Shown: positions 1 through 64,000 of the stretch, piece after piece | Layout of the letters: each line of letters opens with the position of its first letter | Position numbering within the stretch: the stretch's first letter is position 1 | Assembly: GCF_016405985.1 (NCBI RefSeq) | Contig: NZ_JAEFCF010000002.1 | Location: forward strand, 62,001 to 126,000 | Source: Paracoccus sp. IB05 | Lineage (GTDB): Bacteria > Pseudomonadota > Alphaproteobacteria > Rhodobacterales > Rhodobacteraceae | Direction of reading: 5' to 3' | DNA: 64,000 nt | The notes under the pieces: model-generated | What the model saw: the letters and a program-made list of their open reading frames with translations, nothing else | What the model was told of the DNA's origin: nothing | Database searches by the model: none | Translations under genes and position numbers: made by a program

Positions 1-918
1 TGGCCTGCCACGTCGGATGGCAGCATTCCGGTCTTCCCGCGGGATACGATCACCGGCCTGGTACCGGTAGTGATCAATGCGAACCAGACCGCCGGCGATC
101 CGACCACCCAGATCACGGCGGGGGTCAACCTGCCGGCCACGGGTACCGAAGCCGGCGCCACCGGCGATCCGCTGCCCTTCGCGATCGAATATTTCGGCAA
201 TCTCGGCACCTCGGAATCTCTGGATTTCAACTTCACGCCGACCGTACCGGCCGCAGGCAGCCCGCCATCGAACACCTGGACCATGGTGATCCGCGATTCT
301 GCCAGCAATAATGCGATCATCGGGGAATATGTTCTGACCTTCGACGATTCCCGCGCGGCTGGCGGCACACTCGCGACAGTTGTTGCGGTTCCGGCGGTTC
401 CGGCCTGGCCGGCTTATGACGGTGCCACCGGAACTCTGCCGCTGACCGTGGCCGGCGGCCCGATGAGTGTCGCCATCGGCCGCGTCGGTGATCCGAACGG
501 TCTGACCCAGCTATCCGATGATTTTGCGCCGGTGCAGATCACCAAGGACGGATCCCCGGTCGGCAATCTCACCACGGTCGAGATCAATCCGAACGGCTAT
601 ATCATCGCGACCTATGATACCGGGTTCAACCGCGTGCTCTACCAGATCCCGCTGGTCGATGTGCCGAACCCCAATGGGCTGATCTCGCTGCATAACCAGA
701 CCTATCAGGTCTCGCCGCAATCGGGCTCCTTCTTCCTCTGGGATGCCGGTGACGGCCCGACCGGCTCGATTGAAGGTTATGCCCGTGAGGGATCGACCAC
801 AGATGTTGCGGCAGAACTGACCTCGCTGATTCAGACCCAGCGGGCCTATTCGTCGAATGCCAAGGTCATCCAGACCGTCGACGAAATGTTGCAGGAAACC
901 ACCAATATCAAACGGTAA
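1..918 (+). CDS. flgE: flagellar hook protein FlgE, C-terminal part (5' end outside window)
   Basis: The reading frame is open from base 1, so only the C-terminal ~305 residues are present. The end carries the flagellar rod/hook/filament C-terminal helix pattern (RAYSSNAKVIQTVDEMLQET), shared with the FlgK encoded next. FlgE polymerises outside the cell to form the hook that links the rod to the filament. The middle of the fragment is rich in Gly, Thr and Pro, as expected of a hook outer domain. The stop lies 6 bases before flgK, so the two are surely co-transcribed. Family assignment rests on the C-terminal helix and on the order E-K-L-I; a FlgG/FlgF rod protein is less likely given the long variable domain. 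Confidence 0.88.
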   Translation, partial: WPATSDGSIPVFPRDTITGLVPVVINANQTAGDPTTQITAGVNLPATGTEAGATGDPLPFAIEYFGNLGTSESLDFNFTPTVPAAGSPPSNTWTMVIRDSASNNAIIGEYVLTFDDSRAAGGTLATVVAVPAVPAWPAYDGATGTLPLTVAGGPMSVAIGRVGDPNGLTQLSDDFAPVQITKDGSPVGNLTTVEINPNGYIIATYDTGFNRVLYQIPLVDVPNPNGLISLHNQTYQVSPQSGSFFLWDAGDGPTGSIEGYAREGSTTDVAAELTSLIQTQRAYSSNAKVIQTVDEMLQETTNIKR

Positions 919-924
919 CGCAAA

Positions 925-2379
925 ATGAGCATCACCTCGGCCCTCAATTCCGCGCTGACCGGACTGACCGCCACCTCGCGACAGGCCGAGGTGGTGTCCA
1001 ACAATGTCGCCAATGCAACGACCTCGGGCTACGCGCGCCGTTCCGTCTCGCTTTCGGCTCTTAACCTCGGAGGATCGGGTCAGGGTGTGCGCGTGGTGGG
1101 CATCACCAGACATGCAGATCTCTATCTGATCAACGACCGCAGGGGCGCTCAGGCCGCTGCGGGTGACAGCGCGACCAAGGCAGGCTTTCTCAACCGGCTT
1201 GAAACCATTCTCGGCACAACCGAATCTTCGGGATCTCTGGTTTCCCGCGTCAGCACGCTGGACACCACTTTGCTTGAGGCCGCAAGCCATCCCGAATCCG
1301 AGGCAAGGCTTTCTGCCGCGGTTTCGGCAGCAAGATCCCTTGCCACCGGGTTGAATCAGGCGAGTGACGCCATTCAGGCTGAACGTCTCAAGGCCGAGAA
1401 AGGCATCGCTTCGGCTGTGGAAAGTCTGAACAGCAGCCTGCGCCAGGTTCAGGAGCTGAACCGGATGATCGCCTCTCACAGCGGCTCCGGTCGGGATGCC
1501 TCGGCATTGATGGATCAGCGTCAGCAGGTGATCGACAGCATTGCCAGCATCATTCCGCTGAAGGAAATGCCACGGGACGGCAATCAGGTAGCGCTGATCT
1601 CTGCCGGGGGCGCCCTTCTGCTGGACGGGAACCCCGTGAGCTTCGGTTTCACCGAAGTCCATACAATCGTGCCTGAAATGACCCAGGCCAGCGGAGGCCT
1701 CTATGGTCTGACCATCAATGGCAAACCGATGGCAACCACGGGCAGCAGCAGCATGATCCTTGGCGGAGAGCTCGGGGCGCTTTTCGCGGTCCGCGACGAA
1801 CTGGCTGTTGAAGGCCAATCTATGCTCGACGCAATGGCGCGTGACATGATTGAAAGGTTCAGCGCAGCAGGTCTCGATCCCACTTTGCCCGCTGGCGCGC
1901 CCGGATTGTTCACCGATGGCGGCCTGGCCTTTGATCCCGCGGATGAGGTGGGCCTGGCTTCACGCATAGCATTGAATTTCTCTGCAGATCCTTTGAAAGG
2001 CGGAGAGGTCACGAGGCTGCGCGACGGGCTCGGCGCGCTCACGCCGGGCCCAGTTGGAAACTCCACGCTCCTCAATTCACTCTCCTCAGCGCTGAATACC
2101 AACCGCGCCATTGCATCACCGATCCCCGGCGGCACCAGAAGTCTCGCAGGCCTGGCCTCGGCCATTCTGTCCCGAACCTCCTCCCAGCGCGTCACACAAG
2201 AGACGGAACAAAGCTATACCGCCGCGAGATACACGGCATTGTCCGACATTGAGGCCGCATCGGGCGTGAACACCGATGAAGAACTGCAGTCACTGCTGGT
2301 GATCGAGAAGAACTACGCGGCCAATGCGCGGGTCATTCAGGTCGTGGACGAAATGATCAAAACTCTGTTGGGACTTTGA
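925..2379 (+). CDS. flgK: flagellar hook-associated protein 1 FlgK
   Basis: This 484-residue protein is the hook-filament junction protein HAP1. It starts with the N-terminal flagellar rod/hook helix (VVSNNVANATTSGYARR, about residues 23-40) and ends with the matching C-terminal helix (ARVIQVVDEMIKTLLGL). The central region is the variable, Ser/Ala-rich HAP1 body. The protein is exported unfolded by the flagellar type III apparatus and sits between hook and FlgL. ATG at 925 follows flgE by 6 bases. Its stop at 2377-2379 precedes the flgL ATG by 2 bases, so E-K-L-I is a tight operon. Confidence 0.93.
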   Translation: MSITSALNSALTGLTATSRQAEVVSNNVANATTSGYARRSVSLSALNLGGSGQGVRVVGITRHADLYLINDRRGAQAAAGDSATKAGFLNRLETILGTTESSGSLVSRVSTLDTTLLEAASHPESEARLSAAVSAARSLATGLNQASDAIQAERLKAEKGIASAVESLNSSLRQVQELNRMIASHSGSGRDASALMDQRQQVIDSIASIIPLKEMPRDGNQVALISAGGALLLDGNPVSFGFTEVHTIVPEMTQASGGLYGLTINGKPMATTGSSSMILGGELGALFAVRDELAVEGQSMLDAMARDMIERFSAAGLDPTLPAGAPGLFTDGGLAFDPADEVGLASRIALNFSADPLKGGEVTRLRDGLGALTPGPVGNSTLLNSLSSALNTNRAIASPIPGGTRSLAGLASAILSRTSSQRVTQETEQSYTAARYTALSDIEAASGVNTDEELQSLLVIEKNYAANARVIQVVDEMIKTLLGL

Positions 2380-2381
2380 CA

Positions 2382-3381
2382 ATGGAACGCATTAGCTCAA
2401 ACCCGTTTCTGACCCCGGCACTTCTGCGACAGTCGTCTGACCTTCGCGCGGGCCTGCAAAAGGCCACGCAAGAGATGACGACCGGTAAATTCTTTGATCA
2501 GGGTACAGCCTTGCGTGGCGACTTTTCAGCTCTGGCCGCGACAGATCATGCCCTTGCCCGGCTTTCCGGCTTTACCGCAGCCACCACCGAACTCACCCTG
2601 ATGGGTGAAACGATGCAGCGCGCTTTATCCGTTATCTCTGACGCGACCACAGAGCTTGCAGCCAATCTGCTGCGAGTAACCAGTGGCGCGTCTGACACCC
2701 TGCTTTCCTCGATCCTGTCCACCGGTTCGCGCGATTTCAACACTGCCATTTCAGCGCTTAACACCCGCCTTGCCGACAAATCGGCTTTTTGGCGGCGATG
2801 CTTCTGACCAATCGGCTTTGCCCAATGCCGGGACGTTGCTTACTGCGCTCGAGACCGCGATCGCCGGTCTGGCGGCTGTTGACGATATTTCCAACGGGAT
2901 AGATGACTGGTTCAACGGGACCGCCGGATATGAGGCATTATACACCGGAGGCCAGGGTCGGGCTGGCCTCACTGTGGCACCCGGCGAGACGGCGTCGCTT
3001 CCCTTCACCGCCCTTGACCCTGCAATCCGCACAACACTGGCGGGCCTCGCTAAGGCGGCCTTGCTTGACCGCGGCCTCCTGACAGGAGATCACGCCTCGC
3101 GGTCAGCGCTTGCGCTCAGGGCGGGTGAGACCCTGTTCAGCTCTTCCGAAGCGAGGACTGTCCTCGCCGGCAGGATTGGTACAGTTGAACAACAACTGTT
3201 CCAGGCACAAAGCCGGAATTCTGCGGAGAAATCGGCACTTGCCCTGACACGCAACAGCCTGACCGAAGCAGACCCTTATGAGGCTACGGTGCGCCTTAAG
3301 GATCTGGAAAGCAGACTGGACGCATTTTACACAATCACAGCGCGGCTTTCGCAACTCAGCCTGACGGGATATCTCCGGTGA
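2382..3381 (+). pseudogene. flgL: flagellar hook-associated protein 3 FlgL, one-base frameshift
   Basis: Two overlapping frames together give one flagellin-like protein. The first runs from ATG 2382 to a stop at 2805-2807 and holds the N-terminal D0/D1 helices (MERISSNPFLTPALLRQSSD). The second takes over near 2790 and ends at 3381 with the C-terminal helix (LDAFYTITARLSQLSLTGYL). The break is at the T5 run 2786-2790: with one T fewer the frame joins as ..ADKSAF/GGDASD.. at the FlgL position where flagellins read a Phe-Gly-Gly type turn. The corrected gene would be 999 bases, 332 codons, normal for FlgL. Either this is a real null mutation, a sequencing or assembly indel in a homopolymer, or rescue by slippage. 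FlgL is normally needed for filament attachment. Confidence 0.85.
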
Positions 3382-4505
3382 AACCGAATATCTTTGCTAA
3401 CGCCTTCTGTCGTCTGTTCCTGCTTCTTGTCTTGGGTCTCGCCCTGTCGATCCCGGCCATCGCGCAACCGGTTCGTATCAAGGACCTGGTCGAAATCGAC
3501 GGGGTCAGGGGCAATGATCTCGTGGGATATGGTCTCGTTGTAGGGCTGAACGGAACTGGTGACGGCATCCGGAATTCACCGTTCACGGAAGAGATTATGG
3601 CAAATCTTCTGGAGAGGCTTGGTGTCAACGTCGTTGGTGAAGCATCGCGTCCAAAAAATGTTGCGGCCGTTTTCGTCACCGCAACTCTGCCGCCGTTTTC
3701 CCGGGCCGGCGCACGGATTGACATAACGGTTTCGGCCATTGGTGATGCGAAAAGCCTGCTTGGTGGAACGCTTGTGATGACACCTCTGAATGGGGCGGAC
3801 GGCCAGATCTATGCGGTGGCTCAGGGGACCATCATTGCAGGTGGGATCTCTGCCGAAGGCGATGCCGCTCGGGTTGTCCTGGGCGTGCCAACGGCGGGGT
3901 CGATCCCCTCCGGCGCACGGGTAGAGCGTGAGGTTCCGTTCGATTTTAACCAGGTTTCAGTTTTGCGGCTTGCGCTGAAATCAGCAGATTTTACAACAGC
4001 CGCCAGAATTGAACGGGCCATCAATCAGGAATTTGGCTCACGTTCGGCGACGATGCTGGACGGGGGCACGGTTGCGCTCGATCTCGGCCGGATCGGTGGT
4101 GGTTCTCCGGCACATGCCATAGCCAGGATTGAAAGCCTGCGGATCGATCCCGCGACCAGGGCCAGGGTGGTGGTCGACCAGCGATCAGGTACAATCGTGA
4201 TTGGCGCCGATGTCCGGATCAGCCGTGTTGCGGTGGCACAGGGAAATCTCACCTTGCGTGTGGAAGAGTATCCTATCGCGATCCAGCCCAACCCTTTCGC
4301 CGAGGGTGAAACCGTTGTGGTGCCCAGAAGCAATGCTGAAATAACCACTGAAGGCAGCGCTCTGGCGGAAGTCGCGGGCGGCACCAGCCTGTCCGAAGTG
4401 GTTTCCGGCCTTAACGCGCTGGGTGTTCAGCCACATGACATGATCGATATTCTCAAAAGCATCCATGCGGCTGGCGCCTTGCACGCAGAATTTGTCATCC
4501 AGTAG
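3378..4505 (+). CDS. flgI: flagellar P-ring protein FlgI
   Basis: This 375-residue protein forms the periplasmic P-ring around the flagellar rod in the peptidoglycan layer. It has an N-terminal Sec signal with a hydrophobic stretch at about residues 11-28 ending in AIAQ. The FlgI core follows: VRIKDLVEIDGVRGNDLVGY, GLNGTGD and RLGVNV. The C-terminus carries a conserved SLSEVVSGLNALG pattern and ends in the usual LHAEFVIQ. The start is GTG 3378, overlapping the flgL stop as GTGA, so translation is coupled to flgL. This is the last gene of the flgE-K-L-I block; an inverted repeat follows. Confidence 0.96.
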   Translation: MKPNIFANAFCRLFLLLVLGLALSIPAIAQPVRIKDLVEIDGVRGNDLVGYGLVVGLNGTGDGIRNSPFTEEIMANLLERLGVNVVGEASRPKNVAAVFVTATLPPFSRAGARIDITVSAIGDAKSLLGGTLVMTPLNGADGQIYAVAQGTIIAGGISAEGDAARVVLGVPTAGSIPSGARVEREVPFDFNQVSVLRLALKSADFTTAARIERAINQEFGSRSATMLDGGTVALDLGRIGGGSPAHAIARIESLRIDPATRARVVVDQRSGTIVIGADVRISRVAVAQGNLTLRVEEYPIAIQPNPFAEGETVVVPRSNAEITTEGSALAEVAGGTSLSEVVSGLNALGVQPHDMIDILKSIHAAGALHAEFVIQ

Positions 4506-4522
4506 GAAGATGTTCGAAATTT

Positions 4523-4548
4523 CTCATAATATTCCTCGGTATTATGAG
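4523..4548. repeat. inverted repeat between flgI and metH
   Basis: CTCATAAT at 4523-4530 pairs exactly with ATTATGAG at 4541-4548; the stem can extend by an A-T pair and two wobble pairs around a CCTC loop. The CTCATAA half is found again as a direct copy at about 4570-4576, closer to the metH start. It could be a weak terminator for the flg operon (no T-tract follows) or an operator upstream of metH. I do not recognise a known methionine riboswitch here. Confidence 0.4.
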
Positions 4549-4604
4549 TTTCACAACAGGCTTCTGGTCTCATAAGGTCCGCGCGAACCAGGAACGCCGG
4601 ATAT

Positions 4605-5645
4605 ATGCAAAACTTCATTCTCCCCCCCACCCCGGCGCTCGCCGCCCTGGAAGCCGCCGCCAGGCAGCGGATACTTATACTCGATGGGGCAATGGGTACC
4701 CAGATCCAGGGTCTTGGACTGACAGAAGAAGATTATTCGGGCCATGGCTCCGGTTGTGCCTGCCGGCACCATTCCGACCATCCGCAAAAGGGCAATAACG
4801 ATCTTCTGATCCTGACCCAGCCAGAGGCCATCGAAGAAATTCACTTCAATTATGCCATGGCTGGTGCCGATATCGTTGAGACAAATACTTTCTCGGCGAC
4901 GACCATCGCGCAGGCCGATTATGCTTTGGAAGCAGCGGTAGACGATCTGAACGTCCAGGGCGCGCGCATTGTTCGCCGCGCTCTGGACCGCGCCACCGCC
5001 ATTGACGGCAAGCCGCGCTTTGTGGCCGGTGCGGTCGGCCCCACCAACCGGACGGCGTCGATCAGCCCCGACGTCAACAATCCGGGCTATCGCGCGGTGA
5101 GCTTCGACGACCTCCACAAGGCCTATGCCCAACAGATCCGGGGCCTGATCAGGGGCGGCGCCGATATCATTCTGATCGAAACGATTTTCGACACGCTGAA
5201 CGCCAAAGCCGCGATCTTCGCCTGTCTCAGCGCCTTTGCCGAACATGGAAGCCGGCTGCCCGTGATGATTTCGGGCACCATAACCGATGCTTCGGGCCGC
5301 ACCCTGTCCGGGCAAACGCCGACGGCTTTCTGGCATTCGGTGCGCCACGCGAAACCCTTCACCATCGGGCTGAACTGTGCGCTCGGGGCGAGCGCGATGC
5401 GTCCGCATCTGGTGGAACTCTCCACTGTGGCTGAAACCTTCACCTGCGCCTATCCGAATGCCGGCTTGCCCAATGCCTTTGGTCAATATGACGAGGGGCC
5501 CGAGGACACCGCCGCCCAGGTGGCGACCTTTGCCCGCGACGGGCTGGTCAATGTGGTTGGCGGGTGCTGCGGCACCACGCCCGGCCATATCCAGGCCATT
5601 GCAGAAGCTGTCCGCCCCCATAAACCGCGCGAGATCCAAAAATGA
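4605..5645 (+). CDS. metH: methionine synthase, homocysteine-binding subunit (MetH N-terminal module)
   Basis: This 346-residue protein corresponds to the first module of cobalamin-dependent methionine synthase, which binds and activates homocysteine at zinc. The family start [12 protein letters not shown] is at about residues 23-34, followed by [12 protein letters not shown] and ETNTFSAT. The zinc cysteines are visible: one in GLNCALGA and the pair in [10 protein letters not shown] near the C-terminus. It ends where the folate module would begin, and the next gene overlaps it by ATGA, so the MetH chain is split into two co-translated polypeptides. The stretch [16 protein letters not shown] before the KGNNDLL motif is Cys/His-rich compared with the form I know. 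Split MetH is known in alphaproteobacteria, so this is likely functional rather than broken. Confidence 0.9.
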
Positions 5646-8356
5646 GCCGCTATCTTCGTCTCTCGGGGCTGGAACCCTTCATCCTCACGCCCGACATCCC
5701 GTTTGTGAATGTCGGCGAGCGCACCAACGTCACCGGCTCGGCCAAATTCCGCAAGCTGATCACCAATCGCGACTATGCCGCTGCGCTGGACGTGGCGCGT
5801 GACCAGGTGGAAAACGGCGCCCAGATCATCGACATCAACATGGATGAGGGGCTGATAGACAGTAAGGCCGCGATGGTCGAGTTCCTCAACCTCGTCGCGT
5901 CCGAGCCCGACATCGCCCGCGTGCCGGTGATGATCGACAGTTCGAAATGGGAGGTGATCGAGGCCGGGCTGAAATGCGTTCAGGGCAAGCCGATCGTCAA
6001 TTCGATCAGCCTGAAAGAGGGTGAGGATCAGTTCCGCCATCATGCCGGTCTGTGCCTGGCTTACGGCGCGGCAGTGGTGGTCATGGCCTTTGACGAGACC
6101 GGCCAGGCCGATACGTTCCAGCGCAAGACCGAGATCTGTGCCCGGGCCTACCGCATCCTGACCGAGGAAATCGGCTTCCCGCCGGAAGATATTATCTTTG
6201 ATCCCAATGTCTTCGCGGTCGCGACCGGCATTGAGGAACACAATAATTACGGTGTCGATTTTATCGAGGCGACGCGCTGGATCCGCCAGAACCTGCCGCA
6301 TTGTCACATCTCGGGTGGTGTTTCGAACCTTTCGTTCAGCTTCCGCGGCAATGAACCTGTGCGCGAGGCCATGCATTGCGTCTTTCTCTACCATGCCATT
6401 CAGGCCGGTATGGATATGGGCATCGTCAATGCGGGCCAGCTCGCCGTTTATGACCAGATCGAGCCCGAGCTGCGCGAGGCCTGCGAGGATGTCGTCCTCA
6501 ACCGCCGTGACGATGCGACCGAACGGATGCTGGAAATCGCGGAAAGGTACCGCGGTGGTGCGCGTGAGGAAAAGGTCCGCGATCTGCAATGGCGCGACTG
6601 GCCGGTGGAAAAACGTCTCGAACATGCGCTTGTAAATGGCATCACCGAGTTCATCGAAGAGGATACCGAGGTTGCGCGCCAGCAGGCCACCCGCCCGCTG
6701 CATGTGATTGAGGGCCCGCTGATGGCGGGGATGAATGTCGTCGGTGATCTGTTCGGTGCCGGCAAAATGTTCCTGCCGCAGGTCGTGAAATCGGCGCGGG
6801 TGATGAAACAGGCGGTCGCCGTGCTCCTTCCCTATATGGAGGAGGAGAAGGCGGCGCAGGGCGGCGAGATGCGCCGTTCCGCCGGCCGGGTGCTGATGGC
6901 GACGGTGAAAGGCGATGTGCATGACATCGGCAAGAACATCGTCGGTGTCGTACTGGCCTGCAACAATTACGAGATCATTGACCTTGGTGTGATGGTGCCG
7001 CCGCAGAAGATCCTTGAGATCGCGCGCGAACAACAGGTTGATGTGATTGGGCTTTCCGGCCTGATCACCCCCAGCCTTGACGAAATGGTGCATCTGGCCT
7101 CCGAGATGGAGCGCGAAGGGTTCAACATTCCGCTGCTGATCGGCGGCGCGACGACGTCCAAGGTGCATACGGCGGTGAAAATCGCGCCGCGCTACCATAA
7201 GGGCCAGGCGATCTATGTCCTTGATGCCAGCCGCGCGGTGGGCGTGGTCAGCCAGCTGCTCAGTGAAACGCAGAAAGAGCCCTATATCGCGTCAATCCAG
7301 GCCGAATATGTCGAGGTGGCCGAGCGTCACGAACGCGCCGAACTGGCGAAAAAACGTCTGCCTTTGGAAGCCGCCCGCGCCAATGCGCTGAAAATCGACT
7401 GGTCCGGCTATGCGCCCCCTGCCCCGCAATTCACCGGCCCACGGGTGATTGAGGACTGGGATCTTGCGGATATCGCGCGCTATATCGACTGGACCCCCTT
7501 CTTCCAGACCTGGGAGCTGAAAGGCGTTTATCCCCGGATTCTCGAAGATGAAAAGCAGGGCGAGGCCGCGCGCCAGCTGTTCGAAGACGCCCGGGCCATG
7601 TTGCAGCGCATCATCACTGAGAAATGGTTCCGCCCGCGCGCGGTGATCGGCTTCTGGCCCGCCAATGCGACCGGCGACGATATTCGTCTCTATACTGATG
7701 ACGGCCGCGCAGAAACGCTGGCCATGCTGCACACGCTGCGTCAGCAGACGACCAAGCGGGATGGGCGTCCGAATGTGGCGCTTTCGGATTTTGTCGCCCC
7801 GGACGGCACGCCGGATTATGTCGGGGGGTTTGTGGTGACGGCCGGCCCGGAAGAGGCCGAGATCGCCGCGCGCTACGAGCGGGCAAATGACGATTACGGC
7901 TCGATCATGGTTAAGGCGCTGGCGGATCGTTATGCCGAAGCCATGGCCGAGATGCTGCATGAACGGGTGCGCAAAGAGTATTGGGGATACGGCGCGGCAG
8001 AGACCTTCCAGCCGCATGAACTGATCGGCGAGCCCTATGCCGGCATCCGCCCTGCCCCGGGCTATCCGGCGCAGCCGGATCATACCGAGAAACTTACCCT
8101 CTTCCGTCTGCTGGATGCCGAAAACAATACCGGCGTCACGCTGACCGAAAGCATGGCGATGTGGCCGGGCTCCTCGGTGTCTGGCTTCTATATCGGCCAT
8201 CCCTCCAGCTATTATTTCGGCGTGGCCAGGGTAGAGCGGGATCAGGTGCTGGATTACGCGGCCCGCAAGGGGATGGATCTTACCGAGGCCGAACGCTGGC
8301 TGGCGCCGATCCTGAATTACACCCCTGATAATGGCGTAAAACTGGCGGCGGAATAG
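5642..8356 (+). CDS. metH: methionine synthase, folate/cobalamin/activation subunit (MetH C-terminal modules)
   Basis: This 904-residue protein supplies the remaining three MetH modules. The pterin/methyltetrahydrofolate barrel starts with [16 protein letters not shown] at about residue 20. The cobalamin cap and Rossmann domain carry the B12 lower-ligand motif GDVHDIGKN at about residue 422. The reactivation domain binding AdoMet lies at the C-terminus ([27 protein letters not shown]). With the upstream homocysteine subunit it makes methionine from homocysteine and methyl-tetrahydrofolate. The start is ATG 5642 in an ATGA overlap with the first subunit. Because the activation domain is present, this is a simple two-part split and not the core-MetH type that needs a separate reactivase. 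Confidence 0.94.
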
Positions 8357-8424
8357 GCCCGACCTTGACCAGGGGTCAGGCATCGGCTAGCCCGCTGCCG
8401 ACCCCATTCAAACGGAGCGCCCCG

Positions 8425-9531
8425 ATGGCCAACCCCTCCCTCCTGATCCTTGCCGGTGACGGTATCGGCCCCGAAGTCATGGATGAGGTGAAAAAAGTCA
8501 TCTCCTGGATGGGCACCGCCCGCGGCATCCATTTCGATGTCTCGGAGGATCTGGTGGGCGGCTGCGCCTATGACGCGCATGGCACGCCGCTGACCGATGC
8601 GACCATGGCAAAGGCGCAAGAGGTGGATGCGGTTCTGCTCGGCGCGGTGGGCGGCCCGAAATATGACAAGCTTGATTTCAGCGTAAAGCCCGAGCGGGGC
8701 CTGCTGCGGCTTCGCAAAGAGATGGACCTGTTTTCCAACCTGCGCCCGGCGCAATGCTTTGACGCGCTGGCCGATTTCTCGTCGCTGAAGCGTGACGTGG
8801 TGGCCGGTCTCGACATCATGATCGTGCGCGAGCTGACCTCCGGCGTCTATTTCGGCGAACCGCGCGGGATCTTCAAAGAGGGCAATGAGCGCGTCGGCAT
8901 CAATACGCAGCGCTATACCGAGAGCGAAATCGCCCGTGTCGCGAAATCGGCTTTTGAACTGGCGCGGCGCCGGGGCAACAAGGTCTGCTCGATGGAGAAG
9001 GCCAATGTGATGGAATCCGGCATCCTGTGGCGCGATGTGGTGACCGAGGTGCATCAGCGCGATTACCAGGATGTCGAGCTCAGCCATATGTATGCCGATG
9101 CCGGCGCGATGCAGCTGACCCGCTGGCCGAAGCAGTTCGACGTCATCGTGACCGACAACCTGTTCGGCGATCTTCTGTCGGATCTGGCCGCGATGCTGAC
9201 CGGTTCCCTGGGTATGTTGCCCTCGGCCAGCCTCGGCGCGCCGATGGCCAATGGCCGCCCGAAAGCGATGTATGAGCCGGTGCATGGTTCCGCCCCCGAT
9301 ATCGCGGGCCAGGGCAAGGCGAACCCGATCGCCTGTATCCTCAGCTTTGCGATGGCGCTGCGCTACAGCTTTGATCTTGGCGACGAGGCCACCCGCGTCG
9401 AACAGGCGGTTGAAAAAGTGCTCGCCGACGGGCTGCGCACCGCTGACCTTCTTGGCCCGGAGGGCGGATCGCCCATCGGCACCGCCGCTATGGGCGATGC
9501 GATCATCGCGGCGCTGAACGCTTCGGTCTGA
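8425..9531 (+). CDS. leuB: 3-isopropylmalate dehydrogenase
   Basis: This 368-residue enzyme oxidatively decarboxylates 3-isopropylmalate with NAD in leucine biosynthesis. The N-terminal [13 protein letters not shown], the substrate-loop arginines ([20 protein letters not shown]), [14 protein letters not shown], the metal-binding acidic residues in [14 protein letters not shown] and the NAD-binding [18 protein letters not shown] are all clear. ATG 8425 is chosen because a purine-rich CGGAG lies about 9 bases upstream; the in-frame extension to 8365 has no family similarity. It stands alone after metH with a 68-base gap and ends just before a strong bidirectional hairpin. Confidence 0.96.
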
Positions 9532-9552
9532 TCTGATTTGTCCCCACCTGAT

Positions 9553-9583
9553 TTGTCCCCGGAGCCTTTGGGTCCGGGGACAA
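9553..9583. terminator. bidirectional hairpin between leuB and kdsB
   Basis: TTGTCCCCGGA at 9553-9563 pairs perfectly with TCCGGGGACAA at 9573-9583 around a 9-base loop. It sits between convergent genes, so it can end transcription from both sides, although neither side has a long T-tract. The left arm is part of a tandem duplication: CTGATTTGTCCCC occurs at 9533-9545 and again at 9548-9560. Confidence 0.75.
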
Positions 9584-9596
9584 CTGCTTCGGGCCT

Positions 9597-10409
9597 TTAG
9601 TCCCAGCCCATCTGCTTCAGATAGCCCTCGATCAAAGGCACGTCCGAGGGGTTGTTCAGCTCCCAGAATTTCGCGCCGGGGGCCGAGACCTCGACCACAT
9701 CGACCGGATGGCCGTTTTCCAGAAAACGCAGCTGTTCCAGCCCTTCCAGCGTCTCAAGGGGTCCAGGCTGCCAGCTGCCATAGGCGGTCAGCGCGGCGGG
9801 GCGATAGGCGTAAAGCCCGACATGGTGGAAGACCGGCACCTGACCATCGACCACGCCTTTGCCATTGGTAAAGGGGATCACCTCTTTCGAGAAGTAAAGC
9901 GCCTGTCCCAGCCGGTTCGCCACCACGGTCGTCGCGCCCACCCGGCCCGCCGCGCGGTCGGCGATGAAATTCTGCACCGCTTCGGCGTCGCAGCGCAGGA
10001 TTGGCGTGGCGATGCCGGTGGCCGGTTTCTCGCGCATATGCCGGATCAGCGCGGTGACGAAAGACGGCGGCGTCAGCGGCGCATCGCCTTGTAAATTCAC
10101 CACGATCTCGGGCGAGAGCCCGGCGTTCTTCACTGCCTCGGCCACACGCTCGGTGCCGTTCCGCGCTGTCTCCGAGGTCATGATCACCTCGGCCCCGATC
10201 CGCTGTGCTTCCTCCGCGATGCGCGTATCATCGGTCGCAACATAAAGCCCGATAGCGCCGCCCGCCTCTTCAACCGCGCGGCGACCGGCAGTAACGGATC
10301 GCTCCAGCAGGCTGCGCCCTATGCCACCTGCGCCCTTCAACAGCGCCAGCGGCTTGGCCGGATAGCGGGTCGAGGCATAGCGTGCCGGGATGATGATGAC
10401 CGTATCCAT
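9597..10409 (-). CDS. kdsB: 3-deoxy-manno-octulosonate cytidylyltransferase
   Basis: The enzyme (270 residues from ATG) activates Kdo to CMP-Kdo for lipid A-core assembly. IIIPARYASTRYPAKPL at the N-terminus is the nucleotide-binding signature. ATDDTRI, NGTERVAEA, NLQGDAPL and the C-terminal LETLEGLEQLRFLE are conserved in KdsB. ATG 10409 is preferred over GTG 10424 because AGGGA lies 10 bases upstream of it. It follows kdsA closely, so the two Kdo genes form a minus-strand operon. Confidence 0.95.
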   Translation of the reverse strand: MDTVIIIPARYASTRYPAKPLALLKGAGGIGRSLLERSVTAGRRAVEEAGGAIGLYVATDDTRIAEEAQRIGAEVIMTSETARNGTERVAEAVKNAGLSPEIVVNLQGDAPLTPPSFVTALIRHMREKPATGIATPILRCDAEAVQNFIADRAAGRVGATTVVANRLGQALYFSKEVIPFTNGKGVVDGQVPVFHHVGLYAYRPAALTAYGSWQPGPLETLEGLEQLRFLENGHPVDVVEVSAPGAKFWELNNPSDVPLIEGYLKQMGWD

Positions 10410-10420
10410 CGCGGGTTCCC

Positions 10421-11248
10421 TCACAGGCCTTTGGCCAGCGCGTCAAAGCTGCGCAACGTGCCGATCAGGGCTTTCAGCTGATCGACCGGCACCATATTCG
10501 GCCCATCTGAGGGCGCATTATCGGGGTCCTGATGCGTCTCGATAAAGAGGCCCGAGACCCCGACGGCACAAGCCGCCCGCGCCAGAACCGGCACATATTC
10601 GCGCTGCCCGCCCGAGGAATTCCCCTGCCCGCCCGGCTGCTGCACCGAATGGGTGGCGTCGAAAATCACCGGCCAGCCGGTCTCGGCCATACGCGGCAGG
10701 CCCCGAAAATCGGTGACCAGTGTGTTATAGCCAAAGGACGTCCCGCGCTCGCAGAGCATGATATTGCGGTTGCCGGTCGAGGCGACCTTGGCCGCGACAT
10801 TGTCCATATCCCAGGGCGCAAGGAACTGGCCCTTTTTGATATTCACGGCTTTGCCCGTGGCGCCCGCCGCCAGCAAAAGATCGGTCTGACGGCTGAGAAA
10901 AGCCGGGATCTGCAGCACATCGCAAACCTCGGCGGCAGGTGCGCAATGGCCCGGCTCATGCACATCGGTCAGAACCGGCACGCCGAATTCGTCGCGGATC
11001 AGCCCGAGGATCTCGAGCCCCTTTTCCATCCCGAGGCCGCGCTTGCCGCCCAGCGAAGAGCGGTTTGCCTTGTCATAGCTGGCCTTGAAGATGAACCGCG
11101 TGCCGGTGGGCGCGCAGGCCTCAAGGATAAGGTTGGCCATCATCCGCGCATGGTCATGGCTTTCCAGCTGGCAGGGGCCGCAGATCAGCGCAATCGGGTT
11201 CTTTCCGCCGATGGCAATATCGCCGATGGTGACAATGTTCTGGCTCAT
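10421..11248 (-). CDS. kdsA: 3-deoxy-8-phosphooctulonate synthase
   Basis: This 275-residue enzyme condenses phosphoenolpyruvate with arabinose 5-phosphate to give Kdo 8-phosphate, the committed step to Kdo. Family motifs are [54 protein letters not shown] and [12 protein letters not shown]. The start at 11248 has GGAGAAG about 6 bases upstream; the longer in-frame extension does not look like KdsA. It is first in an operon with kdsB and divergent from the sugar dehydrogenase gene at 11410. Confidence 0.96.
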
Positions 11249-11409
11249 CTGTGCTTCTCCGGCGCTGCGATCCGACAGAGTTATGGCATGAAATCCCGTC
11301 TTACTGCCAGATAGACCTGGACCGCGCGGGTGCAAGAGCGGGCCGCCGCTTGCCGCGTGACAAAGGCATGTTACCTCATTATACCAGTTGCATCGAGGAG
11401 GAGCCTACC

Positions 11410-12441
11410 ATGACCCAGACGCTGAAGATCGCGCTGATCGGCGCCGGTTTCTTTGCCCGCAACCAGTTGTTTGCCTGGGCGGGGATCGAAGGCGCCGAGG
11501 TCGTGGCGATCTGTGACCGCGACCCGGCGCGGCTGGCGGCAGCGGGCGATGAATTCGGGATCGCGCGGCGCTATACCGACGCGGCAGAGCTGTTTGCCGA
11601 TGGCGGATTCGACCTGGCCGATATCGCGACCACGGTGGCCTCACACCGGGCGCTGGTCGAAATGGCGGCCCACGCTGGCGTGCATGTGATCTGCCAGAAG
11701 CCCTTTGCGCCGACCCTCGCGGATGCGAAAGCCATGGTTGCCGCCGTGGCCGAGACCGGCAAAACATTGATGATCCACGAGAATTTTCGCTGGCAATCCG
11801 CCGTGCGTCATACGATCGACGCGTTGCGCGCGGGCGCGATCGGCGAGCCGTTCTTTGGCCGCGTCTCCTTCCGCTCGGGCTATGATGTATTCTCGGGCCA
11901 GCCTTACCTGGCCGAAGGTGAGCGGTTCATCATCGAAGATCTCGGGATCCATATCCTCGACATTGCGCGCGCTTTGTTCGGTGATGTGGCCCGGATCGCG
12001 GCGACCACGCGGCGGGTCAATCCCAAGATCAAAGGCGAAGATGTCGCCACGATGCAGCTTTTGCACAAATCGGGCGTGACCTCGGTGGTGGATTGTTCCT
12101 ACGCGACCAAACGCTTCCCCGAGACCTTCCCCGAAAGTCTGATCGAGATTGACGGGACCGAGGGCACCCTGCGCCTTGATGCCGGATACAAGCTGACGAT
12201 CCAGCGCGATGGCGGATCGAAGACCCAGGATGTCAGCCCGCCGCTTCTGCCCTGGGCAGAACGTCCCTGGCACAATATCCAGGAGAGCGTGCTGATCATC
12301 CAACAGCATTTCGTGGATTGTCTGCGCGAAGGTCGCCAGCCGGAAACCTCGGGCGCTGACAATCTTGAGACCTTTGCCCTGGTCGAGGCCGCTTACCTTT
12401 CCGCCGCTGAAGGCCGCTCGGTTGATCCGGGGTCCCTGTGA
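11410..12441 (+). CDS. apsD: Gfo/Idh/MocA oxidoreductase, probable D-apiose dehydrogenase
   Basis: This 343-residue NAD(P)-dependent sugar dehydrogenase has the Rossmann start IALIGAGFFARNQ at about residues 7-19. The family catalytic lysine lies in CQKPFAPT (usual EKP), and MIHENFRWQ resembles sugar dehydrogenases of this family. An AGGAGGAG ribosome-binding site lies just upstream of ATG 11410. The next gene overlaps by ATGA and resembles D-apionolactonase. In the established apiose pathway a Gfo/Idh/MocA dehydrogenase (ApsD) oxidises D-apiose to D-apionolactone, and ApnL hydrolyses the lactone. The family is certain; the substrate is inferred from this pairing and could be another branched or common sugar. 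Confidence 0.5.
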   Translation: MTQTLKIALIGAGFFARNQLFAWAGIEGAEVVAICDRDPARLAAAGDEFGIARRYTDAAELFADGGFDLADIATTVASHRALVEMAAHAGVHVICQKPFAPTLADAKAMVAAVAETGKTLMIHENFRWQSAVRHTIDALRAGAIGEPFFGRVSFRSGYDVFSGQPYLAEGERFIIEDLGIHILDIARALFGDVARIAATTRRVNPKIKGEDVATMQLLHKSGVTSVVDCSYATKRFPETFPESLIEIDGTEGTLRLDAGYKLTIQRDGGSKTQDVSPPLLPWAERPWHNIQESVLIIQQHFVDCLREGRQPETSGADNLETFALVEAAYLSAAEGRSVDPGSL

Positions 12442-14165
12442 TGGGCGCCCTTGCGCTTTATGGTACGGCCGAGCCGGTGGTTGAGGCGGAAGTCATCCGC
12501 CATGTCGATGTCAGCCTCGGGTTTCAGGATGGCGCCCTTCGCCATATCCGCGTCGGCGGCACCGAAATCATTCGCCAGATCGCCTTTCTGGTGCGCGACC
12601 GTGACTGGGGCACGGTGCGCCCTGAGATCGGCGCGGTGGGGCGTGAAACCAGGGGGGGTGACCTGCTGCTCCGCTTCCCGATGATCTTCCGCTCGAACGG
12701 CGCGGAACAGCATGTGAGCCTTTCGTTGACCATCGGCGCGACCAGCCTCACCTTTGCTGCTGAATCGAGAATTTCAGGCATGTTCGAGACGAATCGGACC
12801 GGTTTTACCGTGTTGCATCCGATCACCGGGGTCGCCGATGCGCCGGTCAGGGTGACCCATAGCGACGGGTCGGTGGACCACAGCCGCTTTCCTGATCTGA
12901 TCGAACCATGGCAACCCTTCATGGACATCGCCCAACTGGAACATGAGGCAAATGGGCTGACGATCAGCTGCGCTTTTGCGGGCGATACGTTCGAAATGGA
13001 GGATCAGCGCCAATGGGGCGATGCCTCTTACAAGACCTATAACCGCCCGCTGGCCCTGCCCTGGCCCTATCAGTTGACCGGCGCCGATAGGCTGCGTCAG
13101 TCGGTCACGCTCCGCTGGAGCGGCGCGGGCATTGCCGCCAGAGCCAGGCCGGCTGTGATCCCGGCGGGCACCGTCTTCCCGGATCTGGCGCTGGTCGTGA
13201 CCCCGGACGAGGCGCGCAACCCCGAGGCTGCTCAGATGCTGGCTCTGGTCGCGCCGCAACGCGTTCTCGCCCATGTCGATGCGACGCTCCCCGAACCGGT
13301 TTCAGGTCAGCTCGCCGCTTTTGCCGCTTTGCAGGTTGCTTACCCGGCGGCGCTTTATGATCTGGAACTGATCTGCCGTTTCCGCGGCGATCCCGCGCCG
13401 GAACTCACCTCGCATGCCAGGGATCTTGGCGCATCGGGCCTGGCTGTGGCGTCGGTTTTCGTCTGCCCCTCGGTTGACCGCCAATCGACGCCGCCGGGGT
13501 CGGCCTGGCCCGATTGCCCGCCGCTGGACGAGATCCATGCCGCCGCCGCCCGCGCCTTTCCCGGCATCAAACTTGGCGGCGGCATGGCCAGCTTCTTCCC
13601 CGAGCTGAACCGCAAACGCCCGCCTGCCGGGCTCGATTTCATCAGTCATGGCTTTTGTCCGATCGTCCACGCCTCCGACGATCTCGCAGTGATGGAGACG
13701 CTGGAGGCGGTGCCGCATATCGCGCGCTCGGCCCGTGCGATCATCGGGGCGGCGGAATACCGGATCGGACCGTCAACCATTGCGATGCGGCAGAACCCCT
13801 ATGGTTCGCGCACCATTCCGAACCCCGAGGGCGGGCGCGTGGCAATGACCGATGACGACCCCCGCCACCGGGCGGCGTTCGGCGCGGCCTGGACCCTTGG
13901 CATGGCGACGGCGCTCGCACCTTTCGCGCCTGCGGTCTGGACCCCTGCGGCGCTTTTCGGCCCGCGTGGCCTTGGCGATGGCTCCTGGCCGGTTGCGGTT
14001 TTGCTGCGTGAACTCGCGGCCAGCGCCGGGCAGCCGGTCATTGCGGCACAGATCGAGGGCGGTGAGGCGCGGCTCCGGCTTGGCGCCCGGCTTTTCCGCG
14101 CCAATCTGACCGCTCTTCAGACCGGCGATCTGCCGCCCTTCGGCTGGGTCGTGACACCGGCATGA
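12438..14165 (+). CDS. apnL: probable D-apionolactonase (ApnL-like)
   Basis: This 575-residue soluble protein has no signal peptide. The N-terminal part contains a pattern (RHIRVGGTEIIRQIAFLVRDRDWGT, split here as RHIRVGGTEIIRQ and AFLVRDRDWGT) that I associate with the D-apionolactonase family, followed by a barrel-like centre (ELTSHARDLGASGLAVASVF, KLGGGMASFFPELNRKRP) and a C-terminal beta domain. The predicted reaction is hydrolysis of D-apionolactone to D-apionate. It is translationally coupled (ATGA) to the upstream sugar dehydrogenase. Downstream D-apionate genes are not in the window. The assignment is from memory of the family and partly from context; if wrong, it remains a conserved sugar-lactone-type protein beside a dehydrogenase. 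Confidence 0.45.
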   Translation: MMGALALYGTAEPVVEAEVIRHVDVSLGFQDGALRHIRVGGTEIIRQIAFLVRDRDWGTVRPEIGAVGRETRGGDLLLRFPMIFRSNGAEQHVSLSLTIGATSLTFAAESRISGMFETNRTGFTVLHPITGVADAPVRVTHSDGSVDHSRFPDLIEPWQPFMDIAQLEHEANGLTISCAFAGDTFEMEDQRQWGDASYKTYNRPLALPWPYQLTGADRLRQSVTLRWSGAGIAARARPAVIPAGTVFPDLALVVTPDEARNPEAAQMLALVAPQRVLAHVDATLPEPVSGQLAAFAALQVAYPAALYDLELICRFRGDPAPELTSHARDLGASGLAVASVFVCPSVDRQSTPPGSAWPDCPPLDEIHAAAARAFPGIKLGGGMASFFPELNRKRPPAGLDFISHGFCPIVHASDDLAVMETLEAVPHIARSARAIIGAAEYRIGPSTIAMRQNPYGSRTIPNPEGGRVAMTDDDPRHRAAFGAAWTLGMATALAPFAPAVWTPAALFGPRGLGDGSWPVAVLLRELAASAGQPVIAAQIEGGEARLRLGARLFRANLTALQTGDLPPFGWVVTPA

Positions 14166-14208
14166 GCCGCACCATGGACGCGCGCGCCGTCTCTGCCTAA
14201 GAAGGGTT

Positions 14209-14973
14209 ATGCGCCCAATGGACAGTCCCCCGATGAAGCCAGAGAAAGCACGCAGTCTGCATGAGACGCTGCTGACGAAATTTCATGGTTTCATCGTCAG
14301 CCAGGAATGGCCGCCGGGTTTTCAGCTGCCGTTCGAGACCGATCTGGCCGAGGCGCATGGCGTCTCGCGGATGACGATGAACAAGGTGCTGACGCAACTG
14401 ACGCGCGAGGGCTATCTGGTGCGGCGACGCAAGCTGGGCACCTTTGTCGCGCAGCCGCGCGCGCAATCTGCGGTGATGGAGATCACCGATATCGAGGCCG
14501 AAGTGCGGGCGCTCGGCCTGGCCTGGCGGTTCCAGCTGATGTCACGGGCGCTGCGCCCTGCGGTGGAAGGCGAGATGCGTGAAGCGCGGATTTCTGACGC
14601 TGCGGCGCCGGTTCTGGCGCTGCGCGGGCTGCATTTCGCGGGCGATCTGCCCTTTTGTCTGGAAGAGCGGATCATCAATCCCACAGCCGCTCCGGCCGCG
14701 CTGGACCAGGATTTCAGCCATGAGGCGCCGGGCCACTGGCTGCGGCTGGAGATCCCCTGGACCTCGGCGGAAAACCGGATCCGGGCGGTCAATGCCTCGG
14801 AGGCGCTGGCGCGGGATCTGCGATTGCCCGCAGGCGAGGCCTGTCTGGAGCTGACACGGCGGACGGAACTCTCAGGCCAATGGGTGACGCTGGTGCGGCA
14901 AAGTTACCCCGGAGAGCGCCACCAGTTGATGGCTCAGTTCGAGCCGCGCGCCGAAGACTCCCGTCCTGCCTGA
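14209..14973 (+). CDS. hutC: histidine utilisation repressor HutC (GntR family)
   Basis: This 254-residue protein has an N-terminal winged helix of the GntR type (LPFETDLAEAHGVSRMTMNK, then LTREGYLVRRRKLGTFVAQP, about residues 43-85). A C-terminal UTRA ligand domain follows, with the HutC-like segment LEERIINPTAAPAALDQDFS. HutC represses hut genes and is released by urocanate. AAGAAGGG just before ATG 14209 supports this start. It lies 43 bases after the apnL-like gene, so it may be read as the third gene of that operon, and it faces the hutI-H-G-U-D operon tail to tail, overlapping hutD by 40 bp. Three GTATATAC-type palindromes elsewhere in the window are good candidate operators. Confidence 0.88.
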   Translation: MRPMDSPPMKPEKARSLHETLLTKFHGFIVSQEWPPGFQLPFETDLAEAHGVSRMTMNKVLTQLTREGYLVRRRKLGTFVAQPRAQSAVMEITDIEAEVRALGLAWRFQLMSRALRPAVEGEMREARISDAAAPVLALRGLHFAGDLPFCLEERIINPTAAPAALDQDFSHEAPGHWLRLEIPWTSAENRIRAVNASEALARDLRLPAGEACLELTRRTELSGQWVTLVRQSYPGERHQLMAQFEPRAEDSRPA

Positions 14974-15484
14974 GTAAAGCGGACCGCGATGGCCAGGGTT
15001 CCGGCCAGGGCGCGGATCAGACCCGGCTGCTGCGTGAAATCGACAAGGTCGAGCCGCTGCAATCCGCCCCCGGGCGCCAGCAGCAGGGCAAGGTCGAAGG
15101 CATGTTCTTCCGGCAGCGCGCCCTTGCTGACGCTGGCCGCCAGCGGGCGGCGACACATTACGTTGAAATCGAGGAGCGCGGGGCCCAGCAGTCGCGCCGA
15201 AACCGGGGCCTCACCCGCAAAGGCGAAGGGGGGGCTGCTTTCATCGAGCTGCCGCGCCCCGTCTGGTGTGGTCAGCACCATCGGCCCGCCTTCGATCACG
15301 GTGAGCACGCGGTCGATGCCGGGAAATTCGGAAAACGGACCGTCAGATGCCACCCAGGCGGTGGAGACGCGCCAGAAAAACGTCTCTGACCCGGCGGAAA
15401 CCGGCGAAATGGCGATCTCCGCCGTCTGCCCGCCGCCATTCTTCCAGGGCCGGAAAATCCGGCCTTCAGCGGGGTAAACGCCCC

Positions 15485-15488
<4 letters not shown>
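14934..15488 (-). CDS. hutD: HutD family protein
   Basis: This 184-residue cupin-like protein is of the HutD family, whose role in Hut is proposed to be fine-tuning (limiting high urocanate or formylglutamate levels) rather than catalysis. The family-typical N-terminal motif [13 protein letters not shown] and [20 protein letters not shown] are clear. The start is GTG 15488 in a GTGA overlap with the end of hutU. It is the last gene of the minus-strand hut operon, and its 3' end overlaps the 3' end of hutC on the opposite strand. Confidence 0.9.
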
Positions 15489-17179
<1,691 letters not shown>

Positions 17180-17191
17180 GGCGGGAACCTC

Positions 17192-17992
17192 TCAGCGATT
17201 GGCCAAAGCGGGCGCGAGTTCGGCAAGTTTTTTGAGTATTTGTGCCAGGGTGAGACGCAAATGGGCGGCTTTCTGCGGATCCGTTGCGAAGGGGGGCGTT
17301 TCGGTCGCGAGATAGCTGCTTTGCGCCAGCTCCATCTGGATCGCGTGAACGCCTGACGCGGGCTCGCCATAATGCCGCGTGGTCCAGCCGCCGCGAAAGC
17401 GCCCGTTCTGCACCCAGGAATGGCCCGAGGCCCGGGCGATATCGACCACTGCCGCCTCAAGTTCCGGCGCACAGGTCACGCCGCCATCGGTGCCGATGTT
17501 CAGATCGGGCAGAACGCCCTCGAAAAGCCAGGGGATTTGCGACCGGATCGAGTGGCAGTCATAGACAATCGCCACGCCATGCAGCGCCTTCACCCGGGTG
17601 ATTTCAGCCTGAAGCGCGGCGTGATAGGGGCGATGCACGGTTTCCAGCCAATGGGCGGTGTCGGTGGCGGTCGGACCGGCCCCTTCGCGCCAGATCGGGG
17701 TGTTGTCAAAGGTGGTCTCGGGGATAAGCCCGGTTGTGGTCTTGCCGGGATAGAGGCTGTTGCCATCAGGATCACGGTTCAGATCAATCACATAGCGCGA
17801 ATGATTGCCGGTGATCGTGGTCAGACCCGGGATCAGATCGAAATAGAGATGCTGAATATGCCAGTCGGTATCGCGGCTGAGCCGACCCTCGTCATTCAGG
17901 CGCTGACCAACCTCATGCGGGTAGGAAAACCCGGCATGGGGAAAGCCGAGAATGATCGGGCTGTTGCCCTGCCGGAGGGTGAACGGGTCCAT
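17192..17992 (-). CDS. hutG: N-formylglutamate deformylase
   Basis: This 266-residue protein belongs to the N-formylglutamate amidohydrolase family (ILGFPHAGFSYP, RYVIDLNRDPDG, YDCHSIRSQIPWLF, the last with metal ligands). It cleaves N-formyl-L-glutamate to glutamate and formate, the last step in the branch that starts with HutF. The name HutG is also used for formimidoylglutamase of the arginase family; this is the deformylase kind, and the presence of hutF confirms that route. ATG 17992 overlaps the hutH stop by one base. Confidence 0.95.
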   Translation of the reverse strand: MDPFTLRQGNSPIILGFPHAGFSYPHEVGQRLNDEGRLSRDTDWHIQHLYFDLIPGLTTITGNHSRYVIDLNRDPDGNSLYPGKTTTGLIPETTFDNTPIWREGAGPTATDTAHWLETVHRPYHAALQAEITRVKALHGVAIVYDCHSIRSQIPWLFEGVLPDLNIGTDGGVTCAPELEAAVVDIARASGHSWVQNGRFRGGWTTRHYGEPASGVHAIQMELAQSSYLATETPPFATDPQKAAHLRLTLAQILKKLAELAPALANR

Positions 17993-19536
17993 CAGCCCAC
18001 CTCCGGCAAGAGGCCGGCCCCGGCAAGGTCGAGCGCGCCGGTGGCGATCAGCTCGCCCGCCGCCTCCATATCGGTTCCCATGAATCGGTCGGTTTCAAGC
18101 ACCGGAATGCGCGCCCGGATCGCCTCGATTGCGGCTTCAAGCCGGGGAGAGGATTTCAGCGGCCCGCGCAGATGCACGCCCTGGGCTGCGATCATCGCCT
18201 CGGTGCCGATGATCCAGAACAGGTTCTGCGTCATGGCGAGCAACCTGCGCGCGCCGTGGCAGGCCATCGAGACGTGATCCTCCTGATTGGCGGAGGTGGG
18301 GGTGGAATCGACGCTCGCCGGATGTGCCATCTGCTTGTTTTCGCTCATCAAAGCGGCGGTTGTGACTTCGGCGATCATCATGCCGGAATTCAGCCCCGGC
18401 TTTGGCGTCAGAAAGCCCGGCAGCCCGTAAGACAGCGCGGGGTCAACCAGCAATGCGACGCGGCGCTGCGCGATTGCACCGATCTCGGCCACGGTCAGCG
18501 CGATCATATCGGCGGCGAAGGCCACCGGTTCCGCGTGGAAATTGCCGCCCGAGACCACCTGGCCATCCGAAAGGATCAGCGGGTTGTCGGTGGCGGCATT
18601 GGCCTCGATCTCTAGCGTCCGCGCCGCCTGGCGCAGCACATCAAGCGCGGCACCCGCGACCTGGGGATGACAGCGGATGCAATAGGGGTCCTGCACCCGT
18701 TCATCCCCCTCGACATGGCTGTTGCGGATCTGACTGCCTTCAAGCAATTCGCGCAGCGCACGGGCGACATCGATCTGGCCCTGATGGCCGCGCAGCGTGT
18801 GGATTTCCGCGGCAAAAGGCGCGGTCGATCCCATCGCGGCATCGGTCGACAGCGCGCCGGTGATGATCGCGGCCCGAAGCGCGCGCTCGGCCCGGAAGAG
18901 CCCCGCCAGCGCGAGCGCGGTCGACACTTGCGTGCCGTTGATCAGGGCAAGCCCCTCTTTCGCGGCAAGCGTGACCGGTCTCAGCCCGGCACGGGCGAGG
19001 GCCTCGGCGCCGGAAAGGCGGGTGCCCCGGTAAAACGCCTCACCCTCGCCGATCATCACCGCGGCCATATGCGCCAGCGGCGCCAGATCGCCCGAGGCCC
19101 CGACCGAACCCTTTTCAGGGATCACCGGAATCACGTTTTCAGCCAGCATAGAGCCTAAAAGGGCCACAACTTCGGGCCGCGTACCCGAGGCTCCGCGCCC
19201 CAGCGACATCAGTTTCAGCGTCATGATCAGCCGCACCACGGGCTCGGTCAAAGGCGCACCTACCCCACAGCAATGCGACAGGATCAGGTTCCTTTGCAGC
19301 GTGGCGACATCGCGGGCCTCAATGCGGATCGAGGCCAGTTTGCCAAAGCCCGTATTGACGCCGTAGACCGCCTCATTGCCGGCGGCGACTTCGGCGATCC
19401 GCGCAGCCGCGCGTTTGATGCCGGCATCGGCGACCAGATCGAGGCGGGGGGTGATCCCGTCCCACCAGATCCGGCGCAGGAGGGAGAGCGGCACCGCGCC
19501 CGGAATCAGGCTTTGGGGGATGAGGGTCTCGGTCAT
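17992..19536 (-). CDS. hutH: histidine ammonia-lyase
   Basis: This 514-residue enzyme eliminates ammonia from L-histidine to give urocanate, the HutC inducer. The MIO prosthetic group forms from Ala147-Ser148-Gly149 in [14 protein letters not shown], which is intact. [40 protein letters not shown] and [14 protein letters not shown] are family blocks. ATG 19536 overlaps the hutI stop by ATGA. All catalytic features are present and length is normal. Confidence 0.97.
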
Positions 19537-20732
19537 TGCAGGTCTCCCTGGAAGATGCGGGCGTGAAGCGGGTTAAAGCCGATCCGCGCCACCAGCTGCG
19601 CGGGGCGCGTGACATCCCAAAGCGCCAGATCGGCGGAAAGCCCGGGTCTGAGGCGCCCGGTCTCGGCGCTCAGACCAAGCGCGCTTGCGGCATTGGCGGT
19701 CACCGCCAGCAGGCATTCGGCGACGGTGAGGCGGAACAGCGTCGCGCCCATATTCATGACCATCAGGATCGAGGTCAGCGGTGAAGTGCCCGGATTGCAA
19801 TCGGTCGAAAGCGCCATCGGGACGCCATGGTCGCGAAAAGCCTGGACCGGCGGCATCACCGTTTCGCGCAACATGTAAAAGGCACCCGGCAGCAAGGTGG
19901 CCACCATGCCCGATTCCGCCATAAGCCGCGCATCTTCCGCCGTCGCATGTTCCAGATGGTCGGCGGAAAGGGCATTGTAGCGCGCGGCTAAAGCGGTGCC
20001 GCCCTGATGGCTGAGCTGTTCCGAATGAATCTTAACCGGCAAGTCGAGGGCGCGGGCTGCATCAAAAAGCGGCTCTAACTCGGCCTGACTGAAGGCAATC
20101 CCCTCGCAAAAGGCGTCGACGGCATCAACCAGCCCTTCGGCAAAGGCGGCCTTCAGCCCGCCAATCGCGACCTCGTCAATATAGGCACCGGCCCTGCCCG
20201 CATATTCGGGCGGAAGGGCATGGGCGGCGAGCCAGGTCGTCCTGATCCGCACCGGCCGGATCTGCCCCAGCCGCCGCGCGGCACGCAGCATGTTCAGCTC
20301 GGCCCCGACCGACAGGCCATAGCCGGATTTGATCTCGACAGTTGAGACCCCCTCGGCCAGCAGATGATCGAGGCGCGGCAGGCTGGCCGTGACCAGCGCC
20401 TCGACGGACAGGGCGCGGGTGGCCGCCATCGAGGCTTTGATCCCGCCGCCCTGGCGCGCGATCTCTTCGTAAGGAACCCCGTCGAGCCGCATCTCGAATT
20501 CATTGGCGCGGTCGCCGCCGAAGACCAGATGCGTGTGGCAGTCAATCGGTGCCGGCGTCAGCAACCGCCCGCCACAATCGACGATCCGCCGCCCGTCACG
20601 CGGCAGCGCCCGGCCAAGCGCAGTGATGCGGGTGCCGGTCACTTCCAGCTCGAGCGCGCCGGGGTCAGGCTCGCGCGCAACCTCGCCGTCGCAGGTGACG
20701 ATCCGCGCATTGGTGTAGAGCGTGGCGCCCAT
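19533..20732 (-). CDS. hutI: imidazolonepropionase
   Basis: This 399-residue amidohydrolase opens 4-imidazolone-5-propanoate to N-formimidoylglutamate. Metal and catalytic residues are in [22 protein letters not shown] and [18 protein letters not shown] is conserved. ATG 20732 is chosen over an upstream TTG because GGGAGA lies 6 bases before it. First gene of the minus-strand operon hutI-H-G-U-D, divergent from hutF with a candidate HutC operator 62 bases upstream. Confidence 0.96.
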
Positions 20733-20794
20733 CTGTGTCTCCCTGTGCAAAGGGCGGGGCCGTTATGGGCTTTTCCCTTCCCCTGGATCTCTTT

Positions 20795-20807
20795 CAGGTA
20801 TATACAT
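20795..20807. promoter_or_regulatory. candidate HutC operator between hutI and hutF
   Basis: CAGGTATATACAT, centred on the palindrome GTATATAC at 20798-20805, with A/T-rich flanks (CTTT..AAAG). It is 62 bases before the hutI start and 48 before the hutF start, so one site could control both directions. The exact same 13-mer recurs at 26902-26914. HutC proteins are GntR regulators whose known sites are TGTA..TACA-type palindromes, so the match is good, but binding is inferred. Confidence 0.65.
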
Positions 20808-20855
20808 AAAGAGATAAAAAGGGAAGCGGATTCTCGGATCGGGCAGGAGGGGTGA

Positions 20856-22190
20856 ATGGCGATCCATGCAAAACAGGCGTTGCTGCCGGGCGGCTGGACC
20901 GAGGATGTCCGGCTGACGACAGCGGCAGGTCGTATCGTATCGGTCGAAAGCCAGGTGGCGGCGCGGCCAGGCGATCACTGTGCCGGGATTCTGTTGCCCG
21001 GCATGCCCAACCTCCACAGCCATGCGTTTCAGCGAGGGTTTTCGGGGCTAACGGAACTTCGGGGCGCCGGTCCGGACAGTTTCTGGACCTGGCGCGAGAT
21101 GATGTACCGTTTCGCCCTCAGCCTGACACCGGATCAGATGCAGGCCATCGCAGCCATGGCCTGTGTCGAGATGCTCGAGGCGGGCTATACAAGGCTGGGA
21201 GAGTTCCACTACCTGCATCATGCGCCGGATGGCCGCCCCTATGCCGATCCGGCCGAGATGTCGGGCCGTATCTTCGCGGCGGCTCGGGATACCGGAATCG
21301 CGCTGACACATCTGCCGGTCTTTTACGCGCATGGGGGCTTTGGCCCGACCCCGGCGGGTGACGGGCAGCGGCGCTTTCTGCACAGCTATGACGCCTTCGC
21401 GCATCTGGTTGAACATTGCGCCCCCCTGAGACGCGAGCAGGATCGGGTGGGGATCGCGCCACATAGCCTGCGCGCGGCGAACATGGCTGAAATCCGGCGG
21501 CTGGCGGCCGATTTTCCGGATCGCCCCTTCCATATCCATATCGCTGAACAGGTGAAGGAAGTTGAGGATTGCCTTGGCTTTTGCGGCGCGCGCCCGGTGG
21601 AATATCTGCTGGCACAGGCGCCGGTTGATCCCTCCTGGTGCCTTATTCACGCGACACATCTGACCAGGGCCGAGACCAGTGCGATTGCGGCTTCAGGTGC
21701 GGTTGTTGGACTTTGCCCGCTGACCGAGGCCAATCTGGGCGATGGGATCTTTCCGGGATCGGACTATCTGACCGCGGGGGGGGCCTGGGGGATCGGCACT
21801 GACAGCAATGTCGAGATCACTGTCGCGGGGGAGCTGAAGCAGCTGGAATACTCGCAAAGACTGGCCTCGCGGGCACGCAATGTTATGACCCCTGGCGGCT
21901 CTGTGGGGACTGCCCTGTTTGCAGCGGCATTAAAGGGAGGGGCGCAGGCCCTGTCAGTTCCGGAGCCGCAGATCGCGCCGGGTGCAGATGCGGATCTTGT
22001 GGCTCTGACAGACCCGCTGGGCTCGGGTTTTGCCACGGGGCAAATCGTCGATCGCTGGATCTTTGGTCGCGACCTGAAGGTCGCCGATGTCTGGGCTTTT
22101 GGCGCTCATGTGGTGCAGGGCGGAGAACATATTTTGCGCGCCCCGGTTGCGGCGGCATATGCATCAGCGCTGCGCGCGGTCCTGGCCTGA
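20856..22190 (+). CDS. hutF: formimidoylglutamate deiminase
   Basis: This 444-residue amidohydrolase-superfamily enzyme hydrolyses N-formimidoyl-L-glutamate to N-formylglutamate and ammonia, feeding HutG. The metal-binding NLHSHAFQRGFSGL, THLPVFYAHGGFGP, HIAEQVKEVEDC and WGIGTDSNVEI are typical. AGGAGGGG lies just upstream of ATG 20856. It is transcribed away from hutI from the shared region with the candidate HutC operator, completing the five-step histidine-to-glutamate pathway. Confidence 0.95.
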   Translation: MAIHAKQALLPGGWTEDVRLTTAAGRIVSVESQVAARPGDHCAGILLPGMPNLHSHAFQRGFSGLTELRGAGPDSFWTWREMMYRFALSLTPDQMQAIAAMACVEMLEAGYTRLGEFHYLHHAPDGRPYADPAEMSGRIFAAARDTGIALTHLPVFYAHGGFGPTPAGDGQRRFLHSYDAFAHLVEHCAPLRREQDRVGIAPHSLRAANMAEIRRLAADFPDRPFHIHIAEQVKEVEDCLGFCGARPVEYLLAQAPVDPSWCLIHATHLTRAETSAIAASGAVVGLCPLTEANLGDGIFPGSDYLTAGGAWGIGTDSNVEITVAGELKQLEYSQRLASRARNVMTPGGSVGTALFAAALKGGAQALSVPEPQIAPGADADLVALTDPLGSGFATGQIVDRWIFGRDLKVADVWAFGAHVVQGGEHILRAPVAAAYASALRAVLA

Positions 22191-22217
22191 CCCTGTCACA
22201 GGGTGCTGTGAAGCGGG

Positions 22218-22655
22218 TCACGGGATGAACAGCGACTGCCGGCTGATTGTTCCGATGCTCAGCCCCAGCGTCCGGCCAACGGATTGCACGAAACTGCCCG
22301 CGAAATCATAGCTGGCTGTGATGACAATAATCCTGTCCGGGCCCTGAGGCGGACTGCACGAGATAAGCGTGAAATTCTCGGGATGCAGAAGCAGGCTGGC
22401 ATTGACGAGAATTGGGACCGCGTCGCGTTCAAGGGTCGCGCAGAGCTGGTTCGCTTCGGGCCGGCCTGCATAGCGGTAGGAATAACGGGCAAGCTCATGC
22501 ACGACCTGCTGCAGATCGCTGGCTGCAGAAATATACATGCTGATAAAGACGATAAGGAAAATCAGCGCCAGCACGAGTGGAAAGACAATCACGAATTCCG
22601 CCGTCACCGCAGCATCTGAGCGGGTGAGAAATCTTTGCAAGGGGCGCCAGGTCAT
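22218..22655 (-). CDS. TadE-like pilus assembly protein
   Basis: This 145-residue protein has one hydrophobic segment near the N-terminus (AAVTAEFVIVFPLVLALIFL, about residues 15-34), with the Glu and Pro placement of TadE pseudopilins. After the membrane segment comes a 100-residue extracytoplasmic domain with two cysteines (LCATLER, LISCSPPQ). ATG 22655 has GGGGGA upstream and overlaps the preceding frame by ATGA. It looks intact although the two genes before it look decayed. It converges on hutF with a 27-base gap holding a CCCTGTCACAGGG palindrome. Confidence 0.7.
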   Translation of the reverse strand: MTWRPLQRFLTRSDAAVTAEFVIVFPLVLALIFLIVFISMYISAASDLQQVVHELARYSYRYAGRPEANQLCATLERDAVPILVNASLLLHPENFTLISCSPPQGPDRIIVITASYDFAGSFVQSVGRTLGLSIGTISRQSLFIP

Positions 22656-23206
22656 AACACATCCCCCGGAATTGCCAGCGCCATCAAGGCTTTCTGCGGG
22701 GCAGAGATATATCGGCTGCCCCTGGTTGGGGGCATAACACCCTCCGGGCCTGCGATCATTTGTGCCAGGTTGCGGGCATTTACGCAGCTTATCTCCCTCC
22801 ACCGGGCCCTGCAGATGGATATCGCGGAGAGCATGCGGACGACCCTGATAATGCCCTGACCCGAAAGCATCCCGGATCCCGGCAAACCCACATCAGCGAC
22901 AAGGTCCAGGCGCGCGGGGCGGGACGCGGGCAAAGGCCGCATTTCTTTCCGGCATCCCGCCGTTACAGTCCTGCGGGCGGTTGGCACCAAGAAAACCAGG
23001 ACGTCCTGGGGGCTCAATCCCGGCGTGGCAAGGAAATTGCGGGTCCCGTCGCGATTGGCGTCGTCGAGATGGTGGCTGCCCGGAGCGACGCGACAGGGCA
23101 GCATTGCCCCGACCGCTTCGCCCACCTGGCGTTCCGATAGCTCCGTAAGCCGCGGGTTGGCATATCTGGCCAGTACTGCAAAGGCGAGGTCCAGCGGTTT
23201 CCACAT
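22652..23206 (-). pseudogene. CpaD-like Tad pilus protein, probably decayed
   Basis: This 184-codon frame has a good ribosome-binding site (AAGGTGG) and lies 13 bases after the cpaC remnant, overlapping tadE by ATGA. The C-terminal part keeps the CpaD-like pattern CVNARNLAQMIAGPEGVMPP. The N-terminus reads AVLARYANPRLTELSERQ, where a lipobox with Cys before ANPRLTEL would be expected; the Cys is gone. About 26 unrelated residues separate DVGLPGSG from CVNARNLAQ. The frame has no internal stop, so it may still be translated. The CpaD call is weak to moderate. Confidence 0.45.
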
Positions 23207-23219
23207 GATCCATCCCACC

Positions 23220-24287
23220 TTACTGCAGACTGAAGCCGCCACGGCGGCTGCGTAAGCTGATCCTGGTACCGGGCCTGATTCTGCGGATCATTTTTCCGGT
23301 CACCGCCTGTTCGATCCCGCTGCCCGGCCCGGACGTGGTGGTTGCGCTCCTCTGGTTCAGCGCGGGCGCATCGGCATTGCCGGCGCCGGCACGGTCGGTA
23401 TCGCGCATATTGCTGGCGGGTTCCGGCCTGATCTGGGCCGTCTGCACGAACTCCAGCTTTACCCCGATTGGCTCAGGCTGACAGGCATCCAGATTGCTAT
23501 AGGCCCGAACCGGAAAGAGTAATCGCCCGCCGGCAGGAAATTTCGCGGCTTCACCCGATCGCGTCGTCAGGTCCGGCGCTGAGAGAATGGCAGCAAACCT
23601 GTTTTGCGACCATGCATCCGGCAGGCGGTTGAAATCGCCAAAACCGCAGCCGCTGCCGAGGCAACTGCCGCCGCTCCTCTGGGGCGCAGTAAAGTCGCCG
23701 GTGCTGGCGCTCAGGCCGTTGCCGGGATCCTCGCTGATGCTGCGAGAGACCGTCGCGATCCGGACCTGAAGACTGACCTGCGCACGGGCCCCGGTATCGC
23801 GCTGGTTCACGATGCTGGAATTGTCGCCCAACAACACCGCGACAATGTCGCCCGGCCTGGCCGCCCCGCTTTTTGACCTGGCCTTTCTGTTCCGGACCAC
23901 CGCGCCATTAAATGTCGAAACCGAAGCGTTGCCGCCCGATACCGCATGGCGTGCTACGGCCGAAAGCGCTGCCGCATCGACATCAGCCGCGATGGTCGCG
24001 CTGACGATCCTCTCATGATCCTCGCCCGGCATGAAGAGACTGGCGGCTCTGACCTCGCGACCGTCCGCATAAAGACGACGCGCCGACATCAGGTCGGGTT
24101 CGGCAATCGGAGGGTCTGACAGGAAAACTGCCGAGGCGGGCTTTTCAGGCTTTATGAATTTCGCCACGGCAACATTGGGGGTCAGCCAGCCGGACCCGAC
24201 CGGCTCGGCATCCTGGCCAATCCCGGCAATGGGAGCCGGCACCGTCTGGAGATCGGCCGGCACATTTGCTGATAAAAAAGGCAACAT
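23220..24287 (-). pseudogene. CpaC/RcpA-like pilus secretin, decayed
   Basis: The 355-codon frame keeps recognisable secretin pieces in order: KPEKPASAVFLSDPPIAEPD (N-terminal domain), SATIAADVDAAALSAVARHA, then a variant of the QV.LRVRIAEVSRSV block (QVSLQVRIATVSRSISED) and LSAPDLTTRSGEAAKFPAGG (start of the secretin core). After that the secretin barrel is not recognisable; APALNQRSATTT hints at APALxxRRAxTT in a shifted frame, and the usual GLGDxPxLGALF end is missing. A separate frame from 24367 gives a basic start (MTLATLRFCKAVPRRMG) that could be the lost signal peptide, displaced by an upstream frameshift. I read it as a pseudogene of a Tad pilus secretin. Confidence 0.55.
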
Positions 24288-24367
24288 CGGAATCGCTTTC
24301 CTGCACCTGGGACAGCCCCCATTCTGCGCGGCACAGCTTTACAGAATCTCAACGTCGCCAGGGTCAT

Positions 24368-24809
24368 TGGCGGTCCGGTCTGGCAAAAAACGCGTCAACT
24401 TTTGTGAAAGGTGTTTAGCTTAAGGTCTCTTCAGCCGGCTGTGGCGCGCCGGAAAAGGGTGCCGGGCGGGATCGGGTGCAACGCGGAGAGAGAAGCTTTC
24501 ATGACCAGATCGCATTACCTGCACATTATGTCTTCTGTTTTGCTGCCGGTACCAGTGTCACGCGCGCCCCCGAGACCGCGCAGCTGGCACAGACGGCCTG
24601 GTCGGTAGAGGAATACGACGAAGCGGGCCACTTCGAGCGCGCGGCAGCGGGGGGCTGCTTTGCTCAACGCTTTGTTGCGCATAGAAACATCCTATGAAGA
24701 TCCGGGTAAGGGGGATGCCGGGACAAGGCTGGCCGAATTCCACGCCGCCCTGAAGCCACAGCGCGGCTGTCTCATCTTTCAGCAGCTGGCCGCACCCGGG
24801 CAAGGGCAG
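24368..24809. other. gene-poor stretch beside the Tad remnants
   Basis: About 440 bases with only short frames that resemble nothing I know. It lies between the 3' end of the HisC-like gene and the start of the decayed cpaC, both on the minus strand. It could hold a former promoter for the pilus genes (TTGACG at about 24391-24396 on the minus strand is -35-like) or remnants of further Tad genes too decayed to recognise. Confidence 0.4.
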
Positions 24810-25928
24810 TCAGGCAAGCAGCGCGCCAAGCGCCGCCAGCACCTGGTCTCCATCTTCCGCAGTCCCGGTCGAAACCCGCAGCCAGTTCTCGTAACCCTTC
24901 TGTTTCCAGGGCTTTACGATGATACCGCGATCCAGCAGCCCCTCAGCAACCTGACCGGCAGGCCGCCCGCAATCGACAAAGAGAAAATTGCCGCGCGAGG
25001 CCAGGACCCGCAGTTCCAGTGACCGCAGCGCCTTTGCCATACGGTCGCGTTCCTGCACAGCGAGGCCAACGGCCTGGTGCATCGACGCGGTATGATCCAG
25101 CGCGGACCTTGCCGCGACCTGCGCCAGGAGATTCGTATTGAATGGCGTGCGGGCAAGATCAAAGCCGCGCTTCAGGTCTGCTGAGTTGGTCATGGCATAG
25201 CCAATCCGCAGACCCGCAAGACCCCAGGCCTTGGAGAAGGTCCGCAGGATCACCAGCGGGCCGGGATGGGTGGCAAGCCAGGGCGCGCCGCTGGCATAAT
25301 CCGGCCCGTCACCGGGGGCCGAGGCATATTCGTGATAGGCCTCATCCAGACAGGTGATCGCGTCGGGATGAACAGCCGCAAGCACCGACCGCAGCCCGTC
25401 CGCATCAAGCCAGAGGCCGGCCGGGTTCATCGGATTGGCGAAAAGCACAAGGCGTACCGGCCTCGACACGGCCGCGAGCAAGGCCGGCAGGTCGATCTCT
25501 CCCGCAGCGGTCAGCCCGATTCGCGTGACTTTCGCGCCCATGGTCTGCGCATAATCCTCATGCAGCGGGAAGGAGGGAAACAGCGTCACCACCTCGTCCC
25601 CGGGCCGCAGAACCGCGCGGGCCAGCACTGCCAGCAGATCCTCAGAGCCGTTTCCAAGCGTGAAATGCGGGGGATCGAGCCCGTGAAACGCGGCCAGCGC
25701 GGCGATCAGATCGCGCCCCTCCGGATCGGGATAGGCCCCGATGCGACCCGCCGCTTCACGTACGGCCGCAATCACCCCGGGTGCCGGGCCGGCGGGATTT
25801 TCATTCGACCCCAGCTTTGCCACCCGTGTCACACCGGGGCGTGACGCGACTGCCGCCGGCGTCAGCCCGGCATTATAGGGGCTGAGCGCAGCCAGCTCGG
25901 GGCGCAAAAGTGAGACAGATCCGGTCAT
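24810..25928 (-). CDS. HisC-like pyridoxal-phosphate aminotransferase
   Basis: This 372-residue class I/II aminotransferase of the histidinol-phosphate aminotransferase group shows LGSNENPAGPAP, the NGSEDLL loop, DEAYHEYA and the PLP lysine in RTFSKAWGLAGLRIGY. ATG 25928 fits the family N-terminus; the upstream extension of the frame does not. It is divergent from the SDR gene, with a GTATATAC operator-like site 63 bases upstream, and it is not near biosynthetic his genes. Role inferred: transamination in a catabolic pathway, possibly imidazolepyruvate/histidine; aromatic amino acids are an alternative. A biosynthetic HisC role cannot be excluded. Confidence 0.85.
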   Translation of the reverse strand: MTGSVSLLRPELAALSPYNAGLTPAAVASRPGVTRVAKLGSNENPAGPAPGVIAAVREAAGRIGAYPDPEGRDLIAALAAFHGLDPPHFTLGNGSEDLLAVLARAVLRPGDEVVTLFPSFPLHEDYAQTMGAKVTRIGLTAAGEIDLPALLAAVSRPVRLVLFANPMNPAGLWLDADGLRSVLAAVHPDAITCLDEAYHEYASAPGDGPDYASGAPWLATHPGPLVILRTFSKAWGLAGLRIGYAMTNSADLKRGFDLARTPFNTNLLAQVAARSALDHTASMHQAVGLAVQERDRMAKALRSLELRVLASRGNFLFVDCGRPAGQVAEGLLDRGIIVKPWKQKGYENWLRVSTGTAEDGDQVLAALGALLA

Positions 25929-25990
25929 GGGTCCCTCAGGAAAGAGCGGTGGGCAAGGGCGGTTGACAGCCGGGTCGAAGCTATGTCTCT

Positions 25991-26001
25991 TGTATATACA
26001 T
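25991..26001. promoter_or_regulatory. candidate HutC operator between HisC-like gene and SDR gene
   Basis: TGTATATACAT, with the palindrome TGTATATACA at 25991-26000, in the context CTCTTGTATATACATGTAAAGAG. It shares GTATATACAT and a following AAAGAG with the hutI-hutF site. It is 63 bases before the aminotransferase start and 75 before the SDR start, so it can act on both. Confidence 0.62.
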
Positions 26002-26075
26002 GTAAAGAGTGCCGTCTGCTGTTCTCTCTTCCGGCCGGGATCGTTAATCTCACCGGCAATGAAAGGAAGCCTGCC

Positions 26076-26846
26076 ATGCATACCGCGTCCAGTGTCACCG
26101 CGCTCTTCTCTCTTTCCGGCCGCCGTGCCCTTGTGACTGGCGCCAGCCGGGGTCTTGGCCAGGCCATGGCACTGGGTCTGGCGCAAGCCGGGGCGGATCT
26201 GGTGATTTCCGCCCGCAGCATCACTGCGCTTGAGGAGACCGCCGGGCTGATCCGCGACGCTGGCGGCAGGGTCACAGCGCTTGCACTGGATCAGCGTGAG
26301 GTCGGCGGCATCGAAGCCGCGCTTGCAGGCCTGGGGGATATCGACATCCTGGTGAACAATGCCGGGGTGGAAGAAATCCGTCCCTCGACCGAAGTGACCG
26401 AGGCGCTTTGGGACAAGATCGTCGACACCAATCTTAAGGGTGCGTTTTTCACCACCCAGGCGGTGGCAAAGGGCATGCTGGATCGCGGGCGCGGTGCGGT
26501 CATCAATCTTTGTTCGCTGACCTCTTATGTCGGCGTGCCCACCGCCACGCCTTACGGGTCGTCGAAATCGGGGCTTTTGGGCATGACGCGGGCGCTGTCA
26601 GCCGAATGGGCGGCGCGCGGCGTTAGGGTCAACGCCATCGCGCCGGGCTATTTCCGCACCGAGATGACGGAAGTGTTCTACCAGAATGAGGCCTGGGCGG
26701 GGGCGATGCTCGACAAGATCCCGCAGCGCCGCTTTGGCGAGGGTGCCGATCTGATTGGCGCGGTGATTTTCCTCGCCTCGGACGCTTCGGCCTATATCAC
26801 CGGGCAATGTATCGGTATTGACGGCGGGTATCTGGCCTCGATCTGA
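26076..26846 (+). CDS. short-chain dehydrogenase/reductase
   Basis: This 256-residue classical SDR has the cofactor motif TGASRGLG at residues 21-28, LVNNAG near residue 90, and the catalytic YGSSK. The ending YITGQCIGIDGGYLAS is typical of gluconate 5-dehydrogenase or 3-oxoacyl reductase-like members. ATG 26076 has AAAGGAAG upstream; the longer frame start at 25983 would overlap the operator and is unlikely. It probably oxidises or reduces a secondary alcohol of the compound imported by the next genes. The 155-base gap to the ABC operon contains a small GCCTGaaataCAGGC hairpin and a further operator-like site. Confidence 0.88.
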   Translation: MHTASSVTALFSLSGRRALVTGASRGLGQAMALGLAQAGADLVISARSITALEETAGLIRDAGGRVTALALDQREVGGIEAALAGLGDIDILVNNAGVEEIRPSTEVTEALWDKIVDTNLKGAFFTTQAVAKGMLDRGRGAVINLCSLTSYVGVPTATPYGSSKSGLLGMTRALSAEWAARGVRVNAIAPGYFRTEMTEVFYQNEAWAGAMLDKIPQRRFGEGADLIGAVIFLASDASAYITGQCIGIDGGYLASI

Positions 26847-26901
26847 GCCATCTGCCTGAAATACAGGCGTGATGCTGTAAAATCCGGGCCAAAACCCTTC
26901 T

Positions 26902-26914
26902 CAGGTATATACAT
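26902..26914. promoter_or_regulatory. candidate HutC operator upstream of the ABC importer operon
   Basis: CAGGTATATACAT, identical over 13 bases to the hutI-hutF site, with GTATATAC at 26905-26912. It lies 87 bases before the preferred start of the ABC ATPase and downstream of the SDR stop, so it most likely controls the eight-gene operon that follows. Confidence 0.65.
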
Positions 26915-27001
26915 TATGCCGGTTAAGGGGAAGAAAGACAGCGGAAGGCGCGATGCGATGGGTGAGGATCTACGGAAATGTCAGGCAGGAGCAACGCAGA
27001 T

Positions 27002-28099
27002 ATGAGCGGGACGGGCTCGTCTGACGCCGTGGTGGCGCGGAATGTGGATATGGATTTCGGCACCGGCGCGATGGCGGTGAAACAGGCCGGGTTCAGCCTC
27101 GCGCGCGGGCGGTTCCTGACCATTCTCGGCCCGTCGGGATCGGGGAAGACCACGCTTTTGCGGATGATCGCGGGCTTTCAGACGCCGACGCGCGGCGAGA
27201 TCCTGATCGGCGGCAAGCCTGCGGATGCGGTGGCGCCGCATCGCCGCTCGGTGGGGATGGTGTTTCAGAAACTGGCGCTGTTCCCGCATATGAGTGTCGA
27301 GGAAAATGTTGCCTTCCCGCTGAAGATGCGGCGCTTCAACCCGCGTGAGATCCCGGGAAGGGTGGCGCAATATCTGGATCTGGTGCGGCTGGGCGGCTTT
27401 GCGAAACGGCGGATCAATGAGCTTTCGGGCGGCCAGCAACAGCGGGTGGCGATTGCGCGGGCGCTGGTATTCGAGCCCGAGCTTTTGCTGCTGGATGAGC
27501 CGCTGGCGGCGCTGGACCGCAAGCTGCGCGAAGAGATGCAGCTGGAATTTCGCCGCATTCAGAAAGAGTTGGGCGTCACCACGATCAATGTGACCCATGA
27601 CCAGCGCGAGGCGCTGGTGGTCTCGGATGAGATCATCGTGATGGACCAGGGCGAGATTCAGCAACATGCTTCGCCGGTCGAGATGTATCGCCGCCCCGCG
27701 AACCCGTTCGTGGCGCATTTCATCGGCGTGTCGAGTTTTCTGGCGGGCCGGCGGACAGAAACGGGCCTGACCGTGAATGGCAGTGATTGCGCGGGCCAGG
27801 CGGTGGCGGATATTGCGCCGGGCGCTGAGGCGCGGGGTGCGATCCGGGCCGAACAGGTGCGGATCGCGGCGCCGGGGGACGCGCTTTCCGGTTGCGATAC
27901 TGTGCTGGAGGGCCAGGTCAGTGACACGATTTTCGAAGGCGAGCGGCTTTTGTACTTTGTCACCCTGCCGGCGCTTGCGACGACAATTCAGGTTTTTCAC
28001 CACGATCCGGCAGAACATGCGCCCTATGCGCGGGGCGCGACAGTTTCGGTCGGCTGGACTGCAAGAGACCTGCTGATCTTTCCCGCAAAAGACCGCTAA
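27002..28099 (+). CDS. ABC transporter ATPase, spermidine/putrescine (PotA) class
   Basis: This 365-residue ATPase energises the importer made with the next three genes. Walker A is GPSGSGKTT, signature LSGGQQQRVAIARAL, Walker B LLLLDEPLAALD, and the switch His in NVTHDQREAL. A C-terminal TOBE-type domain (about residue 260 on) is typical of the PotA/MalK group. ATG 27002 has AGGAG 10 bases upstream; ATG 26978 in frame is possible. It begins an operon running to 35943. Confidence 0.92.
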   Translation: MSGTGSSDAVVARNVDMDFGTGAMAVKQAGFSLARGRFLTILGPSGSGKTTLLRMIAGFQTPTRGEILIGGKPADAVAPHRRSVGMVFQKLALFPHMSVEENVAFPLKMRRFNPREIPGRVAQYLDLVRLGGFAKRRINELSGGQQQRVAIARALVFEPELLLLDEPLAALDRKLREEMQLEFRRIQKELGVTTINVTHDQREALVVSDEIIVMDQGEIQQHASPVEMYRRPANPFVAHFIGVSSFLAGRRTETGLTVNGSDCAGQAVADIAPGAEARGAIRAEQVRIAAPGDALSGCDTVLEGQVSDTIFEGERLLYFVTLPALATTIQVFHHDPAEHAPYARGATVSVGWTARDLLIFPAKDR

Positions 28100-28136
28100 A
28101 CAGGCGGCGAGCCATATCAACAAGGAGACCTGAGAC

Positions 28137-29246
28137 ATGTCGAACCCTGTTTATCGTCCCAATCGCCGTGCGCTCTTGCGCGGAACGGCTGCTGCAGGGG
28201 CAGCGGCGCTGATCGGATCGCTGCCGGCGCGCCGGCTGATGGCGCAGGACGCGCCGGCAAAACCTGCCGAGATCATCGTGCGGGCCTGGGGCGGATCCTG
28301 GGTTGAGGCGCTGAAGAAAGGCGTCTCGGACCCGTTCACCGCTGCGACCGGCATCCAGGTGCGTCACGATCTGACCGAAGATAACGAGATCCAGCCGAAG
28401 GTCTGGGCATCGGTCGCGCAAGGCCGCGTGCCGCCGATCCATATCAACTGGGACACCACCACCAATGCGACGAAATCGGCGCTGCGCGGTGTGACCGAGG
28501 ATCTGTCAGATCTGGCGAATCTTGCGAATACGACCGATCTGGCAAAGCCCGTGGGGCTCGACGGCTATCCGATCGTGAATACCTATGGCTATGTCTATGT
28601 GCTGGCCTACCGGCCGGGGGCGTTCCCGGATGGTGCGCCGACCTCGTGGAAGGTGCTGCTGGATCCGAAATTCAAGGGGCGGATTGCGCTTTACAATGAC
28701 GGGATCGGCTTCCACTTCCCGGCTCAGGTGGCGGGCGGCGGCAATCTCGAGGATATTCCGGGCAATATGCAACCGGCCTGGGATTTCATCACGCAGGTGA
28801 AACAGCAGCAGCCGCTGCTGGGCGAGGACCCCGATTTCACCGCCTGGTTCCAGAATGGTGAGATCGACATCGCCTGTACCATTTCGACCAATGCGCGCGA
28901 AGCGAAGAAGAACGGTGTCGATCTGGCCTGGACCGTGCCGGAAGAGGGCGCGAAGTTTGACACGGATGGGCTCTGGATCCCGAAAGGTCTGCCGGAGAAT
29001 GAGCTCTACTGGGCGAAGGAATATATCAACTTCGCCATCAGCCAGGACGCGCAGCAGGTCTGGTGTGACGGGCTGGGACTTCCGGGCGTGGTGCCGGGGC
29101 TGACGCCGCCGGAGGATCTGGTGGGCGACCCGTCCTACCCGGATACGCCGGAAGAGATGGCGCATCTGATCCGCATCTCGACCAAGGTACAGGTCGAGAA
29201 TGAGAGCGAATGGTTCTCGAAGTTCAAAGAGATCATGCAGGGATAA
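28137..29246 (+). CDS. ABC transporter substrate-binding protein, PotD-like, Tat-exported
   Basis: This 369-residue periplasmic protein starts with a twin-arginine signal (PNRRALLRGTAAAGAAALIG, about residues 8-27, cleavage likely after MAQ). The mature part begins EIIVRAWGGSWVEALKKG, typical of the spermidine/putrescine-binding family (SBP type 1/8). Folding before export via Tat is unusual but known for this class in alphaproteobacteria. The ligand is unknown; the family includes polyamine, opine and other organic-cation binders. It is followed by a run of three GC-rich hairpins before the permeases. Confidence 0.9.
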   Translation: MSNPVYRPNRRALLRGTAAAGAAALIGSLPARRLMAQDAPAKPAEIIVRAWGGSWVEALKKGVSDPFTAATGIQVRHDLTEDNEIQPKVWASVAQGRVPPIHINWDTTTNATKSALRGVTEDLSDLANLANTTDLAKPVGLDGYPIVNTYGYVYVLAYRPGAFPDGAPTSWKVLLDPKFKGRIALYNDGIGFHFPAQVAGGGNLEDIPGNMQPAWDFITQVKQQQPLLGEDPDFTAWFQNGEIDIACTISTNAREAKKNGVDLAWTVPEEGAKFDTDGLWIPKGLPENELYWAKEYINFAISQDAQQVWCDGLGLPGVVPGLTPPEDLVGDPSYPDTPEEMAHLIRISTKVQVENESEWFSKFKEIMQG

Positions 29247-29254
29247 CGAGGGGG

Positions 29255-29367
29255 GCTGACGGCTTTCCCCAGGCCTGAAGGCCCGGGGGCACCGTCAGCG
29301 CAGGCCGGGGGGCAAGCCCCCCGGACCCCCCATCCCGCGCCTGCCCGCCGGTGGTTCACCCGGCGGG
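29255..29367. repeat. three tandem GC-rich hairpins between binding protein and permease genes
   Basis: GCTGACGG 29255-29262 pairs with CCGTCAGC 29292-29299. CCGGGGGG 29305-29312 pairs with CCCCCCGG 29317-29324 around CAAG. CCCGCCGG 29344-29351 pairs with CCGGCGGG 29360-29367. All three are perfect stems inside a 147-base gap of an otherwise tight operon. Such structures after binding-protein genes protect the upstream mRNA or reduce permease expression; that role is inferred. Confidence 0.7.
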
Positions 29368-29393
29368 TGGGGTGACCCTTCCGGATAGAACCG

Positions 29394-30341
29394 ATGCCGA
29401 ACCCCTCTCCCGAGTTTCGCTACCCGCTGCACTGGCGCCTGATGGATGCGGTGGAGCGGATCGCCGACCTGGTCTGGCCGCGCCGTCTGTCGCGCCATAC
29501 CGGCTGGCTGTTTATCGCGCCTGCGCTTTTGCTGGTCGGGCTTCTGGTGCTGGGGCTGATCCAGATCGCGGATGCCTCGCTCAGGACGCTGGACACCTCG
29601 ACCTTTCTGATGTCGGAGGACTGGTCGACAGAGAATTACCGCAAGGCGCTTTCGTCTTCCACCTATCTGACGGTGGCCTGGCGGTCGCTGTCGGCCGCGG
29701 TTCTGACCACGGTTCTGACGCTGATCCTCGCGTTTCCCTATGCCTGGGCGCTGGTGCGGGTGAAAAAGGCCTGGATCCGCAAGGCGCTGCTGATCACGCT
29801 GTTTTTGCCGTTTTTCATCGGCCAGGTGGTGCGCGCCTATGGCTGGCTGATCATCCTCGGGAATTCCGGCATGGTGAATGAGGCGCTTTCGCTGGTCGGC
29901 GTGACCCCGATGCGGCTTTTGTTCAATTACGGCGCGGTGGTCTTCGGCCTTGTGCAATATATGCTGCCCTTCGCCGTGCTGCTGCTGGTGCCGGCGCTGA
30001 CCGCAATCCCGGAAGAAACCGAGACCGCCGCCGGGTCGCTGGGCGCGAGCTGGCCGCGCATTCTGTGGCATGTGCTGCTGCCGATGGCGAAGCCCGGGCT
30101 GATCGGGGCGGGGCTCGTGGTATTTACGCTGACGCTCACCGATTTCGCGGTGCCGGCGATGCTGGGCGGCGGCGGTCAGGATTTCATCGCCAATGCGATC
30201 TATGACCAGTTCTTTCGCACCGCCGATCAGGGGCTTGGCTCGGCGCTGGCGCTGATACTGGTGGCGGCAGGGTCGGTGCTGGTGGGGCTGGTGTTCATGA
30301 TCTTCGGCGCCGGGACGCTGGCGATGGGAGGCCGCAAATGA
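29394..30341 (+). CDS. ABC transporter permease, PotB class
   Basis: This 315-residue inner-membrane permease has a first membrane segment LFIAPALLLVGLLVLGLIQ near residue 40 and five more in the body. The EAA loop that docks the ATPase is EETETAAGSLGASWPRILWH. It pairs with the next gene, which overlaps it by ATGA, as the two membrane subunits. ATG 29394 follows the hairpin cluster after the binding-protein gene. Confidence 0.92.
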   Translation: MPNPSPEFRYPLHWRLMDAVERIADLVWPRRLSRHTGWLFIAPALLLVGLLVLGLIQIADASLRTLDTSTFLMSEDWSTENYRKALSSSTYLTVAWRSLSAAVLTTVLTLILAFPYAWALVRVKKAWIRKALLITLFLPFFIGQVVRAYGWLIILGNSGMVNEALSLVGVTPMRLLFNYGAVVFGLVQYMLPFAVLLLVPALTAIPEETETAAGSLGASWPRILWHVLLPMAKPGLIGAGLVVFTLTLTDFAVPAMLGGGGQDFIANAIYDQFFRTADQGLGSALALILVAAGSVLVGLVFMIFGAGTLAMGGRK

Positions 30342-31135
30342 TGTCTTTCAGCCAGAAAATCACCGTCTGGAGCCTCGTCTGGTTCTCGATCATCACCCTG
30401 TCTTTGCCGACGCTGGTGGTGCTGGGGGCGAGCCTGACCGCCGGCAATATGGTCGCCTTTCCGCCGCAGGGGCTTTCGCTGCAATGGTATGAGAAGATCG
30501 CGCTGGCCCGCGATCTGCAGCAGGCCTTTCTGCGCTCGCTGATCGTCGCCGGGATCTGCACCCTCGTTGCGGTGCCGGTGGGGACGCTGGCGGGCCTTGC
30601 GCTGTCGCGGTTCCGCCTGCGCTTTACCACGGCGATCCAGGTCTATCTGCTCTTGCCCTTTACCGTGCCACTGATCGGATCGGGGATCGGGCTGATGCTG
30701 GTGTTCGGTGAATGGCATGTGCTGGGCAGCCTCTGGCCGGTGGGCATGGCCTGCGCGGTCATCAATCTGCCCTTCATCATCTGGTCGGTCTCGTCTTCGG
30801 CGGTGCTGCTGGACCCGGATCTTGAGCTTGCGGCGCAGAATTGCGGGGCAGGGCGGGTGCAGACCTTCCTTCATGTCACGCTGCCTGCCGTGATGCCGGG
30901 CGTGATCACCGGGGGGCTTCTGATGTTCATCCTCGCGATGAACGAATTCCTTGTGAGCCTCCTTCTCACGGATGCCCGCATCGTCACTTTGCCGGTGCTG
31001 ATCTACAACTCGATCCGCTCGATCATCACGCCTGATCTGGCTGCCGTCTCGGTGGTGTTCATCGCGATTGCGCTGGCGGCGATCTGGTTGCTCGACAAGC
31101 TCGTCGGGCTGGAAATCTTTCTTAAATCCAAATGA
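30338..31135 (+). CDS. ABC transporter permease, PotC class
   Basis: This 265-residue second permease subunit has about six membrane segments and an EAA loop DPDLELAAQNCGAGRVQTFL. ATG 30338 lies in an ATGA overlap with the first permease. The substrate-recognition class is spermidine/putrescine (PotC/PotI), but this family carries many cations and small organic compounds. The gene ends about 20 bases before the preferred start of the HisD-like gene. Confidence 0.92.
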   Translation: MMSFSQKITVWSLVWFSIITLSLPTLVVLGASLTAGNMVAFPPQGLSLQWYEKIALARDLQQAFLRSLIVAGICTLVAVPVGTLAGLALSRFRLRFTTAIQVYLLLPFTVPLIGSGIGLMLVFGEWHVLGSLWPVGMACAVINLPFIIWSVSSSAVLLDPDLELAAQNCGAGRVQTFLHVTLPAVMPGVITGGLLMFILAMNEFLVSLLLTDARIVTLPVLIYNSIRSIITPDLAAVSVVFIAIALAAIWLLDKLVGLEIFLKSK

Positions 31136-31155
31136 CTATGCGAGAGGGCCTGTCC

Positions 31156-32481
31156 ATGGCTGAGGTCAATTTCAAAATCCTGGCCGATCTGTCGGCGGTC
31201 GAGCGCGAGGCGCTGTTCGCCCGGTCAGAGACCGATCTGTCGATGTTTCTGGAAAAAGTTCCGGCGATCATTGAGGCAGTGAAAACCCGTGGCGATGCCG
31301 CGCTGGTCGAGTTCGGGGTGAATTTCGACAAGGCCGAGGGGCTGACGGCGGACAAGCTGAAAGTGACCGAGGCCGAATTCGACGAGGCCTTTACCCTGGT
31401 CGAGCCCGAGGTGATCCGCGCGATTGAGCTAGGGATCGCGAACATCCGCTCTTTCCACGAAGAACAGGTCCCGGAGCCGATGACGCTGAAGGAGATCCGC
31501 CCCGGTGCCTTTGCCGGGGATCGGTTCATCCCCATCGATTCGGTTGCGCTTTATGTGCCGCGCGGCAAGGGGTCGTTTCCGTCCGTGACCATGATGACCG
31601 GCGTGCCGGCAGTGGTGGCGGGGGTGCCGAATATCGCCATCTTCACGCCGCCGATCCCGGGCGGCAAGGTCGATGCGGCGACCCTGGTGGCGGCACGACT
31701 CGCGGGCGTCAAGACGGTCTATAAGGCCGGTGGCGCCCAGGCGGTGGCTGCGGCGGCCTATGGCACGGAAACCGTGCGGCCCTGCCATAAGATCGTTGGC
31801 CCGGGCAGCCCCTGGGTGGTGGCGGCAAAGCGCCTCCTGTCGGGCGTGATCGACCCCGGCCTGCCCGCTGGCCCGTCGGAATCGATCATCTTCGCCGATG
31901 AAACCGTGCGTGGCGGCCTCGCCGCGCTTGATCTGCTGATCGAGGCCGAACATGGGCCTGACAGTTCCGCCTGGCTCGTGACCAATTCCCGCCGCGTCGC
32001 GGATGAGGCGCTGGCCGCGCTGCCGGACCACTGGTCGCGGATGAGCGAGCAGCGGGTTGGTTTCTCGAAAGCGGTGCTGTGCGGCAGCCATGGCGGCATC
32101 CTCGTGACCGGGACCCTGGCCGAGGCCTATGCCTTCATCAATGATTACGCGCCGGAACATCTCCAGCTCCTTTCGGAAAAACCCTTCGAGCATCTGGGCG
32201 AGATCACCGCCGCCGCCGAGATCCTGATGGGGCCATATACGCCGGTCTCGATCGGCAATTTCTGCCTTGGCCCGAATGCGGTGCTGCCGACCTCGCGCGG
32301 TGCGCGCACTTATGGGCCGCTTTCCGTGACCGATTTCATCCGCCGGTCCTCGGTCGGCTACGTCACTGCAAAGGGTTTCCCGGAACTGGCCGAGGCTGCC
32401 GGAACGCTGGCGCGCTATGAGGGGTTCGACAATCACGCCAATGCGGTCTCAGACATCCGCAAGCAGTATCTGAAGGGCTGA
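31156..32481 (+). CDS. HisD-family dehydrogenase paralogue with altered zinc site
   Basis: This protein (441 residues from ATG 31156, which has AGAGGG 8 bases upstream; ATG 31132 overlapping the permease stop is possible) has the whole histidinol dehydrogenase fold: YVPRGKGSFPS, AGGAQAVAAAAYG, VGPGSPWV, AGPSESIIFAD. Against E. coli HisD the catalytic Glu326-His327 pair is kept (DYAPEHL), as are His262 (AEHG) and His419 (NHANAV). Zinc ligand Gln259 is Glu, zinc ligand Asp360 is Asn, and substrate-contacting His367 is Ala (SIGNFCLGPNAVLPT). A biosynthetic HisD is therefore unlikely. It probably oxidises an alcohol to an acid in the imported compound's pathway. HpsN (sulfopropanediol dehydrogenase) is a related family; identity with it is not supported. 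Confidence 0.8.
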   Translation: MAEVNFKILADLSAVEREALFARSETDLSMFLEKVPAIIEAVKTRGDAALVEFGVNFDKAEGLTADKLKVTEAEFDEAFTLVEPEVIRAIELGIANIRSFHEEQVPEPMTLKEIRPGAFAGDRFIPIDSVALYVPRGKGSFPSVTMMTGVPAVVAGVPNIAIFTPPIPGGKVDAATLVAARLAGVKTVYKAGGAQAVAAAAYGTETVRPCHKIVGPGSPWVVAAKRLLSGVIDPGLPAGPSESIIFADETVRGGLAALDLLIEAEHGPDSSAWLVTNSRRVADEALAALPDHWSRMSEQRVGFSKAVLCGSHGGILVTGTLAEAYAFINDYAPEHLQLLSEKPFEHLGEITAAAEILMGPYTPVSIGNFCLGPNAVLPTSRGARTYGPLSVTDFIRRSSVGYVTAKGFPELAEAAGTLARYEGFDNHANAVSDIRKQYLKG

Positions 32482-32484
32482 GAT

Positions 32485-33483
32485 ATGCGCGCCGTCCGCC
32501 TTTATGGCGCAAAGGATCTGCGGGTCGAAGACGTGGCTTTGCCGGAGCCTCCCGGCCCGGCAGAGGTGACGCTCAGGGTAACGGCGGCGGGGATCTGTGG
32601 ATCGGATCTGCATAATTTTGCAACCGGGGCCTGGATCTCGCGCAGCCCTTCGGTTGCGGGGCATGAGTTTACCGGCGTGGTCACGGCAGTCGGGGCAGGG
32701 GTGCACCATGTTGCCCGGGGCGACACCGTTGCGGTGGACAGCCGCGTGACCTGCGGCAGCTGTGACAACTGCCAGGAGGGCCTCAGCCAGATCTGCGAAA
32801 AGCTTGGGTTTCTGGGCGAGGTGATCGATGGCGGCTTCGCGGAATACGTCACTATTCCGGCGAAAAACGTGGTTAAAGCCCCCGCCGGTCTGCCGCCGCG
32901 CCTGCTTGCCATGGCCGAGCCTCTGGCTGTGGCACTCCATGCCGCGCATCTTCTGAACGCACCATCCGGCGCGCCGGTTCTGGTCACGGGCGCCGGTGCC
33001 ATTGGTGCCCTTTCGGCGCTTGTCCTGGCGCATAAAGGCCACCCGGTCAGCATCGTTGATCGCAACCGGATCCGCGCCACCCGTGCTGCGGCGGCCTTCG
33101 GCGGCGAGGTCGTGCAGCCTGATGACCTCGGCCCGAAACCGCCCCGCTATGCCATTGACGCGACCGGCAGCCCGGAGGTGATCGACAATCTGATCCGCTC
33201 CCTGCGCGGCGGCGGGGCGATTGCGCTGGTGGGGATCGGCGCGCGCCCGCTCAGCCTGAACCCGACGCTGCTGGTGGAACGCGAGATCCGGCTGTCCGGT
33301 TGTCATGCGTTCGGGGGGGAACTGCCCGAGGCCGTGGCGCTGTTCGACCTGCTTGGCCCACAGCTGGAACAGCTGATCGACGCCGAGATCCCGCTCGACG
33401 CGGTTCCCGATGCCTATGCGCGCCATCTTGCAGGCGAAGTGATGGGCGCCAAGACGATTATTCTGCCGGAGATGCAGCCATGA
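32485..33483 (+). CDS. zinc-dependent medium-chain alcohol dehydrogenase
   Basis: This 332-residue MDR-type dehydrogenase has catalytic zinc residues in GICGSDLH and AGHEF. The structural zinc cysteines are in CGSCDNCQEGLSQIC, and the Rossmann glycines in VTGAGAIGALSA. It resembles threonine/sorbitol dehydrogenase-like enzymes that oxidise a secondary alcohol with NAD. It lies 3 bases after the HisD-like gene and overlaps the next gene by ATGA, so its substrate is probably an intermediate of the same pathway. Confidence 0.9.
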   Translation: MRAVRLYGAKDLRVEDVALPEPPGPAEVTLRVTAAGICGSDLHNFATGAWISRSPSVAGHEFTGVVTAVGAGVHHVARGDTVAVDSRVTCGSCDNCQEGLSQICEKLGFLGEVIDGGFAEYVTIPAKNVVKAPAGLPPRLLAMAEPLAVALHAAHLLNAPSGAPVLVTGAGAIGALSALVLAHKGHPVSIVDRNRIRATRAAAAFGGEVVQPDDLGPKPPRYAIDATGSPEVIDNLIRSLRGGGAIALVGIGARPLSLNPTLLVEREIRLSGCHAFGGELPEAVALFDLLGPQLEQLIDAEIPLDAVPDAYARHLAGEVMGAKTIILPEMQP

Positions 33484-34763
33484 CGCTGTCGCGCACCGCC
33501 GAAATCCGCGCCACTGCCGCCACCGATCCGGCCCGTGCCGAAGCGATGCTCGCGGCTTTTCTGGGCGAGACTTTTGCGATCACGGCCAGCGATGTCCGGA
33601 TCAATCACGACCAGTATTCGCTGAACTCGCTGAACGGGTTTTTCACCTGCGAGCAGGGCGAGTGTTTCTTTAAATTCCACCAGGAGGAAGGCGAAGAGGA
33701 TATGCGCGGCGAATATTACCGCGCCGATATCCTTGCCCGCGCCGGTCTGCCGGTGGACCAGCCGATCCTGTCCTCGACGCTCCCGGGCGAGCAGATCCTC
33801 GTCTATCGCCGCCGCAGTGACCCGCGGTTTTCAGATGTGCTGCGCGCGCTGGACCTCGCGCCCGATGCGCCCGCGATGGCCCGCGCGCTGGCGGCAGAAG
33901 GCGCGCTGAACGACCACCTGCTCGCGGTGGCAAAGGCCAGCCTGCATGAGATCACGCCGGATCAATCCGCCGCCGAACCGATCCACCGTCTGTTTTCCGA
34001 ACGCCTGATCGACCCCGCAACCGGGCATTACCCCGGCGGGCGGCTGGCCTCTTTCTATATCGGCCAGGCCTTTGACCTTGCCGGCCAGAGCGCCTCCTGG
34101 GATGAGATCGCGCTGGCCCGTCCGGTGATCAATGGCGTTGAATATGACCGCCCCCTCGCCGTTCTGTTCGACGCGGCCCGGACCCGGCTCGCCCCCGCGC
34201 GGCTGGCGGATGCGGGCGGCATCGTGGCGCATGGTGACGCCCATAACGCCAATGTCTGGTATGAGCGCGGCGAAACCGCTGATCATCTTGCGTTTTTCGA
34301 TCCGGCTTTCGCCGGCGAACATGTGCCCGCGCTGCTGGCCGAGGTGAAATCAACCTTCCACAATATCCTCGCCCATCCGCTCTGGCTTTATGACAGCGAT
34401 ATGGTGCCGGGGCGCTGGCAGGTCACGGCGCAGCTGGCGGAGGGCTGCCTTTTTATCGACAGCGACTGGGCGCCGGGCGTTCTGCGTGACGCGTTGCTGG
34501 CGGTAAAGGCCGAGAGCTTCTGGAAGCCCTGGCTCGCCCATCTGGCAGAGCGCGGCATCTTGCCCGCGGATTGGGAGGAGGTCCTGCGGCTTGCGCTGTT
34601 CCTGTGCCCGACTTTGGTGATGAACCTGCGCGCCGGCGCCGGGCGGCATAACCCGCAAAGCTCGGCCATCGGGCTGTCCCAGGCGATCCTCTGCGGTGCA
34701 AGGCCGCTGGCGGGCGAGGACCGGATGGTGCGGTTCTTCGAGTCCATCCGTCCGGAGCCGTAA
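33480..34763 (+). CDS. APH-fold phosphotransferase-like protein
   Basis: This 427-residue protein is start-coupled (ATGA) to the alcohol dehydrogenase. Its Brenner-type catalytic motif HGDAHNANVWY at about residue 250, followed by FFDPAFAGEH, identifies an aminoglycoside phosphotransferase/choline kinase-like fold. The N-terminal lobe contains FKFHQEEGEEDMRGEYY, with a possible ATP-contacting Lys. It probably phosphorylates a small hydroxylated metabolite of the operon rather than an antibiotic. I do not recognise a characterised member. Confidence 0.65.
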   Translation: MTLSRTAEIRATAATDPARAEAMLAAFLGETFAITASDVRINHDQYSLNSLNGFFTCEQGECFFKFHQEEGEEDMRGEYYRADILARAGLPVDQPILSSTLPGEQILVYRRRSDPRFSDVLRALDLAPDAPAMARALAAEGALNDHLLAVAKASLHEITPDQSAAEPIHRLFSERLIDPATGHYPGGRLASFYIGQAFDLAGQSASWDEIALARPVINGVEYDRPLAVLFDAARTRLAPARLADAGGIVAHGDAHNANVWYERGETADHLAFFDPAFAGEHVPALLAEVKSTFHNILAHPLWLYDSDMVPGRWQVTAQLAEGCLFIDSDWAPGVLRDALLAVKAESFWKPWLAHLAERGILPADWEEVLRLALFLCPTLVMNLRAGAGRHNPQSSAIGLSQAILCGARPLAGEDRMVRFFESIRPEP

Positions 34764-34764
34764 G

Positions 34765-35943
34765 ATGTCACGCGACCGCCGCTACCAGAATGTCGAGGAT
34801 TTCCGCCGCGCCGCCTGTCGCCGCCTGCCGAAGATCTTCGCCGATTATATCGAGGGTGGTGCTTTTTCGGAAACCACGCTGGCCCGCAACCGGATGGGTT
34901 TTGACCGCTATGCCCTGTCGCAGCGGGTGCTGCAGGACCTTGCGCCGCAGCCGGATCTGAGCACGACCTATCTCGGCCGGCGCTGGTCCTTGCCGTTCTT
35001 TCCCGGGCCAGTCGGGTTTCTCGGGCTTTATCGCCGCGACGGAGATCTGCTGGTCGGGCTCTCGGCAAAGGCGGCGGGGGTGCCGTTCGGGCTCTCGACC
35101 TTCTCGATCAAAGGGGTCGCCAGCCTTGCGCCGCAGCTGGGCGAGAACCTGGCGTTTCAGCTTTATCTCGACCGCGATCCGGCGGTGAATGAAAGCTATC
35201 TGGCGGCCTGTCGTGCGGCGGGGGTGGAGACGATCTTCCTGACCGTCGATACCGCCATCACCTCGGTGCGGGAACGCGATAACCGCAACGGCTTTCGCGC
35301 GGTGAAACACATCACGCCGGGTCTGGCCTGGCAATTCGCGAAACGCCCGCGCTGGTCGCTGGATCTGTTGCGCAACGGCTTTCCGGGGGTGGAACTGGTC
35401 GATGGGCGGCCCGAATTCGGGCGTGGCGCGCTGGCCCAGGCCTCGGCCCTGTCATCACGGCTCGACAAGCACCTGACCTGGGACAAGGTGAAAGCCCTGC
35501 GCGATCGCTGGCCGGGGCGGCTGGTGATTAAGGGGGTTTCTGACCCGCGCGATGGCGAGATCGCGCGGCAAAGCGGGGTCGATGGCGTGGTGCTGTCGAA
35601 CCATGGCGGGCGGCAGCTCGATCACGGCCATGCGACGATTGCCCAGGTCGCCGCGATGCGCGCGGCACTTGGCCCGGGCTGCGAGCTTATGGTGGACAGC
35701 GGCTTCCGGCGCGGCAGCGATGTGGTGAAGGCGCTGGCTCTGGGCGCGGATGCGGTGATGATGGGGCGGCCCTTTGCCTGGGCGGTCGCGGCCGAGGGCG
35801 CCTGGGGCACCGGGCGCCTGTTTGCGCTGCTGGCCGCGGAAGTCGGCATCACGCTGCAATTGATGGGGCTGAATTCCGTCGATCAGCTGAAGGCGGGGCC
35901 AGCGGGCGACTATATTACCGGCGGCCAGATCGGCGAGACCTGA
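34765..35943 (+). CDS. FMN-dependent alpha-hydroxy acid dehydrogenase
   Basis: This 392-residue protein belongs to the lactate/glycolate/mandelate dehydrogenase family. Conserved blocks are LPKIFADYIEGGAF at the N-terminus, FLTVDTAITSVRERD, LVIKGVSD and the active-site His in VVLSNHGGRQLDHG near residue 280, then VDSGFRRGSDVVKALALGAD. It oxidises an L-2-hydroxy acid to the 2-oxo acid, passing electrons to oxygen or the quinone pool. ATG 34765 follows the kinase stop by 1 base. With the HisC-like aminotransferase it would suit a hydroxy acid to amino acid conversion, for example imidazolelactate to histidine, but L-lactate is the default alternative. Confidence 0.9.
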   Translation: MSRDRRYQNVEDFRRAACRRLPKIFADYIEGGAFSETTLARNRMGFDRYALSQRVLQDLAPQPDLSTTYLGRRWSLPFFPGPVGFLGLYRRDGDLLVGLSAKAAGVPFGLSTFSIKGVASLAPQLGENLAFQLYLDRDPAVNESYLAACRAAGVETIFLTVDTAITSVRERDNRNGFRAVKHITPGLAWQFAKRPRWSLDLLRNGFPGVELVDGRPEFGRGALAQASALSSRLDKHLTWDKVKALRDRWPGRLVIKGVSDPRDGEIARQSGVDGVVLSNHGGRQLDHGHATIAQVAAMRAALGPGCELMVDSGFRRGSDVVKALALGADAVMMGRPFAWAVAAEGAWGTGRLFALLAAEVGITLQLMGLNSVDQLKAGPAGDYITGGQIGET

Positions 35944-36255
35944 TCAGCCCGCGCCGCGCCGCGCCTCTTCGCGGCCGATCTCGACGGCCTTTTGCTGCAA
36001 CCAGGCATTCGCGGCTGCGTCACCATCTTTCGAGCGCCGCGTCCAGAATTCCGGCTCCAGCTCCTGCAGGCGTGCCGTGACCCGGGCCTGACCGGCGGCA
36101 TCAAGCGGGCGCGCGGCCGGCGCAGCAGGGGCCGCTGCCGCGACCGCCGCAGGGGCGGCGGGCTTTGCAGCCTGGCTTTCCACGCAGCCGGCAGCGCCGA
36201 TGACACCGGCGCCAAGCAGGCTGACAATTGCGGTTCTGGTCGGGATCAGGGTCAT
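35944..36255 (-). CDS. small putative lipoprotein
   Basis: This 103-residue protein has a signal peptide ending in a lipobox-like AAGC at about residues 20-23 (VIGAAGCVES). An Ala/Pro-rich linker and a charged C-terminal helix (LQELEPEFWTRRSKDG, then EIGREEARRG) follow. ATG 36255 is chosen because it starts the signal peptide; the in-frame extension is unlikely. It converges directly on the hydroxy acid dehydrogenase gene with no gap. No function recognised. Confidence 0.6.
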   Translation of the reverse strand: MTLIPTRTAIVSLLGAGVIGAAGCVESQAAKPAAPAAVAAAAPAAPAARPLDAAGQARVTARLQELEPEFWTRRSKDGDAAANAWLQQKAVEIGREEARRGAG

Positions 36256-36805
36256 TGAACCATCTCGCTTCACACTACATTCAACCGGTCGGGCCGGAGC
36301 GCGGCCTTCCGGCATTTGCCCGAAGGGCCGCCATGAAAGCCGCATCGAAAGCGGCGCAACCTGCCGTCAGACTGTCATGACGCGGCCTGTCCCGCAATGC
36401 GAGCACGCCGCATCGGCCTCACAGTGCCGTCAACAGATTTGTGAGCTGGCAAAGATATTCTCACCGTCCGCGCCGGGGCCTTTGCGATTGTGGCCCGAAT
36501 GGGGCGTGAATGGGGCAGGGGGCAACATCGGCTGGTAGCCCGGGCGACCAGGGACACAACAGTTGGCGGGCGAAGGCATATTTCGCGTTCTTCCAGGGGT
36601 TGAAAGGCCGGATCTGAGGGTTGCCGAAAAGACCCACTTTGGGGCGAAAGTTGGGAAAAATTGCGGCCATGCATGTGAAGGACGCCTGATACCTACTGGA
36701 AATGAAAGTGAAACCCGGTTATTCAGATCGGCAATAGACGCCGGAAGTGCGTCAATAAAAACATGTCGGGCCAACGAGTCCGGCGGTATGAGGCGGAGTA
36801 GTAAA
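36256..36805. promoter_or_regulatory. 550-base intergenic region upstream of the adhesin
   Basis: This gap separates the divergent lipoprotein and adhesin genes and must contain their promoters. It has no convincing gene. AT-richer patches at about 36720-36765 suit a promoter near the adhesin, but no clear -35/-10 pair or regulator site was identified. Confidence 0.4.
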
Positions 36806-39800
36806 ATGGCTAAGGCGATTCAATTCGTCGTCCGCGATTCTGCGGGCGGTACCTCGCGCGGTGCGGTTGCGGGTGATGCAGGCAATAATTTCATCCAGAT
36901 GGGTTCGGGCGACGCGGTTTCGCTGAATCTTTCCCGGCAGAGTGTCGCCGGTTATGCGCGCCAGGGCGATGACCTTGTTCTGACGCTGATCGACGGCCGC
37001 ACGGTAGTGCTTGACGGGTATTTCACCGCCGGCGCCGCCAACGAGCTGTATCTGTCGCAAAATGGCGAAGTGATCGCGGTTCAGCTTTCGAATTCCGCTG
37101 ATGGCGGGCTTTACGCCAGCTACGGTCCGGTCGATGGCTGGGACAAATACTCCAATCTCGATGCGCTGCGTTTCTCGGAAGGCGATGATGTCGCTCTTGC
37201 CGGCGGTGCGGTGGATGAACCGGCTGGCATGGCCATGTTTGCGCCGGGCCTCGTGGGTCTGGGCGGGCTTGGTGCCGGGGCTGCGGGCCTCGGTCTCGTC
37301 GGCCTGGCCGCAGGCGGTGGCGGTGGCGGTGATGGTGGCGGCACCACGGGCCCGACCGGTCCCGTTGATCCGACCGGCCCGACCGGCCCTGTTGATCCGA
37401 CCGGCCCGACTGGCCCCGTTGATCCGACCGGTCCCACCGGCCCCGTTGATCCGACCGGCCCGACCGGCCCCGTTGATCCGACCGGCCCGACTGGCCCCGT
37501 TGATCCGACCGGCCCGACTGGCCCCATTGATCCGACCGGCCCCACCGGCCCGGTTGAGCCCGAGCGCCGTCCGCCGACCGTTGACCCGAAAGACACCACC
37601 ACGGTCATCATCGACACGCCCGACAAGGAGCTCGACGTCTCCGGCACGGGTGAGCCGGGCGATACCGTGACCGTCACCATCGGCACTGTCACCGAGACCA
37701 CGGTGATCGGGCCGGATGGCACCTGGCATGTCACTTTCCCGGAAACCAACCTGCCGCCTGACGGCAGCTATGAGGCCGTGGTCGTTTTCGATCAGACCGA
37801 TGGCGTGACCACCACGCTGCCGGGCCCGGATTTCATCCTCGACCTGACGCCGCCGGATGTGGATATCACGGAAGGATCGGAATCGGTCGGCCATGTCGAA
37901 AACGCAGCCGATTACACCGACGGCGTGCGGATCGGCGGCACGGGTGAGCCCGGCGCCTCGGTGACGGTTGTGATCGAAGGCCACAGCCATTCCACCGTGA
38001 TTGCGGGTGACGGCACCTGGTCGGTGGTTTTCACCACCACCGAGATCCGTACCGGCGAATACACCACCGACATCACCGTGACCGCCCGCGATCCGCTGGG
38101 CAATACCACGGTGATCACCGACCGTCTCGTGGTGGATACGGTGCCGAACCCGATCGATTTCGACGCTGTGACCCGCGACAATGTGGTCAATAATGGCGAA
38201 AACACCCTCGGTTTCGCCGTGACCGGGACTTCGGTTGCCGGAGCGGTGCTGGTGGTGACGGTTCAGGCCGGCGCGACCAGCTACAGCCAGACCGTGACCA
38301 CCCGTGCGGATGGCACCTGGACGCTGAACATTCCCGCCGGCACCCTGCCGGGCGGCGAGTATAACGCGACCGTCACCGCGACCTCGACCGATGCCGCCGG
38401 CAATGGCAGCAGCGAGACCCATACCTTCCGCGTCGACACCCAGGCCTCGGTTGCCTTCACCGGCACCGTGGCGGGCGACAATATCGTCAACGCCTCGGAA
38501 TCGCGCAATGTGGTGCTGACCGGCACCGCAGAGCCGGGCTCGGTGGTCTCGGTCTCGTGGCAGGGCTCGACCCTTCCGGCAACGGTCGCCGCGAATGGCA
38601 CCTGGTCGGTGATCTTCCCGGCCGTCTCGGGCAGCGCTGTGCTGACCGCCACCACCGCAACCGTCACCGCGACCGACGCCTACGGCAATACCGCGACCGA
38701 CAGCCGCGTGATCTCGATCGACCTAGGCACTTCGGTGGCCTTTGATCCGGTCCAGGCCGGCGACAACGTGGTCTCGGGGGCCGAGCGTGGCGCCGGCGTC
38801 AGCCTTACCGGCACCGCGGAAGCCGGCGCAACCGTGGTGGTCCAGTTCGGTTCGGGCACCCGTACCGTGACGGTTGGCGCATCGGGCACCTGGTCGGCGA
38901 GCTTTACTTCCGCCGAGATCCCGACCGGCAACGGCCTGTCGCAAACTGCCACCGTCACTTCGACCGATGTGGCCGGCAATGTGGCAACCGCGAGCCATCT
39001 GGTGACCATCGATACCCTGGTCAGCCCCTTCGCCATCACCGGCAACTCGACCGGCGCTGACCATGTTCTCAACAATGCCGAGGCGGCCTCTGGCCTGACC
39101 ATCACCGGCAGCGTCGAGGCGGGTTCGCAGGTTCAGGTCAGCTTTGGCGGCCATGGCCCTTATCCGGCAACCGTCACAGGCACCACCTGGACCGTGGTGA
39201 TCCCGGCGGGCGTGATCCCGCCCGGCGAGACCACCGCCAATGTCGTCGCAGTGGCGGTTGACCGCTACGGCAATACGGCGACCCTGCCGACCGAGACCAT
39301 CGTGATCGACCGCGTCGTGACCAATTTCGGGGCGGATGCCCGGATCAGCGGCGACGGCATGATCAACGCCCATGAACGCCTGAGCGGCGTGCCCTTCGGC
39401 GGCACGGCAGAGGCCTTCTCGCAGATCGAGGTTGTTCTCTCGAATGGTCAGGTTCTGCGCACCGCCTCGGATGCCAGCGGCCATTGGTCGGTCATCATCC
39501 CGGCAAGCTATCTGCCGGTTGGCGATGGCGTGTCGATGACGGCGACGGTCACCGCAACCGACCGCGCCGGCAATACGGCTGAACTGACACGCGAAGTGAC
39601 GGTGGACACCGTGGCCCCGACCGCGGTTGATCCGCTCAAGATCGTGCGCGACGAGGGGGCGCTGACGGGTATCTTCACCGATACCAATGGCGAACAGGTC
39701 TCGATTTACCGGGTCGACAACACCGGAAAGCCAGTCGATCTGCACGCCACAGTCACCGAGGATATGCCCACCAGGGTCAATGGGTCGACGGTTGTCTCCG

Positions 39801-40201
39801 ACTACTATGACCTGCAGGAAGGCGTTCCGGATGGCAGCTATCTGGTGATCCAGAATACCGATGCTGCGGGTAACGAGGCATCGACGCTGTTCATCGTCAA
39901 CAACCGCTCGGATGTGGTCGTGAACCTGGATCGTGAGGGTCTGCAAAGCTTCGATTTCGCCTCCATCGATCTGACCATGTCCCAGGCAAAGCTGACCCTC
40001 AGCAACCATGACCTGCTGGCACTGACCGGAGGCGACAACGAGCTGATGATCCGCGGTGACAGCCTGGATCAGGTCCGTCTGCAGCTGACCAACACCACCC
40101 CGGTGGAGGTTCGCGAAATCGACGGTCAGCATTACAACGTCTATGCGATGGATGGTGGGACCGTCCTGGTGGATCAGGACATCAACACCACCTTCTTCTG
40201 A
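36806..40201 (+). CDS. large Ig-repeat surface adhesin exported by type 1 secretion (BapA/LapA-like)
   Basis: This 1131-residue protein has a BapA-like N-terminal domain (residues 1 to ~145). A Gly-rich hydrophobic linker ([20 protein letters not shown]) follows, then eight PTGPVDPTG-type nonapeptides, then about seven bacterial Ig-like repeats of ~100 residues, each starting with GTxEPGxxVTV-type sequence. The C-terminus ([13 protein letters not shown], ending [12 protein letters not shown]) is like that of type 1 secretion adhesins. No Sec signal is present. ATG 36806 has GGAG 10 bases upstream. The three genes that follow encode the matching outer-membrane, ABC and membrane-fusion components. 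Expected role: cell-surface attachment and biofilm. Confidence 0.82.
37346..37561 (+). repeat. eight tandem 27-bp repeats inside the adhesin gene
   Basis: Each unit encodes TGPTGPVDP, with the seventh reading IDP and the eighth VEP. The copies are nearly identical in DNA, differing mostly at third positions. The unit is a multiple of three, so gain or loss of copies keeps the frame and changes the length of a Pro/Gly stalk between the membrane-proximal domain and the Ig repeats. Confidence 0.9.
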
Positions 40202-40235
40202 TCCAGCATCCCGGAAACCACCCGGAGAACCGGAA

Positions 40236-41585
40236 ATGGAAGCCCGCACCTGCAAGGCAGGCCAGGCAGAGCGACTTCGCTCTGCCGCTGCCCCCCTCAT
40301 CTCTGGCGCTCTGGTCCTGGCGCTTGCGGGCTGCTTCGGCGGCCCCCAGGCAACCAGGTCCTCCGCATCGCCGGGTGATCCGGCAACAGCCGGAGAAACC
40401 GCTGCCCATCTCGACAGGAAGGGCGAGGTTGTGTCGGAAAAGATCGACCAGCTGAAGCTCAGACAGTCGATCCTGCCCGCCAACAGCAGCTTTGGCCGGG
40501 TCGGGGCTGCGGTCCTGAAAAGCAGCCAGGCCTCGGCTGAATCCCAGCTGCGCGTCAAACGCCTGAGCGCGCGGGCAAGATCGAAGAACTGGCTGCCGAA
40601 ACTGGGGCCGGATGTCAGCCTCAGCTCGCTGTCGTCGATTGCGGCCAGCCTCGTGCTGGATACCGCGATTTTCGACCGCGGCCGACGCCAGGCCGAGCGC
40701 GATTTCGCGGCGGCCGATGTCGAGATGGCAGCGATTGGCCTTGTCCAGGACCTGAACAAAAAGGTCTATGACGGGCTGAAGCTGTATATCGAGGCGCAGC
40801 GCGCCGCCGATCTTGCGCAGATCACCGATGGTGCCCTGACGCAGATGGCGGAGTTCGAACGTATCACGAAGATCCGCGTCAGCGGGGGGCTGTCGGACGG
40901 CTCGGAATACCGGCTGGTCAGCCAGCGCCGCGCCGAGATCGAAGCGACCCTGATGTCTTACCGGCAGGGCGAGAAAAGCGCCTGGGCCGAGCTTGCGGTC
41001 ATTGCAGGTGGCCCGATGGAAGCCGAGCGGGGTCTGACCTCGCTGCCGCCGGACAATGGAACGCCGGAACCTTTGACGGTGGTCTATGCCAAAGGCGAGG
41101 CCGCGCGCACCCTGGCCGAGGTGGCCGTGGCGAAATCGGGGCTGCTCGCAGGGATCGGGGCCGGGGCATCGGTCGGCAAGGATGGCGGCATCGACGGCGG
41201 GTTGTCGTTGAGTGGTGACATTCTCGGCTTTGGTCGTGCCGACAATCTGGCCTCGCTGGACGAAGCGATCGAAGTGACGCGGCGCAAGGTTGACGAGGCC
41301 GACCGCGAGGCAAATCGCAAGATCGTCTCGCTGACCCAGGAGATCAACATGCTGGCGCTGCGCGAGCAGGCCGATGGCGCGGTGATCGCCCAGATGGAAG
41401 GCAATATGGGTCTTTATACCGAACAGTATAAAGCCGGCCGCCGCAGCCTGATCGAGCTGACCGGCCAGTTCGAGACCCTGACCTCGATGAAGCGGGACCA
41501 TGCTTCGCTGAAATACCAGATCGCGCTCGCGCGGCTGGATATCGCGCTGATGCGCGGAGTTCTGGTAGATGGAGGCGCAATGTGA
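40236..41585 (+). CDS. TolC-like outer-membrane channel of the adhesin secretion system
   Basis: This 449-residue protein has an N-terminal signal ending in a lipobox-like ALAGC at about residue 32, so it may be a lipoprotein. Long Ala/Glu/Arg-rich helical stretches, each about 60 residues, follow the TolC/outer-membrane efflux pattern (AEFERITKIRVSGG-like and YTEQYKAGRRSLIELTGQFE). ATG 40236 lies 34 bases after the adhesin stop with CGGAG upstream. It overlaps the ABC gene by ATGA, and together they form the trans-envelope channel for the adhesin. Confidence 0.8.
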   Translation: MEARTCKAGQAERLRSAAAPLISGALVLALAGCFGGPQATRSSASPGDPATAGETAAHLDRKGEVVSEKIDQLKLRQSILPANSSFGRVGAAVLKSSQASAESQLRVKRLSARARSKNWLPKLGPDVSLSSLSSIAASLVLDTAIFDRGRRQAERDFAAADVEMAAIGLVQDLNKKVYDGLKLYIEAQRAADLAQITDGALTQMAEFERITKIRVSGGLSDGSEYRLVSQRRAEIEATLMSYRQGEKSAWAELAVIAGGPMEAERGLTSLPPDNGTPEPLTVVYAKGEAARTLAEVAVAKSGLLAGIGAGASVGKDGGIDGGLSLSGDILGFGRADNLASLDEAIEVTRRKVDEADREANRKIVSLTQEINMLALREQADGAVIAQMEGNMGLYTEQYKAGRRSLIELTGQFETLTSMKRDHASLKYQIALARLDIALMRGVLVDGGAM

Positions 41586-43810
41586 CCGGAAACAGGGTTA
41601 TCGCTTTCGAGATGAATGCGGGCCAGGTGGCAACGGGCGCGCGCCCGGTCATCGCCGCCAGGCCGGCAAGCCAGCGCTTTACCAACCGTGCCAGGAACCG
41701 GGCCACGCTGGCCTCGGTCTATGCCGGGCTGATCGGGTCCGAATTGTCAGTCCCTGACCTGCTGGAACGGATCCAGAGCGCTTCCGATGTCTCGGGCACC
41801 GCGCCCGGGCTCGACGAGATGGGCCAGGCCCTGACGCAGGGCGGTCTCTCGACCCGCATCCTGCGTTCGGTCCAACTGCCGGTCGACGGCTATCCGGCTT
41901 TGGCCGAGACCACCAATGGCCAGGTCGTTCTGGTGCTGGGCGTCGATGGCGAGGGCGCCACGATCTATGACAAGACCGCGCATGACAACCGCGCGGAATT
42001 GCTGCTTTCCGACCTGAACAGTCTCTATGCAGGCCGGATCCTGCAGGCGCGCGCGCCGCTGAGCGAGCTGGAAGCCCGCCATATCGAGGTCAAGGCAAAG
42101 CCGCATTGGTTCTGGGGCGAGTTCCGCCATTTCCGCCGCCCCTTTGGAGAAGTCTCGGCCGCGTCGATGGTCGCGAATATCCTTGCCGTTGCGATCTCGC
42201 TCTTTTCGATGCAGATCTATGACCGCGTCATCCCCTATCAGTCGCAGCCGACGCTCTGGGTGCTGGGGATCGGTGTGCTTCTGGCGGTCTGCCTTGAAGC
42301 CACGCTGAAAATCGCCCGCGCGCTGTTGATGGACAATACCGGCCGCAAGGTCGAAATCGCCGTGCAGAAACGGCTGATGAAAAAGCTCCTCGGCATGAAA
42401 ATGGGCCCCGGAGAGCGCAAACCATCGGAAGTCTTTGCAGCGATGCGGGAATTCGGATCGGTGCGCGAATTTTTCACCTCGGCCACGGTTGGCACCCTGG
42501 CCGATCTGCCCTTCCTTCTGCTGTTCCTGGCACTCGTGGCGACCATTGCCGGCAATCTGGTCTGGCTGCTGGTCATCGGCGGCATCCTGATGGTGCTGCC
42601 CGGGTTCCTGATGCGCAAAAAGATGATCCGCATTGCCGGGGAAACCCAGGGCGCCTCGATCAAACAGGCGAAACTGCTTTATGAGGCGGTGTTCGAGCAT
42701 GAAACCCTGACCACGCAGCGCGGCGAGGACCGGGTCAACCGCATCTGGTCAGAGCTGGTCGCGGTCAATGCCGTGCAAAGCGCCGAACAGCGCAAGCTGA
42801 CGACCTTTCTGTCCACCTGGTCGCAGGCGGTGCAGCAAATCACCTATGTCGCCACCGTGATCGCCGGCACCTATCTGGTCTTTGCCGGCCAGTTCACCGT
42901 CGGCACCATCATTGCGACCGGCATTCTGACCGGCCGCACCCTTGGGCCGCTGTCGCAGGTCTCGACCATGATGGCGCGCTGGAGCCAGGTGAAAATCTCG
43001 CTGAAAGCGCTGGAACAGGTGGCTGAATCGCGTCAGTCCGAAGAAGAGGGCCGCCGCTATCTGCGCCGCGACCGTATGGCCGGCAGTTTCGAGCTCCGGA
43101 ACCTCGAATTCCGCTATGACGAGCAAAGCGCGCCGGTGGTCGAGATCAACGGCCTCTCCATTCCGCAGGGGCAGCATGTTGCGGTTCTCGGTTCGAACGG
43201 CTCGGGGAAATCGACGCTTCTGCGGCTTTTGGCCGGGCTTTACGAGCCGGGCAAGGGGCGGGTGCTGGTGGATGGGATCGACCTGAACCAGATCCATCCG
43301 CGCGACCTGCGCCGCGGCATCGGCTATCTCGGCCAGGAGGTGCGGCTGATCCAGGGCACCATCCGCGACAATCTCAATATGAACCAGCTGGAGCGCGACG
43401 ACGACCGGTTGCTGCAGGCGCTGGATTTCGCAGGCCTCGGGCCGTTTGTCCGCAATCATCCGCGCGGTCTCGATCTTGAGGTCCGCGAGCTGGGCGAGGG
43501 GCTTTCCGTCGGGCAGCGCCAGTCGATCGGCTGGGCGCGGCTCTGGCTCCAGGATCCGCAGATCGTGCTGCTGGACGAGCCGACCGCCGCGCTGGATCAG
43601 ACGCTGGAAACCACGCTGGTCAGCCGTCTGGGCGGCTGGCTCAAGGGTCGCACGGCGGTGGTCGCGACCCATCGTGTGCCGATCCTGCAACTGACCGAAC
43701 GCACGCTGATCCTGCAAAACGGCAAGCTGGCGGTGGACGGGCCGAAAGAAGCGGTGCTGGCGCATCTGGCGAAAGCCCAGGGCGTGAAACTGGCAGGAGC
43801 GGGCGCATGA
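41582..43810 (+). CDS. type 1 secretion ABC transporter with degenerate C39-like domain
   Basis: This 742-residue half-transporter has a C39-like N-terminal domain (about residues 1-150) without the catalytic Cys or a leader-cleaving triad, as in LapB/HlyB-type exporters. It is followed by a membrane domain (first segments about 190-240). The ATPase has Walker A GSNGSGKST near residue 537, signature LSVGQRQ and Walker B IVLLDEPTAALD. The protein docks unfolded adhesin and exports it in one step. It is ATGA-coupled to the genes on both sides. Confidence 0.92.
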   Translation: MTGNRVIAFEMNAGQVATGARPVIAARPASQRFTNRARNRATLASVYAGLIGSELSVPDLLERIQSASDVSGTAPGLDEMGQALTQGGLSTRILRSVQLPVDGYPALAETTNGQVVLVLGVDGEGATIYDKTAHDNRAELLLSDLNSLYAGRILQARAPLSELEARHIEVKAKPHWFWGEFRHFRRPFGEVSAASMVANILAVAISLFSMQIYDRVIPYQSQPTLWVLGIGVLLAVCLEATLKIARALLMDNTGRKVEIAVQKRLMKKLLGMKMGPGERKPSEVFAAMREFGSVREFFTSATVGTLADLPFLLLFLALVATIAGNLVWLLVIGGILMVLPGFLMRKKMIRIAGETQGASIKQAKLLYEAVFEHETLTTQRGEDRVNRIWSELVAVNAVQSAEQRKLTTFLSTWSQAVQQITYVATVIAGTYLVFAGQFTVGTIIATGILTGRTLGPLSQVSTMMARWSQVKISLKALEQVAESRQSEEEGRRYLRRDRMAGSFELRNLEFRYDEQSAPVVEINGLSIPQGQHVAVLGSNGSGKSTLLRLLAGLYEPGKGRVLVDGIDLNQIHPRDLRRGIGYLGQEVRLIQGTIRDNLNMNQLERDDDRLLQALDFAGLGPFVRNHPRGLDLEVRELGEGLSVGQRQSIGWARLWLQDPQIVLLDEPTAALDQTLETTLVSRLGGWLKGRTAVVATHRVPILQLTERTLILQNGKLAVDGPKEAVLAHLAKAQGVKLAGAGA

Positions 43811-44985
43811 CGGCAGTTTGGTCTGACGAATTCGAGAGCCGTTCGAAAAGCCCGTCGATGGTGATCTGGGCCATCGGGGCGGTAATCGCGGTCTTTGTCA
43901 TCTGGTCGGCTTTCGCCTGGCTGGACGAGATCGTCAGCGCCGAGGGCACAGTCGTGTCCTCGTCGCGGCCGCAGATTATCCAGAACCTGGAAGGCGGCAT
44001 CCTGGCCGAGCTGAACGTCGCCGAAGGCGATGTGGTCGAGCCGGGAGAACTGCTCGGCCGGTTGCAATCGACGCAATATCACGCGGCGGTGGATGATTAC
44101 ACCGATCAGCTGGCGGGCCTGTCGATCCGCCGCGCCCGGATCGAAGCCGAGATGCGCGGTGAGATCACCTTTACCGTGTCCGAAGACCTCGCGGCGCGGG
44201 TGCCTGATATTTTCGCTTCGGAATCCTCGCTGCTGAAGGCGCGGATCGACGATTTCACCGCCCGCAAGGAAGGGGCAGAGGCGATCCTTGAACAGGCGAA
44301 ACGCGAACTGGATATCATGGAACGGATGCTGGCCCAGGAGGTCGCGCCCGCCATCGAGGTGACGCGGGCCAAGAAGGCGCATCGCGATGCCGAGAACCAG
44401 CTGTCTGACACGGTAACCAAGACGGAACTGGAGCGCGCCCGGGAATATGCCGATACCCTGGCCGAAGTGGCGACGCTGGAGCAGAAGCTGAAAGTGGCGC
44501 AGGATCAGCTGGGCCGCACCACTCTGGTCTCGCCCATGCGAGGTGTGGTGAACAAGATCGGCATCACCACTATCGGTGGTGTTGTGCGCCCGGGCGAAGA
44601 GATCCTGCAGATCATCCCGCTGGATGAGGAACTCTATATCGACGCCAAGGTAAAGCCGCGCGACATCGCTTCCGTGCGCGAGGGGCAGACGGCGGTGATC
44701 AAGCTCTCGGCCTATGATTACACGATCTATGGCTCGCTGAAGGGCGAAGTCACCTTTGTCTCGGCCGACACTTTCATCGACGAACGGTCACGATCGGCAG
44801 ATGGTGACCCGCATTACATCGTGACGCTGAAAGTCGATATGGCGCAGCTGACCGAGCGGCAGAAGGATCTCGAGATCCGCCCCGGGATGCAGGCCAGTGT
44901 CGAGCTGGAAACCGGCGCCAAGACGGTGATGACCTATCTGCTGAAGCCACTTTATAAATCCAACGAGGCCCTGCGCGAGCGCTGA
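43807..44985 (+). CDS. HlyD-family membrane fusion protein
   Basis: This 392-residue periplasmic adaptor has one N-terminal membrane segment (MVIWAIGAVIAVFVIWSAF, about residues 18-36). The lipoyl-like half-motif IIQNLEGGILAELNV comes next, then a long coiled coil (about 100-240), and the HlyD signature RPGEEILQIIPLDEELYIDA. It links the ABC exporter to the TolC-like channel. It ends with a strong terminator hairpin 20 bases further on, closing the adhesin operon. Confidence 0.93.
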   Translation: MTAVWSDEFESRSKSPSMVIWAIGAVIAVFVIWSAFAWLDEIVSAEGTVVSSSRPQIIQNLEGGILAELNVAEGDVVEPGELLGRLQSTQYHAAVDDYTDQLAGLSIRRARIEAEMRGEITFTVSEDLAARVPDIFASESSLLKARIDDFTARKEGAEAILEQAKRELDIMERMLAQEVAPAIEVTRAKKAHRDAENQLSDTVTKTELERAREYADTLAEVATLEQKLKVAQDQLGRTTLVSPMRGVVNKIGITTIGGVVRPGEEILQIIPLDEELYIDAKVKPRDIASVREGQTAVIKLSAYDYTIYGSLKGEVTFVSADTFIDERSRSADGDPHYIVTLKVDMAQLTERQKDLEIRPGMQASVELETGAKTVMTYLLKPLYKSNEALRER

Positions 44986-45004
44986 GGACCCGGCAATGTG
45001 ACTG

Positions 45005-45029
45005 GCCCGCGCCCTTATCCGGCGCGGGC
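45005..45029. terminator. terminator hairpin between HlyD gene and ureohydrolase gene
   Basis: GCCCGCGCC 45005-45013 pairs perfectly with GGCGCGGGC 45021-45029 around a 7-base loop, followed by GGTTTCGTCT. It sits between convergent genes and probably works in both directions. Confidence 0.8.
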
Positions 45030-45039
45030 GGTTTCGTCT

Positions 45040-46002
45040 CTAACGCAGCGCTTTTGGCGGGTTTTGCGGCACGCCCGGCAACACGCAGAGCATCTCGTAA
45101 AGCAGGTTCGCCCCGATCAGCGCGGTATTGCCTGAAGGGTCATAGGGCGGCGAAACCTCGACCAGATCACCGCCGACAAGGTTCAGCCCGGCGCAGCCAC
45201 GCACGATCTCCAGCCCCTGCCAGATCGTGAGCCCGCCCGGCTCTACCGTGCCGGTGCCTGGCGCGAAGGCGGGGTCCAGACTGTCGATGTCGTAAGACAG
45301 GTACACCGGCGTATCGCCGATCTGCGCCCGGATCTCTGCCATCAGCGGTTTCAGCGATTTATGCCAGCATTCCTCGGCCTGGATCACCGTCCAGCCATTC
45401 TTACGGCCCCAGTCGAAATCGTCGGGACTATAGCCGGTGCCGCGCAGCCCGATCTGGAAGACCTTGTCGTTCTGCAGGCAGCCATCCTCGAAAGCGCGGC
45501 GGAAGGGGCAGCCATGTGCGACCTTTTCTCCGAACATCGTATCGTTGATATCGGCATGGGCATCGACATGGATCAGCGCCACCGGCCCGTGCTTTTTGCG
45601 GATCGCGCGCAGGATCGGCCAGGTCAGGGTATGATCGCCCCCCAGCGTCAGCGGCAGCGCACCGGCGGCGAGGATCTGATCATAATGCGCCTCGATAATG
45701 CCGACGGATTTCTTCAGATCAAAGGTATTGATCGGCACATCTCCGATATCGGCGCATTGCAGATGGTCAAAGGGCGCGGCGCCGGTCGCCATGTTAAAGG
45801 GCCTGAGCATCCGGCTTTCGTCGCGGATCTGCCGCGGCCCCAGCCTTGTGCCGGGCCGGTTCGATGTGCCGATATCCATCGGAATGCCGCAAAATGCGAC
45901 ATCCAGCCCCTCGGCGGATGGCGCCGCGGGCAAGCGCATGAAGGTGACCGGCCCGCCGAAGCGCGGCATTTCATTGCCGCCGAGCGGTTGGTTGAACGGC
46001 AT
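45040..46002 (-). CDS. speB: agmatinase-family ureohydrolase
   Basis: This 320-residue enzyme is of the arginase/agmatinase family. The binuclear manganese ligands are in LGGDHTLTWP, HVDAHADIND and SYDIDSLDPAFAPGTGT. It releases urea from a guanidino compound. Agmatine (giving putrescine) is most likely by name, but guanidinobutyrate or guanidinopropionate hydrolases look alike in sequence. ATG 46002 has a near-perfect AAGGAGGT ribosome-binding site; the upstream extension of the frame is spurious. It stands alone between the adhesin operon and fliP. Confidence 0.88.
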   Translation of the reverse strand: MPFNQPLGGNEMPRFGGPVTFMRLPAAPSAEGLDVAFCGIPMDIGTSNRPGTRLGPRQIRDESRMLRPFNMATGAAPFDHLQCADIGDVPINTFDLKKSVGIIEAHYDQILAAGALPLTLGGDHTLTWPILRAIRKKHGPVALIHVDAHADINDTMFGEKVAHGCPFRRAFEDGCLQNDKVFQIGLRGTGYSPDDFDWGRKNGWTVIQAEECWHKSLKPLMAEIRAQIGDTPVYLSYDIDSLDPAFAPGTGTVEPGGLTIWQGLEIVRGCAGLNLVGGDLVEVSPPYDPSGNTALIGANLLYEMLCVLPGVPQNPPKALR

Positions 46003-46066
46003 CACAGACCTCCTTGTTTTCCGGAAAGAGGCCACAGCTGCGCGGGTCAGGCAAGGGCTGCTTTCA

Positions 46067-46822
46067 TCAGGTATAACTTCGGACAAGGGAGGCGGCGAGC
46101 AGGCTCCAGCCATCGGCCACCACGAAGAAGGCCAGTTTGAACGGCAGCGAGACCACGGCCGGCGGCACCATCATCATCCCCATCGACATCAGGATCGCCG
46201 CCACCACGAGGTCGATGATCAGGAAGGGCAGGAAGATCAGGAAGCCGATCTCAAAAGCGCGCTGGATTTCCGACAGCAGGAAGGAAGGAACCAGGACCGA
46301 CAGCGGCGCCTCGGTGATCGCGGCAGGCGCGCGCGGCCGCAAGGCGTCGAGACGGGCGAATGTCTCCGGGTCCATCCGGGCCGCCATGAAGCGACGGAAG
46401 GGGGCCGATGCCTCGGAAAAGGCGGTGGGAAGGTCGATTTCATTGCGCGTGAAGGGGCCGATGCCGCGTGCCCAGGCCTCGGTGAAGACCGGGTCCATCA
46501 CGAACCAGGTCAGGAACATCGCAAGCGTGATGATCAGCATATTGGGCGGGGCCTGCTGAAGCCCGAGGCCCTGGCGCAGAATAGACAGCACGGTCACGAT
46601 GAAGGGAAAGCAGGTCACCATGATTGCCAGACCCGGCAGGACCGACAACACGGTGATCATCAGCAAAAGCTGCACCGAACGCGAGGCCAGCGTTTCTTCG
46701 CCGCCCAGATCCAGGGTGATCCCCTGGGCCAGCGCCGGCGGGGCCGAGAGCAGGCAAACCACCAGAACGGCAGCGATCAGGGCGGCGCATTTCCAGGCGG
46801 GGGCAGGGAAAAAAACGGTCAC
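46067..46822 (-). CDS. fliP: flagellar export gate protein FliP
   Basis: This 251-residue polytopic membrane protein has a signal-like first helix ending ALAQ and the FliP core FIVTVLSILRQGLGLQQAPP. Conserved LVPSFLLSEIQRAFEIGFLIFLPFLIIDLVVA (two segments around SEIQRAFEIG) and the final MMMVPPAVVSLPFKLAFFV follow. FliP forms the export gate of the flagellar type III system with FliQ and FliR; fliQ is not in this window. The start is GTG 46822, GTGA-coupled to fliN. Confidence 0.97.
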   Translation of the reverse strand: MTVFFPAPAWKCAALIAAVLVVCLLSAPPALAQGITLDLGGEETLASRSVQLLLMITVLSVLPGLAIMVTCFPFIVTVLSILRQGLGLQQAPPNMLIITLAMFLTWFVMDPVFTEAWARGIGPFTRNEIDLPTAFSEASAPFRRFMAARMDPETFARLDALRPRAPAAITEAPLSVLVPSFLLSEIQRAFEIGFLIFLPFLIIDLVVAAILMSMGMMMVPPAVVSLPFKLAFFVVADGWSLLAASLVRSYT

Positions 46823-47088
46823 AATCCGCTCTTGAGATTGGCGACCTCGGTCAGGCGGACGGCAAGCTGCCCGGCCTTGTCGCCTTCCAGCTCGGTCAGC
46901 TCACCCCGTGCGATCAGCCGGTCACCGACATAAAGCTCGACCGGATCATCCACGCGGCGATCCAGTGGCAGGACGGTATCCTTGCCCAGACGCAGCAGCT
47001 CCTGCACCCTGGGGCGGGCGCGGCCCACCGAGATGGTGATCTCGATCGGGACCTGGGCAAAGGGGCTGGAGCTTGCGGGTTCATCCAT
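46819..47088 (-). CDS. fliN: flagellar motor switch protein FliN
   Basis: This short FliN (89 residues) consists of a single SpoA domain: VPIEITISVGRARPRVQELL, DRRVDDPVELYVGDRLIARG, then VRLTEV. It forms the distal C-ring with FliM and, with FliH, docks the export ATPase. ATG 47088 with GGAGAA upstream is preferred over the longer frame; it overlaps the fliH end by 8 bases and the fliP start by 4. Confidence 0.93.
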   Translation of the reverse strand: MDEPASSSPFAQVPIEITISVGRARPRVQELLRLGKDTVLPLDRRVDDPVELYVGDRLIARGELTELEGDKAGQLAVRLTEVANLKSGL

Positions 47089-47674
47089 CGGGGTTCTCCT
47101 GCGACAGGGTGAAAAAATCCTGAACGGACCTGATAATGCTCTCGGTGACACGGCTCAGATTGATGCTGACTTCCCGCGCTCCGAGGCGGAGGAAGACCTG
47201 GGCCTCGCCGAGACCCGGATCTTCGGAAATCTCGAAAAGCAGGCCCGGCCTGCGCGAAAGAAGCGCCTCAACCTGCGGGCGGGCGGCCGGGTGAAGGGTC
47301 AGATTTGCCGGTTGTTCGGCAGTTTCGGCCACCATTGGCATCAGTTGCCCGACGAGGATCGGGCCGAGCGTCTCGCGTGCCAGATCCGGCAGCAGCCGGT
47401 TGACGATCTCTTGCAACAGCGGCTCCATCGCGCCAAGGATATGTGCCCGTGCCTCTTGCCAGGTGAAGGCAAGTGTCATGAGGTTGCGCTCCAGCTCGGC
47501 CCTGACCCGGTCACCATTCTGCATATGGGCGGCCTCTGAATCGTCCCAGCCGGCGCGGTACCCCTGTTCCCAGGCGGCGGCACGGTTTTCTTCCACCGAA
47601 GCGGTGTCGGTGACGACCACGTCCCGCCCCGGACTGCGCCCGGCCTCGAAGACCTCAAGCTGCGGCAGTGGCAT
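47081..47674 (-). CDS. fliH: flagellar assembly protein FliH
   Basis: This 197-residue protein regulates the export ATPase FliI. AWEQGYRAGWDDSE near residue 34 is the FliH-typical GxxxG-like segment, and the C-terminus (LGEAQVFLRLGAREVSINL) follows the FliH/HrpE pattern. Position between fliF and fliN supports it. ATG 47674 overlaps the fliF stop by one base (TGATG). fliI itself is not in the window. Confidence 0.8.
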   Translation of the reverse strand: MPLPQLEVFEAGRSPGRDVVVTDTASVEENRAAAWEQGYRAGWDDSEAAHMQNGDRVRAELERNLMTLAFTWQEARAHILGAMEPLLQEIVNRLLPDLARETLGPILVGQLMPMVAETAEQPANLTLHPAARPQVEALLSRRPGLLFEISEDPGLGEAQVFLRLGAREVSINLSRVTESIIRSVQDFFTLSQENPDG

Positions 47675-49266
47675 CAACTGCGCTCCTCATCCGGACCAAG
47701 CCAGCCGCGCAGGATCTCGATCGATTCCGCCTGACGTTCGCGGATCAGCCGCTGCAGCCGTTCCACCGGGTCCTCCTGCAGGGCGTCAGAGCCGCTGAAA
47801 TCCACCATCGGGAGGTCAGGCAGGCTGAACCCATTGTCGATTTCCCCGTTCAGTACCGCGTCAGCCGAGCCGGCCAAGGCCATCCCGGGCAATTGCAACG
47901 GCAAAGGCGGCGCCGGCAGCGCCACTGCGCGGCCAGAGGCAAGGATCGGACGCAGCACGAAGAGCATGAGGATGAGAGCCACAATGGTAAGCGCGGCAAT
48001 CTGGATCAGCGATATCGTGTCCAGCGGGCCAAAGCCTGAGAGGAAACCAGAGGAAGCCTCGGTGCCATCGGTCACAAGCGGCTGAAACTCAAGAGATTTA
48101 AGCGTAAGGCTGTCACCGCGTGCCGTGTCTATTCCCGCAGCCGCAGTCACCAGCTCATGCAGCGCAGAGAGTTCGCTTTCGCTGCGGGGCTCCCAGCTCT
48201 GGGTCCCGTCGGGCGCGGTCACGGTCTGGCCGTCGATCAACACAGCCACCGTCATCCGGCGAATGCCACCCGGCCCGCGCAACAGTTCGCGCTGCGTCTC
48301 GGAAATCTCGTAATTCACCCTTTCGCGGGTTTCATTCGTCTGCGACTGGCCGCCGGCGCCGGCACCCGTATCCCCTTCGGGCAGGTTGGACGCGACGGTG
48401 ACATCACCGCCAGGCTCGCTGTTCTGACTGCTTTTCTCTTCGGTATCGGTTGAAATGGCGACCCGACCCTCCGGATCGAACCGCCTTTCCGTGATCTGTT
48501 CACGCTCGGTCTGCAGGTCCAGCGAGACCTCGACGACTGCCTTTCCGGGGCCGACCCGGGCGGCAAGCAGCCGCTCGACGCTTTGGCGGATTTCTTTCGC
48601 ACGATCACTGGCGGAACCGCTGGCGCCGTCTTCTGCCGGAGACACCAGCCCGCCGGTGGTGTCGATCACCTGGACATCAGCCGGCGTCATCCCGCTGACC
48701 GCCGAGGCGACCAGATGTTTCAGGGACCGCGCCTGATCATCCGATATGCGCCCCGAGGCGGTTGTCACCGTGACGCTTGCCGTCGGGTTTGTTCCGCGCC
48801 GGAATGGGTCTGACGGGCCCTGAGATATATGGACCCGCGCTGCCCGCACATCCGGAACTGCCAGGATTGTGCGGGCGAGTTCGCCTTCTTTTGCCCGCCA
48901 ATAGGCGGCATCGAACATCTGCGCGGTGGTGCCAAAGCCCGAAAGCGTATCCAGCAATTCATATCCGGCGCCACCGGCCGTGGGCAGACCTTCTCCGGCC
49001 AGTGACATCCGCAGCGAGTCGCGACTGGCGGAATCGACCCAGATCGAATCGCCCCGTACCTCGTAAGGGACGCCGCGCTGATCCAGTGCGGTGACCACTT
49101 CGCCCGCCGCCCGCCCATCCAGACCGGCATAAAGCAGAACCGATGGCCCGCCGCCCGAGAGGCGTGAAAGGGCCAGAACCGCAAGAAACACTGCGATTGT
49201 CGCGCCCGCAAGGATAAGCTTGCGCCGCAACTCCAGCCCATTCCAGATCGAGATCACATTCTGCAC
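47674..49266 (-). CDS. fliF: flagellar MS-ring protein FliF
   Basis: FliF, 530 residues from GTG 49266 (GGAGAG 6 bases upstream), is the inner-membrane ring that seeds flagellar assembly. Two membrane segments flank the periplasmic part: LILAGATIAVFLAVLAL near the N-terminus and IAALTIVALILMLFVLRPIL near residue 425. The ring-building block AYWRAKEGELARTILAVPDV and the hypervariable Ser/Gly/Glu region are typical. The in-frame extension to a TTG at 49326 is unlikely because it would overlap the regulatory region. Confidence 0.95.
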   Translation of the reverse strand: MQNVISIWNGLELRRKLILAGATIAVFLAVLALSRLSGGGPSVLLYAGLDGRAAGEVVTALDQRGVPYEVRGDSIWVDSASRDSLRMSLAGEGLPTAGGAGYELLDTLSGFGTTAQMFDAAYWRAKEGELARTILAVPDVRAARVHISQGPSDPFRRGTNPTASVTVTTASGRISDDQARSLKHLVASAVSGMTPADVQVIDTTGGLVSPAEDGASGSASDRAKEIRQSVERLLAARVGPGKAVVEVSLDLQTEREQITERRFDPEGRVAISTDTEEKSSQNSEPGGDVTVASNLPEGDTGAGAGGQSQTNETRERVNYEISETQRELLRGPGGIRRMTVAVLIDGQTVTAPDGTQSWEPRSESELSALHELVTAAAGIDTARGDSLTLKSLEFQPLVTDGTEASSGFLSGFGPLDTISLIQIAALTIVALILMLFVLRPILASGRAVALPAPPLPLQLPGMALAGSADAVLNGEIDNGFSLPDLPMVDFSGSDALQEDPVERLQRLIRERQAESIEILRGWLGPDEERS

Positions 49267-49319
49267 TTTTCTCTCCGCCGGAATTCTTTCCTGACGAGAC
49301 CAGAAATGAAGGGTCTGGA

Positions 49320-49334
49320 TTAACAATCGGTTAG
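49320..49334. promoter_or_regulatory. CtrA-like box between fliF and fliL
   Basis: TTAA-N7-TTAG (TTAACAATCGGTTAG), one mismatch from the CtrA consensus TTAA-N7-TTAA. It lies between the divergent fliF and fliL starts, about 54 and 46 bases away. In Rhodobacterales CtrA controls motility genes, so this is a good candidate site. A CCAGA..TCTGG inverted repeat lies just left of it. Confidence 0.5.
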
Positions 49335-49379
49335 TGCCCTTCGATCTATCTTCGTTCTCAAGACGAAACGGAGGCTGGC

Positions 49380-49871
49380 GTGTCGGATACTGCGATTCCT
49401 GAAGAGGCTGCCGTGGAGGGGGCTGGAAAAAAACGCCCGAAGCTGCCGCTGCTGATTGGCCTTTTATTGGCCACCGGCGCGGGTGGCGCGGGATTTTATG
49501 TCATGAAATCGGGCCTGTTGCCGGGCGGGGGGCACGATGCTCTGGCCGGGTCGCAGGTGCAGGGGCTCTCGGATATCGCCTATGTTCCGGTCGAGCAGAT
49601 CCTGATTTCGCTGCCCCCGGGGGCGCCGGGGCGGCATTTGCGATTCGCGGCCCAGATCGAGGTGGCAAAGCCCCATGCGGCCGAGGTCACATTGCTGATG
49701 CCGCGCGTGCTTGATGTCCTGAACAGCTATCTGCGCGCGGTCGATCCCGCAGGTTTTGATGATCCGGGCGCGATGACGCGGCTCCGGGCCCAGATGCTGC
49801 GCCGTATCCAGATTGTCACCGGCGAAGGCCGGGTGCGCGATCTTCTGATCACCGAATTTGTCATGAACTGA
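49380..49871 (+). CDS. fliL: flagellar basal body protein FliL
   Basis: This 163-residue protein has one N-terminal membrane segment (LPLLIGLLLATGAGGAGFYV, about residues 22-41) and a periplasmic domain with FliL features (LSDIAYVPVEQILISLPPG and the final LLITEFVMN). FliL surrounds the stator units and supports torque. The start is GTG 49380 with GGAGG about 6 bases upstream. First gene of the plus-strand flagellar operon. Confidence 0.92.
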   Translation: MSDTAIPEEAAVEGAGKKRPKLPLLIGLLLATGAGGAGFYVMKSGLLPGGGHDALAGSQVQGLSDIAYVPVEQILISLPPGAPGRHLRFAAQIEVAKPHAAEVTLLMPRVLDVLNSYLRAVDPAGFDDPGAMTRLRAQMLRRIQIVTGEGRVRDLLITEFVMN

Positions 49872-49880
49872 GGGGCTGAA

Positions 49881-50288
49881 ATGACCTTGATCGCCGATAT
49901 TCTGCTGCTGGCCGCGACGCTCGGGGCGGCGGTCTATTGCTATGTTCTGGCGGGCCGCCTGCGGCGCTTTACCGCGCTGGAAACCGGGATGGGGGGCGCG
50001 ATTGCCGTGCTCTCCGGCCAGGTTGATGAAATGACGCGGGCGCTGGAAAAGGCGCAGCAGGTGGCGGGTCAGTCCGGCCAGCGGCTTGCGGTGCTGACCA
50101 GCCGCGCGGAAGAGCTCTCGACCAGGCTCGAGCTTATGGTGGCCTCGATGCATGATATCCCGGCGGCTTCGCCTGGCGGCCTTGCGCTGCAACCATATGC
50201 CGTGGCCAAAACAGCGGAGGACAGCGAGGATCTGCGTCGCGTGCGGCTGGTGCGTCGACGCGGCAGCGTGATGGAAGCCGCCGAATGA
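49881..50288 (+). CDS. membrane-anchored coiled-coil protein of the flagellar operon
   Basis: This 135-residue protein has one N-terminal membrane segment (IADILLLAATLGAAVYCYVL, about residues 4-23). A coiled-coil region of about 70 residues follows (SGQVDEMTRALEKAQQVAGQ-like heptads), then a basic C-terminus. It lies 9 bases after fliL and overlaps motE by ATGA. I do not know its function; position suggests a stator or export accessory protein. Confidence 0.75.
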   Translation: MTLIADILLLAATLGAAVYCYVLAGRLRRFTALETGMGGAIAVLSGQVDEMTRALEKAQQVAGQSGQRLAVLTSRAEELSTRLELMVASMHDIPAASPGGLALQPYAVAKTAEDSEDLRRVRLVRRRGSVMEAAE

Positions 50289-50848
50289 GCCGTCGCGCCG
50301 GGCGCGGTACGTTGGTGCTGATCGCCTTTCTGTTCGCGGCATCCGGGGCGGTGAGGTTTGGCGATGGCCTTGGATCTTCGCTTGCCTGGGCGGCAGGCGC
50401 CGATTCCGTGCCGGAAGCCGTGTCTGCCGAAAGCTGTGATCCGCTGCCACAGGAGCTTGCCACTGCCCTCTCGGCGCGGGAGGCCAGGGTGACCGCCCAG
50501 GAAGCGGCGCTGGCGGATCGCGCAGCGGCTCTGGATCTAGCGAGTGAGGTCCTCGACGGCAGAATGGAAGCCCTTCGTCAGACTGAGACGGACCTGCGTG
50601 CGGCCCTCGCGCTCGCGGATGGTGCGGCGGAGGCGGATCTTGCGCGGCTGACCACTGTCTACGAAGCGATGAAGCCAAAAGATGCCGCCCTTCTTTTCAC
50701 TGCGATGGAGTCGCAATTTGCCGCCGGGTTTCTGGGGCGCATGCGCCCCGATGCCGCTGCGGCGATCCTGACCGGTATGGCGCCGGACAAGGCCTATGCG
50801 GTCAGTGCCATTCTCGCGGGCAGGAATGCGGGTGCGCCGCGCGAATAG
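50285..50848 (+). CDS. motE: MotE-like periplasmic/stator accessory protein
   Basis: This 187-residue protein has a signal-anchor segment (LVLIAFLFAASGAVRFGDGL), a coiled coil (about 60-115), and a C-terminal MgtE-N-like fold (YEAMKPKDAALLFTAMESQF, MRPDAAAAILTGMAPDKAY). In rhizobia MotE is a periplasmic chaperone for MotC, needed for motility. The ATGA overlap with the upstream gene and the proximity to motA support a stator role. Confidence 0.75.
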   Translation: MSRRAGRGTLVLIAFLFAASGAVRFGDGLGSSLAWAAGADSVPEAVSAESCDPLPQELATALSAREARVTAQEAALADRAAALDLASEVLDGRMEALRQTETDLRAALALADGAAEADLARLTTVYEAMKPKDAALLFTAMESQFAAGFLGRMRPDAAAAILTGMAPDKAYAVSAILAGRNAGAPRE

Positions 50849-50939
50849 CTGCGGATCGTCGGGCTGACGGCTGGCAACCCTGGCGCTTTTTTAACGGCTT
50901 GCGTCCAGGCTGGCGTGAACCAAGGCAGGAATATCTCCC

Positions 50940-51809
50940 ATGATCGGACTGATCGGCATTGCAGTGATCTTTATCATGGTCTTCGGCGGCTATGCTGCGG
51001 CTGGCGGCAAACTCGGGATCATTCTGAAAGCCCTGCCGTTCGAGCTGGCCATGATTGGTGGTGCGGCCGTCGGAGCCTTCCTGATTTCGAATGGTATGTC
51101 CGGTGTGAAACAGGCCATGCGGGACATTGGCAAAGTCTTCAAAGGCCCCAGGTGGAGGCCGGAAGATTACCGCGATCTGCTCTGCCTGTTGTTCGAGCTG
51201 GTGCGGCTGGCCAGGGCGAACCCTGTCGCCCTGGAGGAGCATGTAGAGAATCCCGGCGCTTCGGCCATCTTTGGCAAATATCCCCGCATTCAGGCGGATC
51301 ACGACGCCGTTGATCTGATCTGCGACACGTTGCGTGCGGCCTCGATGAACTACGACGACCCCCATCAGGTGGAGGAAGTTCTCGACAAACGCATGGAGGT
51401 CCAGATGAACCACGCTCTGCACTCCAGTCATGCGATGCAGACCATGGCCGATGGCTTGCCTGCGCTTGGGATTGTCGCCGCGGTTCTTGGGGTCATCAAG
51501 ACGATGTCCTCGATTGATCAGCCGCCCGAAATACTTGGCAAAATGATCGGTGGCGCATTGGTGGGCACCTTTCTCGGCGTGTTCCTGGCCTATGGGCTCA
51601 TGGGGCCCTTCGCGGCGCGTGTCCGCGCGGTGGTCGAGGAGGATGGCCATTTCTACAATCTGATACGGGAGGTTCTGATCGCCAACCTGCATCGCCATCC
51701 GGCGAATATCTGTATCGAGGTCGGACGTCAGAACACCCCGCATCACATGCGCCCGGAATTCGGCGATCTTGAAGAAGCGCTGCGTGCTCTTAAGCAAGAG
51801 GCAGCATGA
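50940..51809 (+). CDS. motA: flagellar motor stator protein MotA
   Basis: This 289-residue inner-membrane proton-channel subunit has its first segment from the start (MIGLIGIAVIFIMVFGGY) and the stator core DGLPALGIVAAVLGVIKTM with the conserved prolines. The large cytoplasmic loop carries charged residues that contact FliG. The C-terminus is of the ~290-residue alphaproteobacterial type. ATG 50940 follows motE by 91 bases. The usual partner motB is not next to it; the following gene overlaps by ATGA and is not MotB. Confidence 0.94.
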   Translation: MIGLIGIAVIFIMVFGGYAAAGGKLGIILKALPFELAMIGGAAVGAFLISNGMSGVKQAMRDIGKVFKGPRWRPEDYRDLLCLLFELVRLARANPVALEEHVENPGASAIFGKYPRIQADHDAVDLICDTLRAASMNYDDPHQVEEVLDKRMEVQMNHALHSSHAMQTMADGLPALGIVAAVLGVIKTMSSIDQPPEILGKMIGGALVGTFLGVFLAYGLMGPFAARVRAVVEEDGHFYNLIREVLIANLHRHPANICIEVGRQNTPHHMRPEFGDLEEALRALKQEAA

Positions 51810-54049
51810 TGCGCGCGTTTCGGATTGCGGCTGCGGTCTTCACCCTCCTGCTGCCGTCTGATTCTCAGGCCGAAATTGCCCGGATCCGTGGGGGCGAACA
51901 TGATGAATTTACACGGATTGTGATCGAAACATCGTCGCTCGGCCAATGGAAGCTTGGCAAGGAGGAGCGGGGCTACGCCTTCAGGACTGAAGATCAGCCT
52001 GACGGGTATGATCTGAGCAAAGCCTTCGATAAAATCCCGAAATCCCGCATCCGGTCTCTTTGGCAGGACAAAGAGACCGGGGCGCTGCGGATGGATATTG
52101 GCTGCACCTGTCATGCAATCGCTTTCGAGGTCAGGCCGGGCATTGTTGCGATAGATGTCAGAAACGGACCCGCGCCTCCCGGATCTGAATTCGAGCGGCC
52201 CCTTGATCCCGGTGACCCTGCCCAAGGACGTCAGCCGTCGCAAAACCCTGAGGCCCTGATTATTTCTGCCCCGATTATCAAGCCGCCGAAAGCCTCTCCG
52301 GCGTCAGGAGTGGAGCAGAAACCCTCCTACAACTGGCTTGAAATCGCAGGTTTCGGTCTCCCATCAGAGCCTTCAATCCGCGATGAAGACGCCAGCGATG
52401 AAGTGCGTTTTCTGCTGAATCCCTTGCGCGATGCGCTCTTGCGGCAGATCAGTGTGGGCATCGTCGAAGGGGTTGTCGTGCCCGGCTCTCTCGCGGAGTT
52501 GCCGGCGGCGGCGAAATCCCCCCTGGCCGAAGCGCCTGGCGTGCGGATTGCGAATGGTGAGATGCCGGGAATACGCGCCGGAACCGACAGATCCCCGGGG
52601 CCAAACCTGACGGCTGACGGCAAACCCTGTCTTCCCGATCGCATGACAGATATTGGGGCATGGCTTCCGGACGAAGCGCCGCTTGCCGCGTTGAGTAAAC
52701 TGCGTACGAATCTCCTGACAGAGTTCGACCAGCCAGTGGTCGAAAATCTGCTCGAGGCGGCCCAGGTTAATATTGCACTCGGCTTCGGCGCTGAGGCGAG
52801 GCAAATTTTCACACTTTTACCTGTGGAAGAGGCGGCTCAACGGGCAGCGCTTTACGATCTCAGTTATCTGGTGGATCTGGAACCTGGGCCTCGCGGAGCT
52901 TTTTCGGGGATGGAAAGCTGCGATTCCTATGCTGCTCTCTGGGCAATTCTTGCGCTTGCGACTGCAGGATCTGAGCGAATTGCGACTGCGCCAGATACGG
53001 CCGCGGTAACGCGCAGTTTCTCAGCGCTTTCTCAGGATCTGCGTTGCCACCTCGCACCTGTTCTGGTCAGCTATTTCATGGCGCAGGGCGACGAAACCAC
53101 CGCCCGGCGATTGCGGGATGCTGTTCTGCGTGTGCCTGGACCGACAGGGCAGCAGGTCCAGTTAATGGATGCCGGAATTGAACTGGCAACCGGCAATGCC
53201 TACGCGGCCGCGGATATTGCGGAAGAAGTGCTCGCCGATCCGGGAGTTTCGGCTGCGGAGGCGGCAATTTTGCGTGCGGAATCTGCTTTCGGCGGGGATC
53301 GTCTGGTTCCGCCGGATCTGGCGGCGCAGCTCTCTGCATTGACAGCAGAACTGCGAGGGACAGACGGTTATCCACGCATCCGGCGGGCAGAAGTTCTTAC
53401 TCTTGCCATGGCGGGCGATTTTCGGGCTGCGTTCGATCTCCTGCCGGAAGCCACAGACACAGTCGCAGACCTTTGGGAACTCGCCTCAGTTGCGGCTCCG
53501 GATGAAATCTTATTGGCAGAGGCGCTGAAGGTTTCTGTCCCACCGCGCGGAAAACCAGAAGTCAGCAGACAGGTTGCTCAACGGTTGCTGCGTTTCGGCT
53601 TTGCTCAGGAAGCGCTGCACTGGCTTGGGCCTGCCGATGGCCTGGAGGCGGAGGCCGACCGAATGCTGGCTGCTGAGGCCGCACTTGCGATCCGCGATGC
53701 CCGGCTTGCGGTTCGGACCCTTGCAGGCCTTGGCGGTACCGAAGCGGATGCCTTGCGGGCGCGGGCCGCGATACAACTGGGAAACGCAAATGCTGCCGCT
53801 GCTATTTTCCTGGCAAGCGGCGACAAGCGCAGAGCCCTGCGGGCGGAGTTCTGGGCCGGCGACTGGAGCTACATTGCCGATCAGGATGCGGCGGGCCTCA
53901 GTCCGGCGGCGGCGATGGTGCTCTCATCTCCGGCGGGCGGAGATTCCGAGGGGATTCTCGCGCGCGGCACAAGACTGGCAGGCGAAAGCGAGACTGCACG
54001 CGAGGCCATAGTCGAACTGATGCAGGCTGTTCCGGGGCAATTTCCGTAA
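51806..54049 (+). CDS. large exported protein of the motility operon, function unknown (MotC-like position)
   Basis: This 747-residue protein has a Sec signal (FRIAAAVFTLLLPSDSQA). The N-terminal ~110 residues resemble a small beta domain (EIARIRGGEHDEFTRIVIET, SLWQDKETGALRMDIGCTC). A Pro-rich linker and a long Ala/Leu-rich helical C-terminal half look like an alpha solenoid (AEVLADPGVSAAEAAILRAE and similar). No peptidoglycan-binding OmpA motif is present, so it is not MotB. It is ATGA-coupled to motA. By position and architecture it may take the place of rhizobial MotC, a periplasmic stator factor; that is inference. Confidence 0.6.
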   Translation: MMRAFRIAAAVFTLLLPSDSQAEIARIRGGEHDEFTRIVIETSSLGQWKLGKEERGYAFRTEDQPDGYDLSKAFDKIPKSRIRSLWQDKETGALRMDIGCTCHAIAFEVRPGIVAIDVRNGPAPPGSEFERPLDPGDPAQGRQPSQNPEALIISAPIIKPPKASPASGVEQKPSYNWLEIAGFGLPSEPSIRDEDASDEVRFLLNPLRDALLRQISVGIVEGVVVPGSLAELPAAAKSPLAEAPGVRIANGEMPGIRAGTDRSPGPNLTADGKPCLPDRMTDIGAWLPDEAPLAALSKLRTNLLTEFDQPVVENLLEAAQVNIALGFGAEARQIFTLLPVEEAAQRAALYDLSYLVDLEPGPRGAFSGMESCDSYAALWAILALATAGSERIATAPDTAAVTRSFSALSQDLRCHLAPVLVSYFMAQGDETTARRLRDAVLRVPGPTGQQVQLMDAGIELATGNAYAAADIAEEVLADPGVSAAEAAILRAESAFGGDRLVPPDLAAQLSALTAELRGTDGYPRIRRAEVLTLAMAGDFRAAFDLLPEATDTVADLWELASVAAPDEILLAEALKVSVPPRGKPEVSRQVAQRLLRFGFAQEALHWLGPADGLEAEADRMLAAEAALAIRDARLAVRTLAGLGGTEADALRARAAIQLGNANAAAAIFLASGDKRRALRAEFWAGDWSYIADQDAAGLSPAAAMVLSSPAGGDSEGILARGTRLAGESETAREAIVELMQAVPGQFP

Positions 54050-54129
54050 CCCTTTGGCAACCACCAATGCGCAATAGTCGAATTGTACCCTTCATCCGGA
54101 AATGATCCGGCTCCTGTGGATCAGACAGA

Positions 54130-54813
54130 ATGTCACGATACAGCTTTTTGACTGGCCTTCCCCTTATCATGATCTGCGCATTTGGCATTCCGGCAACAGG
54201 TCAAAGTGTTGACTATGCCCGGCAATGTCTGGACGCAATTCACCGTGCGTCTCAGGTTTCCGGTGTGCCGCGTGACATATTGCTGGCAGTCGCAATGACT
54301 GAAAGCGGCCGTCAGGGCGTGAACGGACCGGAGCCCTGGCCCTGGGCGCTGAACCAGGCGGGCGACAGTAAATGGTTCGACAGCCGGGAGCAGGCGCTGC
54401 AATGGCTCAACACTGTCATCGCCCGGGGCGAGACCAATATAGATATAGGCTGTTTTCAGTTAAACTGGCGCTGGCATGGCGAAGCCTTTGCATCACCTGA
54501 TGCGATGATAGACCCGCAGAAAAATGCCGATTATGCCGCCGGATTTCTGTCAGACCTGATGCACCAGACCGGTAGCTGGGAAAAAGCAGTTGCGGCCTAT
54601 CACTCTTTCACTCCGGAACTTGCAGAGCGCTATATGAAGCGCTTCAGACCGATCCATGCATCCGTTCAGGGCCAGCCTTTCGACAGTGTTCTGCTGGCCG
54701 CCGATACCCCCCGCGAGAACAATTACCCCTTGTTGCAAACGGGAAAAGTTCTGAGCCCGGGTTCGCTTGTGACGGTTTCGGGCTCTGCGCGCCCGCTCTT
54801 TGGGGCACCGTGA
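54130..54813 (+). CDS. lytic transglycosylase, flagellum-associated (SltF-like)
   Basis: This 227-residue protein has an N-terminal signal ending ATGQ and an SLT-fold domain: catalytic Glu in LLAVAMTESGRQG near residue 60, NIDIGCFQLNWRWHG and AVAAYHSFTPELAERY. It cuts peptidoglycan glycan strands, opening a gap for the flagellar rod. Rhodobacter sphaeroides uses a dedicated flagellar enzyme (SltF) because its FlgJ lacks the muramidase domain; the context here fits the same role. It sits between the motility genes and flhA, 80 bases after the preceding gene. Confidence 0.82.
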   Translation: MSRYSFLTGLPLIMICAFGIPATGQSVDYARQCLDAIHRASQVSGVPRDILLAVAMTESGRQGVNGPEPWPWALNQAGDSKWFDSREQALQWLNTVIARGETNIDIGCFQLNWRWHGEAFASPDAMIDPQKNADYAAGFLSDLMHQTGSWEKAVAAYHSFTPELAERYMKRFRPIHASVQGQPFDSVLLAADTPRENNYPLLQTGKVLSPGSLVTVSGSARPLFGAP

Positions 54814-54823
54814 GGAGGCCGAA

Positions 54824-56896
54824 ATGGAGACTTTGAAAGCGCGCAACCTGTTCCATCCGACCGTCCTGATGGCCGTTGCCCTGATGTCTGTCATCGGCAT
54901 GATGATCCTGCCGATACCTCCTGCATTGCTGGATATCGGCCTGGCATTGTCCTTCTCGCTGGCGATCCTGATGCTGACCGTCACGCTGTTTGTCGAACGG
55001 CCGCTGGACTTTTCGTCTTTCCCGACGATCCTTCTTGCATCCCTCCTGCTGCGGCTTGCGCTGAATGTCTCTTCGACCCGGCTGATCATCAGCCAGGGCC
55101 ATACCGGCACGGCTGCGGCCGGCCATGTGATCGAGGGCTTCGCGAGCTTTATCATGGGCGGCAATATCGTGCTCGGCCTCGTGGTATTCACCGTCATCAT
55201 GATCGTGAATTTTATCGTCATTACAAAAGGCGCGGGGCGAATGGCAGAGGTGGGCGCGCGCTTCGCGCTCGACGGGATGCCGGGGCGCCAGCTTGCGATT
55301 GATGCAGATATGTCCGCCGGCGCCATCACACATGATGAGGCGCGCCAGAGGCGTGAAACCGAGCTGGCGGAAACCACATTCTTCGGCTCCCTTGACGGTG
55401 CTTCGAAATTTGTGAAGGGCGATGCGATCGCCGGCCTGATGATCACCGCGCTGAACTTTGTGGTGGGCCTGGCCGTCGGTATCGGGATGCACGATATGGA
55501 TGCCGCCCGCGCCTTCTCGACCTACGCGATTCTCACGGTTGGGGATGGTCTGGTGGGTCAGATCCCTGCGGTGATTATCTCGGTTGCAGCAGCTCTCCTT
55601 CTCGCGCGCGGCGGGACAAAAGGCGCCGTCAATATCAGCCTGGTCGAGCAGCTTGGGCGCTATCCCGCAGCCCTTGCAACCGTTGCCGGGCTGATGGCGG
55701 TTCTCGCGGTTTTGCCGGGCATGCCCTTCCTTCCGTTCATCTGCACGGCGGCAGGGCTTGCAGGGCTTGCCCGCCTGGTCTGGAAAAAGCCTGTCGAAAA
55801 GGCCGAGCCAGAGCTCAGCAATAGCCAGACCGCTGCAAAACACCATATCGGGGATGTGCTTGATTTTGACGAAATTCATATCGAGTTCTCGCCAAATCTC
55901 GTGGATATGGCGCTGGATCCTGCGACCGGTCTGGATGGGCGGATTGCCAGTATGCGCAATCATATCGCCTCGACCTATGGGCTTATTCTCCCCGAAATTC
56001 GCCTCACGGATGAGGCCATGCTGCCGGGCGGACACTACCGGATCCGCATTCAGGGAGTCGCGAAGGTGACCGACCGGCTGATTCCGGATTGCGTGCTGGT
56101 GCTGATGTCTGATGGTGCCAGCGCGCCTGAGGGTGAGGATGTCAAAGAGCCCGTCTATGGCGCGCCCGCCCGCTGGATCCGGCCGGAATATCAGGAGGAT
56201 GCGGTTTTCTCGGGTCTGACGGTGGTGTCGCCGGCCGAAGTCCTCGCCACCCATTTGCTTGAAGTTCTGAAATCCAGCCTTTCGCGTCTGCTCTCGCTGC
56301 GTGGCCTGCGCCGTCTGCTCGATGAATTCACCGATCTCTCGGACCGGGGCAGGGCAGAGGCGAACCGCCGGCTGCTCGACGACATGATCCCTGAAAAAGT
56401 GCCGATGGATCTGCTCCATGCGGTGATGCGCCTGCTGCTGGAGGAGCGGGTTTCGGTCAGAAACCTGCCGCTGATTTTGGAAGCGGTCGCCGAGGCGCGC
56501 AGTTTCGGATCCCCCGAAGCGGTCTGCGAACATGTCCGTCAGCGTCTCGGTTTCCAGATCGTTGCCGAATTCCGCCGCGAAGACGGAACCGTGCCCCTGA
56601 TCCAGCTTGCCCCCGAATGGGAGCGGACCTTCCAGGCCCATCAAACCGACGGGGATCGCGGATTGCGCGATGTCGCCCTCCCGCCGGATATTTTCGCAAA
56701 ACTTGCCAATGGGATAGCGGAAAGAATCGGTCAGGCCGGAGAGAGTGGCGCCTCGCCGGCGATCGTCACCTCGGCGGCAAGGCGACGGTTCCTGCGGACC
56801 GTCATTCAGGCGCGGGGGCTCAGGGTTCCTGTCCTCTCCTATGAGGAAATCGGCGCTGACAATCGCCCTGCGCTTTTCGGTCAGGTCGCGGCATGA
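54824..56896 (+). CDS. flhA: flagellar export gate protein FlhA
   Basis: This 690-residue protein has eight predicted N-terminal membrane segments and the FHIPEP-family signature between them (KGAGRMAEVGARFALDGMPG, then AIDADMSAGAI). A cytoplasmic ring domain (about 340 on) binds export chaperones. ATG 54824 has TGAGGAGG upstream. It overlaps fliR by ATGA. FlhA is the proton-driven part of the export gate. Confidence 0.97.
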   Translation: METLKARNLFHPTVLMAVALMSVIGMMILPIPPALLDIGLALSFSLAILMLTVTLFVERPLDFSSFPTILLASLLLRLALNVSSTRLIISQGHTGTAAAGHVIEGFASFIMGGNIVLGLVVFTVIMIVNFIVITKGAGRMAEVGARFALDGMPGRQLAIDADMSAGAITHDEARQRRETELAETTFFGSLDGASKFVKGDAIAGLMITALNFVVGLAVGIGMHDMDAARAFSTYAILTVGDGLVGQIPAVIISVAAALLLARGGTKGAVNISLVEQLGRYPAALATVAGLMAVLAVLPGMPFLPFICTAAGLAGLARLVWKKPVEKAEPELSNSQTAAKHHIGDVLDFDEIHIEFSPNLVDMALDPATGLDGRIASMRNHIASTYGLILPEIRLTDEAMLPGGHYRIRIQGVAKVTDRLIPDCVLVLMSDGASAPEGEDVKEPVYGAPARWIRPEYQEDAVFSGLTVVSPAEVLATHLLEVLKSSLSRLLSLRGLRRLLDEFTDLSDRGRAEANRRLLDDMIPEKVPMDLLHAVMRLLLEERVSVRNLPLILEAVAEARSFGSPEAVCEHVRQRLGFQIVAEFRREDGTVPLIQLAPEWERTFQAHQTDGDRGLRDVALPPDIFAKLANGIAERIGQAGESGASPAIVTSAARRRFLRTVIQARGLRVPVLSYEEIGADNRPALFGQVAA

Positions 56897-57690
56897 CCGG
56901 TCTGATCGCGCAGCTCAGCAGCGTTTTCGGCATCGCGGAGGGGTTGATCTGGCAGGCGGCCCTCGTGTTTCCGCGCGTCGGCGCGGCGGTCGCATTGCTC
57001 CCCGGTTTCGGCGAAAGCTTCCTGCCACAAAAGATTAAAATCACCGCCGTAATGGTCATGACGGCGATTGTGTTTCCTGCCGTCATTGAGGCGCCCGCTG
57101 GCCTGCCCGGCGCTGACCCGCAAAGCGCGGTCATTACGCCCCTCACCGTGGCGGCCGAGGTTGTCGCGGGCCTGCTCCTTGGTTTCACGCTGCGCCTGAT
57201 GATCCTTTGCCTGCAAACCGCAGGAACGATGATCGGTCAGTCGATTTCCCTGGCCCAGATGTTCAACGGAACCGGGCCTGAGCCCCAGCCCATCGTCTCC
57301 AATCTGCTGACACTTGGAGGGCTCGTGCTGTTTTGCTCTATGGGCGGGCTGGCACGATCTGTGGAATTGCTGGTCTATTCCTATGAGGTTCTGCCGCCAG
57401 GGCAGCTGCCTGATCCGGGCGAGATCTCGCGCTGGGCGCTGGGGCTGATTGCGCGGGCCTTCTCCCTCGCCTTCACGCTTTCTGCACCGTTCATCCTGGC
57501 GGCGTTGCTTTATAATCTTGCGCTCGGGGCGATCAACCGCGCCATGCCCTCTCTGATGGTGACCTTTATCGGCGCGCCGGCCCTGACCCTTGGCGGTCTG
57601 ATCCTGCTTGCCCTGGCCAGTCCTTTCCTGCTGCAAAGCTGGCAGGATGCCCTGGGCCTCCGCCTGCTTGACCCGTTCGGACCCTGGTGA
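56893..57690 (+). CDS. fliR: flagellar export gate protein FliR
   Basis: This 265-residue polytopic protein has the FliR N-terminus (VFPRVGAAVALLPGFGESFL), the conserved GQSISLAQMFNGTGPEPQP and a C-terminal helix set. It completes the FliP-FliQ-FliR gate. ATG 56893 overlaps flhA by ATGA and its stop overlaps flhB by ATGA. Confidence 0.95.
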   Translation: MTGLIAQLSSVFGIAEGLIWQAALVFPRVGAAVALLPGFGESFLPQKIKITAVMVMTAIVFPAVIEAPAGLPGADPQSAVITPLTVAAEVVAGLLLGFTLRLMILCLQTAGTMIGQSISLAQMFNGTGPEPQPIVSNLLTLGGLVLFCSMGGLARSVELLVYSYEVLPPGQLPDPGEISRWALGLIARAFSLAFTLSAPFILAALLYNLALGAINRAMPSLMVTFIGAPALTLGGLILLALASPFLLQSWQDALGLRLLDPFGPW

Positions 57691-58775
57691 TGTCAGGCTC
57701 CGACAGCGATCAGGATGAAAAGCAGTTCGACCCGACCCCCCGCCGGCTGGAAAGGGCGCGGGAAGAGGGCGATGCGATCAGATCCGAAGATATCCACGCC
57801 GCGCTTGCAGGTGCGGGCATTCTGCTGGCCGTCGCCATTTTTGGCAAAGCTGCCATCACCCGGGCCGGAGAGGTGGCGGCGGCCTTTTTTGATCAGGCCG
57901 ACCGCCTGCCGGGGCCCGGTGATCAGGGGGCGGCGGCGGTGATCGGCAGGGCTGCCCTGGCGATGGCGGGGCCGGTCATCGCGCTGCTGCTGGTGCCGGC
58001 GGCATTGATCCTGATCTGGCTGATTGCGTCAAAAGGGTTCGTATTTGCGCCGTCGAAACTGAATATGAAGATGTCCCGCATTTCGATCATCAGCAATTTC
58101 GGGCAGAAATTCGGCCGCGGCGGCCTGGTCGATTTCCTGAAGAAATCAGCGAAAATGGTCCTGATTTCGCTGGCCCTGGCGCTGTTTCTGACCAGCCGCG
58201 CCGATCAGATCATTGGCAGCACCCGGCTCGAGGCCGGGCAGGTGGCCCTTTTGCTGGTCGGTCTGCTTGCCGGGTTCCTCCTGCTGGTGATTGCGCTCAA
58301 CGCAGTTATCGGCGCGGTGGATTACCTCTGGCAACGGGCCGAATTCATGCGACGCAATCGGATGACACGGAAAGAGCTGACCGATGAGATGAAAGACAGC
58401 GAGGGCGATCCGCATATGAAGGCCGATCGCCGGCGTCGGGCGCAGGAGATTGCGACGCGGCAGATGCTTGCCGATGTGCCGGGCGCGGATGTGGTGATCG
58501 TCAACCCGACCCATTACGCCGTCGCGCTGAAATGGGACCGGATCAGGGGCGGTGCGCCGGTTTGTGTTGCCAAAGGCATCGATGAAATCGCGGCGCGGAT
58601 AAGGGAACGCGCGCAGGAGGCCGGGGTGCCGATCCGGCGCGATCCTGCCACCGCGCGCGCGATCTACGGGATCACCGAGATCGGCCAGGAGATCCGGCGC
58701 GAGCATTATGCCGCGGTGGCCGCCGCGATCCGGTTTGCGGCCATGATGCGGGAGAAAGCCAGAAAGCGGAGGTGA
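57687..58775 (+). CDS. flhB: flagellar export switch protein FlhB
   Basis: This 362-residue protein has four membrane segments and a cytoplasmic domain with the self-cleavage motif NPTHYAVALKWD at about residue 272, which is intact. The N-terminal DPTPRRLERAREEGD is the FlhB signature. Cleavage between Asn and Pro switches export from hook to filament substrates. The stop is followed directly by the FliJ-like gene. Confidence 0.97.
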   Translation: MMSGSDSDQDEKQFDPTPRRLERAREEGDAIRSEDIHAALAGAGILLAVAIFGKAAITRAGEVAAAFFDQADRLPGPGDQGAAAVIGRAALAMAGPVIALLLVPAALILIWLIASKGFVFAPSKLNMKMSRISIISNFGQKFGRGGLVDFLKKSAKMVLISLALALFLTSRADQIIGSTRLEAGQVALLLVGLLAGFLLLVIALNAVIGAVDYLWQRAEFMRRNRMTRKELTDEMKDSEGDPHMKADRRRRAQEIATRQMLADVPGADVVIVNPTHYAVALKWDRIRGGAPVCVAKGIDEIAARIRERAQEAGVPIRRDPATARAIYGITEIGQEIRREHYAAVAAAIRFAAMMREKARKRR

Positions 58776-58778
58776 GTG

Positions 58779-59117
58779 ATGAAACGGGTCGAAAAACTGC
58801 ATCGGCTGCGCAGGATGGCCGGCATGGTGCTTGACCTTCGGGCGGCCAGCCTCGCCAAAGCTGCGGCGGAGCGGGAGGCAATCAGGGAAAGGCTGGCGGC
58901 GCTGAACCGGGTTCCGGATGAGGCGGCGATGGCGGATATGACCGAGGCGCAGAGATTTCTGGTCTATGAGGGATGGGCGGCCGGGCGCAGGACAAAACTG
59001 AACCAGCACCTGGCGCGGCAAGAGGTGATCTGGCGCACAGAGCTCGCGGCGGCACGACAGGCCTTCGGAAGAGATCAGGTTCTCGCCCGGCTGCAAGATG
59101 GCAAGAAGAGATCCTGA
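58779..59117 (+). CDS. FliJ-like small coiled-coil protein
   Basis: This 112-residue, very basic and helical protein (KRVEKLHRLRRMAGMVLDLR, then AERE/ERLAALN heptads) is the size and type of FliJ, the export ATPase stalk, or a short flagellar protein conserved in this order. It begins 3 bases after flhB at ATG 58779. Its 3' end overlaps pxpC on the opposite strand by 43 bp. Assigned by position and composition only. Confidence 0.5.
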   Translation: MKRVEKLHRLRRMAGMVLDLRAASLAKAAAEREAIRERLAALNRVPDEAAMADMTEAQRFLVYEGWAAGRRTKLNQHLARQEVIWRTELAAARQAFGRDQVLARLQDGKKRS

Positions 59118-60070
59118 ACCGGCTGACTCCGGGAAGCGAGGCGCGCGATATAGCGCTCCGAGGCGGCCTGGTGCTGCCGGGCAAAAGCAATGGCCTGTCC
59201 AGGCGAAACCGGCAGGAAGGCGACCCTCTGACCCGGCGCCACCTGCGCAAAGGCGTCAAGGTCGCAATCGAGCACCGTCGCAATCCTGGGATAGCCGCCC
59301 GTCGTCTGATGATCGGCGGTGAGGATCGTGGCGACCCCGTCCCCCGCCACCTGGATCGAGCCGCGCGTGAGCGGCTCCGAGGCCATATCAAGCGGCGCAA
59401 GCGGTGCAATTGCGGGGCCGTTGAGCCGGGTTCCCATCCGATCCGCCGCAGTCGTCACCTTCCAGGGGCCGGCATAGAGCGCCTCGATGGATCTTTCGGG
59501 AAAGTAACGCTCCTGCGGGCCGGGCGTGACACGCAATATATGGCGGGGGCGCGCCAGGATCGGGCAGGGGATATGCGGCGACAAAGGCAGGCGCGGTTCG
59601 ACAGGGGCAAAATGCAGCTTTGAGCCCGTGGCAAGTTTGCCGCCCCCGAAGCCAGAGGCCCCATGGGTCGCGGCGCTCCCCAGCCAGGTGGGTACCAGGC
59701 TTTGCCCGGCAAAGGCCAGGTAGCACCAGTTGCCCCATGTGCCTGGCCGGATCACCAGGGTTTCCCCGGCCCGCAGCAGCCCGCGTGACCAGGATCCCAG
59801 GCGCTTGCCGGCATGTTCCAGGATGAAGCCACCGCCGGTGAGGGCAAAGGCGATCTCACCCGCGTCACAACCGATCTGAACGCCGCCGCGCGAAATCTCG
59901 ATCACCGGTGTGCCGGGCGCATTCCCGATGGCCGCATTCGCGGCCCGCATGGCGAGCCGGTCCATCGCGCCCGATTGCGGCACACCAAAACGCGCCCAGC
60001 CTGGTCTGCCCTCGTCCTGGATCGAGACATGCGGGCCGGCAAAGCGCAGGCAGAGTTCGGCCTCAGACAT
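59075..60070 (-). CDS. pxpC: 5-oxoprolinase subunit C (biotin-dependent carboxylase-like)
   Basis: This 331-residue protein belongs to the allophanate hydrolase subunit 2/KipA family. Blocks are VSIQDEGRPGWARFGVPQSG, MDRLAMRAANAAIGN and the cyclophilin-like core DRMGTRLNG. With PxpA and PxpB it hydrolyses 5-oxoproline to glutamate using ATP. It overlaps pxpB by 8 bases and is the last gene of the operon. Confidence 0.93.
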   Translation of the reverse strand: MSEAELCLRFAGPHVSIQDEGRPGWARFGVPQSGAMDRLAMRAANAAIGNAPGTPVIEISRGGVQIGCDAGEIAFALTGGGFILEHAGKRLGSWSRGLLRAGETLVIRPGTWGNWCYLAFAGQSLVPTWLGSAATHGASGFGGGKLATGSKLHFAPVEPRLPLSPHIPCPILARPRHILRVTPGPQERYFPERSIEALYAGPWKVTTAADRMGTRLNGPAIAPLAPLDMASEPLTRGSIQVAGDGVATILTADHQTTGGYPRIATVLDCDLDAFAQVAPGQRVAFLPVSPGQAIAFARQHQAASERYIARLASRSQPVQDLFLPSCSRART

Positions 60071-60755
60071 CGGTCAGTTCCGGGGCCATTTCCGGATCGT
60101 CATGGCGAATGCGGCGAAACTGCACCCGGTCGCCGGGATCGAAGAGAAAGGGGCGGGCCGTGTCAGCCGTGAGGATGCTTGTGGCCGAACGGCCAATGAT
60201 CCACCATCCGGTCGGCATTTTAAGTGTCGAAACAATGCATTGCGACCCGGCAATCAGAACGGACCCGGCCGGGATGTCGCGGATGGCAGCGGATTTGCGA
60301 GGCAGGCGGATCGAATCTGGAACGCCGGTCAGATAGGCATAGCCCGGTGCAAAGCCGTACAGGCTGACCTGATACGCACCGCCAAGATGGGCGGCGATCA
60401 CCGCCTCCGGGCTCTGCCCCGTCATCGCCGCAACCGAAGCGAGATCCGGAGAAAAGGGCGCGTCATAGCACACTGTAACCTCATGCAGCCGGCCTTCCGG
60501 CGCCTGCGGTCGCCCGGTGTCGAGCCGCTGGCGGATGTCTGCCTCGACCCTGGCATGATCGGTTGCCAGACAATCGAAACGCACCAGCAGACAGGCATTC
60601 CCGGGCACGGTTTCGATCATGGCCTGCGGTGGCGCGGCGTTCAGCGCGGCATCCAGCGCCATCACACGGTCATGCAGCGCCGCATTCACGCCCTCGCCGA
60701 ATTCCACCAGCAGGCCATGTTCAGCGACGGGACGAAAGCGGGGCGCGTCATTCAT
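60063..60755 (-). CDS. pxpB: 5-oxoprolinase subunit B
   Basis: This 230-residue protein belongs to the allophanate hydrolase subunit 1/KipI family (HEVTVCYD..., LYGFAPGYAYLTGVP, RLPRKSAAIRDIPAGSVLIA, GGWWIIGR-like TGWWIIGRSA). It forms the ATP-dependent 5-oxoprolinase with PxpA and PxpC. ATG 60755 follows pxpA by 6 bases. Confidence 0.93.
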   Translation of the reverse strand: MNDAPRFRPVAEHGLLVEFGEGVNAALHDRVMALDAALNAAPPQAMIETVPGNACLLVRFDCLATDHARVEADIRQRLDTGRPQAPEGRLHEVTVCYDAPFSPDLASVAAMTGQSPEAVIAAHLGGAYQVSLYGFAPGYAYLTGVPDSIRLPRKSAAIRDIPAGSVLIAGSQCIVSTLKMPTGWWIIGRSATSILTADTARPFLFDPGDRVQFRRIRHDDPEMAPELTDV

Positions 60756-60761
60756 CAGGGG

Positions 60762-61526
60762 TCAGCCGGGCAGGAAGGGGCGGATCGCGACGCCCGCCGC
60801 GCTCAGCCGCTGGCGCAGATCAGTGGCGAGATCGACGGCGCCCGGCGTATCACCATGGATGCAGACGGACTGCGCATCGAGCGCAATCGGCGCCGCGCCC
60901 GCAACCGGCATCATCCCGCTGTCGAGGAACCCGATCAGGCGTTCGGCAATCTCATCAGCGTCATGCAGCACGGCGCCGTCCTGGCTGCGTGGCATCAGCT
61001 GGCCATTGGGCAGATAGGCCCGATCCGCGAAAATCTCGGAATAAACGGTAAGGCCACGCGCGCGCGCTGTGCTTTCCAGCGCCGTTCCCGAGATCGCCAG
61101 CAATGCAAGGCGGCCCGGCAAAGCCGCAATCGCATCCGCGATGGCGCCGGCGATCACCGGATCCGCCGCGGCCAGGCCAGACAGCGCGCCATGGGGTTTG
61201 AGATAACGGATCTCGGCCCCGGCCAGCGCGGCCAGACCCTGCAAAGCGGCGGTCTGGGCCACCACCATCCGGGTGATTTCGGCCGGCTGCATCGGGATCA
61301 CCCTTCGGCCAAACCCCTCGCGGTCGGCATAACCGGGATGGGCGCCGATCACGACATCGCGGGAAACCGCCAGCGACAGCGCGGTGAACATGGTTTCGGG
61401 ATCACCGGCATGGCCGCCACAGGCCAGATTTGCTGAAGTCACAAGCTCAAGCATCCGGGCATCTTCGCCCATCGTCCAGGGCCCATAGCTTTCGCCGAGA
61501 TCGGAATTGAGGTCGATCTGCCCCAT
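60762..61526 (-). CDS. pxpA: 5-oxoprolinase subunit A (LamB/YcsF family)
   Basis: This 254-residue protein starts with the LamB/YcsF signature IDLNSDLGESYGPWTMGEDA. SANLACGGHAGDPETM, AHPGYADREGFGRR and VKPHGAL-like YLKPHGALSG motifs follow. It is the 5-oxoproline-opening subunit. It sits 2 bases after the response regulator gene, so transcription is shared with the two-component system. Confidence 0.95.
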   Translation of the reverse strand: MGQIDLNSDLGESYGPWTMGEDARMLELVTSANLACGGHAGDPETMFTALSLAVSRDVVIGAHPGYADREGFGRRVIPMQPAEITRMVVAQTAALQGLAALAGAEIRYLKPHGALSGLAAADPVIAGAIADAIAALPGRLALLAISGTALESTARARGLTVYSEIFADRAYLPNGQLMPRSQDGAVLHDADEIAERLIGFLDSGMMPVAGAAPIALDAQSVCIHGDTPGAVDLATDLRQRLSAAGVAIRPFLPG

Positions 61527-61528
61527 GT

Positions 61529-62182
61529 TCAGCCCTTTGCGAGGAAATGCTGCGCCATCGAGATCAGCTCGGCCACCGAGCGGATTTGCAGTTTTTCCAG
61601 GATCCGCGCCCGGTGGTGATCGACGGTGCGCGGGCTGATCCCGAGCCTCGCGCCCACCTCTTTGCTGGAGGTCTCGGACGGGTTTGACACCATATGGCTG
61701 ACGATTTCCATCTCGCGGCTGGTAAGCCGGTCGAATTTCGCCCTGAGCCGCTCGGTCCCGGCGCGGGCGGCGTGATGTTCGGCAACCAGCGCGAAAGCGG
61801 TCTCGATCCGTTCGATCAGCACCGACTGACGGAAGGGTTTCTCAAGGAAATCCAGCGCGCCCGCCTTAATCGCCTGCACCGATTCCGGCACGCCGCCATG
61901 GCCGGTGATGAAGATGATCGGCAGGTCATGGCCGGCCCTGGCCAGCCAGGCCTGCAATTCCAGCCCGTTCATCCCCGGCATCCCGTAATCGAGGATCAGG
62001 CAGCCGGGGGTCTCTCCATCATAGCGGAGCAGGAAATCTGCCGCCGAGGGGAATGTCTCGACCCGATAATCGCGCTTTTGCAGCGCACGGGCGAGCGAAT
62101 TGCGGATCGCTTCGTCATCATCGACCAGAAAGACCGTCAGCCCGGCCACGGGGTCTTGCTGTGCAATCGACTGCTCTTTCAT
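61529..62182 (-). CDS. response regulator, FixJ/LuxR-type
   Basis: This 217-residue regulator has a receiver domain (LVDDDEAIRNSLARAL, phosphoacceptor Asp65 in CLILDYGMPGMNG, Lys in LEKPF). A C-terminal LuxR-type helix-turn-helix follows (LTSREMEIVSHMVSN, GISPRTVDHHRARI). It overlaps the kinase stop by 4 bases and is 2 bases before pxpA, so its likely target is this operon or 5-oxoproline-related genes. Confidence 0.94.
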   Translation of the reverse strand: MKEQSIAQQDPVAGLTVFLVDDDEAIRNSLARALQKRDYRVETFPSAADFLLRYDGETPGCLILDYGMPGMNGLELQAWLARAGHDLPIIFITGHGGVPESVQAIKAGALDFLEKPFRQSVLIERIETAFALVAEHHAARAGTERLRAKFDRLTSREMEIVSHMVSNPSETSSKEVGARLGISPRTVDHHRARILEKLQIRSVAELISMAQHFLAKG

Positions 62183-64000
62183 ACCGCCTCCGCAGCTGTG
62201 TTCAGCGTGAAACAGAATCTTGCCCCCCGCGCCCCCGGCTTTTCATGCCAGAGCGTGCCGCCATTGGCCTCGATGATCGACCGGCAGATCGAGAGACCAA
62301 GGCCCATGCCTTCGGGTTTCGATGTGTCGAACTGGGTAAAAAGCGTGATGGAGTCGCTGACGCCAGGCCCGGTATCCTCGACCGTGACGAGCAGCATTTC
62401 GCGGCTGTCCTGCAGCAAAGGCCGCACGGTCACGGTCACCTGGCGCGTGTTTTCGCTGTCAGAGGCAATGGCTTCGATGGCATTGCGCAAAAGATTGACC
62501 AGCACCTGCGCCACCTGGATCCGGTTGCCCAGAACCGGCGGCAGCACGCCGAGATCCTCGACGATCCGCACGCCGGAATCGCTGGCCTCGGCATGGACGA
62601 GGCGCAGCGTCTGACCCAGAAGTTCAGCGAAATCAAAGGGCGAAAGCGTTCCTTCGTCCTTGCGGATAAAGCCCCGCAGCGCGCGGATGATGTCTCCGGC
62701 ACGCAGTGACTGGCTTTCGATTTCGGTCAGAAGCTCGCGCAGCTCGATGTCGGTCCATTTGCCCAGTTGCAATGCGAGCAAGGCGGTATCGGCATTTTGC
62801 GAGATCGCGGTCAGCGGCTGGTTCAGCTCATGTGCGAGGCCGGCCGCCATCTGCCCCATCGTATTGCCGCGCGCCATATGTGAGAGGTCGCGGTTCAGCT
62901 GCTCGATCTTGCCGGCGCGGGCCTTTTCTTCGGTGATGTCATCGACGGTCAGCACGCCATGCAGGGGCTTGCCCGCCTCATCGCGAATGATGATCGAATT
63001 CAGCTTGACCCAGATCAGCGAGCCATCGCGCCGGAACCAGCGCATTTCCTGGCTGGACTCGGCTCCGCCGGTCTCATTCAGCTGCGAGCCATCGCCGCAG
63101 GCATAGGCGGCAACATCGTCAGGATGCGCGACATCCGTCACCTTGCGTCCGATCACCGCCCCGGTCGATGGGGCACCGACCAGTTCGGCGAACTTCGCAT
63201 TGGCGCGGATGATCGAACCATCCACCGGCGAGATCTGCGCCATCGCACGGGTCGAAAGCTCGAAGGTCTGGCCATATTCGCGCTCTGCTTCGCGGCGGGC
63301 CACGATTTGCTGCATCAGGGTGGAATTGGCCTTTTCCAGCTCTTTATAGGTGCGCGGCGGCGGTTTTGTGGGGTCGACTTCACCCTGAGAAATCAAGGCA
63401 TTGCGAACTGCAAAGGCGCGAACAGGGCGGTAGATGTAATCGGCCAGCAAAAGCCCGACGATGCCGGTGGTCGCGGCAACCAGCACCGCGATCCAGATAT
63501 TCTGGGTCCGGTTGTCCTTAATCGAGGCCGTAAAATCGCTCTCGGGCGCATAGACGCCGATGGTCCAGGGCAGTTTGCCACTGATCGTCGGCATAACGGT
63601 CGAGACATAGGATTCACCTTCATAGGTGAATTGTGAGCGGGTGAGCTGGGCGATCTTCAACTCGCCGCTGCGTGCCAGCGGCGCAAAGGCGGCGCGCGCG
63701 ATGGGGTCGTCGATCTCGCTGATACTGGCGAAGCGCAACGAGCCATCCTCGGCAGTGATCCGCAACAGGTCCATATCCGGATGCGCGATAACATCTCCGT
63801 TCTTGTGTATAATCAGTGCTTTGCCAGAAACTCCGATCTGCAGCCGCGACAGGAAATCCGAGATGCGGCTGATCTCGATATCGACACCGACCACGCCCCA
63901 GATGGATCTGCGCGCACCGCTGGCCCCGCGTTTGCCATTGACCGGACGCAGCACCGGCGCTGCCAGGGTGATGCCCGGCTGTTGCGATGAGAAAAAGATA
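62179..64000 (-). CDS. sensor histidine kinase, C-terminal part (5' end outside window)
   Basis: The frame is open to the right edge, so the N-terminus is missing. What is visible: the end of a Cache-type periplasmic sensor (VGVDIEISRISDFLSRLQIG, GVYAPESDF), a membrane segment (IWIAVLVAATTGIVGLLLAD), a PAS domain (FELSTRAMAQISPVDGSIIR, EMRWFRRDGSLIWVK), and a HisKA with the phospho-His in GLAHELNQPL. The ATPase domain has N box NLLRNAIEAI, G1 EDTGPGVSD and G2 GMGLGLSICRSIIEANG. It pairs with the downstream regulator. An extracellular ligand such as 5-oxoproline is plausible but unproven. Confidence 0.93.
   Translation of the reverse strand, partial: IFFSSQQPGITLAAPVLRPVNGKRGASGARRSIWGVVGVDIEISRISDFLSRLQIGVSGKALIIHKNGDVIAHPDMDLLRITAEDGSLRFASISEIDDPIARAAFAPLARSGELKIAQLTRSQFTYEGESYVSTVMPTISGKLPWTIGVYAPESDFTASIKDNRTQNIWIAVLVAATTGIVGLLLADYIYRPVRAFAVRNALISQGEVDPTKPPPRTYKELEKANSTLMQQIVARREAEREYGQTFELSTRAMAQISPVDGSIIRANAKFAELVGAPSTGAVIGRKVTDVAHPDDVAAYACGDGSQLNETGGAESSQEMRWFRRDGSLIWVKLNSIIIRDEAGKPLHGVLTVDDITEEKARAGKIEQLNRDLSHMARGNTMGQMAAGLAHELNQPLTAISQNADTALLALQLGKWTDIELRELLTEIESQSLRAGDIIRALRGFIRKDEGTLSPFDFAELLGQTLRLVHAEASDSGVRIVEDLGVLPPVLGNRIQVAQVLVNLLRNAIEAIASDSENTRQVTVTVRPLLQDSREMLLVTVEDTGPGVSDSITLFTQFDTSKPEGMGLGLSICRSIIEANGGTLWHEKPGARGARFCFTLNTAAEAV

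Follow-up and report, generated by a model that had tools for sequence, protein, structure and literature searches.

Three copies of one palindromic site were found in the window (the whole stretch of 64,000 nucleotides analysed here), one between hutI and hutF and two in an accessory gene cluster, and all three (O1, O2 and O3) are probably controlled by the HutC repressor encoded in the same window. Such an extension of the HutC regulon had been put forward in a sequence-only reading of this DNA and was supported here by conserved sites, by the tracking of HutC across genomes and by the presence of a sole HutC-type regulator. This wiring recurs in many related bacteria and hints at a route, so far undescribed, that would feed histidine catabolism.

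The 8-mer GTATATAC occurred exactly at the three positions initially reported (20798-20805, 25992-25999 and 26905-26912), against 0 copies expected from 100 dinucleotide-preserving shuffles of the window. The presumed rarity of this word was also borne out in the whole genome (5.29 Mb), which contained five copies (the reversed pattern occurred 11 times). Two of them fell within unrelated ORFs outside the window (622 aa on contig C68 and 339 aa on contig C86); the three others, the sole intergenic ones, were packed in 6.1 kb. As first noted, O1 (20798-20805) and O3 (26905-26912) shared the exact 13-mer CAGGTATATACAT, while O2 (25992-25999) was TTGTATATACAT; no strand is assigned to these sites. 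O1 is flanked by hutI (minus strand, ATG from 20732) and hutF (ATG 20856), O2 is located in the 147 bp that separate the start of the HisC-like gene (25928, minus strand) from that of the SDR gene (26076), and O3 follows the stop of the SDR gene (26846) and precedes the start of the importer ATPase gene (26978). Longer ORFs covering O1 and O2 were mechanical and were excluded by the starts read from the sequence, with which the claim that all three copies are intergenic and upstream of genes holds. One-mismatch words were common and constitute weak evidence (the window has 27, exact copies counted, where 15 are expected), and no exact GTATATAC was detected upstream of the hutC gene of the window.

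All three sites are exact GTATATAC and fit the published GT-N4-AC palindrome. Their assignment to the class of known HutC sites agrees with the consensus sequences in the literature, TGTA-N2-TACA for HutC (PMC12977541) and, in the case of the HutC subfamily, GTMTAKAC (PMC4494728). The hutC gene itself (14209-14973, plus strand), recognized in the initial reading, encodes a GntR/UTRA repressor scoring 256 bits with TIGR02018 (cut-off 220). It is followed on the minus strand by hutD (14934-15488; PF05962, 130 bits) and by the genes for urocanate hydratase (hutU, 15485-17179; TIGR01228, 905 bits), N-formylglutamate deformylase (hutG, 17192-17992; TIGR02017, 349 bits), histidine ammonia-lyase (hutH, 17992-19536; TIGR01225, 682 bits) and imidazolonepropionase (hutI, 19533-20732; TIGR01224, 406 bits), and on the plus strand by that for formimidoylglutamate deiminase (hutF, 20856-22190; TIGR02022, 581 bits).

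The accessory cluster begins with hisC2 (24810-25928, minus strand), coding for a HisC-like aminotransferase (TIGR01141, 278.5 bits, cut-off 276.55; 457 bits with NF003496, under the cut-off of that family). All the other genes are on the plus strand: a KduD/gluconate-5-dehydrogenase-like SDR oxidoreductase (26076-26846; its scores stayed under the cut-off for each of the 25 families displayed), a PotA-type ABC importer ATPase (26978-28099; TIGR01187, 331 bits, cut-off 355.6), a solute-binding protein (28137-29246; PF13416, 139 bits), two permeases (PotB type, 29394-30341; PotC type, 30338-31135), the divergent HisD-family dehydrogenase HisD2 (31132-32481; TIGR00069, 423 bits, cut-off 243.8), a Zn-dependent alcohol dehydrogenase of the MDR type (32485-33483; PF08240, 103 bits), an APH/methylthioribose-kinase-fold protein (33480-34763) and an FMN-dependent alpha-hydroxyacid dehydrogenase (34768-35943; PF01070, 362 bits). 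The kinase-fold protein had no match in Pfam or NCBIfam and was assigned from its AlphaFold2 model (pLDDT 90.6) with Foldseek (prob 1.00, TM about 0.4); its HGDAHNAN motif and D274 were invariant.

HisD2 passes the cut-off of the HisD family and keeps the catalytic Glu-His and other substrate residues. It departs from the canonical Gln/His/Asp/His zinc ligands, Gln being replaced by Glu271 and Asp by Asn376, a pair invariant in the HisD2 clade (71 of 71 rows readable there). Zinc-ligand and substrate residues are named after E. coli HisD, and their places were taken from alignments. Four HisD-family genes were recorded in the genome, and comparison of three of the four proteins (L127 was left out) showed canonical residues (Q and D at those places) in the best-scoring one, which rules out HisD2 as the biosynthetic HisD. 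The labels 'histidinol dehydrogenase' and 'histidinol-phosphate transaminase' need not imply histidine biosynthesis here.

The SDR, Zn-MDR and HisD-like enzymes also recall dihydroxypropanesulfonate (DHPS) catabolism, where HpsO, HpsP and HpsN have these same three folds and often share an operon with genes for transporters and a regulator (PMC11131964). That the cluster is itself a DHPS route (SDR being HpsO, Zn-ADH being HpsP and HisD2 being HpsN), with an incidental link to hut, is nevertheless quite improbable, given the shared sites and hut neighbours and the score of HisD2 against solved HisD proteins (213-244 bits) versus HpsN chains (175-189 bits). Moreover, the zinc of HpsN is described as bound by Gln248 and Asp352, with His126 as a diagnostic residue (PMC11382572), whereas HisD2 displays another zinc-ligand pair (Glu271 and Asn376) and VPRGKGSFPS at the His126 loop, which further weakened this reading.

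Conservation of the sites was examined in 76 rows (75 related loci and the window; L065, L091, L106 and L115, where no SDR was found, were left out). GTMTAKAC was present within 200 bp upstream of the SDR in 49 of them, in the SDR/importer spacer in 41 and at either position in 54. The means of 200 mononucleotide shuffles were 0.66 and 0.65 for SDR upstream regions and spacers, respectively (maxima 5 and 4), counts that take related, and so not independent, loci as separate; L032 and L081 probably represent one genome (both source contigs have 183,978 bases). Among 384 degenerate palindromes, GTMTAKAC ranked first in the conservation test on these rows. It occurred 113 times in the 79 related loci (1,546,768 bases), and 106 of these occurrences fell in three promoter classes (upstream of hutI, upstream of the SDR and SDR-to-importer) covering about 46 kb in all. 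It lay within 350 bp upstream of hutI in every one of the 14 relatives whose locus includes that gene. Across many Alphaproteobacteria the sites keep these three promoter positions, and locus G002 repeated the window layout with sites at all three, one of them being GTCTATAC. No exact site was found in either scanned spacer in 22 of the 76 rows, near relatives L037-L039 among them, nor anywhere in the fetched stretch in four of the eight family loci. Hut enzyme genes adjoined the cluster in 17 of the 79 loci.

Chance, or a promoter-like AT-rich word, is scarcely credible as the origin of the shared 8-mers. Their core is TATA-like and a promoter scan returned one weak promoter-like match near O3, at chance level; set against this are the 0 copies expected in the window and the position-specific conservation across relatives. 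The dereplicated set of 29 SDR-upstream sites displayed T before the core in 96% and A after it in 100%, falling to 0.19 bits farther out; only these flanking columns are independent, the core columns being fixed by the search pattern. Shuffles, palindrome ranking, promoter-class counts and flanking-column conservation led to rejection of both the chance and the compositional explanations.

HutC is the only repressor of its type that could be assigned to these sites. A profile search of the genome with TIGR02018 gave 28 matches, of which only the window HutC exceeded the cut-off (next best 97.7 bits). An in-cluster paralogue, HutC2, was encountered in the cluster locus of 39 of the 79 loci, with many rhizobia among its carriers. 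Used as a query, HutC2 retrieved the window HutC as best match in the genome (38%, 122 bits), followed by one of 43.6 bits, and no HutC2 was detected. The other GntR gene that, in the sequence-only reading, might have accounted for the sites was therefore not encountered among HutC-type regulators of the genome. In a tree, the window HutC was placed in the hut-linked HutC clade of 14 rows (support 100/100; several long branches in it were flagged) and not with HutC2.

HutC and HutC2 appear to share their operator, which suggests that two HutC-family repressors converge on one site. This apparent sharing, the frequency of HutC2 in cluster loci and a HutC-family gene inside the cluster of family genome G263 would all suit a scenario in which O2 and O3 are relics of lost HutC2 control and HutC no longer runs the cluster. 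We regard it as very improbable: O1 and O3 have the exact 13-mer in common, so that a HutC able to bind O1 should bind O3 as well, and loci L044, L048, L077 and L088 conserve the sites with a HutC-clade gene in the locus and no HutC2 in the stretch.

Control by HutC was also consistent with the distribution of the repressor. In 49 genomes (50 of the 79 loci were taken and L080 was left out), cluster sites occurred in 32 of 45 with HutC versus none of four without (Fisher p = 0.011), the latter group consisting of a MAG and three Aureimonas that are related to one another. The motif tracked HutC across these genomes, an outcome in favour of the sequence-only reading. Exact sites were absent from the two scanned spacers in 13 of the 45. 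HutC exceeded its cut-off in 45 of the 49 cluster genomes, 144 of 295 family genomes and 53 of 289 class genomes, although the class baseline overstates the effect because cluster genomes come from few families. As a simple tally with no statistical test, nine of the ten family genomes with a hisD2 match had HutC; the tenth (G017) had a match at 54% and no further cluster gene shown.

Association with the hut enzymes was less strict. HutU exceeded its cut-off in 44 of the 49 cluster genomes, and hutH, searched solely in the five without full hutU, was missing in four (L040, L046, L049 and L073), which contradicts strict co-occurrence; the completeness of these genomes is unstated. L046, L049 and L073 had a reduced cluster and neither hutH, hutU nor HutC over cut-off, whereas L040 retained HutC. 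The cluster can thus exist without histidine degradation, which counts against a feeder route as its sole role, and the HutC of L040 can hardly be driven by urocanate made from histidine.

In the model that we infer, from binding and repression to operon extents and substrate, the three palindromes would be operators of the window-encoded HutC. Without inducer, a HutC dimer on O1 would block the divergent hutIHGUD and hutF promoters, HutC on O2 those of hisC2 and the SDR, also divergent, and HutC on O3 the importer-hisD2-ADH-kinase-FMN dehydrogenase operon. In Pseudomonas, urocanate is reported to release HutC from DNA (PMC12977541); carrying this release over from other HutC proteins, the accessory sites would likewise respond to urocanate, and histidine degradation would lead to joint expression of hut and accessory genes. 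The latter would import an imidazole-bearing alcohol (histidinol or imidazolyl-propanediol, for example), whose oxidation and transamination would yield histidine for the hut enzymes. Such a feeder route from imidazole alcohol to histidine is a plausible, if tentative, function of the cluster. With somewhat greater reserve, it can be viewed as an undescribed pathway that is widespread among Rhodobacterales and Hyphomicrobiales, feeds histidine catabolism and is wired to the hut genes by HutC or by the dedicated paralogue HutC2, which would read the same operator. Its members would be the PotABCD-type importer, the SDR, the Zn-ADH, the zinc-ligand-swapped HisD2, a new APH-fold kinase, the hydroxyacid dehydrogenase and the HisC-like transaminase, and an imidazole compound would be imported by soil and water bacteria. 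Literature searches covering HutC, HpsN, HisD-like clusters, the catabolism of histidinol and the S. meliloti genes brought up no study of the cluster substrate.

The proteobacterial HutC regulon already described (Leyn et al. 2016, PMC5343134; Pseudomonas, PMC12977541) has the same HutC family, GT-N4-AC operator and hut core, with transporters as lineage-specific members; histidine transporters of several families are common in HutC regulons (PMC5343134). Unlike it, the regulon proposed here adds a dehydrogenase/transaminase/kinase cluster; 'histidinol' is absent from the main text of PMC5343134 and its passages name no such cluster. The commonness of transporters, and their absence among annotated ORFs between hutC and hutF, a stretch filled by hut genes, would fit a cluster that belongs to the regulon merely as a histidine (or urocanate) importer with a side route, hisC2 and the hydroxyacid dehydrogenase acting on imidazolepyruvate and imidazolelactate. 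This seems unlikely in view of the PotABCD-like nature of the importer and the reduced cluster kept in genomes without hutH and hutU; it also leaves the SDR, Zn-alcohol dehydrogenase and HisD-family enzyme unaccounted for.

The feeder reading would assign a regulator, an inducer and a place in metabolism, all of them predicted, to a widely conserved, uncharacterised cluster that includes hisC3-hisD2 of the Sinorhizobium meliloti symbiotic plasmid pSymA (SMa0387 to SMa0402). In published arrays of an S. meliloti tolC mutant, the orthologous hisC3 (-11.4), hisD2 (-10.6) and importer genes (-8.3 to -23.5), and GntR gene SMa0402 (-8.4), decreased together with hutU (-10.3), hutG (-11.5) and hutH (-7.7); ntrB, ntrC and glnK were also down (PMC2912261), which confounds this co-expression, and the arrays are suggestive only as to membership of the cluster in the HutC regulon. 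The 9 kb on either side of pSymA hisD2 showed no hut enzyme gene. The plasmid cluster carries its own HutC2 (GntR), in contrast to the window, yet it contains homologues of hisC2 through the FMN dehydrogenase in the same gene order and displays GTATAGAC at both cluster positions.

The palindrome GTATATAC, proposed by the sequence-only reading as a shared operator, occurred exactly three times in the window and at the coordinates claimed (20798-20805 between hutI and hutF, 25992-25999 between hisC2 and an SDR gene, and 26905-26912 between this SDR gene and an importer ATPase gene; O1, O2 and O3), against an expectation of 0 from 100 dinucleotide-preserving shuffles. The wider words likewise agreed with that reading, CAGGTATATACAT being present twice and TTGTATATACAT once. 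With starts read from the sequence, O1 precedes hutI by 65 bases and hutF by 50; O2 falls within the 147-base gap separating the divergent HisC-like and SDR genes, and O3 precedes the importer ATPase gene by 65 bases. The 8-mer, anticipated to be rare, occurred five times in the whole genome (5,291,296 bases; reversed pattern, 11), and its two copies beyond the window sit within ORFs of 622 and 339 aa.

Genes hutI, hutH, hutG, hutU and hutD (minus strand) and hutF (plus strand) lead away from O1. An interval of about 2.6 kb with one TadE-like and one unassigned ORF separates hutF from hisC2, which opens the accessory cluster (24810-35943) composed of hisC2, the SDR gene, a PotABCD-type importer, the divergent HisD-family gene hisD2, a Zn-alcohol dehydrogenase, a 427-aa protein and an FMN-dependent hydroxyacid dehydrogenase; no regulator gene was present among its scanned ORFs. 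The hutC gene is located at 14209-14973 (TIGR02018, 256 bits, cut-off 220). Since its upstream gap is only 43 bases and contains no exact operator, it may be transcribed together with, rather than autoregulated apart from, the Gfo/Idh-type dehydrogenase and D-apionate-lactonase-like (614 bits, cut-off 750) genes immediately upstream (11251-14165).

Conservation was assessed with GTMTAKAC, the published degenerate consensus of the HutC subfamily, in the best 79 loci kept after scanning genome contigs with an alignment of the binding protein. Among 76 loci (75 of these plus the window), it occurred within 200 bases upstream of the SDR gene in 49, in the SDR/importer spacer in 41, at either position in 54 and at both in 36; 200 mononucleotide shuffles gave means of 0.66 and 0.65 (maxima 5 and 4) for the two positions, and the loci are mutually related so that site counts are not independent. 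GTMTAKAC ranked first among 384 degenerate palindromes. Its 113 sites in the best 79 loci (1,546,768 bases) were distributed upstream of hutI (14), upstream of the SDR gene (51), in the spacer (41) and elsewhere (7), and all 14 loci showing hutI carried a site at most 350 bases upstream of it. In the 29 SDR-upstream sites left after removal of near-identical ones, columns that the pattern leaves free stayed conserved, the core being preceded by T in 96% and followed by A in 100%, with surroundings near random (0.19 bits). Within the window's family, the layout was repeated by G002, which carried a site at each of the three positions, one reading GTCTATAC; G149 had both cluster sites and another upstream of hutC. 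One site each was seen in G226, next to the SDR gene in an examined stretch that lacked importer genes, and in G263, next to a HutC-family gene inside the cluster. The stretches examined from the other four of these eight loci (L028, L032, L034 and L035) contained no GTMTAKAC. In L066, the cluster appeared as a mirrored inverted copy in one 15-kb MAG contig end, probably an assembly artefact.

The suggestion that the motif tracks HutC was borne out in 49 genomes drawn from 50 of the best 79 loci. HutC exceeded the cut-off in 45 of them (baseline: 53/289 in the class, 144/295 in the family), and cluster sites were found in 32 of these 45 versus none of the four others, three Aureimonas and one MAG (Fisher p = 0.011). 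As for the 13 genomes with HutC whose scanned spacers contained no exact site, two (L053, L059) had one farther upstream, six (L037, L040, L050, L060, L094, L111) displayed one-mismatch words, which are weak evidence, and five (L038, L039, L081, L086, L108) showed neither. An FCD-type GntR gene lies near the cluster in L060 and L108, where the regulator may thus have been replaced.

Searches for a second HutC-type regulator that would account for the sites found none. The TIGR02018 search of the window's genome returned 28 GntR-type matches, of which only the window hutC exceeded the cut-off (runner-up, 97.7 bits). Many rhizobial versions of the cluster contain a second HutC-family gene, HutC2, also above the HutC cut-off (259.6 bits in L092); its clade (39 rows) was separate from the 14-row HutC clade holding the window, both with 100/100 support, in a tree where several long branches were flagged. 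Using HutC2 as query in the window's genome, the best match was again the window HutC (38%, 122 bits) and the rest did not exceed 43.6 bits. With a single HutC above the cut-off and nothing further found by HutC2, the window HutC is, judging from these searches, the only good candidate regulator for O1, O2 and O3. Against PRK14999, HutC2 (L092:15271-15996, 230 bits) outscored a rhizobial HutC (L041:5761-6480, 138 bits) and the window HutC (115 bits), which may point to a separate origin for HutC2.

HutC of Pseudomonas is reported to bind TGTA-N2-TACA and to be released by urocanate (PMC12977541). Predictions for 113 genomes gave HutC regulons that have a core of hut genes and include transporters in particular lineages (Leyn et al. 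2016, PMC5343134); the word 'histidinol' is absent from the main text of that paper. Set beside these regulons and operators, the hut genes with the added cluster form a predicted extended HutC regulon of known kind, taking in an uncharacterised pathway.

The Sinorhizobium meliloti pSymA locus displayed the cluster genes in the window's order together with HutC2, and GTATAGAC at both cluster positions (0.26 expected in the locus; two reached in 6 of 200 shuffles). By gene order and names, it would correspond to SMa-numbered genes of strain 1021. In a tolC mutant, hisC3, hisD2, importer genes and the GntR gene SMa0402 dropped about 8- to 24-fold, and hutU, hutG and hutH 7.7- to 11.5-fold (PMC2912261). 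Nitrogen control is a confounder of this co-expression, since ntrB, ntrC and glnK dropped likewise (PMC2912261). The importer was labelled there as a system of unknown function (PMC2912261), and its binding-protein gene SMa0392 is among those targeted by the small RNAs AbcR1/2 (PMC8844928).

At two canonical zinc-ligand places of HisD2, Gln and Asp are replaced by Glu and Asn in all 71 readable rows, while the catalytic Glu-His, one Ser, and the C-terminal Glu and His are retained. The best-scoring HisD of the genome has Gln and Asp there, as does HpsN, which also has a diagnostic His126 (PMC11382572); HisD2 thus looks like neither. Besides that HisD and hisD2, the genome has two more HisD-family genes (G000:C53:125416-126588 and G000:C18:84053-85240; 441 and 439 bits). 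The cluster trio SDR, Zn-MDR and HisD-like has the same set of folds as HpsO, HpsP and HpsN, enzymes that convert a vicinal diol into an aldehyde or acid by oxidation (PMC11131964). The 427-aa protein had no Pfam or NCBIfam match; its model (mean pLDDT 90.6, built from 33 sequences) resembled aminoglycoside-phosphotransferase and methylthioribose-kinase folds (probability 1.00, TM about 0.4), HGDAHNAN and a subsequent Asp are invariant, and it is probably a small-molecule kinase. Hut genes neighboured the cluster in 17 of the best 79 loci. From the predicted HutC wiring, these neighbours and the HisC-like transaminase, we would tentatively propose that the cluster oxidises an imidazole alcohol, the inferred substrate, to imidazolelactate or imidazolepyruvate, or directly to histidine.

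Although hutU exceeded the cut-off in 44 of the 49 cluster genomes, the searches of the three Aureimonas (L046, L049, L073) gave no hutH, no hutU, no HutC above cut-off and no site. They retain the SDR gene, importer, hisD2 and FMN dehydrogenase, with no match listed in their loci for hisC2, Zn-ADH or kinase. Falsirhodobacter sp. alg1 (L040) keeps HutC (5965-6717) beside hisC2 and the cluster, and neither hutH nor hutU was found in its genome, making urocanate produced from histidine an unlikely effector. In these four genomes, as assembled, the cluster product must therefore be useful without histidine degradation, or supply histidine. An amidohydrolase gene adjoins the Aureimonas cluster at L046:15422-16906, which may indicate what becomes of the product. 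A second hutU-family gene (about 679-694 bits) occurred in 10 of the 49 cluster genomes and is possibly, as a guess, a thiourocanate hydratase. In the window, the cluster is followed by a 1212-aa ORF (36563-40201) with repeats that are glycine/proline-rich and look Ig-like; by eye, it is adhesin-like.
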